A stretch of 32,320 bases of DNA from Trichocoleus sp. FACHB-46 (GTDB taxonomy: Bacteria > Cyanobacteriota > Cyanobacteriia > FACHB-46): the NCBI RefSeq assembly GCF_014695385.1, contig NZ_JACJOD010000051.1, positions 1 through 32,320 of the forward strand. The letters run 5' to 3'. Made by a program: the position numbers and the translations under genes. Numbering within the stretch: the first letter of the stretch is position 1; every line of letters begins with the position of its first letter. The notes below the pieces were generated by a model. The model was not told where the DNA came from. It did not search any database and saw only the letters and a list, made by a program, of their open reading frames with translations. This document shows, piece after piece, positions 1-32,320 of this stretch.

Positions 1-170
1 ATGCCATTGAGATACATTTTGATGCACAGTTGCTTGATGTCATCGGAGTAAGCCCAAGGACGGTAAGACTCGAGAAATTGGCGACCACACTGCTGGCACT
101 GATAGCACTGTCTGCCGCGACGGTGACCGTTTTTAGCCGTGTGAGTGGAGTGACATTGAGGACATTTCAT
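1..170 (-). CDS. IS1-family transposase, InsA-like N-terminus (partial)
   Basis: Reading the minus strand from the ATG at 170 gives an open frame of 56 codons that continues past the window edge. It starts MKCPQCHSTHTAKNG and carries a C4 zinc ribbon: CPQC near residues 3-6 and CQQC near 25-28, followed by GRQF. This is the N-terminal DNA-binding zinc ribbon of the IS1 InsA/transposase family. An upstream ATG at 178 is out of frame and stops after three codons, so 170 is the likely start. The rest of the transposase, including the catalytic region, lies outside the window, so intactness cannot be judged. Confidence 0.75.
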   Translation of the reverse strand, partial: MKCPQCHSTHTAKNGHRRGRQCYQCQQCGRQFLESYRPWAYSDDIKQLCIKMYLNG

Positions 171-200
171 ACCTTCATTGTGCCAAAGCCAGCATTACCC
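1..200 (-). mobile_element. Partial IS1-family insertion sequence (one end)
   Basis: The element runs off the left edge of the window. It holds the 5' part of an IS1-type transposase gene on the minus strand. On the minus strand, about 20 bp starting near 200 read GGGTAATGCTGGC, which resembles the start of an IS1 terminal inverted repeat, so I place the boundary at about 200. The other end and the target duplication are outside the window, so the boundary is an inference. Confidence 0.6.
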
Positions 201-250
201 TTTCAGCAACGCCAAGCAAATTAGTGGCTTTATACAGGCACGACGCAATC

Positions 251-349
251 ATGCAGGCTGGACAAATTCTCCAGGGGCGCTATCAACTTCAACAACCGCT
301 GAGGCAACCATTAGGGCAGGCCAGCCCGCAAGGTTCCGAATCAGAATGA
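251..349 (+). pseudogene. Remnant of the 5' end of a Ser/Thr protein kinase gene
   Basis: A frame starting at ATG 251 reads MQAGQILQGRYQLQQPL, which matches the characteristic opening of many cyanobacterial Ser/Thr kinases (I-L-x-G-R-Y-x-L-x-x-x-L just before the glycine-rich loop). After about 20 residues the similarity fades and the frame stops at 349 after 32 codons. No kinase catalytic motifs such as HRD or DFG follow in any frame. It lies about 50 bp from the inferred IS1 end, so transposition-linked loss of the rest of the gene is plausible. The match is short, so confidence is moderate. Confidence 0.45.
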
Positions 350-755
350 TTGTTAGGCACGCAACTCCTCAGACCGTTTTAGAAAGTTTCAGCGATCGAG
401 TACTACGGCAGAATCATGGTTTCAGACCATCACTTTTGAGTGATTTATGCCAATTCTAGTTCAACGAAACTTGATGGCATTGTTTTACGTGTATCTGGAC
501 ACAACCCCTGAAAGACTTATAGAACAGGAATTCTAGACGAAACCATAGGTTTCTGTTCAAATGCCCTCGCTGGTCCTTCCAGAATCCAAACCTGTCGCAG
601 GTAAAGTTGGCAGGGAGGCGCTTGATTGCAAAACTTTTGTTAGTTACGGCTGAGACAATGTATGAAGCCAGTTAATGGCACAATCTCAGGTCAAGACACC
701 TGAAAGCGGCGCTGTTCCTGCTGATGGAAGGTGCTGCCCATCCTAAGAGGACAAA
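350..755. other. Non-coding stretch before the cupin gene
   Basis: No convincing gene is visible here. The only structure seen is a short palindrome, GAAACC-ATA-GGTTTC (about 539-553), flanked by GAACAG and TGTTC. Its function is unknown. The promoter of the cupin gene should lie here, but I cannot identify clear -35/-10 boxes. Confidence 0.4.
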
Positions 756-1136
756 ATGAGTACGACTAGGATATTCGACAGTTCTCAATTTCTTCAGCCA
801 ACCGAGGGGGAGCCTATTCGCTCGGTTGTTACAGACTCTAAAGATGCTGTCGTCGTTGCCTGGTATGTCAAGCCAGGACAAACGATTCTCCCTCATGTCC
901 ATCCCCGTGGCCAAGATACCTGGACCATTTTATCTGGGAAGGGAGAATATTATCTAGATCAAGTAGGCACAACACAACCCATCATTGCCGGGGATATAGT
1001 CGTTGCTTTTATGGGCTGTGTGCATGGAGTCATTAATAATGGTGAGGAGCCATTAGTTTTTATTTCAGTTGTGTCCCCAAGCGACGCCGGATATCACTTG
1101 GTCTCATTAGAAGATGCTTTCGTGATTGAGTCGTAG
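756..1136 (+). CDS. Single-domain cupin protein
   Basis: 126 residues, a typical length for a lone cupin barrel. The first cupin motif is visible as HVH (H47, H49) followed by a Q/D pair near 53-54 where many cupins have Glu, then a Gly-rich turn (SGKGEYYL). The second motif contains H90 (GCVHGVINNGEEPL). These residues suggest a bound metal; the substrate cannot be read from sequence. No signal peptide or membrane segment is visible, so it is probably cytosolic. The start is ATG 756, with AGAGGA about 6 bases upstream. It stands alone: remnants lie upstream and a long non-coding region lies downstream. An enzyme such as a dioxygenase and a small-molecule sensor are both possible. Confidence 0.8.
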   Translation: MSTTRIFDSSQFLQPTEGEPIRSVVTDSKDAVVVAWYVKPGQTILPHVHPRGQDTWTILSGKGEYYLDQVGTTQPIIAGDIVVAFMGCVHGVINNGEEPLVFISVVSPSDAGYHLVSLEDAFVIES

Positions 1137-1500
1137 TACAAATAAAATTGCTCTAGGTACCTCAGAATCGTTAAATAGAGCTTGAGCTAAGGCTTCCGTG
1201 ATTGCTCCTCCGAGTTTTTAGACCCGCTGCCGTCTTCTCCTGCCTCAGCCCGCTGCGCCTTAAAAATTAGTCCTAGCGGATAAGGATGCCAGTTTTCCAC
1301 TGGGGCTAAATTGGACAAGTTCCCTGGATGAGTCAGGGGGCATGAAAGGGCGTGATCAAAATACAGCGATCGCACCTCTTGATTTTTCGGTTTGCAATGA
1401 GGTGTTGTACGTTTCTTGCAAACATTGCCGAAAAGGAATAGTGGCGTGCTTTTTGTAGTACGCCTCAAACGATTGAAAATTCAAGCGATCACAAGCATGA

Positions 1501-1530
1501 CAATGCCGAAGTTAGTCATCTTCGGCATTG
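1501..1530. other. Perfect inverted repeat / hairpin
   Basis: CAATGCCGAAG (1501-1511) is exactly complementary to CTTCGGCATTG (1520-1530), with an 8-nt loop. There is no T-tract on either side, so a standard Rho-independent terminator is not supported. It could be a structured RNA end or part of a repeat. Confidence 0.5.
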
Positions 1531-1743
1531 ATGCTGGATATGAACGACCAAGTTCAGCGGTAGCTAGTGACTTATGATTCCTGAGAATAACCTTTATTCC
1601 ACCGCTGCAATAGCTCGTTGGGCTACTGCTCCGACTGCTGGCTTGGCGGTGTCAACGATCTAAAAACCATAGATAAAATTCTATACAAGCAAAAGGTTTT
1701 TTCTTTGTCACTCTATAGATAACATCACTCAGAGTAGCGTACA

Positions 1744-1767
1744 GTTAAAAACATCAAATGATTTAAC
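1744..1767. promoter_or_regulatory. Candidate operator in the sbtA upstream region
   Basis: GTTAAA (1744-1749) and TTTAAC (1762-1767) form a 6-bp inverted repeat with 12 bp between the arms, about 220 bp upstream of the sbtA start in AT-rich DNA. Its size is compatible with a LysR-type operator, which would fit known carbon-limitation control of sbtA, but the match to any specific consensus is weak. Confidence 0.25.
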
Positions 1768-1988
1768 TATTACGATTTAGTTTTTCAGAACTTGAAGCCG
1801 CTTGGCAATCATTCTCGACAGTCTGCTGTTGAGGATGATTTGAGCGCGCGATCGTAGATGCCAGATTCCATTGTCCAGCCGATTTTTATCTGTATCCGAT
1901 CCTTTCTATGAAATGGGTCGCTTCTAGCAAGTGCATTTAGTTTGTTTATTGCAACACTCCTCGTCAGAGGAGGCACAAGGAGGTATTC

Positions 1989-3191
1989 GTGGATTTTTTG
2001 TCCTTGTTTTTAATGGACTTCGTTAAGCAGTTGCAGTCCCCAACACTCGGCTTTTTGATTGGGGGTATGGTCATTGCCGCCCTTGGTAGCGAATTGGTAA
2101 TTCCAGAGGCGATTTGTCAGATCATCGTCTTCATGCTGCTCACCAAAATCGGTCTGACCGGTGGTATTGCGATCCGCAATTCCAACCTAACAGAGATGAT
2201 TTTACCCGCAGCGTTTGCTGTAGCAGTAGGGATTCTTGTTGTATTCATCGCGCGCTATACGTTAGCCAAGCTGCCGAAGGTCAAAACCATAGATGCGATT
2301 GCGACCGGGGGGTTGTTTGGTGCGGTGAGTGGCTCTACCATGGCCGCCGCCCTGACACTCCTGGAAGAACAAAAAATGCCATACGAGGCATGGGCTGCCG
2401 CACTCTATCCTTTCATGGATATCCCAGCGCTCGTCACGGCGATTGTGGTAGCCAACATTTATCTCAACCACAAGAAGCGTAGTGCAGCAGGCGAGTCTCT
2501 CAGCAAGCAGGAGTATTCCAGTCCCGCAGGCGAATATACCAGTCCCGCAAGCGCGGCTTTAAGTCCCGCAGGCGCATCTCTCCCTGCAGGCACGGCTTTC
2601 AGTACCACAGACGATTATCCCAGTCCCGCAGGTGCTTATCCTAGCAGCCGACAAGAGTATCTCAGACAGCAGCAGTCTGCGGATAACCGGGTCAAGATAT
2701 GGCCGATCGTGAAGGAAAGCCTCCAGGGACCTGCTCTATCGGCAATGTTGCTCGGCATTGCTCTTGGCCTGTTCACTCAGCCGGAAAGTGTCTATAAAAG
2801 CTTCTACGACCCTCTCTTCCGCGGCTTGCTTTCGATCTTGATGCTAGTCATGGGTATGGAGGCTTGGTCAAGACTTGGCGAACTGCGCAAGGTAGCCCAG
2901 TGGTACGTCGTGTATAGCGTAGTGGCACCACTGGTGCATGGGTTCCTCGCCTTCGGTCTCGGCATGATTGCCCACTACGCCACAGGATTCAGCATGGGTG
3001 GTGTTGTCATCCTGGCCGTCATCGCCGCCTCCAGTTCAGACATCTCAGGTCCGCCCACGTTGCGAGCCGGTATCCCGTCAGCCAATCCTTCTGCCTACAT
3101 CGGTGCCTCCACAGCTATCGGTACACCCATTGCGATTGGCTTGGCAATACCGCTCTTCCTCGGTCTTGCCCAAGCAATCGGCGGTAGCTAA
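1989..3191 (+). CDS. sbtA: Sodium-dependent bicarbonate transporter SbtA
   Basis: 400-residue inner-membrane protein of the SbtA family, which imports HCO3- with Na+ as part of the CO2-concentrating mechanism. Family blocks are clear: GFLIGGMVIAALGSELVIP near residue 21, GGLFGAVSGSTMAAAL near 107, the YPFMDIPALVT segment near 140, and the second half with SSSDISGPPTLRAGIPSANP. Hydrophobic segments fill the N- and C-terminal halves as expected. The start is GTG 1989, set by a strong AAGGAGG five bases upstream; the second Met at codon 9 lacks such a site. The protein is about 25 residues longer than the usual ~374. The extra length lies in the central cytoplasmic loop (about residues 165-230), which contains heptapeptide repeats. 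sbtB follows after 39 bp and is probably co-transcribed. Confidence 0.95.
   Translation: MDFLSLFLMDFVKQLQSPTLGFLIGGMVIAALGSELVIPEAICQIIVFMLLTKIGLTGGIAIRNSNLTEMILPAAFAVAVGILVVFIARYTLAKLPKVKTIDAIATGGLFGAVSGSTMAAALTLLEEQKMPYEAWAAALYPFMDIPALVTAIVVANIYLNHKKRSAAGESLSKQEYSSPAGEYTSPASAALSPAGASLPAGTAFSTTDDYPSPAGAYPSSRQEYLRQQQSADNRVKIWPIVKESLQGPALSAMLLGIALGLFTQPESVYKSFYDPLFRGLLSILMLVMGMEAWSRLGELRKVAQWYVVYSVVAPLVHGFLAFGLGMIAHYATGFSMGGVVILAVIAASSSDISGPPTLRAGIPSANPSAYIGASTAIGTPIAIGLAIPLFLGLAQAIGGS
2520..2642 (+). repeat. 21-nt tandem repeat inside sbtA (heptapeptide repeats)
   Basis: Units begin at 2520, 2541, 2562, 2580, 2601 and 2622, i.e. spacings of 21, 21, 18, 21 and 21 nt. The best copies share AGTCCCGCAGGCG; others are diverged. 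A related copy lies at 2481. The reading frame is kept, giving units such as SPAGEYT, SPASAAL, SPAGAS, LPAGTAF, STTDDYP and SPAGAYP in the cytoplasmic loop joining the two halves of SbtA. The conserved DNA core together with diverged flanks looks like a minisatellite-type expansion. Confidence 0.85.
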
Positions 3192-3563
<372 letters not shown>

Positions 3564-3587
3564 ATCGAGACGATGCAGACCCAAATG

Positions 3588-3611
3588 GCCGGGTAATGAC
3601 CCCGGCTTTTT
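3588..3611 (+). terminator. Rho-independent terminator of sbtAB
   Basis: GCCGGG (3588-3593) pairs with CCCGGC (3601-3606) across a 7-nt loop and is followed by five T residues (3607-3611). It begins 25 bp after the sbtB stop codon. A second, weaker ACCG/CGGT hairpin followed by a run of T lies at about 3642-3666. Confidence 0.85.
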
Positions 3612-3723
3612 ATTGGCCGTTACTCAAAAATCCAAAGCATGACCGTCCTTGATCGGTTGCTTTTTTCATACCCCCGCCATTTTATAACTACCTCAAACCC
3701 TTAACCTTCATCGCTTTAAACTC

Positions 3724-5133
3724 ATGATTTCGTCCAACTTTCTGCCTCCTTTCAGTGGGGGGATAGCTGCTCTCATGGCTCCGATACCATTCCTGGCAAC
3801 CGTTGTTGCTGAAGATTCACCCATTATTCTGTCTGGCGTATTGCTGACGCTGGTGGTGATTTATTTGGCCAGCAAGTTCGGCGCAGAGGTCGCTAGGCGA
3901 TTGGATTTTCCGCCTGTCCTGGGGGAACTAGTCGCTGGTGTGATTGTCGGCGTTTCGGCGTTGCACCTGGTGATCTTTCCCGAAGGGGGGCTATCTGCAT
4001 CTGATTCGGTGATTATGACGGCGCTGCAAGGATTGAATCAATTGGCACCGGATGCGCTGACCCGGATCTTTGAGTCGCAAAGTGAAGTGATTTCGGTTCT
4101 GGCTGAAATCGGTGTGATTATTCTGCTGTTTGAAATTGGATTGGAATCCGATCTGCGGCAACTGAAGGAAGTGGGCATTCAAGCTACGGTCGTTGCCTGT
4201 GTCGGAGTTGCGGCACCTTTTGCGGCGGGCACGGCAGGGTTAATGATGCTCTTTCATGTCGCAGCAATTCCAGCGATTTTTGCGGGGGCTGCGTTAACGG
4301 CAACGAGTATCGGCATTACCTCTAAAGTGTTGTCAGAGTTAGGTCAACTCAAATCCAAAGAAGGGCAAATCATTGTTGGCGCAGCGGTGATTGATGATGT
4401 TCTCGGCATTATTGTCCTGGCTGTAGTCGCTAGCTTAGCCAAAACTGGTGAGATTGATATCGCCAATGTCATTTACTTGATTGTCAGCGCTACCGCATTT
4501 TTAATTGGATCAGTTTTGTTGGGGGGTATCTTTAACAAAAGTTTTGTGGCGATCGTGGATCAGCTCAAAACCCGTGGAAATATTGTTATTCCGGCATTCA
4601 TCTTCGCTTTCTTTATGGCATTTTTAGGTAACGCCATTCACCTTGAAGCAATTTTGGGTGCCTTTGCAGCGGGTTTGGTGCTTGATGAAACCGATGCTCG
4701 GAACGAGTTAGATGAATTAATCAAACCGATCGCCGATTTACTGGTACCAATCTTCTTTGTGACGGTGGGAGCGCGTGCCGATCTCAGTGTTCTGAACCCG
4801 ATGGTACCGGAGAATCGGGCGGGACTATTGATTGCTGTCTTTTTGGTAAGGGTGGCGATCGTTGGCAAACTGGTGACGGGCTGGGGAGTGTTTGGATTAC
4901 CCGAAATCAATCGCTTCGCGATCGGGGTTGGGATGATCCCTCGAGGTGAGGTAGGTCTGGTGTTTGCTGGCATCGGCTCAGCTAGCGGCGTTTTAGATAA
5001 GCCACTGGAGGTGTCGATCATTATCATGGTGATCTTGACAACTTTTCTGGCTCCACCTTTTTTGCGGGTTGCCTTCTCATCCACTAACCCCATCCCAGAA
5101 CCTACGACTCCTGTAGAAGCAGCGAGTGAGTAA
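3724..5133 (+). CDS. nhaS3: CPA2-family Na+/H+ antiporter, NhaS3-like
   Basis: 469 residues with about 12 hydrophobic segments. The family signature ISVLAEIGVIILLFEIGLESD lies at about 123-143, and VIDDVLGIIVL at about 222-232 contains the paired Asp (D224, D225) used for ion exchange in electrogenic antiporters. The region LPPVLGELV-like (FPPVLGELVAGVIVG, 62-76) is typical of cyanobacterial NhaS3/NapA proteins, whose usual length is about 460. It probably exports Na+ in exchange for protons. Position between sbtAB and the mrp genes suggests it recycles Na+ brought in with bicarbonate. The start is uncertain: ATG 3724 has no clear ribosome-binding site, and ATG 3775 is an alternative that would remove 17 residues. 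The mrp operon starts 48 bp downstream. Confidence 0.88.
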   Translation: MISSNFLPPFSGGIAALMAPIPFLATVVAEDSPIILSGVLLTLVVIYLASKFGAEVARRLDFPPVLGELVAGVIVGVSALHLVIFPEGGLSASDSVIMTALQGLNQLAPDALTRIFESQSEVISVLAEIGVIILLFEIGLESDLRQLKEVGIQATVVACVGVAAPFAAGTAGLMMLFHVAAIPAIFAGAALTATSIGITSKVLSELGQLKSKEGQIIVGAAVIDDVLGIIVLAVVASLAKTGEIDIANVIYLIVSATAFLIGSVLLGGIFNKSFVAIVDQLKTRGNIVIPAFIFAFFMAFLGNAIHLEAILGAFAAGLVLDETDARNELDELIKPIADLLVPIFFVTVGARADLSVLNPMVPENRAGLLIAVFLVRVAIVGKLVTGWGVFGLPEINRFAIGVGMIPRGEVGLVFAGIGSASGVLDKPLEVSIIIMVILTTFLAPPFLRVAFSSTNPIPEPTTPVEAASE

Positions 5134-5181
5134 CGATTTTGCATCTTTTGATCTTGTGTGACGTGTTTTCTGAAGGTGCTT

Positions 5182-5541
5182 ATGCAGATGTTATTAGAAG
5201 AATCTGTGTTGGAGGCCTGTGCTTTAGCCACTATTTTATTAGGCTTCTTTGGCATCATCCTGAAGAAGAACCTGGTCATGAAAATCATCTCTATGGATGT
5301 GATGAGTACTGGGGTGATTGCCTACTACATCGTCATAGCAGCGCGAGATGGTTTGTATACGCCTATTGTTACTAAGGGAATGCAGCAAGCCTATGCCGAC
5401 CCCGTACCTCAGGCGGTCATCCTGACGGCAATTGTGATTGGCTTTTCAATTCAGGCTCTGATGCTGGTCGGTGTAATGAAGCTGTCGCGTGATAATCCCA
5501 CCTTGGAAAGCAACGAGATTGAGCGGAATCAAACATTATGA
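5182..5541 (+). CDS. mrpC: Mrp antiporter subunit C (NuoK-like)
   Basis: 119 residues with three transmembrane helices at about 10-28, 33-53 and 77-100. The signature DPVPQAVILTAIVIGFSIQA (73-92) is characteristic of MrpC/MnhC and the related NuoK. As part of the multi-subunit Mrp Na+/H+ antiporter it sits in the cytoplasmic membrane next to the MrpD-type subunit. I chose ATG 5182 because GAAGG lies five bases before it; an upstream in-frame GTG at 5158 would add eight unlikely residues. It overlaps the next gene by 4 bp (ATGA), indicating translational coupling. Confidence 0.88.
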   Translation: MQMLLEESVLEACALATILLGFFGIILKKNLVMKIISMDVMSTGVIAYYIVIAARDGLYTPIVTKGMQQAYADPVPQAVILTAIVIGFSIQALMLVGVMKLSRDNPTLESNEIERNQTL

Positions 5542-6980
5542 CAGCCCTTACTTTGTCCTGGATCGGATTTCCGTTTGCGGTGGGTTTTCTGATTTACCTG
5601 TTACCTCGCCTCTCGCGATCACTTGCCCTGGCTGGCACTCTAGCTTCGGTCGCCTATTCTATATGGCTATTTCTTGCATCCGAACCCATTACGCTACGGT
5701 TATTGGATAACTTTGGGGTTAGCCTGCTGTTAGATCCGTTAGCAAGTTTCTTTATTCTGACCAATGCTCTCGTTACAACTGCTGTCATTTTTTATTGCTG
5801 GCAGAGTGACCGCTCTGCCTTCTTTTTTGCACAAACTCTGATCCTTCACGGTAGTGTGAATGCAGCGCTGATCTGCTCTGATTTGATTAGTTTATATGTA
5901 GCACTAGAGGTTTTGAGTATTGCTGCATTCTTGCTCATTACTTATCCGAGAACAGATCGATCGATCTGGGTTGGACTGCGCTATTTATTCATTAGCAACA
6001 TAGCGATGCTGTTCTATTTGGTGGGAGCAGTACTGGTCTATAAAGCCCATCATTCCTTTGATTTTGAGGGATTACGGGGAGCACCTTATGAAGCGATCGC
6101 CCTCATTTTTTTAGGTCTGCTGACTAAGGCAGGTGTATTTGTATCAGGCCTCTGGCTCCCGCTCACCCACTCTGAGTCAGAATCGCCCGTTTCGGCTCTG
6201 ATGTCTGGGATGGTTGTAAAGGCAGGGATTCTGCCGATGGCACGTTTCGCCCTTTTTCTAGAAGAGATAGACCCAATTGTGCGTTTTTTTGGGGTAGGAA
6301 CGGCACTGTTGGGGGTGTTCTATGCAGTCTTTGAGAAGGATGTAAAACGGATGCTGGCATTCCATACGGTGTCGCAGTTGGGCTTCATCCTAGCGGCTCC
6401 AGAGGTTGGCGGGTTCTATGCCCTAACCCACGGGTTGGTAAAGGCTTCTCTGTTTTTACAAGCCGGGAAGTTGCCCAGTCGCAGTTTCAAAGACCTTAAC
6501 CAGCGATCGCTCCATACTCCCCTCTGGATTGCCCTCGTGATTGCCAGCTTCTCAATTTCAGGATTTCCTTTGCTGTCGGGTTTTGGGGCAAAGGTGTTAA
6601 CCATGAAGAATCTGCTGCCTTGGCAGGTGATTGCGATGAACATTGCTGCTTTAGGAACATCTATTTCGTTTGCGAAGTTCATCTTTTTACCCCACAAAAA
6701 CCTAAATGAGTCAGAGCGGCCATCTCTTCAACCAGGTTTTTGGGCTGCGATGGTGCTGCTTCTGGGTGGATTGTTCGCGGCGAACGTTGTGTATTACGAG
6801 GCATATACCTTCACAAATATTGTGAAGCCTTTAGGCACCATCTTCCTGGGGTGGATTCTTTACCTGGCAATTTTCCGGCAGGTAGTTCTGAAACTACCCC
6901 GTGTTCTGGAAGAATTTGAACATTTAGTCGGGGTTATGGGCCTAAGTTTAGTCGTGCTCTTCTGGATGGCAATGGCATGA
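5538..6980 (+). CDS. mrpD: Mrp antiporter subunit D (NuoM/N-like ion-translocating subunit)
   Basis: 480-residue polytopic protein of the proton-conducting membrane transporter family (NuoL/M/N, MrpA/D). Residues expected to carry charge through the membrane are visible: E124 in YVALEVLSIAAF, K197 in GLLTKAGVF and K228 in GMVVKAGILP. The stretch FEKDVKRMLAFHTVSQLGFIL at about 294-314 is the usual loop-helix motif. It is the only NuoL/M/N-like subunit in this operon: no full-length MrpA N-terminal module is present. It overlaps the genes on both sides by 4 bp. Some cyanobacterial annotations call such genes ndhD-like, but the Mrp context argues for an antiporter subunit. Confidence 0.88.
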   Translation: MTALTLSWIGFPFAVGFLIYLLPRLSRSLALAGTLASVAYSIWLFLASEPITLRLLDNFGVSLLLDPLASFFILTNALVTTAVIFYCWQSDRSAFFFAQTLILHGSVNAALICSDLISLYVALEVLSIAAFLLITYPRTDRSIWVGLRYLFISNIAMLFYLVGAVLVYKAHHSFDFEGLRGAPYEAIALIFLGLLTKAGVFVSGLWLPLTHSESESPVSALMSGMVVKAGILPMARFALFLEEIDPIVRFFGVGTALLGVFYAVFEKDVKRMLAFHTVSQLGFILAAPEVGGFYALTHGLVKASLFLQAGKLPSRSFKDLNQRSLHTPLWIALVIASFSISGFPLLSGFGAKVLTMKNLLPWQVIAMNIAALGTSISFAKFIFLPHKNLNESERPSLQPGFWAAMVLLLGGLFAANVVYYEAYTFTNIVKPLGTIFLGWILYLAIFRQVVLKLPRVLEEFEHLVGVMGLSLVVLFWMAMA

Positions 6981-7360
6981 TTGCACATATCATTTTTCGA
7001 TTGGTAATCTGGTTCTTGCTAACGGCTAACCTGAGTGTGGCAAACATCATCATTGGTGTGAGCGTTGCATTACTGTTACCTCGCGGCGCAACTTCACCTA
7101 CACGACTGAAGGAGTTGCTACAAGCAATATGGAAAATTGTTCAAGCCGTTCCCCAAGCCTACTCGGAAGCCATTCAACTGATTTTGCAACCCCATACTCA
7201 GGAAGAAATCGTGATGGAGCGGGTCAAGGCGAGACGAACACCTGGCCTTATCTTCCTGGATATATTTCTAATTACCTTTACCCCTAAAACCACCGTCTTG
7301 AAGTATCACGAAGACGGCTGGTACGAAGTTCATCGTGTATGCAGGAGGAAACAGCCATGA
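6977..7360 (+). CDS. mrpE: Mrp antiporter subunit E
   Basis: 127 residues. Two hydrophobic stretches near the N-terminus (about 4-35) are followed by an amphipathic cytoplasmic part. The segment TPGLIFLDIFLITFTPKTTVLKYHEDGWYEVHRV near the C-terminus matches the family core, in which MrpE-type proteins carry a conserved TPGT-like stretch. The exact job of MrpE is not established; it is needed for full antiporter activity in studied bacteria. It overlaps mrpD and mrpF by 4 bp each, so all subunits are probably made from one message. Confidence 0.85.
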   Translation: MIAHIIFRLVIWFLLTANLSVANIIIGVSVALLLPRGATSPTRLKELLQAIWKIVQAVPQAYSEAIQLILQPHTQEEIVMERVKARRTPGLIFLDIFLITFTPKTTVLKYHEDGWYEVHRVCRRKQP

Positions 7361-7614
7361 TTCTCAACCTAGCCTTAATGGCGATGATTGTGGCACTGCT
7401 GATTCCTCTCTACGAAGCATGGAAAGATGAAGACATCTGGCAAACCATGCTGGCATTTTCTAGCGTGGCAACGAAAGCTGCGGTGATGATTCTGCTAATT
7501 TCGGTGTTGAGAGATGACTGGATGTTGGGTGTTGCGGGTGTCATTATCCTGAGTGTGGGAGATGCCGGATTTATGCTGCTGGCCCATATTCTCAAGCGGA
7601 TGGGGGATTCATGA
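7357..7614 (+). CDS. mrpF: Mrp antiporter subunit F
   Basis: 85 residues with three predicted transmembrane helices and little else, as in other MrpF proteins. The core block with conserved charged residues reads LISVLRDDWMLGVAGVIIL. I chose ATG 7357 rather than 7339 because an AGGAGG lies nine bases upstream and the start overlaps the mrpE stop as ATGA, the pattern seen along the operon. It also overlaps mrpG by 4 bp. Confidence 0.85.
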   Translation: MILNLALMAMIVALLIPLYEAWKDEDIWQTMLAFSSVATKAAVMILLISVLRDDWMLGVAGVIILSVGDAGFMLLAHILKRMGDS

Positions 7615-7916
7615 TTAAGCTGTTGAGCGACCTCTGTATTGGAGTTGGGTTAATCTTCTGGTTCTGGGGTACTTCGTCTCTGTTGACTCGGCGATCGGTG
7701 CTATTTAAACTCCACAACCTTTCGGTGTCGGACACCTTAGGGTCGATCAGCATCATTACAGGTCTGCTCCTGCTCCGCCCCCGTGAGTGGCCGCTCCTGC
7801 TCCTGGCAATTCTTTCCCTGGCTCTATGGAATACGATGCTGGGCTATGTCCTGGCCTATTGCTCCAGCAGCAGCCCCATGCGTACCCTCAATTTTAGGAG
7901 GCGTAGTGATGGATAG
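7611..7916 (+). CDS. mrpG: Mrp antiporter subunit G
   Basis: 101 residues with three hydrophobic helices. The LTRRSVLFKLHNLSVSDTLG stretch at about 25-44 corresponds to the MrpG signature (R-x-P-D-x-Y/H-R-L-H-A-x-S-K-x-x-T-L-G in other bacteria), though it is diverged at the Pro-Asp positions. The C-terminus ends in a short polar tail whose coding DNA contains the ribosome-binding site of the next gene (TTTTAGGAGG, ending at 7901). It overlaps mrpF by 4 bp and the next gene by 8 bp. Confidence 0.82.
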   Translation: MIKLLSDLCIGVGLIFWFWGTSSLLTRRSVLFKLHNLSVSDTLGSISIITGLLLLRPREWPLLLLAILSLALWNTMLGYVLAYCSSSSPMRTLNFRRRSDG

Positions 7917-8499
7917 CTATGTTTACGTGATTGTTGCTCTGCTGCCCCTAGCCGCTGCAATGGTGATCTTTCAAACGAACCCTTACCACGCTCTCGTAAT
8001 TCGGGGCATTTTGGGGGCGATCGCCGCCCTTGTCTACACAGTACTGGGTGCTCCCGATGTGGCTTTAACCGAAGCATTAGTGGGAACGTTGTTAGCGATT
8101 AGCCTGTATGCGGTTGCTGTGCGATCGTCCTTGGTACTGCGCTTGGGGATATTAAAAGATGAGGGTGTTACTAGCAACTCAACGGAATCTTCCCCAGAAC
8201 ATTCTTTCCGTCAACTCCTAGAGGATCTGCGCACTGCATTTGGCAAGCATTATATGCGAGTCGAACTCGTGCCCTACATGGATGAGGAAAATCTGCACCA
8301 AGCCCTTTTAGACAAGGATGTACATGCTATTTGCACCTATACAGAATCTTTAGAAGGGAAAGTACAATCCGAAGCAATACTCCCTTATACAACAACGACA
8401 CGTCTCCCTCGTATCTACGAGATTTTGCAAGCCGAAATGGTTTCTATCCCTGTGCGGCTTAGTCACAACAGTTCATCACAATCGGAGATGAAGGGATGA
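7909..8499 (+). CDS. MrpA C-terminal-like subunit (MbhD/DUF4040 domain)
   Basis: 196 residues. The first ~75 contain three hydrophobic helices with the block AIAALVYTVLGAPDVALTEALVGTLL; the GAPDVALTEA core is the hallmark of MbhD and of the C-terminal part of large MrpA proteins. Residues ~90-196 form a polar domain with no recognised family, containing FGKHYMRVELVPYMDEENL, probably cytoplasmic. I chose ATG 7909, with AGGAGG about 7 bases upstream; a longer in-frame reading from 7783 would sit entirely inside mrpG. In many bacteria this module is fused to the large antiporter subunit; here it is a separate protein, as in other cyanobacterial Mrp operons. It overlaps mrpB by 4 bp. Confidence 0.8.
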   Translation: MDSYVYVIVALLPLAAAMVIFQTNPYHALVIRGILGAIAALVYTVLGAPDVALTEALVGTLLAISLYAVAVRSSLVLRLGILKDEGVTSNSTESSPEHSFRQLLEDLRTAFGKHYMRVELVPYMDEENLHQALLDKDVHAICTYTESLEGKVQSEAILPYTTTTRLPRIYEILQAEMVSIPVRLSHNSSSQSEMKG

Positions 8500-9158
8500 A
8501 ATGGGTTTATGTTGCCGCAGGAATAGCATTTTTCTTCAAAATGCTATTCCTGTCTGAAAATCCGGCTCCTACCTTACCGTTCTCCATCGTCGATGCGGTG
8601 GTTCAAGATAGCGGCGTACCGAATGCAGTTTCAGGTATTATCCTGCGTAATCGCCTGTATGACACCATTTTTGAAGTGATTGTTTTTACGATCGCCATCA
8701 TGGGAACTAAATATCTCTTATCCAATGAACGGCTACCTAAAAAGGTCTACCAATTTAGCGACGAATCTTCCATTATTCTGGCGCGGTTGGGAGCAACCAT
8801 CTCTGCCTTGGTGGGAGTTGAGTTAGCGATTCGTGGCCATCTTAGTCCAGGAGGCGGTTTTGCGGCTGGAGTAGCTGGGGGAACGGCGATCGGACTGATT
8901 GCCATGACCTCATCTACGGCATGGATGCAGGGAATTTATCAGCGTTGGCACGCTGCTACCTGGGAAAAGATATCAGTGCTCATATTTATTTTACTGTCGG
9001 TGATAACGCTATCCGGATTTGAACTTCCCCACGGTGATTTCGGTGCTCTGCTGAGTGGTGGAATTTTGCCAATTTTGAATATTTTGGTAGCAGTCAAAGT
9101 AGCTTTGGGATCGTGGGCCGTCGTTCTCATATTTATTCGCTATAGAGGACTGTTGTAG
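8496..9158 (+). CDS. mrpB: Mrp subunit B with an MbhE-like N-terminus
   Basis: 220 residues with about six membrane segments. Residues ~42-70 (VSGIILRNRLYDTIFEVIV...) resemble MbhE, the last segment of large MrpA proteins (V-N-x-I-L-V-D-F-R-x-x-D-T-x-G-E). From ~95 onward it is a classic MrpB/MnhB domain, with GHLSPGGGFAAGVAGG at 114-129 and HGDFGALLSGG later. So one polypeptide appears to join the MrpA tail and MrpB. It is the last gene of the operon; 120 bp separate it from the convergent channel gene, and no obvious terminator is visible there. Confidence 0.85.
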   Translation: MKWVYVAAGIAFFFKMLFLSENPAPTLPFSIVDAVVQDSGVPNAVSGIILRNRLYDTIFEVIVFTIAIMGTKYLLSNERLPKKVYQFSDESSIILARLGATISALVGVELAIRGHLSPGGGFAAGVAGGTAIGLIAMTSSTAWMQGIYQRWHAATWEKISVLIFILLSVITLSGFELPHGDFGALLSGGILPILNILVAVKVALGSWAVVLIFIRYRGLL

Positions 9159-9278
9159 GTACACTCATGCCTTGCACCAAAACTAAACGTAACGGTCTCT
9201 TCCATTGCAACGAGGTCAATGGGCTATGTCCCTGATTCGCTCTACTTTGTCGGCCCTTCTGTCCCCCTACCAGGTTTT

Positions 9279-10091
9279 TTACTCTTCCTGCTGCTGGTGG
9301 AATAGAGCTTGAAGTTCTGTTCTCAAGGCAGCAATTTCTGCCTGTAACTCTACGATCGCTTTTGCCCCTGCAACCTCAGCCTCCGGATTTTCAGCATCCT
9401 GACCCACAAAGAATGTGGCAAGGGTCGCTGCAACATAACCGAACACAGCAAAGGCATAGAGTGCTAGCAAAAAGCACAGTAACCTTCCCTCCGGAGTCTT
9501 TGGAAAGTAATCTGACCCCATCGTAGTCATCACCATTGCCGTCCACCAGAGTGCTGTGCCGTAATCGGTTAAGGCAGATTCAGGAACCTCACGCTCGAAG
9601 GCATACATTCCAGCAGCACCAATCAAAGTGGCGATTGCTGTTAGCCCAATGACATATCCCAACCCCCGTCGATTAACGCTTGCAGCTAAAACACGCATAC
9701 CTCGATTAGTTCGGGTCATCACTCTAAGGAATCGTAAGCCTCGAACTGCACGAACCGTTTGGAATGCTCGCAAAACTTTCACTACTCGTAGAACCCGTAG
9801 AGCTGGCAGCATCAGTGAAAGCATCGTTAGCCAGTTCTGTTTCAGGTAGGCCAGTTTCTGAGGAGCCAGAAAAAACTTTAGCCCGAAATCCAGAATAAAT
9901 AGCACCCAGATGGTAATGCCCAACACGTCCAAGAGCGGTGAAAGCCCCCAGATTAACTCAACTACAAATAGTGCCAACCAGACAAAGCTGAGGATTAGCA
10001 TGGGAATTTCCAGCCAATTCTCAAGCTGTTGCAGAATTTCACTTTGCTCTTGTTCTAGGGCACGCTTTGTTAAGAAGTTTGGATTACTCAT
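9279..10091 (-). CDS. Voltage-sensor-type ion channel with atypical selectivity filter
   Basis: 270 residues from ATG 10091. The ion-transport fold is clear: helices at about 30-50 and 55-77, an Arg/Lys-rich S4-like segment at about 97-127 (RVLRVVKVLRAFQTVRAVR, with basic residues at roughly every third position), a pore helix WWTAMVMTTMGSDYFP at about 182-197, and a last helix before a Glu/Ala-rich coiled-coil tail (about 230-270). Where K+ channels have TVGYG, this protein has TMGSD, so selectivity should not be assumed. An alternative start is TTG 10130, which overlaps the upstream stop as TTGA and would add 13 residues. It is transcribed after the DUF389 gene and probably forms a two-gene unit with it. 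Confidence 0.82.
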   Translation of the reverse strand: MSNPNFLTKRALEQEQSEILQQLENWLEIPMLILSFVWLALFVVELIWGLSPLLDVLGITIWVLFILDFGLKFFLAPQKLAYLKQNWLTMLSLMLPALRVLRVVKVLRAFQTVRAVRGLRFLRVMTRTNRGMRVLAASVNRRGLGYVIGLTAIATLIGAAGMYAFEREVPESALTDYGTALWWTAMVMTTMGSDYFPKTPEGRLLCFLLALYAFAVFGYVAATLATFFVGQDAENPEAEVAGAKAIVELQAEIAALRTELQALFHQQQEE

Positions 10092-10126
10092 AAAATTTGG
10101 TTCATTACAAATTATGGTCGGGAGGT

Positions 10127-11149
10127 TCAAGGTCGGGTAGGTAAACGAGGTGCTTCGGTTCGTCTGACTTCTTTTACCTCACTGACTGTAAAGATGAGGG
10201 TAAAAGGTCGCCCCATTTCTCGTTCTACAAAGGCTTCTAAGAGCTGTACTTGCTTCGGCGTGATGGGTTCCTGCGATCGCACACTCAATCGCACTTGAGG
10301 TGGTTTGCTTAACCAATTCGTGTCGATGTTTAACAGTTCCAAGCGTTGAAATGTGAGCGTACGATTGATCAACGCTTTTTGCAGGCTACTCTCTAACTGG
10401 GTTTGACGAACTAATTCAGCAAAGCCAATACTCAGTGGCAATATCAGGGCAATGGTTAGAGCGGCGGTCCAACCAAGTGCCTTGCGGGCTTGATGAAGTG
10501 GAGTGTAGCCTGCTAGCAGAAACGTCAGCATACAGGATAGGGTGATACCAAGCAGATTGGTGAGATAGAGCAAAGCTGCTCCGACACTGAGCGACCACTC
10601 TCTTTGTGCTAACCCGAGCCCAATGACACAGATGGGCGGCATGAGGGCAACGGCGATCGCGGTTCCTGCTAAACTGCCTGAGATTTTAGGCTGAACTTTG
10701 GCATAGCCACTAATACCACCGGCTGCAACCGCAATTCCCAAATCTAGGAGCGTCGGTTTTGAGCGGGATAATACCTCGCTGCCAAAACTAGCAATACCCA
10801 CTAACAACCCTAAACTCCAAGCTAAGACAATTGCCAGCAGTGTTCCGACCAACAATGAAATTAATCCTTTGCGAAAAAGCACTACATTTCCTTCGAGGGC
10901 TCCAAAGGCTAGTCCTCGAATCGGCAACATTAAAGGAGCAATAATCATGGCACCAATAATGACGGCAGTACTGTTGGTCAGCAGCCCAAAGGTAGCGATC
11001 GCACAAGAGCCAACGAGCAAAATTAAGTAGCTGGCACCGAGAATAGATTCCTCTAGCAATTCAGTCTGTAATTGCTGAAGTTGCTGGGATTCTACTCGCT
11101 TTTTTCCCATCAGTCGAAAGCGATCGCGAATGCCTTTTATTCTAAACAC
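10127..11149 (-). CDS. DUF389 membrane protein
   Basis: 340 residues. The DUF389 core is plain: NSTAVIIGAMIIAPLMLPIRG at about 59-79, then several helices and the segment GYAKVQPKISGSLAGTAIAVALMPP. It ends in a soluble ~80-residue domain. Family function is not established. The start is GTG 11149, with a weak GAGAAAAG upstream; ATG 11110 would lose 13 polar residues. Its stop overlaps the possible TTG start of the channel gene, suggesting co-transcription. A second, longer DUF389 protein lies at 17037-18320 and differs in domain order. Confidence 0.85.
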   Translation of the reverse strand: MFRIKGIRDRFRLMGKKRVESQQLQQLQTELLEESILGASYLILLVGSCAIATFGLLTNSTAVIIGAMIIAPLMLPIRGLAFGALEGNVVLFRKGLISLLVGTLLAIVLAWSLGLLVGIASFGSEVLSRSKPTLLDLGIAVAAGGISGYAKVQPKISGSLAGTAIAVALMPPICVIGLGLAQREWSLSVGAALLYLTNLLGITLSCMLTFLLAGYTPLHQARKALGWTAALTIALILPLSIGFAELVRQTQLESSLQKALINRTLTFQRLELLNIDTNWLSKPPQVRLSVRSQEPITPKQVQLLEAFVEREMGRPFTLIFTVSEVKEVRRTEAPRLPTRP

Positions 11150-11379
11150 AAATCTTTTCTCATTAAATTAATTCTCTACTAATCGAAAACTGAGCTGTAG
11201 CCATTTCTTTTACTTCCCTCCGTCTCCCTCAATATTGTGCCATCACCTCTAGAGATTAACTAACACTAATCATGCACAGTTCTTACTGCTGATAATTATA
11301 AAAATAGGATAAACCCTTCTTGGTTTAAGATTAATCAGATTATTACTTTTCCCTAATTTTGTAGTGCAAAGCTAAATAG

Positions 11380-11396
11380 TGAAATCAGGATGAAAT
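11380..11396 (+). promoter_or_regulatory. Operator-like direct repeat, upstream pair (mscS side)
   Basis: TGAAAT at 11380-11385 is repeated exactly at 11391-11396, a spacing of 11 bp centre to centre. Two half-sites one helical turn apart is the standard arrangement bound by OmpR/PhoB-type response regulators. Its best match elsewhere in the window is the pair at 21877-21893 next to rppA. Confidence 0.55.
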
Positions 11397-11457
11397 GTTT
11401 ATCTATCTTTTGAACATGAGTGCTAAAGATGTCTCATTCTAAGGATTTCATAAAAAA

Positions 11458-11474
11458 TGAAATCAGCATGAAAT
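11458..11474 (+). promoter_or_regulatory. Operator-like direct repeat, downstream pair (mscS side)
   Basis: TGAAAT at 11458-11463 and again at 11469-11474, joined as ATGAAATCAGCATGAAATC. The start is 78 bp after the first pair. The corresponding pair near rppA (21954-21970) reads ATGAAAACAGCATGAATT and sits 77 bp after its own first pair. Confidence 0.55.
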
Positions 11475-11698
11475 CTCTTCAGGCTCTAAGACAGAGGTTT
11501 TTAGTCTATCGTAAGCATGAAGAAAAGAGCACTTTAAATTCTTATATTGAAATGACCCGAAAGAACTGAATTAACCTAAGCAAAATGGTTAGCCTAAAGA
11601 AAAGAATTAATAAAAATCAGTCATTTTCCTTTTGAAACTTTGTTAACAGAAAATATATTTGAGCTGGAGATAACCCAGAAAGTCATTAAAGAGGAGTT

Positions 11699-12703
11699 AT
11701 GAATCTAGAAATATCTACAGCTTGGGCTAAAGTTCAGGGAATGATCAATGGTGCGATCGCCTTGTTACCGAATATTGGCTTAGCGCTGATTGTTTTCCTT
11801 CTCTTTATATTTATAGGGGAATGGATTAAAAAGTTAGTCAAAAAATTAACTCGCAATCGTCGTCAGGCACGCAACTTGGGCATGGTGCTGGGACGCTTAG
11901 CTCAAGGATTCACAGTCTTGATGGGATTGTTTGTAGCCTTATCTATTGTGATTCCTACCTTTAAGGCAGGCGACTTGGTACAACTGCTAGGGATTAGTGG
12001 GGTCGCAATCGGGTTTGCGTTTCGAGATATCCTGCAAAATTTCTTGGCAGGGATCTTGATTCTCTTAACGGAGCCGTTTCAAATTGATGACCAAATTGTC
12101 TTTAAAGACTTTGAAGGCACCGTTGAAAATATTGAAACTCGCGCCACTACTATCAGAACCTATGATGGTCGTCGTATTGTCATTCCTAATGCCGAGTTAT
12201 TTACCAATTCAGTCACAGTCAACACAGCTTTTGACAATCGCCGTTTGCAATATGACGTAGGCATTGGCTATGGAGATGATATTGACCGAGCTAAACAACT
12301 AATTCTAGAAGCGATCGCCAGTGTACATGGGGTCTTGAAAAGCCCTGAGCCTGATGCCTTAGTCATGGACTTAGCAGATAGTACGGTGAAGATTCGTGCC
12401 CGTTGGTGGATTAACCCACCGCGTCGGGCTGATGCGCTTGATATGCAAGACCAAGTGCTGACTGCAATTAAGAATAAACTCACTGCCAACGGCATCGATC
12501 TCCCTTTTCCAACTCAACAAATTCTTTTCCATGACCAAACCGAAGAAACCGACGGCGACCGCTCCCGTCAACGCGAAGGCTGGCCTGCGGGCAAACGCGA
12601 GGTGCCCAAGCCCCGGAGCATCAGCGGTTCTTTGCGGCAACTGGCTGAAATGCGGGCACAGCGGAACGGCAACAGCCACACTCAATCAACTGATGAGTTA
12701 TGA
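11699..12703 (+). CDS. MscS-family mechanosensitive channel
   Basis: 334 residues. Three helices are expected at about 20-42, 65-88 and 93-124. The third, pore-lining helix reads LLGISGVAIGFAFRDILQNFLAGILIL and leads into EPFQIDDQIVF, a textbook MscS TM3/beta-domain junction. The beta domain carries VENIETRATTIRTYDGRRIVIPNAEL (about 143-168). The C-terminal ~60 residues are charged and low in hydrophobicity, beyond the usual MscS vestibule. MscS channels open under membrane tension to release solutes during osmotic downshock. The start ATG 11699 has AGAGGAG four bases upstream. It overlaps the DUF2254 gene by 4 bp. The two operator-like repeat pairs lie about 225-320 bp upstream. Confidence 0.92.
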   Translation: MNLEISTAWAKVQGMINGAIALLPNIGLALIVFLLFIFIGEWIKKLVKKLTRNRRQARNLGMVLGRLAQGFTVLMGLFVALSIVIPTFKAGDLVQLLGISGVAIGFAFRDILQNFLAGILILLTEPFQIDDQIVFKDFEGTVENIETRATTIRTYDGRRIVIPNAELFTNSVTVNTAFDNRRLQYDVGIGYGDDIDRAKQLILEAIASVHGVLKSPEPDALVMDLADSTVKIRARWWINPPRRADALDMQDQVLTAIKNKLTANGIDLPFPTQQILFHDQTEETDGDRSRQREGWPAGKREVPKPRSISGSLRQLAEMRAQRNGNSHTQSTDEL

Positions 12704-14079
12704 AAAGTATCAAGTGGAGCAAGCTTTGGGACTCGCTCCACTCTAGTTATTGGTTTTTGCCAACTGTGATGGCCGTGGCGGCGATCACCCTAGCATTCGC
12801 AATGTTGGCGATTGATCGGGCTTCTCAGGAGAACATGAAGCAGCTCAAATGGATCTACACAGGTGGGCCTGATGGGGCGCGAGCACTACTCTCCGCCGTT
12901 GCTAGTTCCATGATCACAGTTGCCGCAACCGCATTTTCAATCACGATCATTGCGCTTCAGCTTGCGGCTTCCAATTTTGGGCCTAGGTTGCTGCGTAACT
13001 TCATGCAAGATACTGGAAACCAACTAGTTCTAGGGACTTTCATTGGCACCTTTATTTATTGCTTACTGGTTCTGCGAACCGTCCGGGGAGAAGACTATGC
13101 TCTGTTTGTACCCCAGCTATCGGTAACTGTGGGCATTGTGCTCGCCATCGCTGGCGTAGGTGTCTTAATTTACTTTATTCATCATGCTTCTACGATCATT
13201 CAGGCATCTCACGTTATTGCGGGTGTGAGTCATGATTTAGATGAAGCGATCGAGCGATTATTTCCAGATCAGCTTGGGCATGGTGTCCCGTCCAGATCAG
13301 ACCGAAACATTGAAGAAATCCCGGCAAATTTCGACTCAGAGGCGTACCCAGTCAAAGCTTCTAGAACGGGTTATATACAAGCGATCGATAACCGAGAGTT
13401 GCTCAAGATTGCCTGCAAACACCACCTACTGCTACGGCTTCAGTGTCGCCCTGGTCAATTTATTGCCCAGGGTAGGGAACTAGTGCTGGTTTATCCCGCC
13501 AAGCATGCGCTCCCAAAACTAACAGAACGACTGAATGATGCTTTCATCGTGGGCAATGAGCGCAATGAGCAACAGGACGTAGAGTTTCCGATCAATCAAC
13601 TGGTAGAAGTGGCACTTCGGGCTATTTCTCCGGCGGTGAATGATCCGTTTACAGCCATTCGTTGCATTGATCGAATTGGGGCTGCATTGTCTCGCCTTGC
13701 CCAACAGGAGTTTCCTTCTCCATATCGCTACGACCACCAAGGAACCCTGCGTGTGATTGCCGAGGGAGTCACGTTTGAAGAGTTAGTGGATTCTGCCTTT
13801 AACCAAATCCGGCGATATGCCAAATCGGATGCTGCCGTCACGATTTGTTTGCTCGAAGCGATCGCCACTATTGCCTCGACTACAGGCAATGCCAAACAAC
13901 GAGCAGTTTTGCGCTGTCATGCTGAAATGATTCAGCGAGGAAGCCGTGAAGGTTTATCAGAAGAACTAGATCGGCAGGCTGTAGAGCAGCAATATGACAA
14001 GGTTATTACCAAGCTGGCTCAGCAAAGTCATCAGGTTGGGTTATTAAATCAGAAACATACTCATGATTCACGAGAGTAA
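12700..14079 (+). CDS. DUF2254 membrane protein
   Basis: 459 residues. The N-terminal ~165 hold four membrane helices, with the family segment SAVASSMITVAATAFSITIIALQLAASNFGPRLLR at about 65-99; the remaining ~290 residues form a large cytoplasmic part. The second recognisable block is AISPAVNDPFTAIRCIDRIG near 308-327. Function of the family is unknown. It overlaps mscS by 4 bp and is followed by a YjdF-like gene after 5 bp, so the three form one unit in which a role in envelope or osmotic stress is a reasonable inference from context only. Confidence 0.85.
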   Translation: MKSIKWSKLWDSLHSSYWFLPTVMAVAAITLAFAMLAIDRASQENMKQLKWIYTGGPDGARALLSAVASSMITVAATAFSITIIALQLAASNFGPRLLRNFMQDTGNQLVLGTFIGTFIYCLLVLRTVRGEDYALFVPQLSVTVGIVLAIAGVGVLIYFIHHASTIIQASHVIAGVSHDLDEAIERLFPDQLGHGVPSRSDRNIEEIPANFDSEAYPVKASRTGYIQAIDNRELLKIACKHHLLLRLQCRPGQFIAQGRELVLVYPAKHALPKLTERLNDAFIVGNERNEQQDVEFPINQLVEVALRAISPAVNDPFTAIRCIDRIGAALSRLAQQEFPSPYRYDHQGTLRVIAEGVTFEELVDSAFNQIRRYAKSDAAVTICLLEAIATIASTTGNAKQRAVLRCHAEMIQRGSREGLSEELDRQAVEQQYDKVITKLAQQSHQVGLLNQKHTHDSRE

Positions 14080-14084
14080 GACTA

Positions 14085-14687
14085 ATGTTTAGTACCAACT
14101 GGCAAGGATATAGAACAGCGGCTTGGATCGGAGCAGCTTTACTGGCAGCCACAGTCGTTGCTGCATGCATGCAGGGCAATTGGGGTAATGCTCTGTCCCT
14201 CGCCTGCTTTCTATTAGCTTTCTTAGCCTTTATGTTCCTCGCTAAGCCACTACCTACATTATTTGATTTTTTATTCGTCGTGGCAGCTCTCCTGAATGCA
14301 GGAGGTTGGGTGTGGGGATGGTTCTACCTGCCTGGAATATACGATGAGGCAGTTCATGGCTTCACTATGTTTGCTATTACTCTGGCACTTAGTTTTCTCA
14401 CTTATGGTTCTGTGCTGCCAACGTTTCATGAACATAAGCTGTTATATCTAGCCGCGATCGCCAGCTTTGGCATTGCGATTGGAGCACTTTGGGAAATTGC
14501 CGAATGGGCGGCAGGAAATGTTCTCCCGGCTCAAGTTATTGGTAGTGTGGATGACACGATCATTGATTTAGTGATGGATACCTTAGGGTCCGGGCTAGCA
14601 GCCCTAACTAGTCTATGGGCATTAGAAGAAAGAGTACATTCTAGAGGAGCAACTCATCGGCGATCGCGATCGCGGAGCCATCTCTAA
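14085..14687 (+). CDS. Small polytopic membrane protein, YjdF/DUF2238-like
   Basis: 200 residues with six or so membrane helices. Conserved-looking acidic and His residues occur in membrane-adjacent blocks: GIYDEAVHGFTMFA at about 84-97, GALWEIAEWAAG near 132-143 and DDTIIDLVMDTLGSGLAAL near 151-169. This arrangement (D/E-x-x-H, W-E-x-x-E, D-T-x-x-D-x-x-x-D) resembles the DUF2238 (YjdF) family, but I have not confirmed it. The last residues are an Arg/Ser-rich tail encoded by overlapping GCGATCGC/CGATCG repeats. It is the third gene of the mscS group. Confidence 0.65.
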   Translation: MFSTNWQGYRTAAWIGAALLAATVVAACMQGNWGNALSLACFLLAFLAFMFLAKPLPTLFDFLFVVAALLNAGGWVWGWFYLPGIYDEAVHGFTMFAITLALSFLTYGSVLPTFHEHKLLYLAAIASFGIAIGALWEIAEWAAGNVLPAQVIGSVDDTIIDLVMDTLGSGLAALTSLWALEERVHSRGATHRRSRSRSHL

Positions 14688-14993
14688 ACGTTTCTACACT
14701 ACATTTCACAGAAATCTCTAAATGTGTTTTGATCTAAATCAAAATATTGCATTTCTCCTAAAAATATAATTTTGGGAGGTTTTAATTTTTTAATGAGATC
14801 AATCAGATTGTAATTTTTTTAGTTAAATAGGGATATGTAGATGTAAAAGTATACCGCTTGCTACATAAAGGTTCTGCCCTTGTATGTCCTATTTGCAAAA
14901 CAGAATTTAGCATATCTCTTTCGATAGCAGGATTTATTAAATTCATATCCTTTCTAATATGGATACAAGAAAATAAATTGGAGAAAATACATT
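14688..14993. other. AT-rich intergenic region upstream of the PRC-barrel gene
   Basis: 306 bp without a gene. It contains an FNR/CRP-like palindrome near its left end (listed separately) and presumably the promoter of the stress protein gene. No ORF with a ribosome-binding site was seen. Confidence 0.5.
14729..14742. promoter_or_regulatory. TTGAT-N4-ATCAA palindrome (FNR/CRP-family-like site)
   Basis: TTGAT (14729-14733), four bases, ATCAA (14738-14742); the symmetry extends to TTTTGAT/ATCAAAA. This is an exact match to the classical FNR/ANR half-site arrangement. It lies 42 bp after the YjdF-like gene and about 250 bp before the PRC-barrel gene. FNR-type regulators are not universal in cyanobacteria, and an AT-rich context raises the chance of a coincidence. 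A weak terminator of the upstream gene is the main alternative. Confidence 0.35.
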
Positions 14994-15821
14994 ATGACTT
15001 TGATGAAACTCAAAGACTTTTACCCTAATTCTCACGAAGACTCATCTAACGCAGAAGACGTCAAAGACTTTGATGTTTACACGCAAAGCGATGAGAAGAT
15101 CGGTTCAATTGAACATATTTTAGTGGATGATCAAAGTGGCCGCTTTCGCTACTTTGTGGTTGACACGAGATTCTGGATTTTTGGTAAAAAAGTGTTGTTG
15201 CCTGTCGGGCGCGCTGCTATTAATTACACCGATCGCCGAGTCGAAGTCAAAAGCTTAACAAAGCAACAGGTCGAAGATCTGCCTAACTTCGATGATCTCG
15301 AAAAAGCAGATTATGACTACGAAGAACAGGTGCGAGGAACGTATCGTCCTGCTACGAGTGCTGCCACCAACTACGATCGCGATAGCTATAACTATCAGCA
15401 AGAACCCTCCTTGTATGACTTGAATGATCGCGATCATCAAAGCTTAAAACTTTATGAGGAGCGACTCATTGTCGACAAGCACAGGGAAAAAACTGGAGAA
15501 GTCTCGATTGGCAAACGAGTAGAAACGGAGACAGCACGAGTGGCTGTTCCAGTTGAAAAAGAGCGCATCGTGATCGATCGGACGACCCCAGCTACAGGTG
15601 CTGCTGTTGATTCCAGCAATGTCAACTTTGGCAACCAGGAAGCAGTACGGATGGAAGTTTACGAAGAAACTGCTGACATCCACAAAGAAGCCTTTGTGCG
15701 AGAGCAAGTTAATGTCAGCAAGGTTGTAGAAAAGGATACTGTGAACGCTGAAGAGAAAATCCGTCGGGAAGAACTAGATTTAGATAGGCAAGGTCGCTCA
15801 GTTGTAGATAAGCGTCGCTAA
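14994..15821 (+). CDS. PRC-barrel and DUF2382 domain stress protein
   Basis: 275 residues, soluble and strongly charged. Residues ~20-95 form a PRC-barrel (FDVYTQSDEKIGSIEHILVD, then RFRYFVVDTRFWIFGKKVLLPV). A Tyr/Asp-rich linker (about 105-145) follows, then a DUF2382 domain from ~150 with LKLYEERLIVDKHREKTGEV and the repeated V-x-K-E / R-E-E-L pattern to the end. Proteins of this architecture are common in cyanobacteria and Deinococcus-like bacteria and are usually linked to desiccation, heat or oxidative stress; the molecular role is unknown. The start ATG 14994 has TGGAGA about nine bases upstream. It is likely a single-gene unit ended by the hairpin at 15853-15888. Confidence 0.88.
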   Translation: MTLMKLKDFYPNSHEDSSNAEDVKDFDVYTQSDEKIGSIEHILVDDQSGRFRYFVVDTRFWIFGKKVLLPVGRAAINYTDRRVEVKSLTKQQVEDLPNFDDLEKADYDYEEQVRGTYRPATSAATNYDRDSYNYQQEPSLYDLNDRDHQSLKLYEERLIVDKHREKTGEVSIGKRVETETARVAVPVEKERIVIDRTTPATGAAVDSSNVNFGNQEAVRMEVYEETADIHKEAFVREQVNVSKVVEKDTVNAEEKIRREELDLDRQGRSVVDKRR

Positions 15822-15852
15822 CGCTAGATCGCTCTAGGTTCATCATTTTGTA

Positions 15853-15895
15853 GGGCTAAAGCCACTTTAAGGAGTGTGCTTTTAGCTCTATTTCT
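15853..15895 (+). terminator. Probable terminator after the PRC-barrel gene
   Basis: A long imperfect hairpin: GGGCTAAAGCCACT (15853-15866) pairs with AGTGTGCTTTTAGCTC (15873-15888) with two single-base bulges and a 6-nt loop. It is followed by TATTTCTTTAT. It lies 32 bp after the stop codon. Confidence 0.6.
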
Positions 15896-15996
15896 TTATA
15901 AGATTAAGAGACCTAACGCTAAAAACATACATAGCTATGGAACGCCAGCAAGACTGGTGGGCGATCGCTCAATATCCCTGATCGAGAGGTAAACTT

Positions 15997-17040
15997 GTGC
16001 GTTTAGGGCAGTGGATTGGTTTTCTTGCCCTCATTATCTCGCTTTATATCCTCTGGAGAATCCGGCAAGTACTGTTGTTGGCATTTACGGCTGTGGTTTT
16101 AGCAACTGCGCTCAATCAGCTCGTAAAGCGCCTGGAGCAGCGAGGAATTCATCGAGGCATTGGTATTGCTCTAACAATTACTAGTGTTCTGATTGCTCTA
16201 GCGGTTCTAGTAGCGCTAATTGTTCCTCCTTTCTTTGAGCAGCTACCCGCGTTGACCGAAGGAGTACCCAGAGGATTAGACCGTTTTCGGGCCTGGTTTG
16301 AAACGTTACGTAGCCGAATTCCAGGGCAGGCAGATGATGAAATTAGTATCTTTACCCAACTGACTCAACAACTACCAGATTTTATTAGTCGGGTGTTTGG
16401 CAATTTTTACGATTTATTTACTTACTCAGTCGAAATTATCTTGAACTTGTTGCTGGTTCTAGTTGTCACCATCATGCTACTGGCAAATCCCAGCGCCTAT
16501 CGACAAGTCTTCTTGCTGCTTTTTCCCAAGTTTTACCACCAGCGGATCGATAAGATTCTCTTAGAATGCGAAATCGCTTTAAGTGGCTGGCTAGTAGGCA
16601 TTCTATTTAATATGACAGTAATTACGGTTCTGAGCGGATTGGGTCTGTGGCTTTTAGGCATACCTTTGCCCTTAGCAAACGCTTCGCTCGCAGGGTTACT
16701 CACGTTTATTCCCAATCTCGGACCGACCCTCAGTGTGGTTCCTCCCGCTGCTCTTGCCTTGCTAGGCGCTCCTTGGAAAGTGGGAGCAGTGGTAGGACTA
16801 TATATCGTCATTCAACAAATTGAGAGCAATGTTTTAACTCCCTTGGTGATGAAGCATCAGGTTTCCTTACTGCCAGCCATCACTCTCTTAGCCCAAGTTG
16901 CTTTCTCTATCTTCTTTGGGTTTATGGGTTTGCTGTTAGCGCTGCCTTTGCTGGTTGTGGCTCAAGTCTGTCTAAAAGAGGTACTGGTTGAAGATGTCAT
17001 GAGCCATTGGGAAAGCAACGAAGCAGATCAAGATAGCTAA
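15997..17040 (+). CDS. AI-2E family permease (PerM-like)
   Basis: 347 residues. The N-terminal helices, an extended soluble segment at about 85-135, and then five or more C-terminal helices match the AI-2E/PerM family. The signature GLLTFIPNLGPTLSVVPPAALAL at about 234-256, followed by IQQIESNVLTPLVM, is the family hallmark. Substrates are mostly unknown: some members export the quorum signal AI-2, others act as Na+(Li+)/H+ antiporters, which would fit this neighbourhood but is not shown. The start is GTG 15997 with GAGAGGT six bases upstream. The stop overlaps the stop of the convergent DUF389 gene by 4 bp. Confidence 0.88.
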   Translation: MRLGQWIGFLALIISLYILWRIRQVLLLAFTAVVLATALNQLVKRLEQRGIHRGIGIALTITSVLIALAVLVALIVPPFFEQLPALTEGVPRGLDRFRAWFETLRSRIPGQADDEISIFTQLTQQLPDFISRVFGNFYDLFTYSVEIILNLLLVLVVTIMLLANPSAYRQVFLLLFPKFYHQRIDKILLECEIALSGWLVGILFNMTVITVLSGLGLWLLGIPLPLANASLAGLLTFIPNLGPTLSVVPPAALALLGAPWKVGAVVGLYIVIQQIESNVLTPLVMKHQVSLLPAITLLAQVAFSIFFGFMGLLLALPLLVVAQVCLKEVLVEDVMSHWESNEADQDS

Positions 17041-18320
17041 GAGTGGTTGGGTGGTTCTAGAACACTGACATCAATGAGGGGAGTTACATTAAATCCTTGG
17101 TTGACCAGATGGGTTTGGATATCTTGAGTTAATTGAGTACGAATTGCTTCTGTAGGCTGTTCTATCCCTCGTTGTCGCTGCACATATACTGTCCCCAGCA
17201 AGGTATTTTGGCCTTTAATATCAGGACGGGTGAAGCGAACATTGGCCTCTACTAAACTCGCTAAGCCGCTTTGATTAACCACCTTCTGAATTTCAGCGGT
17301 CGCTCGTTGCGAACGGCTGGAACGTTGTAGGTTGGGCGAGCTGGCAAATTGCCAGGTAAGCAGTCCCGTCAAAGCTGCCGTTGTACCTACTAAAATAGCT
17401 GGAAACGCCCAAGCTTGGCCTCGTTGATAGCGAGCTCCCTGAGCAGAGATGCCGTAGAGCCGAAACACGATCGCAGCTGATAGATTGATGCCGACCAGTT
17501 GTAGCAACAGGACAAAAATACCATTCACAGCCAAGTCCCAGCGTCCCATGGCGCCTGCCATCCCAACCAGACCAGCCGGAGGTGCCAAGGAAGCTGCAAC
17601 CAGCATCCCAGTTGCAGCCCCAGAGACCAAGCTACTACGCTCAGACTGCACCAGATTTAAGGCTCCCGCCGCACCTGCAATAATGGGTAGCATCACAGCA
17701 ACAGCAGAAATTGTACTCGTTGCTGCCATCTGCTCTGTTACAACTTCTTGGCGTAGAACCAAGGTAAGTAGCCCCGTTACAGCGATCGTAACGGCTAAGG
17801 CAGAAAAATATCTCAGCAGACTACGGCCTAAGAGATGGCGATCGCCTCGCGCAGTAGCCAGCGCCACATTCATAGCTGGCCCCGCAAAGGGAGCGATTAA
17901 CATAGCTGCAACTAACAGATAGCTGGTACTGGTAAACAACCCAATCCAGACCACGACTCCAGCCGCCGCTGCATATCCTAAAAAACCTTTCCAAGAGCCA
18001 ACGCTTTGCAACCCAGAGAGAAACACTTCAATGGGGCTACGGACTGCTACATCTGTGACTTGCTGTGCCGCTTCATCCGCAGGTGGTTTTAATCCCATAA
18101 CTCCACGGGGATTGAGCGTAATCTGAAGATTGGGCAGCCCTTCTAGCGCTTGCATCAGAGCTTCAACTTTGCGGTTGGAGATATGAATAATCACCACATC
18201 CAGCGGTTCCTCAGTCCCCGTCGCTTCAAATAAGGCTAGGTTCGCTCCATCATGAGCTTTGGCCGTATTTAAGACCTCTTTTCCGCATCCTCGTGGAACT
18301 TGCACGAGTATTTGGCGCAT
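17037..18320 (-). CDS. DUF389 membrane protein with N-terminal soluble domain
   Basis: 427 residues. Residues 1-~75 form a soluble alpha/beta domain (MRQILVQVPRGCGKEV...). The DUF389 core starts at about 110 with several helices, including YLLVAAMLIAPFAGPAMNVAL (about 134-154) and AVMLPIIAGAAGALNLV, then a C-terminal soluble region of ~100 residues. It is longer than and arranged differently from the DUF389 protein at 10127-11149, so they are distant paralogues. Function is unknown. It is convergent with the AI-2E permease gene, with overlapping stops. The start ATG 18320 is followed by a good coding pattern. Confidence 0.85.
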   Translation of the reverse strand: MRQILVQVPRGCGKEVLNTAKAHDGANLALFEATGTEEPLDVVIIHISNRKVEALMQALEGLPNLQITLNPRGVMGLKPPADEAAQQVTDVAVRSPIEVFLSGLQSVGSWKGFLGYAAAAGVVVWIGLFTSTSYLLVAAMLIAPFAGPAMNVALATARGDRHLLGRSLLRYFSALAVTIAVTGLLTLVLRQEVVTEQMAATSTISAVAVMLPIIAGAAGALNLVQSERSSLVSGAATGMLVAASLAPPAGLVGMAGAMGRWDLAVNGIFVLLLQLVGINLSAAIVFRLYGISAQGARYQRGQAWAFPAILVGTTAALTGLLTWQFASSPNLQRSSRSQRATAEIQKVVNQSGLASLVEANVRFTRPDIKGQNTLLGTVYVQRQRGIEQPTEAIRTQLTQDIQTHLVNQGFNVTPLIDVSVLEPPNHS

Positions 18321-18457
18321 GACACTTGCTCCTAACGTATTCCTTGATGGTCGTCAATGGTTTAATCAATGTCTTAATCCAATCGGAGATCGGTGACTAA
18401 TAGCTATACCGTTATGTAGATTTCTCTTTATTTTTAATCCGATATGGTTTCTTCAGG

Positions 18458-18474
18458 GCAACTACAAAAGTTGC
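18458..18474. other. Short hairpin in the intergenic region
   Basis: GCAACT (18458-18463) and AGTTGC (18469-18474) form a 6-bp perfect stem with a 5-nt loop, between the divergent DUF389 and small-ORF genes. No T-tract follows. The role is unknown. Confidence 0.3.
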
Positions 18475-18616
18475 GGTTGCTTCCTCATCGCCTCGATACA
18501 GTATCACAATAGGTACGATCGCTTTTGTATCTAGCATTGAGCGAATAGAACTTTAATCTCAAAACGCATTAGTTCAAAGCGCATTGGTGGGATAGCAACA
18601 CTCAAAGGTATGTGAA

Positions 18617-18781
18617 ATGAGTGAAAAACGTCCTAGCAACATCATCATCAAAGTATTTTGGTCGCTTGTCATTCTCCTAGCAGCCTTTGTCATCGGTAGC
18701 TTGATGCTCACATAGAGTAAAGCAGTCGATCAAGAATTGGAAGATACTCAATCGCTCATCCAAAGCTTCATCCAGAGCTAG
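18617..18781 (+). pseudogene. Small single-pass membrane protein, frame interrupted by TAG
   Basis: ATG 18617, preceded by AAGGT, opens a 32-residue protein (ending at 18715) with a polar start (MSEKRPSN) and one hydrophobic helix (VFWSLVILLAAFVIGSLMLT). After the TAG at 18713-18715 the same frame stays open for another 21 codons, SKAVDQELEDTQSLIQSFIQ, a polar helix-like tail, to a TAG at 18779-18781. Two readings are possible: a complete 32-residue membrane microprotein, or a ~54-residue protein broken by one nonsense change. I cannot name a family. It is not explained by any other gene on either strand. Confidence 0.45.
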
Positions 18782-19169
18782 GGATAGAGTAACATTTGCA
18801 TGATCGGACATGCGGGTAGCCTACGGAGTTACCTCAACCGTTTCACAAGTACATACCGGAACTTAGAATATCCTCGTGATGCGCTGGGTAGACTAACTAC
18901 ACCCTTTGGACACCTCCACGTTAAGGGCGGCTCTAGTATTTATTCCGCTTCTAGTTTATTGGAATCTGCTAGGTGGAGCAGGTCTAGCGGGAAGTTGATG
19001 AATTGAGTGCGATCGCACTGTTGGCAGAAATCATCGACAGCGCATAAGAGGTCTTCTAAACTAAGCATAGGATGAGTATCAGCAGCTTGGAACTTCAATA
19101 CTTTCAGCCTACCTACTCATCTTCTACTTATCCCAACAAACTCACGTTAGATTACTCGCCAGGTTGTTG
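18782..19169. other. Intergenic stretch with decayed coding-like sequence
   Basis: No intact gene. A plus-strand frame of 18800-19006 is open but has no ribosome-binding site and no recognisable protein. In other frames there are coding-like pieces, such as LVFIPLLVYWNLLGGAGLAG (about 18938-18997), followed after a frame change by EVDELSAIALLAEIIDSA (about 18992-19048). This may be the remains of a small membrane-protein gene, but it is too short to identify. Confidence 0.3.
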
Positions 19170-19721
19170 ATGCGAATACTTAGCTTTTCGAGTTTAAGCT
19201 CTAAGATAATTTTCGTCACCTTATTTTTTCTGTTGTTTTTCCTGTCTTTGTTTAGTTATTTTTTTAATCAACTATTGATTTTATTTGTATGTTTTTCCAT
19301 TATTCTCGGATTGGTTCAGGGTATTAAACTTAGTAGAGGTGGCTTGAGGAGAACCCTGATCGCATCAATCATTTTAGTTGCTTTGTGAGGTACTTATAAC
19401 GTGAGCCCAAGAATTAACTTCTGGATGACAGCGTCGGCTCGCCAAAGTGTGGTTAATCGTATGATTTCAAATAATGCTATCCCAACTCAATACGAGGTAG
19501 TTCTAAAAGACAGCCCTATAGAAAACTTACTATTGGGGCAGGCTACAGCATACATTGATCGAAATTATCATTCGGTCTATTTCAATTATTATAAAAAAGG
19601 ATTCAATCAAGCAGCATTCTTTATTTATACAAGTGATCCAAATAGGATTGATCCTCGTTACATTCAATTAAAACAATTAAAAAACAATTGGTTTTTCCTA
19701 CTCAGAGGCTATGCCGATTAA
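19170..19721 (+). pseudogene. Small membrane protein gene split by an in-frame TGA
   Basis: ATG 19170 opens 72 codons ending at TGA 19386-19388. They encode two hydrophobic helices rich in Phe/Leu and then a third hydrophobic start (TLIASIILVAL). Directly after the TGA the same frame continues for 110 codons to the stop ending at 19721, giving GTYNVSPRINFWMTASARQS and a polar C-terminal domain (to RGYAD). Since both parts share a frame and the break falls at the end of a helix, one gene of ~183 codons with a nonsense change is the simplest reading. The alternative is a second gene starting at GTG 19401, with GAGG ten bases upstream. No family recognised. AT-rich relative to its neighbours. 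Confidence 0.5.
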
Positions 19722-19752
19722 GATAACGTTTACTTCTTATTGTTTTAGTAAT

Positions 19753-21126
19753 TTATTCTAGAGGCAAACGCACGGTAAATGTGCTGCCCTTACCAAGTTC
19801 ACTGCGTACTTGAAGGGTGCCGCGATGGGCCTGAGCGATCGCTAAAGCAATGGGTAAACCTAAACCAGAACCGCCGGTGTGCCGCGATCGATCTTGTTCT
19901 ACTCGATAAAAGCGATCGAAAATTCGGACTTGGTCAGCTGGAGCAATTCCTAGCCCTGTGTCCTGCACTTGCACAATGGCGTATTGTTCATCCCTGTTTA
20001 GCGAAACCCTAACTTGTCCTCCCGTGGGCGTTGCTTGAATTGCATTGTTAATTAAGTTGCAAACCAAACGATAGAGCTGTTCTTCGTCGCCTAAAACATA
20101 GACGGATGTAGGCACCTGTAACTGCATCGAGAGTTCCACCGCCTCTTTAACCGCTAAAAAAGCGAGTTCTTCTATCAAGTCGCTGATTAAATCATTCAGG
20201 CAGCAAGCGAAATGCTTTCCTGTCAGTTTACGCTGGTCAATGCGGGTTAACAGTAGGAGATCCTTAACCAACTCTGAAAGGCGTAGAGTTTGTCGTTGTA
20301 GGACGGCTAAGGCTCCTCCTGCCGTCTCTAAAGTAGAGCTTTCAGACTTACTTTGAAAGCGTAACGTCGATTCGATCGTGGCTTGCATGGCAGCGAGCGG
20401 CGTGCGAAACTCGTGGGCAGCATCGGCAGTGAACTGCTGCATTTGTTGATAAGAGCGATAAATCGGTTGCATTGCGAGTCCCGCTAGCCACCAACTAGAC
20501 CAAGCCACGAAGAGCAGCGCGATCGCACACCCCAGCAGCAACGTCCAACGTAAGGCAACCAAATTTTGGTCTAAGTCTTGGAGCGATCGCCCCACCTGCA
20601 CATAGCCTCCCGGCTGCTTTTGTATCTGTAGGGGTAAGGAGACTTGGCGATAGCGAATTCCCTGCCGATCCGTCAATGTTTGCCATTTTGCTTTTCCCGA
20701 CGTGCTAGGTAATTTGTCTATCTGTAGCCCCATCACCACAATGGGTCTTCCCGTTGAATCTATTAAGCGGATGTAGTAATTGATGGGGTCGGGTACACCG
20801 ACTAGGGGAGGCCGAATGACTTCAGGAAGTTGAGCTGCTTTAGTAGCTTCAGTAGTAGGAATACAATCTGCTTCAGCGAGACATAACCGCAAGGAGAGAT
20901 TTTCAGCCACCTGACGTAACTGCTCTGGTCGCTGTATAACAGGCTCGATTCGTTTGGCCACAACCCCTGTAACCGCTTGCAATCCTTGGTCAATGGTTCG
21001 GCGGTAGGCCTGGGCAACCACCTGATAAACTCCAAAACCAGATACCCCCATGATGCAAGCCATAACCCCAGCGTACCAGAGAGCCAAACGCAGACGAGTT
21101 GAACCAAAGAGTTGATTGTCTTTCAT
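19753..21126 (-). CDS. rppB: Sensor histidine kinase RppB-like
   Basis: 457 residues. N-terminal helix at about 12-35, a periplasmic sensing domain of ~155 residues, and a second helix at ~195-217. The dimerisation domain has the H-box FTADAAHEFRTPLAAMQ with H238. The ATPase domain shows the N-box (CNLINNA, 356-362), G1 (DTGLG, 389-393) and G2 (GGSGLGL, 418-424). The start LFGSTRLRLALWYAGVM is the typical RppB opening. In Synechocystis, RppB/RppA (also NrsS/NrsR) respond to nickel and redox state; the signal here is not known. The sensing domain has a Cys pair (C82, C88) that could bind metal or form a disulfide. It lies 3 bp after rppA, so they are co-transcribed. Confidence 0.88.
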   Translation of the reverse strand: MKDNQLFGSTRLRLALWYAGVMACIMGVSGFGVYQVVAQAYRRTIDQGLQAVTGVVAKRIEPVIQRPEQLRQVAENLSLRLCLAEADCIPTTEATKAAQLPEVIRPPLVGVPDPINYYIRLIDSTGRPIVVMGLQIDKLPSTSGKAKWQTLTDRQGIRYRQVSLPLQIQKQPGGYVQVGRSLQDLDQNLVALRWTLLLGCAIALLFVAWSSWWLAGLAMQPIYRSYQQMQQFTADAAHEFRTPLAAMQATIESTLRFQSKSESSTLETAGGALAVLQRQTLRLSELVKDLLLLTRIDQRKLTGKHFACCLNDLISDLIEELAFLAVKEAVELSMQLQVPTSVYVLGDEEQLYRLVCNLINNAIQATPTGGQVRVSLNRDEQYAIVQVQDTGLGIAPADQVRIFDRFYRVEQDRSRHTGGSGLGLPIALAIAQAHRGTLQVRSELGKGSTFTVRLPLE

Positions 21127-21129
21127 GGC

Positions 21130-21819
21130 TCATCCATCCAGGTTAAAGCGATAGCCTACACCGTAGATGGTTTCAATCATAGTCCCCTCATCTTCCAACT
21201 TGCGGCGGAGTAGACGAACTTGGGCGGCAACAACATTGCTCACAGGTTCAGCCCCCACTTCCCAAAGCTGGTTCATGATTTGATCGCGGTTCACAATTTG
21301 GTTGGGATGCTTCATGAAGTATTCCAAGAGCTGAAATTCTTTTATGGTTAGAGGAATCGCCTGGCGATCGCCATTCACATCTTGCCGAACGACTGCGTGA
21401 GTTCCATAGTTGAGCGTTAAATTGCCAGCTCGGAGTTGAGGCGGCTGGATCTGAGGCGATCGTCGCCGCAACGCCCGCAGTCTTGCCAGCAGTTCTGCCA
21501 TCTGAAAAGGCTTAACCAAGTAGTCATCTGCACCACTATCAAGCCCTTGAATCTTTTCCTCCATGCGGTCTTTTGCCGTCAGCATCAAAACAGGGAGTGG
21601 GCTATTTTGGGCACGTAGTCGTCGGCACAACTCCACCCCTGACAGCCCTGGCAACATCCAATCAAAAATTGCCAACGTGTACTCAGTCCAATGTGCTTCT
21701 AGATAATTCCAGGCTTGCGTGCCATCCAGCACCCAGTCCACCACGTAGGTCTGGTGATTCAGAACTTGTTTAATGGCTGCGCCTAAATCGGCTTCATCTT
21801 CAACTAATAGCAGTCGCAT
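21130..21819 (-). CDS. rppA: OmpR/PhoB-family response regulator RppA-like
   Basis: 229 residues. The receiver domain has the acidic pocket E7-D8, phospho-acceptor D53 (LAIFDWMLPG), T81 and K103 (LVKPF). The C-terminal winged-helix domain (about 130-229) includes LTIKEFQLLEYFMKHPNQIV and the recognition-helix stretch VVAAQVRLLRRKLE, ending in the beta-hairpin ETIYGVGYRF. Such proteins bind direct repeats about 11 bp apart. The pairs at 21877-21893 and 21954-21970 lie just upstream of this gene, so autoregulation is possible. I chose ATG 21819; an in-frame TTG at 21825 would add two residues. It heads the rppAB operon. Confidence 0.9.
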   Translation of the reverse strand: MRLLLVEDEADLGAAIKQVLNHQTYVVDWVLDGTQAWNYLEAHWTEYTLAIFDWMLPGLSGVELCRRLRAQNSPLPVLMLTAKDRMEEKIQGLDSGADDYLVKPFQMAELLARLRALRRRSPQIQPPQLRAGNLTLNYGTHAVVRQDVNGDRQAIPLTIKEFQLLEYFMKHPNQIVNRDQIMNQLWEVGAEPVSNVVAAQVRLLRRKLEDEGTMIETIYGVGYRFNLDG

Positions 21820-21876
21820 TATCAATAACTTTGTTTCTTATTAAAATCCCTTAATTACAAGGTATTTACAGAATAG

Positions 21877-21893
21877 TGAAATCACTATGAAAC
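21877..21893 (+). promoter_or_regulatory. Operator-like direct repeat, first pair (rppA side)
   Basis: TGAAAT (21877-21882) and TGAAAC (21888-21893), 11 bp apart. The surrounding TAGTGAAATCACTATGAAAC matches the first mscS-side pair, TAGTGAAATCAGGATGAAAT, in 17 of 20 positions. It lies 58 bp from the rppA start codon. Confidence 0.55.
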
Positions 21894-21953
21894 TCCTCTC
21901 TTCCATTGGATGTAAATACCAATAGCTTACGTATAAAAGGCTTGAGTTAATAA

Positions 21954-21970
21954 TGAAAACAGCATGAATT
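21954..21970 (+). promoter_or_regulatory. Operator-like direct repeat, second pair (rppA side)
   Basis: TGAAAA (21954-21959) and TGAATT (21965-21970), 11 bp apart, in ATGAAAACAGCATGAATT. It is the counterpart of the mscS-side pair at 11458-11474 and is followed 12 bases later by TATAAA. Confidence 0.5.
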
Positions 21971-22169
21971 TTTACTCAACCTATAAACAGAAATACTCAC
22001 TATAACCTTGGCTGGAAGAAATAATTAAATTCAATTCCTATAGTAGTGGAGAAATGATTAAAGTTTGATGTTGGCAAGAGATTTCAGGAATCACTTAAAA
22101 CATTTTAGAGTAATGATTTCTTTTCAAATTTTATTTAGTTTCAATAAAGATCTTGTTTAGGAGAAAGTT

Positions 22170-22811
22170 ATGGACCAGCAAACTCATTTAATTCGGAGAA
22201 GATTTGGTCTACTAGGAACGATCTGTGGAAGTTTATTGGTGGGTCTACCTACGATTTCCTGGGCTAGCCCATCTGTCCCTAGAGTACTCAATCCATGCCC
22301 TGGCATTTATTATGAGGAGCCCTACAACAGCACAAAGTTAGTTCCTAGAGGTTGCCCCTCTAATGCGGCGACTCGGCTTCTAAGCGAGCAAACTCAATTG
22401 CCACACCAGCAGGTTATTGTGGTTCCTTCTAGAATGCCGATGCTTCCTCTAGCCCAACCAATAGCACAACCACCACTCCCCATCAATAGAGCGGAGCCGA
22501 TCGCGACTGTAACGCCTATGGCAGGGAAAGTGGACGTGAGGTTGAAAAATAACACTAACACTCTCATTAGTTATGAGGCGATCGGATATACGCAGCGTCG
22601 TTTCTTGGTCGCAGGAGCAGAAGCTACCTTGAGGCTACCGACCCCTGCAACCATCACGATGGTACGGCAGGACGAGGGTCTCTTGGAAGTGATGTCAATG
22701 CCCACTTCTAGAAGCGGAATGTTGGCAGTATCGCTCGATGAAACAACCACTTTAAGGGATAACCAAGGCATCTTGAGAATTCAAACAGATGGTCAAGTCT
22801 TCTTGAACTAA
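22170..22811 (+). CDS. Exported protein of unknown function, RppAB-linked
   Basis: 213 residues. The N-terminus has Arg residues (LIRRRFG), a hydrophobic core (LLGTICGSLLVGLPTISWA) and a likely signal-peptidase site after SWA or SWAS, so the mature protein is probably periplasmic. Next comes a conserved-looking block with two Cys, NPCPGIYYEEPYN...PRGCPSNAA (about 42-66), a Pro-rich linker (about 85-110), and a beta-rich C-terminal half beginning VDVRLKNNTNTLISYEAIG. I do not recognise a named domain, though the CPGIYYEEP block occurs, as far as I recall, in other cyanobacterial hypothetical proteins. The start ATG 22170 has AGGAGA about six bases upstream. It shares the upstream region with divergent rppAB and is a candidate RppA target. 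Confidence 0.8.
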   Translation: MDQQTHLIRRRFGLLGTICGSLLVGLPTISWASPSVPRVLNPCPGIYYEEPYNSTKLVPRGCPSNAATRLLSEQTQLPHQQVIVVPSRMPMLPLAQPIAQPPLPINRAEPIATVTPMAGKVDVRLKNNTNTLISYEAIGYTQRRFLVAGAEATLRLPTPATITMVRQDEGLLEVMSMPTSRSGMLAVSLDETTTLRDNQGILRIQTDGQVFLN

Positions 22812-22951
22812 ACCCATAGAAATCAAGCAACTTAGGTGTGAACAGATTTTTTGTTAACTGTTTTGACCTAGCCGTTCTACCTTAATTGGTCTGAACCTAA
22901 CCAACAGTGAACTCAAAAGTTCTTTGATCATAATAACGGAGTGAAAATCCC

Positions 22952-23818
22952 ATGAATCGCTGCACAATCTCTAATCACAATAACTTGGCTCAAAAGCTGT
23001 GGAAAGCTAATAGAACACTGCCTACAGGAATTGCCCTAGCCCTGATGGCTTTAATCCTTCCTGCTTGCACGGATGGACGGCAAGAAGCGGCTGCCCCGCC
23101 CCCTGCGGGAAATGTCACGACTGAGGAAGTTGCCAATGAGACTAACCGCTTGATTGGACAGACGGTGACCATTAGAAGCAAGCCAATCAAGAAAATTGGC
23201 CCTAACACGTTCACCGTAAGCGATGAACAGTTCTTTGGTACTGAATCAATTCTGGTCGTGAATGCTTCAGGCGCAACCTTTGCTCTACCTGCTGACGATG
23301 ATGTTGAGGTGCAAGTCACAGGCCAGGTTCGCAACTTTGTCCTAGCAGAAGTTGAACGTGAGTTTGACTTAGACTTAGACCCTGAAGTGTATGTTGAGTA
23401 CGAAAGCAAGCCCGCCATTATTGCTCAAGCGATCGCCCTAGCCCCCAAACCGGGCACAATCACCGAAGATCCTCAGCGGTACTACGGCAAGGCGTTAGCA
23501 GTCACAGGTGAAATCGAAGACGTTAGAAGCCCAAACTCCTTCACGCTGGATGAAGATCAGTTGTTTGGTGCCACTGATTTGCTGGTCTTACGAGCCAATC
23601 CTAAGGCGGGAGCCCCAGCTGTAGCCCCCGTAAAGGATGGCGAAACTGTGGCGGTAACGGGTGTATTGCGTCCCTTCGTCGTGGCTGACATTGAGCGAGA
23701 CTATGACTTAACTTGGGATTTAGATTTGCAGAAGAAGCTAGAAGCGGAGTACAGCCAAAAACCTGTACTAATTGCTGATGCTGTCTATCCTTCCGCAATT
23801 CCAGACGTTGCCAAGTAA
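22952..23818 (+). CDS. Lipoprotein with two tandem beta-rich domains
   Basis: 288 residues. A Lys/Arg-containing start, a hydrophobic stretch (ALALMALILPAC) and a lipobox-like LPAC put the lipid-modified Cys at C39. The mature part has two related halves of ~100 residues. Each has a segment of the form G-x-x-x-x-V-x-G/S-x-I/P ... N-T/S-F-T-V/L-x-D/E-x-Q-L/F-F-G-T/A-x-x-L-V, at about 68-105 and 172-208, followed by ERDYDL/EREFDLDL. This indicates an internal duplication of an OB-fold-like domain. It probably sits in the cell envelope. The start ATG 22952 has GGAGTG about nine bases upstream. A stable hairpin follows the stop. Confidence 0.82.
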   Translation: MNRCTISNHNNLAQKLWKANRTLPTGIALALMALILPACTDGRQEAAAPPPAGNVTTEEVANETNRLIGQTVTIRSKPIKKIGPNTFTVSDEQFFGTESILVVNASGATFALPADDDVEVQVTGQVRNFVLAEVEREFDLDLDPEVYVEYESKPAIIAQAIALAPKPGTITEDPQRYYGKALAVTGEIEDVRSPNSFTLDEDQLFGATDLLVLRANPKAGAPAVAPVKDGETVAVTGVLRPFVVADIERDYDLTWDLDLQKKLEAEYSQKPVLIADAVYPSAIPDVAK

Positions 23819-23832
23819 GCCGTAGCCTTAGA

Positions 23833-23867
23833 GGATGGGTTGAATGGTAATACTGCCCGACCCATCC
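23833..23867 (+). terminator. Hairpin after the lipoprotein gene
   Basis: GGATGGGT (23833-23840) pairs perfectly with ACCCATCC (23860-23867), extendable by two pairs (one G-U). It begins 15 bp after the stop codon. No T-tract follows, so it may end or stabilise the transcript rather than act as a standard terminator. Confidence 0.5.
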
Positions 23868-23941
23868 AACTCTGTATTGAGCAAGTGACCACAGCACCTG
23901 TATGTAAGTGCTATGAATTTCGCTAAGCAAGCAGCACTAGA

Positions 23942-24610
23942 GATGCGTTTCATCAAACTTTACGTAATTTTTTGCAATTGCGTCAACGTCTAGAACCCTA
24001 TTTTTATACTCTTGCTTGAGAAGCCCATCAACATCGCTCTCCTTTAGTTCGTGCGCTTTGGGGAGTCGCTCCAGAAGACGCGGAGCTTTGAAGCATTGAG
24101 GATGCGTTTCTTTTGGACGATGTTTTGTTAGTGTGCCCCATTGGGCAGCAAGGTGCGAATTCTTGTACTGTCAAGCTGCCTCAGGGAGAGTGGTATGAAT
24201 TTGAGCAGGATAGATTGCATACGGGCGATCGCTCTATTCAACTCACAGCACTCTTAGAAGAACTGCCACTTTCGGTCAAGGTAGGCAGCATTATACCCAC
24301 ACAAGAAAACCATCAGTTGATTTTACACCTCTATCCTTCAGCATCAGGATACTGCGAGGGCCGTATCTATAGTGACGCTGGGGATGGCTACAGAGAGTGG
24401 CGGAGCAACCACTTTTGCCTAAAGCCACAACCAAACCATCTGGAATTGACTTGGCAGCAAGAGGGAGACTATGCCTTTCCCTATAAAGGAATACGGTTGC
24501 AGGTGCATGGTCTGACGTTAGGGCAGGTCTACATGGATGGACAGCCCCTTTCCTTTAATAACAACTGTATTGAAATTAAGCGAGCTGAGCTTGAGCCTGC
24601 GCTGAGCTAA
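23942..24610 (+). pseudogene. GH31 alpha-glucosidase family, C-terminal remnant
   Basis: One frame from 23942 to 24610 encodes the end of a GH31 glycosidase: FLQLRQRLEPYFYTLA then, after TGA 24017-24019, EAHQHRSPLVRALWGVAPED, then after TGA 24089-24091, SIEDAFLLDDVLLVCPIGQQ and a beta-sandwich C-terminal part (TVKLPQGEWYEFE onward). In GH31 enzymes both TGA positions are Trp (LAWEAHQ; ELWSIEDAF), so each is explained by a single TGG to TGA change. The N-terminal domain and nearly the whole catalytic barrel are absent: upstream of about 23927 the frame is closed and no GH31 sequence is visible. The final 166 codons (24113-24610) are open and could be mistaken for a gene. It lies just upstream of the Nramp-like gene. 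Confidence 0.8.
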
Positions 24611-24634
24611 ATCCCCATAGGAGCAAAGAGTCAA

Positions 24635-26038
24635 ATGAACGGTGAGCAACACATACAAACTATCACTCAATCTACCGATGAGCCACAGCCGCAAGTTCCT
24701 AAACCGCCTCAAGGACGAGATTGGCTGAAATGGTTAGGGCCTAGCTTCCTCTGGATGCTATCTGCCGCTGGCTCTGGTGAGTTACTGTTCACTCCCCGAA
24801 TTGCAGCGCTCTATGGCTATACGCTATTGTGGGCACTCCTAGCGGCAGTAGTCCTAAAATGGTTTATCAACCGTGAAGTTGGCAGGTTTACCGTTTGCAC
24901 CGGGGTCACAATTCTAGAAGGCTTTAAGCGGCTACCTGGACCCAAGAACTGGGCCATCTGGTTGATTTTGGTGCCTCAGTTTGTGGTGGCGATCGCTACG
25001 GTGGCGGGTATGGCAGGAGCCGCTGCAAGCGCACTCATTTTGATGACCGGAGGTACCGCCCAACTTTGGACAGTAATCATCATTGTGGTGACAGCCGCGA
25101 TCGTCTTTCTGGGGCAATACGATGGCGTCGAAAAAGCTTCATCCTATATCGGCATCGGGCGCACCATAGCCGTGGTGGCTGCTGCCGTTTTTGTCTCCCC
25201 CAACCTGAAACAACTTTCAGGCGGGTTAGTTCCTCAAATTCCTCAAGATGTCCAGTATCAAGAAATCCTACCTTGGTTGGGGTTCATGCTAGCAGGGGCC
25301 GCTGGAATTATGTGGTACTCCTACTGGATTGGTGCTAGAGGTTACGGTGCTGCTACTAACAAGCGCGAAGAACCGATTGACTTTAAGCAGCTCGATCGCG
25401 ATCAACGACAGCGGTTACAGGGATGGCTCAGTCTGATGACCTTCTCCAATACCCTCGCTGTCGTAGGAGCCTTATTGGCAGCCCTATCGTTTCTAATTTT
25501 GGGAGCAGAACTGTTGCGTCCCCAGGGCTTAGTACCCAGAGAAAATCAGATTGCAGAAACCTTGGGGAGCCTCTTAGGAGATCTTTGGGGGCCTTTTGGC
25601 TTCTGGTTTATGGTCGCGATCGTCTTTATCACCTTTTGCAGTACTACCATGTCTGTGCAAGATGGGTTCGGACGGATGTTTGCCGATGGCACCCAGATTT
25701 TGCTGCAAGGGTTTGGGGTTCGGGGTGGTCGCTGGACCAACGAAAAATTCCTACGCAAGTTCTACATTGCCACCTTGCTGGCAGTACTCCCCATTGGTGG
25801 GTATCTGCTTTTTGGCAAACCTGTGGGGTTACTTCAAACCGCTGGAGCCATTGAAGCCTCGCATATCCCAGTCGTCACTGGGCTGACTTTATATCTCAAC
25901 CACCAGATGCTACCGAAGAAGCTACAGCCTGATCCGCTCAGCTTCTGGGCTACGACTTTAGCAGGACTATTTTTTGCTGGATTTGCAGTGACTTATTTAT
26001 TACAGCTCACTGGCCTGGTCGGCTCAGGTGGAGTGTAG
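24635..26038 (+). CDS. Nramp-related transporter lacking canonical metal-binding motifs
   Basis: 467 residues with a polar N-terminus (~30) and about 11 helices. Nramp-family framework is visible in TM1-TM2 (FTPRIAALYGYTLLWALLAA, which aligns with the ATDI...GYxLLW part of metal importers). But TM1 has GSGE (residues 46-49) where Nramp metal importers have DPGN, and TM6 has GIMWYSYWIGARG (224-236) where they have an MPH motif. Thus the canonical Mn/Fe-binding residues are missing and substrate is unknown. Related divergent families carry Mg2+ or other substrates. ATG 24635 has AGGAG about 12 bases upstream. The gene is followed by a structured intergenic region (26059-26098). Confidence 0.8.
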   Translation: MNGEQHIQTITQSTDEPQPQVPKPPQGRDWLKWLGPSFLWMLSAAGSGELLFTPRIAALYGYTLLWALLAAVVLKWFINREVGRFTVCTGVTILEGFKRLPGPKNWAIWLILVPQFVVAIATVAGMAGAAASALILMTGGTAQLWTVIIIVVTAAIVFLGQYDGVEKASSYIGIGRTIAVVAAAVFVSPNLKQLSGGLVPQIPQDVQYQEILPWLGFMLAGAAGIMWYSYWIGARGYGAATNKREEPIDFKQLDRDQRQRLQGWLSLMTFSNTLAVVGALLAALSFLILGAELLRPQGLVPRENQIAETLGSLLGDLWGPFGFWFMVAIVFITFCSTTMSVQDGFGRMFADGTQILLQGFGVRGGRWTNEKFLRKFYIATLLAVLPIGGYLLFGKPVGLLQTAGAIEASHIPVVTGLTLYLNHQMLPKKLQPDPLSFWATTLAGLFFAGFAVTYLLQLTGLVGSGGV

Positions 26039-26058
26039 AGCCAGGAACGAAGTGGATA

Positions 26059-26098
26059 AGCTGCTGTGAACAGCGCTGTTTAAAGCATTAAAGCAGCT
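26059..26098. other. Nested hairpins after the Nramp-like gene
   Basis: AGCTGCT (26059-26065) pairs with AGCAGCT (26092-26098), and inside lies the perfect palindrome AACAGCGCTGTT (26069-26080). No T-tract follows. It could be a transcript end or processing site between the Nramp-like gene and the HAD gene. Confidence 0.4.
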
Positions 26099-26134
26099 AG
26101 AGCAAACTCAGAAAGTAGAGCCGAGAGAATAGTG

Positions 26135-27028
26135 ATGCCACAAAGACAAGAGACTCATCTCACCAAACCCCAAGCGACTAAGCCTGTCTGTAACCGCATT
26201 GGAATTGTGTTTGACTTTGACGGCACGCTGGCCCCGGATACTTTCGATGAGCTAGTGAAAACTTTAGGTTTAAACGTCGATGAATTTCGCCAGCAGCAAT
26301 ATGAACCCTTGAAGGACGCAGGCTGGGATCATGTGGCAGCTAGATTTTACTGTTTAATTCAAGCATCCAAACAGTACCCAGAGATCGAGCACAAAATCAC
26401 CAAAGATTATTTGATTCAGTTTGGTCAACAGCTCCAGCCTTTTGATAGTGTTACGGAGATGTTCGATCGCCTGCATCAGCACGTACAGGATCTCAATCCC
26501 CAAATTGAACTAGAGTTTTACATCATCACGGGTGGATTTGGGGAGGTGGTTCGCCACACCTGCATTGCCCCTTACTTTACTCAAATTTGGGGATGCGAAT
26601 TTCACTATAGCCAAACGGGTGAAATTGAGTTCCTGAAGCGCAGCATCAGCCATACAGAAAAGACTCGCTATTTGATGCAGATTGCCAGTGGTCAAAATCA
26701 GGTGGATGGAAATGGGCGCTCGTTTGCCTATCGAGATGTTTCAGAAGATCAATTGCACATTCCCTTGTCACAAATAATCTATATCGGAGACGGAGCATCG
26801 GATATCCCTTGTTTTTCAGTCTTGAATGATAAAGGCGGGATTACGATCGGTGTTTATAAAGAAGCCCAGACCTGGGATCAACAGATTCAAGTGAGTGAGA
26901 GTCAGCGAGTCACCAATTTGGCTGAAGCCGATTATCGTGAAGATTCAGAATTAATGCGATCGCTCACTCTAGCAGTTGAGAGCTTATGCAAACAGATTAC
27001 CTTACGTCAGTTAAGCGTTGGGGAATAA
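26135..27028 (+). CDS. HAD-superfamily hydrolase (predicted phosphatase)
   Basis: 297 residues. HAD motif I is FDFDGT (26-31) with nucleophile D27 and acid/base D29. Motif II is ITGGFGE (about 130-136), where the usual Ser/Thr follows a hydrophobic strand. A Lys (motif III) probably lies in the segment around 165-180, and motif IV is IGDGASDIPCF (about 212-222) with the metal-binding Asp pair. The cap region between motifs I and II is about 100 residues, consistent with a C1 cap. The substrate is not evident. It precedes an ASRT-like gene by 34 bp and a GH13 enzyme, so a sugar phosphate is a reasonable guess. I prefer ATG 26135 to the adjacent GTG 26132. Confidence 0.82.
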   Translation: MPQRQETHLTKPQATKPVCNRIGIVFDFDGTLAPDTFDELVKTLGLNVDEFRQQQYEPLKDAGWDHVAARFYCLIQASKQYPEIEHKITKDYLIQFGQQLQPFDSVTEMFDRLHQHVQDLNPQIELEFYIITGGFGEVVRHTCIAPYFTQIWGCEFHYSQTGEIEFLKRSISHTEKTRYLMQIASGQNQVDGNGRSFAYRDVSEDQLHIPLSQIIYIGDGASDIPCFSVLNDKGGITIGVYKEAQTWDQQIQVSESQRVTNLAEADYREDSELMRSLTLAVESLCKQITLRQLSVGE

Positions 27029-27062
27029 ACAAAGCACCGTAACGTCAGGAGGTAGCAAAACA

Positions 27063-27443
27063 ATGAGTCAACCAATTGGACACACCCATTGGGCGATCGC
27101 CGAAGGGTACATTCCTGCCTATAGCAATGGACCCGAACCGCAATTTACCAGCCATGAAACAGCCTGTCTACTGAATACCTCGGATCAGGATGCCCATGTC
27201 GAGATCATGATTTATTTCAGCGATCGCGAACCTTTAGGACCCTATCGTGCCACTGTTCCGGCTCGTCGGACAAAGCATTTACGGTTCAATGACTTGTCTG
27301 ATCCTGAGCCGATTCCCCGTGATACAGATTACGCCAGTGTGATTGAATCGGATGTGCCGATCGTGGTTCAGCACACTCGTCTAGATTCCCGCCAAGCGGA
27401 GAATGCTTTATTAAGTACGATTGCTTATGCCAGTAGTGATTAG
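27063..27443 (+). CDS. Sensory rhodopsin transducer-like protein (ASRT family)
   Basis: 126 residues, nearly the length of the Anabaena sensory rhodopsin transducer (125). Family blocks are strong: HWAIAEGYIPAYSNGPEPQF (9-28), then SHETACLLN, VPARRTKHLRFNDL (65-78), PRDTDYASVIESDVPIVVQH (85-104) and RLDSRQAENALLSTIAYA to the end. ASRT is a small soluble beta-rich tetramer that pairs with a rhodopsin in Anabaena, but related proteins occur without any rhodopsin and have been linked to carbohydrate metabolism. No rhodopsin gene is present in this window. I chose ATG 27063, with AGGAGG about 11 bases upstream; a longer reading from 27018 adds an unlike N-terminus. The GH13 gene starts 11 bp after it. 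Confidence 0.92.
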   Translation: MSQPIGHTHWAIAEGYIPAYSNGPEPQFTSHETACLLNTSDQDAHVEIMIYFSDREPLGPYRATVPARRTKHLRFNDLSDPEPIPRDTDYASVIESDVPIVVQHTRLDSRQAENALLSTIAYASSD

Positions 27444-27454
27444 GAATCGGATCA

Positions 27455-29095
27455 ATGAAAAGCGTTTGGTATAAAGATGCCATCATCTACTCGTTAGATG
27501 TGGAAACATTCATGGATGGCAATGGCGATGGTATAGGCGATTTTATTGGACTTACACACCAACTGAACTACCTAGCTGGGTTAGGAGTTACTTGCTTGTG
27601 GCTTCTGCCATTTTATCCCTCGCCTAACCGGGACAATGGTTATGACGTTACAGATTACTACAATATCGATCCTCGTTTAGGCACATTAGGTGATTTCGTC
27701 GAGTTCATGCACCTAGCACGAGAGCGAGGGATACGAGTGCTGATCGATCTTGTCATCAATCACACATCTGATCAACATCCTTGGTTTCAGCAATCCCGTG
27801 CTAACCCAAATTCTCGTTACCGGGATTACTACGTTTGGTCCAAGAATCCCCCCGAAGATGATCCGAGTTTGATTGCCTTTCCCACCGTAGAGGATAGCTT
27901 GTGGGACTACGATGAGCAGGCAGATGCCTACTATCTGCACCACTTCTACAAACATCAGCCCGACCTGAATATTACTAACCAAGCGGTTCGAGAAGAGATC
28001 TGCAAAATCATGGGCTTTTGGCTAGAACTAGGCGTGTCTGGCTTCCGGATTGATGCAGCTTCCTTCTTAATCAATGGCATTGGTGTTCCGGAAGCTGATC
28101 AGGAGAACTTGCAGAACTTTTTTGATGAGATGCGAGGGTTTCTGAGTTCACGCCAAGGAGATGCAGTACTGCTAGCAGAGGCGAATGTGCCCGCAGAAGA
28201 AATTCCTACTTATTTTGGTCAGGGAAATCGCATCCATCTCCTATTCAACTTTTTGCTGAACCAGTACATGTTCTTGGCACTGGCTCGTCAAGCAGCCGAA
28301 CCGCTATGCTATGGGCTAAAAACCTTACCAGAAATTCCTGCTCAGTGTCAGTGGTTAAATTTTGTCCGTCATCATGATGAGCTAACGCTCGATCGCTTGA
28401 GTGACTCAGAGATGCAAGAGATCTTTGATGCTTTTGCTCCTGAAGAGAATATGCAGATCTTTGGACGGGGAATTCGCCGCCGCTTGCCGCCTATGTTCAA
28501 GGGCGATCGCCGTCGCATCGAACTCACTTATAGCTTGATGTTTAGCTTACCAGGTACCCCCTTATTACGCTATGGCGATGAGATCGGCATGGGGGATGAC
28601 CTATCCTTGCCAGGACGAACGAGTGTGCGAACGCCAATGCAATGGTCGGACGAACCGAATGGCGGCTTTTCTGATGCAACCTCTGACCAACTGCCCCAGC
28701 CTGTGATTAGTGGGGGAAAATACAGCTACAAAGAGGTTAACGTTGCTCAGGGACAGCGCGACCCAACCGCACTCATTAACTGGATAGAACGCCTGGTCCG
28801 AATTCGCAAACAATGCCCAGAACTGGGCTATGGCACATTACATATTTTAGAAACGGATACTCCGTGTGTCTTTGCTCACTGCTGTGCCTGGAGCGATCGC
28901 GCGGTGATTGCCGTACATAACTTAGCAGACCATGACTGTACAGTCACACTTAAATCAACTGATTACGAGCATCTGTTCGATCTGTTTGGCGATCGCCCCT
29001 ATGAATCGCTCAATGGGGACGAAAAAGTGGTTCAACTATCTCCTTACGGCTACCGCTGGTTTAGGGTCAATCGGGCTCATTCAGAGCTGCTATGA
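27455..29095 (+). CDS. GH13 alpha-amylase-family enzyme, trehalose synthase-like
   Basis: 546 residues, (beta/alpha)8 barrel of GH13. Conserved regions: DLVINHTSDQHPWF (98-111), nucleophile D200 in GFRIDAASF, acid/base E242 in LLAEANV and D308 in VRHHDEL. The opening WYKDAIIYSLDVETFMDGNGDG, with DFIGLTHQLNYLAGLGV, is typical of trehalose synthases (maltose/trehalose interconversion, GH13_16) and related glucosyltransferases; others in the subfamily are alpha-glucosidases or amylosucrase-like enzymes. The C-terminal ~75 residues form a short beta domain, and no fused maltokinase is present. It overlaps the DUF1206 gene by 4 bp (ATGA), and is part of a sugar-linked cluster with the ASRT-like and HAD genes. 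Confidence 0.88.
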   Translation: MKSVWYKDAIIYSLDVETFMDGNGDGIGDFIGLTHQLNYLAGLGVTCLWLLPFYPSPNRDNGYDVTDYYNIDPRLGTLGDFVEFMHLARERGIRVLIDLVINHTSDQHPWFQQSRANPNSRYRDYYVWSKNPPEDDPSLIAFPTVEDSLWDYDEQADAYYLHHFYKHQPDLNITNQAVREEICKIMGFWLELGVSGFRIDAASFLINGIGVPEADQENLQNFFDEMRGFLSSRQGDAVLLAEANVPAEEIPTYFGQGNRIHLLFNFLLNQYMFLALARQAAEPLCYGLKTLPEIPAQCQWLNFVRHHDELTLDRLSDSEMQEIFDAFAPEENMQIFGRGIRRRLPPMFKGDRRRIELTYSLMFSLPGTPLLRYGDEIGMGDDLSLPGRTSVRTPMQWSDEPNGGFSDATSDQLPQPVISGGKYSYKEVNVAQGQRDPTALINWIERLVRIRKQCPELGYGTLHILETDTPCVFAHCCAWSDRAVIAVHNLADHDCTVTLKSTDYEHLFDLFGDRPYESLNGDEKVVQLSPYGYRWFRVNRAHSELL

Positions 29096-29940
29096 CACAC
29101 CGCGACTCTCAACCGCAAAACCTACAACAGCAGGCCCAACGAATTTCTGCCCATCCTTGGGTTGAGAAACTAGCCCGCTTTGGCTATGCAGCCAAGGGAA
29201 CAGTTTATTTCGTGGTTAGCTTACTGGCAGCACAGACAGCGATCGGCAGGGGTGGCGAAACTACTAGCACTAGTGGAGCCTTGGAAGAGATAGTGGCTCA
29301 GCCCTTTGGCAAGGTTCTCCTCAGCCTGATTGCGATCGGTCTCATGGGTTATGTGTTTTGGCGATTGGTGCAAGCTCTTCTTGACCCAGAACATCAAGGC
29401 GAGAAGTTGAATGCTAAACGGGTTGCTCGACGCTTAGGTTATGCGTTCAGCGCCATCTCGTATGGCAGTTTGGCGTTAACTGCCATCGGGCTAATTTTTA
29501 GTTTTGGTGAAGGGGACAGCTTTACCACTGAGGATTGGACAGCCCGATTTCTGTCGCAACCCCTGGGGCAATGGTTGGTCGGGCTAGCAGGAGGACTCAC
29601 AGTGGTTGTGGGCCTGTACCACCTCTACAATGCCTACCAAGCAAAGTTTATGCAGAAATTTAAACAGCACCAGATGAGCCGAATCGAGCATAAATGGACC
29701 AAGAGAGCAGGGCAGTTTGGGATTGCGGCTCGTGGATTAATGTTCGGCCTGATTGGTATTTTCTTAATCGTAGCGGCATGGCAATCCAAGGCCAGTGAAG
29801 CGAGAGGCTTTGGCGGAGTCTTAGCAACCCTAGAACACCAACCTTTTGGTTCTTGGTTGTTAGGTCTAATGGCCCTCGGACTGATGGCTTATAGCATCTA
29901 TGCTTTGGTGGAAGCTCGTTATCGCTGCATTGTTAACTAG
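29092..29940 (+). CDS. DUF1206 membrane protein with three internal repeats
   Basis: 282 residues. Three similar two-helix units occur: LARFGYAAKGTVYFVVSLLA (about 27-46), RRLGYAFSAISYGSLAL (about 113-129) and GQFGIAARGLMFGLIGIFL (about 203-221), each followed by a second helix ending near QPFG/QPLG (positions ~70, ~155, ~248). This threefold pattern is characteristic of DUF1206. Function is unknown. Its start overlaps the GH13 stop (ATGA), so it is translated with that gene. The LLM oxidoreductase gene follows after 33 bp. Confidence 0.85.
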   Translation: MTHRDSQPQNLQQQAQRISAHPWVEKLARFGYAAKGTVYFVVSLLAAQTAIGRGGETTSTSGALEEIVAQPFGKVLLSLIAIGLMGYVFWRLVQALLDPEHQGEKLNAKRVARRLGYAFSAISYGSLALTAIGLIFSFGEGDSFTTEDWTARFLSQPLGQWLVGLAGGLTVVVGLYHLYNAYQAKFMQKFKQHQMSRIEHKWTKRAGQFGIAARGLMFGLIGIFLIVAAWQSKASEARGFGGVLATLEHQPFGSWLLGLMALGLMAYSIYALVEARYRCIVN

Positions 29941-29973
29941 TAGATTGCAGTCAATTATCCAGGGAGATCGGTC

Positions 29974-30948
29974 ATGGTACAGATTGGTTATCACGCCTCT
30001 CACGAACAATTTCCGCCTAGTCAACTGCTGAAGTATGCCCAAATGGCAGAACAAGCAGGATTTACGCGCGTGCTTTCATCCGATCACTTCCATCCTTGGA
30101 GTGAGCAACAAGGGCAAAGTGGATTTGCTTGGTCTTGGTTAGGCGCAGCCATGCAAGCAACTCCCAGTCTCTCCTATCGAGTGGTCAATGCTCCCGGCGA
30201 TCGCTACCATCCGGCGATCATCGCCCAAGCTGCCGCTACCCTCGCTGAAATGTTTCCCAATCGCTTTTGGCTGACAGTCGGGAGTGGGCAGGCACTCAAC
30301 GAGCACATCACCGGAAATAAATGGCTGATCAAGGGCGATCGTAATACTCGGCTCAAAGAGTGTGTTGATATCATGCGGGCCTTATGGGCAGGCGAAACGG
30401 TGACCCATCACGGGTTAGTTTGTGTTGAAGAAGCCAAACTTTATTCTCGCCCTACCACCCCACCGCTAATCATTGGGGCAGCCGTGACAGAAGCGACTGC
30501 CGAATGGTTGGGGAGCTGGGCCGACGGGCTGATTACCATTTCACGCCCACCCGAAAAACTCAAACGAGTCGTTGATGCTTTCCGACGCGGAGGGGGGGAA
30601 GGGAAGCCCATGATTTTGAAAGTTCAGCTTTCCTACGACCACACGGACGACATAGCTCGTCAAAAAGCTCATGAACAATGGCGCAACAATATCTTTAAGA
30701 ATGTTTTGATGACGCAGCTACGAACACCCCAGCAGTTTGACGCCGCTGGAGAATTTGTTACACCACAAGAGCTAGATGAACACGTCCGGATCTCAGCCGA
30801 TCCGCAGCAGCAGATTGCGTGGCTACAGAAAGATATTGAAGTAGGCTTTGATGAATTGATTTTGCATAACGTCAACCGAGAGCAGGAGCAATTTATCAAA
30901 GCTTTTGGGGAGAAGGTTCTGCCAGCACTAAGGAAAAGCGAAATCTGA
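29974..30948 (+). CDS. LLM-class flavin oxidoreductase (TIGR03885-like)
   Basis: 324 residues, single luciferase-like-monooxygenase barrel. Typical blocks are FTRVLSSDHFHPWSEQQGQS (30-49), RYHPAIIAQAAATLAEMFPN (about 77-96) with RFWLTVGSGQALNEHI, then ERLKECVDIMRALW-like and PPLIIGAAVTEATAEWLGSWADG (about 164-186). The WLTVGSGQ and TGNKW segments are characteristic of a subgroup often annotated TIGR03885. It probably binds FMN or F420, but the cofactor cannot be decided from sequence alone. Substrate unknown. The stop (30948) sits at the junction with the truncated IS701-type element, and the last ~3-5 codons may be element-derived. It completes the cluster that begins with the HAD gene. Confidence 0.85.
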   Translation: MVQIGYHASHEQFPPSQLLKYAQMAEQAGFTRVLSSDHFHPWSEQQGQSGFAWSWLGAAMQATPSLSYRVVNAPGDRYHPAIIAQAAATLAEMFPNRFWLTVGSGQALNEHITGNKWLIKGDRNTRLKECVDIMRALWAGETVTHHGLVCVEEAKLYSRPTTPPLIIGAAVTEATAEWLGSWADGLITISRPPEKLKRVVDAFRRGGGEGKPMILKVQLSYDHTDDIARQKAHEQWRNNIFKNVLMTQLRTPQQFDAAGEFVTPQELDEHVRISADPQQQIAWLQKDIEVGFDELILHNVNREQEQFIKAFGEKVLPALRKSEI

Positions 30949-31485
30949 AGCCCACCAGTTCTTGAATAATTTGCTGAGCGAGTTGGAGCTTGGTTTGGTC
31001 AACATCATCCGGCTTAAGTCGGCGTTTCGGCTTAAACACTTTGAACAGTAAGGGAAAGGCAAGAGCGCCCAGCACGCCGTAAGCATTGACCGAAACCCTG
31101 CCATTGTCTACTTTGCCCACATTGCTGATGTGCTGCCGCTCTACATAATTCGTCGTCTTTCTTTTTTGCGGTCTCCGGTGTCATCAAGGACAAGGACAAT
31201 CAGTTGCCCCTGAATTTGTTCGATAATTAAAGACAGACGTTGATAGCGTACTGCTTCTACCTGCCAAGGGGAGTGAGTCAGGAAATGGTGTAGCACTTGG
31301 TCATTTGGCAAGCCTACAGCTTTGGCAATTTCGGGTAAGGACGTGCGAGCTAGAGGAGCGACCAAGCCAAGATGTAGAGAGGCGAATGCTTCAAAACTGC
31401 GGACATCGTTAAACAGATGTCGGTAGGCTTGACAGTAGTTATCGACAAAACGAACCGTGAAGTAAGAGAGACGAGGTGCAATCAT
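30896..31485 (-). pseudogene. IS701-family transposase, frameshifted and truncated
   Basis: From ATG 31485 (GTG 31494 is an alternative) one frame encodes the N-terminal region typical of cyanobacterial IS701 transposases: VRFVDNYCQAY, SLPEIAKAVGLPNDQVLHHF, SPWQVEAVRYQRL and the catalytic-Asp block VLVLDDTGDRKK. It stops at 31141 after the A6 run at about 31165-31170. The -1 frame then continues in register as RKTTNYVERQHISNVGKVDN...VNAYGVL to about 30945. So one base is missing, or -1 slippage on AAAAAAG occurs. The second half of the transposase is absent: similarity ends near the LLM gene stop, and the frame runs to 30896 inside that gene. A dead element is most likely. Confidence 0.8.
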
Positions 31486-31494
31486 CCCAACCAC

Positions 31495-31845
31495 CTCAAG
31501 CAGGAGGCTCTATTCGGCATTGAGCCGAGATATGTGCAAAAATTTATCAGACGGACATCAAAGCCTTGATGGGTCTTACTTTCGTTTTTTACATAGAACA
31601 TAGATAATCCTATTGAATAATTGCGCCCCTCTACAACTACTCAACGAGAGAATTAGGGTTTCAGGCTTCAGATAAGCTAGAAAATAGGGTATGTACTACT
31701 GATTTCTGAGTAGTACTTAGGTCATAAGTAATCCAAACCTATACTGTTCAAGGTTTTCACGAATTACAGCTAAGGACAAAGAGCTAGAGTGCGAACCTAG
31801 CCTGTATTTCAAGGCGATGTGATAAAGAATTACACGTATCTCGGC
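31495..31845. other. Intergenic stretch between the IS701-type remnant and the intron
   Basis: About 350 bp without a gene. A perfect 8-bp hairpin, GTACTACT (31693-31700) / AGTAGTAC (31709-31716) with an 8-nt loop, and a 5-bp hairpin at 31514-31528 are present. The far end of the IS701-type element must lie in the first part of this stretch, but I could not locate its terminal repeat. Confidence 0.4.
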
Positions 31846-32208
31846 GTGCGATTCGTTTCTGCCCAAGTCAAGCCCCTCCACCAGGCTTGAAATAAAGCAG
31901 AGTCAGGGTGTAATGCCCTGATAACTCAACTTCTGTGTGGTGCGTCCAACTTGGACCATTCCATCTCCCCTAGTGTTGGGGTAACAGCCTAGCCCTCAGG
32001 TGTGCGACTGACTCTCAATCGTCTGAAGCAGGGCTAAAAGGCGGTCACTCGGAACCCGACCGGGAATCCCGCCGAGCAAAGCTGCATACGGCTAACGCCA
32101 GTGAATCCATGCTTGAACCATCGTCAACGTGAACAAGCCTACGCGGGTTAACGGGCTTGCCCAAAAGGGAACGGATTCGAGACAGGCAGTTGCCGAGCTG
32201 ACCTGTTA
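31846..32208 (+). mobile_element. Group II intron, 5' part (domain I region)
   Basis: The stretch starts with GTGCG (31846-31850), the group II intron 5' consensus, and continues with blocks I recognise from cyanobacterial group II introns: GGGGTAACAGCCTAGCCCTC (about 31977-31996), GAACCCGACCGGGAATC (about 32052-32068), AGCTGCATACGGCTAACGCC (about 32081-32100) and CGCGGGTTAACGGGCTTGCC (about 32142-32161). The region is non-coding and highly structured. No reverse-transcriptase ORF or domain V lies in the window, since an IS630-type element begins about 32210. The 3' boundary given is where intron-like sequence appears to stop. Confidence 0.7.
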
Positions 32209-32209
32209 T

Positions 32210-32320
32210 ACCAATTCTTCAAAAGTAGACGACAGATGCTATAAAACTTGAGGTGGGTTTAATCGTAGAGTATGGCAGGGGTTTACAAACTAGAGATACA
32301 AGAGAGTGAAGAGGATCTCA
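32210..32320 (+). mobile_element. Start of an IS630-family element (partial)
   Basis: The left end probably lies at about 32210-32215 near TATACCAATTCTTC, since IS630 elements insert at TA and this is where intron-like sequence ends. The element runs off the right edge of the window. The exact terminal repeat is inferred, not verified. Confidence 0.4.
32272..32320 (+). CDS. IS630-family transposase, N-terminus (partial)
   Basis: ATG 32272 opens 16 codons before the window ends, reading MAGVYKLEIQESEEDL. This matches the usual start of cyanobacterial IS630-type transposases, which continue with an L-K/R-x-L-L-R-x-x-K helix-turn-helix entry (outside the window). The start is preceded by AGAGT, a weak ribosome-binding site. 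Only 49 bp are visible, so identity rests on this short stretch. Confidence 0.55.
   Translation, partial: MAGVYKLEIQESEEDL

Follow-up and report, generated by a model that had tools for sequence, protein, structure and literature searches.

Which regulator uses the four paired TGAAAn half-sites that lie near rppAB in Trichocoleus sp. FACHB-46, and which genes do they serve? The window, meaning the whole 32,320-nt stretch of DNA analysed here, holds these pairs at 11380/11391, 11458/11469, 21877/21888 and 21954/21965, where an earlier note on this DNA had placed them. They correspond to four 17-bp sites, RTGAAA-N5-ATGAAW, starting at 11379, 11457, 21876 and 21953, or TTTCAT-N5-TTTCAT when read on the other strand. 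Three of the four carry TTTCAY twice with starts 11 bp apart, and the first half of box B2 is ATTCAT. In region A, box A1 (11379..11395, minus strand; plus-strand letters GTGAAATCAGGATGAAA, leftward TTTCATCCTGATTTCAC) points towards a DUF389 gene whose ORF starts 229 bp away, and box A2 (11457..11473, minus strand; plus-strand letters ATGAAATCAGCATGAAA, leftward TTTCATGCTGATTTCAT) is 78 bp from A1 and, on its other side, 225 bp before the start of mscS. In region B, box B1 (21876..21892, minus strand; plus-strand letters GTGAAATCACTATGAAA, leftward TTTCATAGTGATTTCAC) lies 56 bp before the rppA ATG (21819). Box B2 (21953..21969, minus strand; plus-strand letters ATGAAAACAGCATGAAT, leftward ATTCATGCTGTTTTCAT) is 77 bp from B1 and, on the other side, 200 bp before the start of a gene for a putative exported protein. 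The two-part architecture described in the earlier note is therefore present at both regions, with starts 78 bp apart in A and 77 bp apart in B. PhoB/OmpR-type direct repeats, for example the Pho box, consist of 11-bp head-to-tail half-sites. The window box has the same layout, in keeping with the note's assignment of an OmpR/PhoB-type repeat, but its half-site (TTTCAT/TGAAA) is not that of the Pho box.

A chance origin of the boxes is ruled out by shuffles, genome-wide scans and tests in other genomes. The pattern RTGAAANNNNNATGAAW and the tighter RTGAAAWCANNATGAAW were derived from the window sites themselves, a circularity from which the other-genome tests below are free; with up to one mismatch, RTGAAANNNNNATGAAW has 6 matches in the window against 1.03 expected, a count reached in 0 of 100 shuffles. 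Over the whole genome (6.56 Mb) it has 11 exact matches, whereas the reversed control has 4, and 5 of the 11 fall on this 32-kb contig. With up to one mismatch, RTGAAAWCANNATGAAW gives 15 matches genome-wide versus 3 for its control. Its exact matches number 5, namely the four window boxes and one site before a copper-efflux operon with its own copRS. The fifth window match, at 22941-22957, is weak and extends into the start codon of the exported-protein gene that begins at 22952. Duplication of a whole control region was also considered but is not supported, as regions A and B show no clear alignment by eye outside the boxes. A scan for sigma-70-like promoters beside the boxes gave nothing above shuffle level. 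Upstream in Nostoc, an inverted third half-site is visible after the proximal box (TTTCAC-N6-GTGAAA); it is not intact in the window.

On sequence grounds, the window box is a CopR/RppA-type box, a kind already known from cyanobacterial copper resistance. The cop region of Synechocystis pSYSX (L123, 14,672 bp) contains two TTTCAT-N5-TTTCAT sites, one 50 bp ahead of copM and the other 41 bp ahead of copB. The same box thus stands at the copMRS and copBAC promoters of the CopRS system of strain PCC 6803, and these boxes and B1 are alike in lying about 40-56 bp before a start codon. The sequence TTTCAT-N5-TTTCAT is reportedly that of the CopR box described by Giner-Lamia in 2012. Binding of CopR to the copMRS and copBAC promoters is stated in a review (PMC4284471), and another paper describes a copM promoter, 72 nt in length, with two direct repeats, the transcript beginning 26 nt ahead of the start codon (PMC4890671). 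Across 80 named rppA-family loci (930 kb) we counted 133 box sites, against 2 for the reversed control. Of the sites up to 400 bp upstream, 35 had the TTTCAT orientation towards rppA and 1 the opposite, with 0 for the control. Among 388 genomes, RTGAAATNANNATGAAA was present in 141 of the 173 with a strong RppA/CopR (383 sites; control 19) and in 50 of the 215 without (69 sites; control 21), an odds ratio of 14.5 when strong means a best E-value of at most 1e-98, a threshold picked after the values were known. The assignment of the window box to the CopR/RppA type follows from its placement at copM and copB and from this enrichment at rppA/copR genes and in the genomes that encode them.

The enrichment around rppA-family genes also makes RppA, as the note had proposed, a likely candidate for the binding protein. 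The genome does encode many OmpR-like paralogues, and related repeats, ATGAAAGGAATATGAAA, occur upstream of genes resembling Mn/Zn transporters; half-site specificity therefore overlaps, which favours use of the boxes by RpaB, ManR or a further OmpR-type paralogue. The HLR1 site of RpaB has the consensus KTTACAWW-NN-KTTACAWW. With up to three mismatches the window has 6 HLR1-like sites against 8.46 expected, none of them at the boxes, and the absence of an HLR1 match noted earlier stands. Since the box, in addition, follows the presence and placement of rppA/copR, we regard such a regulator as very improbable. A 2026 review (PMC13421787) gives an RppA motif from Yu et al., AAMAWCTCYYWCCCC, which differs from the window box. 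It had no match in the window with fewer than three mismatches and 14 against 13.05 expected with up to three, which is chance level.

The protein encoded by rppA (21130..21825, ATG at 21819, minus strand) is an OmpR/PhoB-type response regulator with Response_reg and Trans_reg_C domains (NCBIfam NF041734, 397 bits, cut-off 250), and rppB (19753..21126, minus strand) encodes a sensor histidine kinase (NF041735, 568 bits, cut-off 400). Both score far above the cut-offs of families that carry the names of Synechocystis RppA/RppB (NrsR/NrsS, Rre33/Hik30); the pSYSX protein also named RppA by PGAP is CopR. The clade of the window RppB splits from CopS with 100/100 support, in a tree built from RppB rows longer than 380 aa and with no chromosomal sll0797 among its sequences. 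Window-type RppB occurs in at least 8 of 388 genomes, a lower bound because just four candidates were scored per genome. Window RppA is 64% identical to Synechocystis CopR and shares with it the stretch SNVVAAQ[VIM]RLLRRKL, which we take to be the site of the recognition helix. This stretch is kept in 18 of 21 RppA/CopR rows from both clades, and the remaining three differ by one residue.

The same genome also encodes a CopR, on contig C76, whose stretch SNVVAAQIRLLRRKL differs from that of RppA solely by V/I, and RppA is therefore not the sole candidate binder. A box of this kind accompanies the DUF305-RND-copR-copS operon on C76, and the sensor paralogue encoded there falls in the CopS clade. 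It could be, then, that this CopR is the main binder and that the island belongs to the copper response. We consider this unlikely. The box pairs adjoin rppAB, and the genomes in which they occur have the window RppB clade, from which the CopS clade is separate. Unlike at CopRS, DUF305 (copM) and RND efflux genes, found at C76, were not seen among the window ORFs, and the window has two boxes 77-78 bp apart that are linked to membrane-channel genes. DUF389, mscS or DUF2254 lie nearby in 9 of 25 named window-clade loci (L044 and L055 assigned on identity alone) versus 0 of 55 others, 50 of which go with CopS by tree while L062, L077, L090, L116 and L119 were not placed. A half-site rule separating the clades (GTGAAA versus ATGAAA) was tried and rejected. 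Among these mutually related rows, sites before rppA start with G in 10 of 14 cases in the window clade versus 0 of 21 at the other 55 loci, but 4 of all 102 sites of those other loci start with G, and GTGAAA also stands beside genes recognised by eye as RND-efflux-like in G053, G124 and G213.

Pair spacing differs between the two clades. In 2.24 Mb, which includes loci L244-L258, chosen for holding a site and so not a random sample, seven same-orientation pairs lie less than 130 bp apart; six are spaced by 77 or 78 bp, all in window-clade genomes, and among 187 sites there were no further same-orientation pairs under 139 bp. The 77-bp pair is found at rppA in G000, G001, G151 and Nostoc 106C, the 78-bp spacing in region A and at one further G151 gene, and a single pair, in G151, is spaced by 67 bp. 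CopS-clade pairs are spaced otherwise (139, 190-204 bp and more), which again speaks against CopR as the main binder. Of the 24 window-clade loci whose upstream sequence was long enough, 11 lack an exact box in the 400 bp preceding rppA, and most of the loci that do have one have no second box at 77 bp.

The genes facing region A are, leftward, one for a DUF389 membrane protein (10127..11149, minus strand; PF04087) and an ion channel gene overlapping its end (Ion_trans; 9279..10130, minus strand; PF00520). Rightward are mscS, a mechanosensitive channel gene (11699..12703, plus strand; Pfam MS_channel domains), a gene for a DUF2254 membrane protein, which overlaps the mscS end (12700..14079, plus strand; PF10011), and a 200-aa protein, called YjdF in the earlier note (14085..14687, plus strand), which has no Pfam or NCBIfam match and also follows DUF2254 in other genomes. 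Rightward of region B are the exported-protein gene (22170..22811, plus strand), whose G151 orthologue likewise has two upstream boxes, and a second putative exported-protein gene (22952..23818, plus strand), whose G151 orthologue is on the far side of the box pair from rppA. The note had named mscS-DUF2254 and the exported protein as targets and rppAB as a possible one. The first two are plausible, but the rank given to rppAB was too low: its predicted autoregulation is the best supported, because both pairs, taken in the copM/copB orientation, read leftward towards rppAB and DUF389-ion channel. Comparison of orthologues likewise bore out one part of the proposal, the boxes being kept before the G151 exported-protein orthologue. 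No box was found within 600 bp upstream of mscS at any of 45 mscS-DUF2254 loci without rppAB, and this, together with the linkage of rppAB to DUF389/mscS/DUF2254 in Nostoc, makes mscS-DUF2254 plausible targets.

Perhaps, then, control extends no further than rppAB and the gene on the other side of region B, with region A either a remnant or devoted to DUF389-ion channel, and mscS is not among the targets. The TTTCAT orientation, pointing to DUF389 and rppA, fits this, as do the long distances: the region A boxes lie 225-229 bp from either start, farther than at rppA or copM. Sites adjoining mscS were seen in the window only; the DUF389/mscS genes downstream of rppB in Nostoc have no box of their own, and G001 has the rppA box pair and no DUF2254. 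Against it, the region A pair is intact, at 78 bp, inside the space shared with mscS, and mscS belongs to the rppAB neighbourhood in G151, where one box pair stands upstream of an exported protein-mscS gene row, and in Nostoc, where rppAB is linked to DUF389/mscS/DUF2254. We doubt that control is so restricted.

Taken together, the paired boxes by rppA and between channel genes suggest that RppAB, a two-component system that has received little study, regulates channel genes in addition to its own. Judged from sequence comparison, the four sites are probably operators of the RppAB system encoded between them and tie the channel genes to its signal. RppB, as the sensor, would phosphorylate RppA, molecules of which would bind TTTCAT-N5-TTTCAT, the box common to the CopR/RppA family, head to tail. 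Box B1 most likely activates rppAB itself; we infer activation rather than repression because B1 is 56 bp before rppA and oriented like the Synechocystis copM box. The outer box 77-78 bp away (B2, A2) would complete a two-box module. Because region B stands between rppA and the exported-protein genes, and region A between DUF389-ion channel and mscS-DUF2254, RppA most likely regulates genes on one side or on both sides of each region and so links membrane-channel genes to one signal.

Little has been reported on how cyanobacteria switch on the genes for mechanosensitive channels and their like, and a limited literature search found no papers joining cyanobacterial mechanosensitive channels, two-component systems and DUF2254. 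More tentatively, and with the balance somewhat against it, an RppAB clade that is sister to the copper-sensing CopRS and uses the same box may have come to respond to osmotic or envelope cues, controlling its own genes and channel genes (DUF389, MscS, DUF2254; ClC and HPP proteins in relatives) through a fixed 77-78 bp two-box module, with the spacing and not the box separating it from CopR in the same cell. If RppA does act at these sites, a regulator, an operator and a list of targets would be named for channel genes, and the RppA motif quoted in the current review (PMC13421787) would be put in question. It would also pose a clear problem of cross-talk, with a single kind of box shared inside the same cell by two paralogous regulators whose DNA-contact stretches are almost identical; the fixed spacing of 77-78 bp would be a candidate for what separates RppA from CopR.

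The pattern RTGAAA-N5-ATGAAW occurs at 11379, 11457, 21876 and 21953 of the window, exactly where an earlier note had placed four pairs of TGAAAT-like half-sites. With up to one mismatch the window holds six matches against 1.03 in dinucleotide shuffles, and none of 100 shuffles reached six. In the genome-wide scan that the note had proposed (6.56 Mb), four of the five exact matches to RTGAAAWCANNATGAAW fall inside the window; a looser pattern has 11 exact matches, five on the window contig, against four for the reversed pattern counted as control. The fifth RTGAAAWCANNATGAAW match (C76:109873, on another contig of the genome) lies upstream of a DUF305 gene, after which come RND-efflux-like genes, rppA/copR and rppB/copS.

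On the opposite strand the site reads TTTCAT-N5-TTTCAT, which we take to be the CopR box of Synechocystis. The pattern occurs twice in the Synechocystis pSYSX cop region (14,672 bp), 50 bp upstream of copM and 41 bp upstream of copB. CopR is reported to bind both promoters (PMC4284471), and a 72-nt copM promoter is described as carrying two direct repeats, the transcript starting 26 nt ahead of the start codon (PMC4890671). In 80 named rppA-family loci (930,099 bases) we counted 133 relaxed-pattern sites versus 2 for the control; of those lying up to 400 bp upstream of rppA, 35 have TTTCAT towards rppA and one is opposite (control 0). Across 388 genomes of the class, RTGAAATNANNATGAAA is found in 141 of the 173 that have a strong match to RppA/CopR (383 sites, control 19) versus 50 of 215 without (69 sites, control 21), an odds ratio of 14.5 (p about 1e-31, kinship ignored), and the control does not differ between the two sets; the matches in the latter 50 genomes weigh against the proposed control by RppA. 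Also on that side, an RppA motif quoted in PMC13421787 differs from the box and is at chance level in the window, the motif being that reported for Synechocystis RppA, which may be of another clade than the window's RppA. The putative operator is real and conserved, and of a known kind, the CopR/RppA box.

In the RppB tree of 84 rows, a 100/100 split sets a clade of 30 containing the window's RppB (the window clade) apart from a clade of 54 containing Synechocystis CopS and the C76 paralogue; the genome therefore has both CopRS and RppAB. SNVVAAQ[VIM]RLLRRKL, presumably the recognition helix of the family, is kept in 18 of 21 RppA/CopR rows (L171, L206 and L109 differ by one residue), so the same half-sites may be read by both RppA and CopR. 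A C-x5-C pair stands in the sensor part of 14 of 17 RppB rows with a full start, in both clades; the window RppB (19753-21126) has it in common with CopS, which points to possible metal or thiol sensing. Boxes precede several copper-type gene groups, named by eye, in G053, G124 and G213 (L248, L249, L250, L251), so the CopR regulon may exceed its two known operons in some Leptolyngbya-like genomes. Separately, ATGAAAGGAATATGAAA occurs twice, 34 bp apart, upstream of a metal-binding ABC-transporter gene (L001/L002; G000:C6:510493, 510527), and ATGAAAAGAATATGAAA upstream of a UPF0016/Mnx-like gene (L004; G000:C30:330898). Such repeats, also seen in the compared genomes G001 and G002 (gene names by eye), may serve as the binding site of a manganese regulator, for example ManR.

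A spacing survey covered 187 sites in 2.24 Mb (control 3). Seven same-orientation pairs lie within 130 bp, one at 67, four at 77 and two at 78 bp; the next distances are at least 139 bp, all in other-clade loci. The 77-bp pairs, each upstream of rppA, are those of window region B (21876/21953), G001, G151 and Nostoc sp. 106C, and the 78-bp pairs those of window region A (11379/11457) and a DUF1400 hydrolase gene of G151. With 10.5 bp to the turn, 77 and 78 bp come to some 7.3-7.4 turns, which does not simply put both boxes on one face; 77 bp also makes seven 11-bp half-site steps, and either relation may matter. Of 24 window-clade loci, 13 have an exact proximal box, whose position relative to rppA is often identical, and few have an intact distal box; the 11 lacking an exact box before rppA count against the proposed control. 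So does the mscS box pair, which has no second example among the loci compared. No box lies within 600 bp before mscS in any of 45 loci with mscS-DUF2254, no rppAB and enough upstream sequence.

DUF389, MscS or DUF2254 genes lie within the stretch examined in 9 of 25 named window-clade loci (L044, L049-L053, L056, L061, L068) versus 0 of 55 others. A close DUF2254 occurs in four of five out-of-genus genomes with window-clade RppB (G017, G053, G072, G094, G151), compared with 68 among all 388; G151 and G094 have their rppB and DUF2254 genes at most 20 kb apart. The G151 order is rppB, an HPP-family gene, rppA, the box pair, an exported protein, one gene, mscS and DUF2254. Of 13 sites in 77 DUF2254 or rppB loci (1.09 Mb, control 1), 12 fall in 6 rppAB loci and one in the other 71. 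Relatives have the box upstream of a ClC channel gene and of a DUF2231 gene adjoining rppAB as well (L227, L228). Against the proposed reading, G001 has the rppA pair and no DUF2254, and G002 lacks rppAB and DUF2254. The window is perhaps an island, given this absence from G002 and the presence of only part of it in G001; it makes up an entire 32-kb contig of a fragmented genome, with a transposase-like fragment at 31141-31494, close to the contig end. A bacteriorhodopsin-like gene adjoins rppAB in G094 (L206 5108-5854; Pfam), and a look-alike, by eye, sits opposite rppA across the box pair in Nostoc sp. 106C (L047 4990-5748).

Box B1 (21876) lies 56 bp before the rppA ATG, oriented as at copM and copB. 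The downstream plus-strand genes, which the note had named as targets, are therefore neither the only nor the best supported ones. In G151, two boxes 67 bp apart, oriented as in the window, lie upstream of the orthologue (46%) of the exported-protein gene at 22170, so the opposite orientation, towards that gene, may be in play. Another exported protein (22952-23818) has two apparent copies of one domain (IGQTVTIRS...FFGTESILVV / YGKALAVTG...LFGATDLLVL). Region A has the polarity of region B and faces the DUF389-ion channel genes; mscS starts about 225 bp, and DUF389 about 229 bp, from whichever box is closer to it.

From the observed sites, their enrichment, spacing, linkage and clade, we infer RppA binding, its direction of effect, targets and signal. 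RppB would sense an envelope signal and phosphorylate RppA, which would then occupy the boxes and activate rppAB from B1. Genes on the far side of region B may also be activated by RppA, less surely, and region A would serve likewise for the DUF389-ion channel and/or mscS-DUF2254. What is new about the box is that it stands in a two-box arrangement, one that goes with a distinct RppAB clade and with membrane-channel genes.
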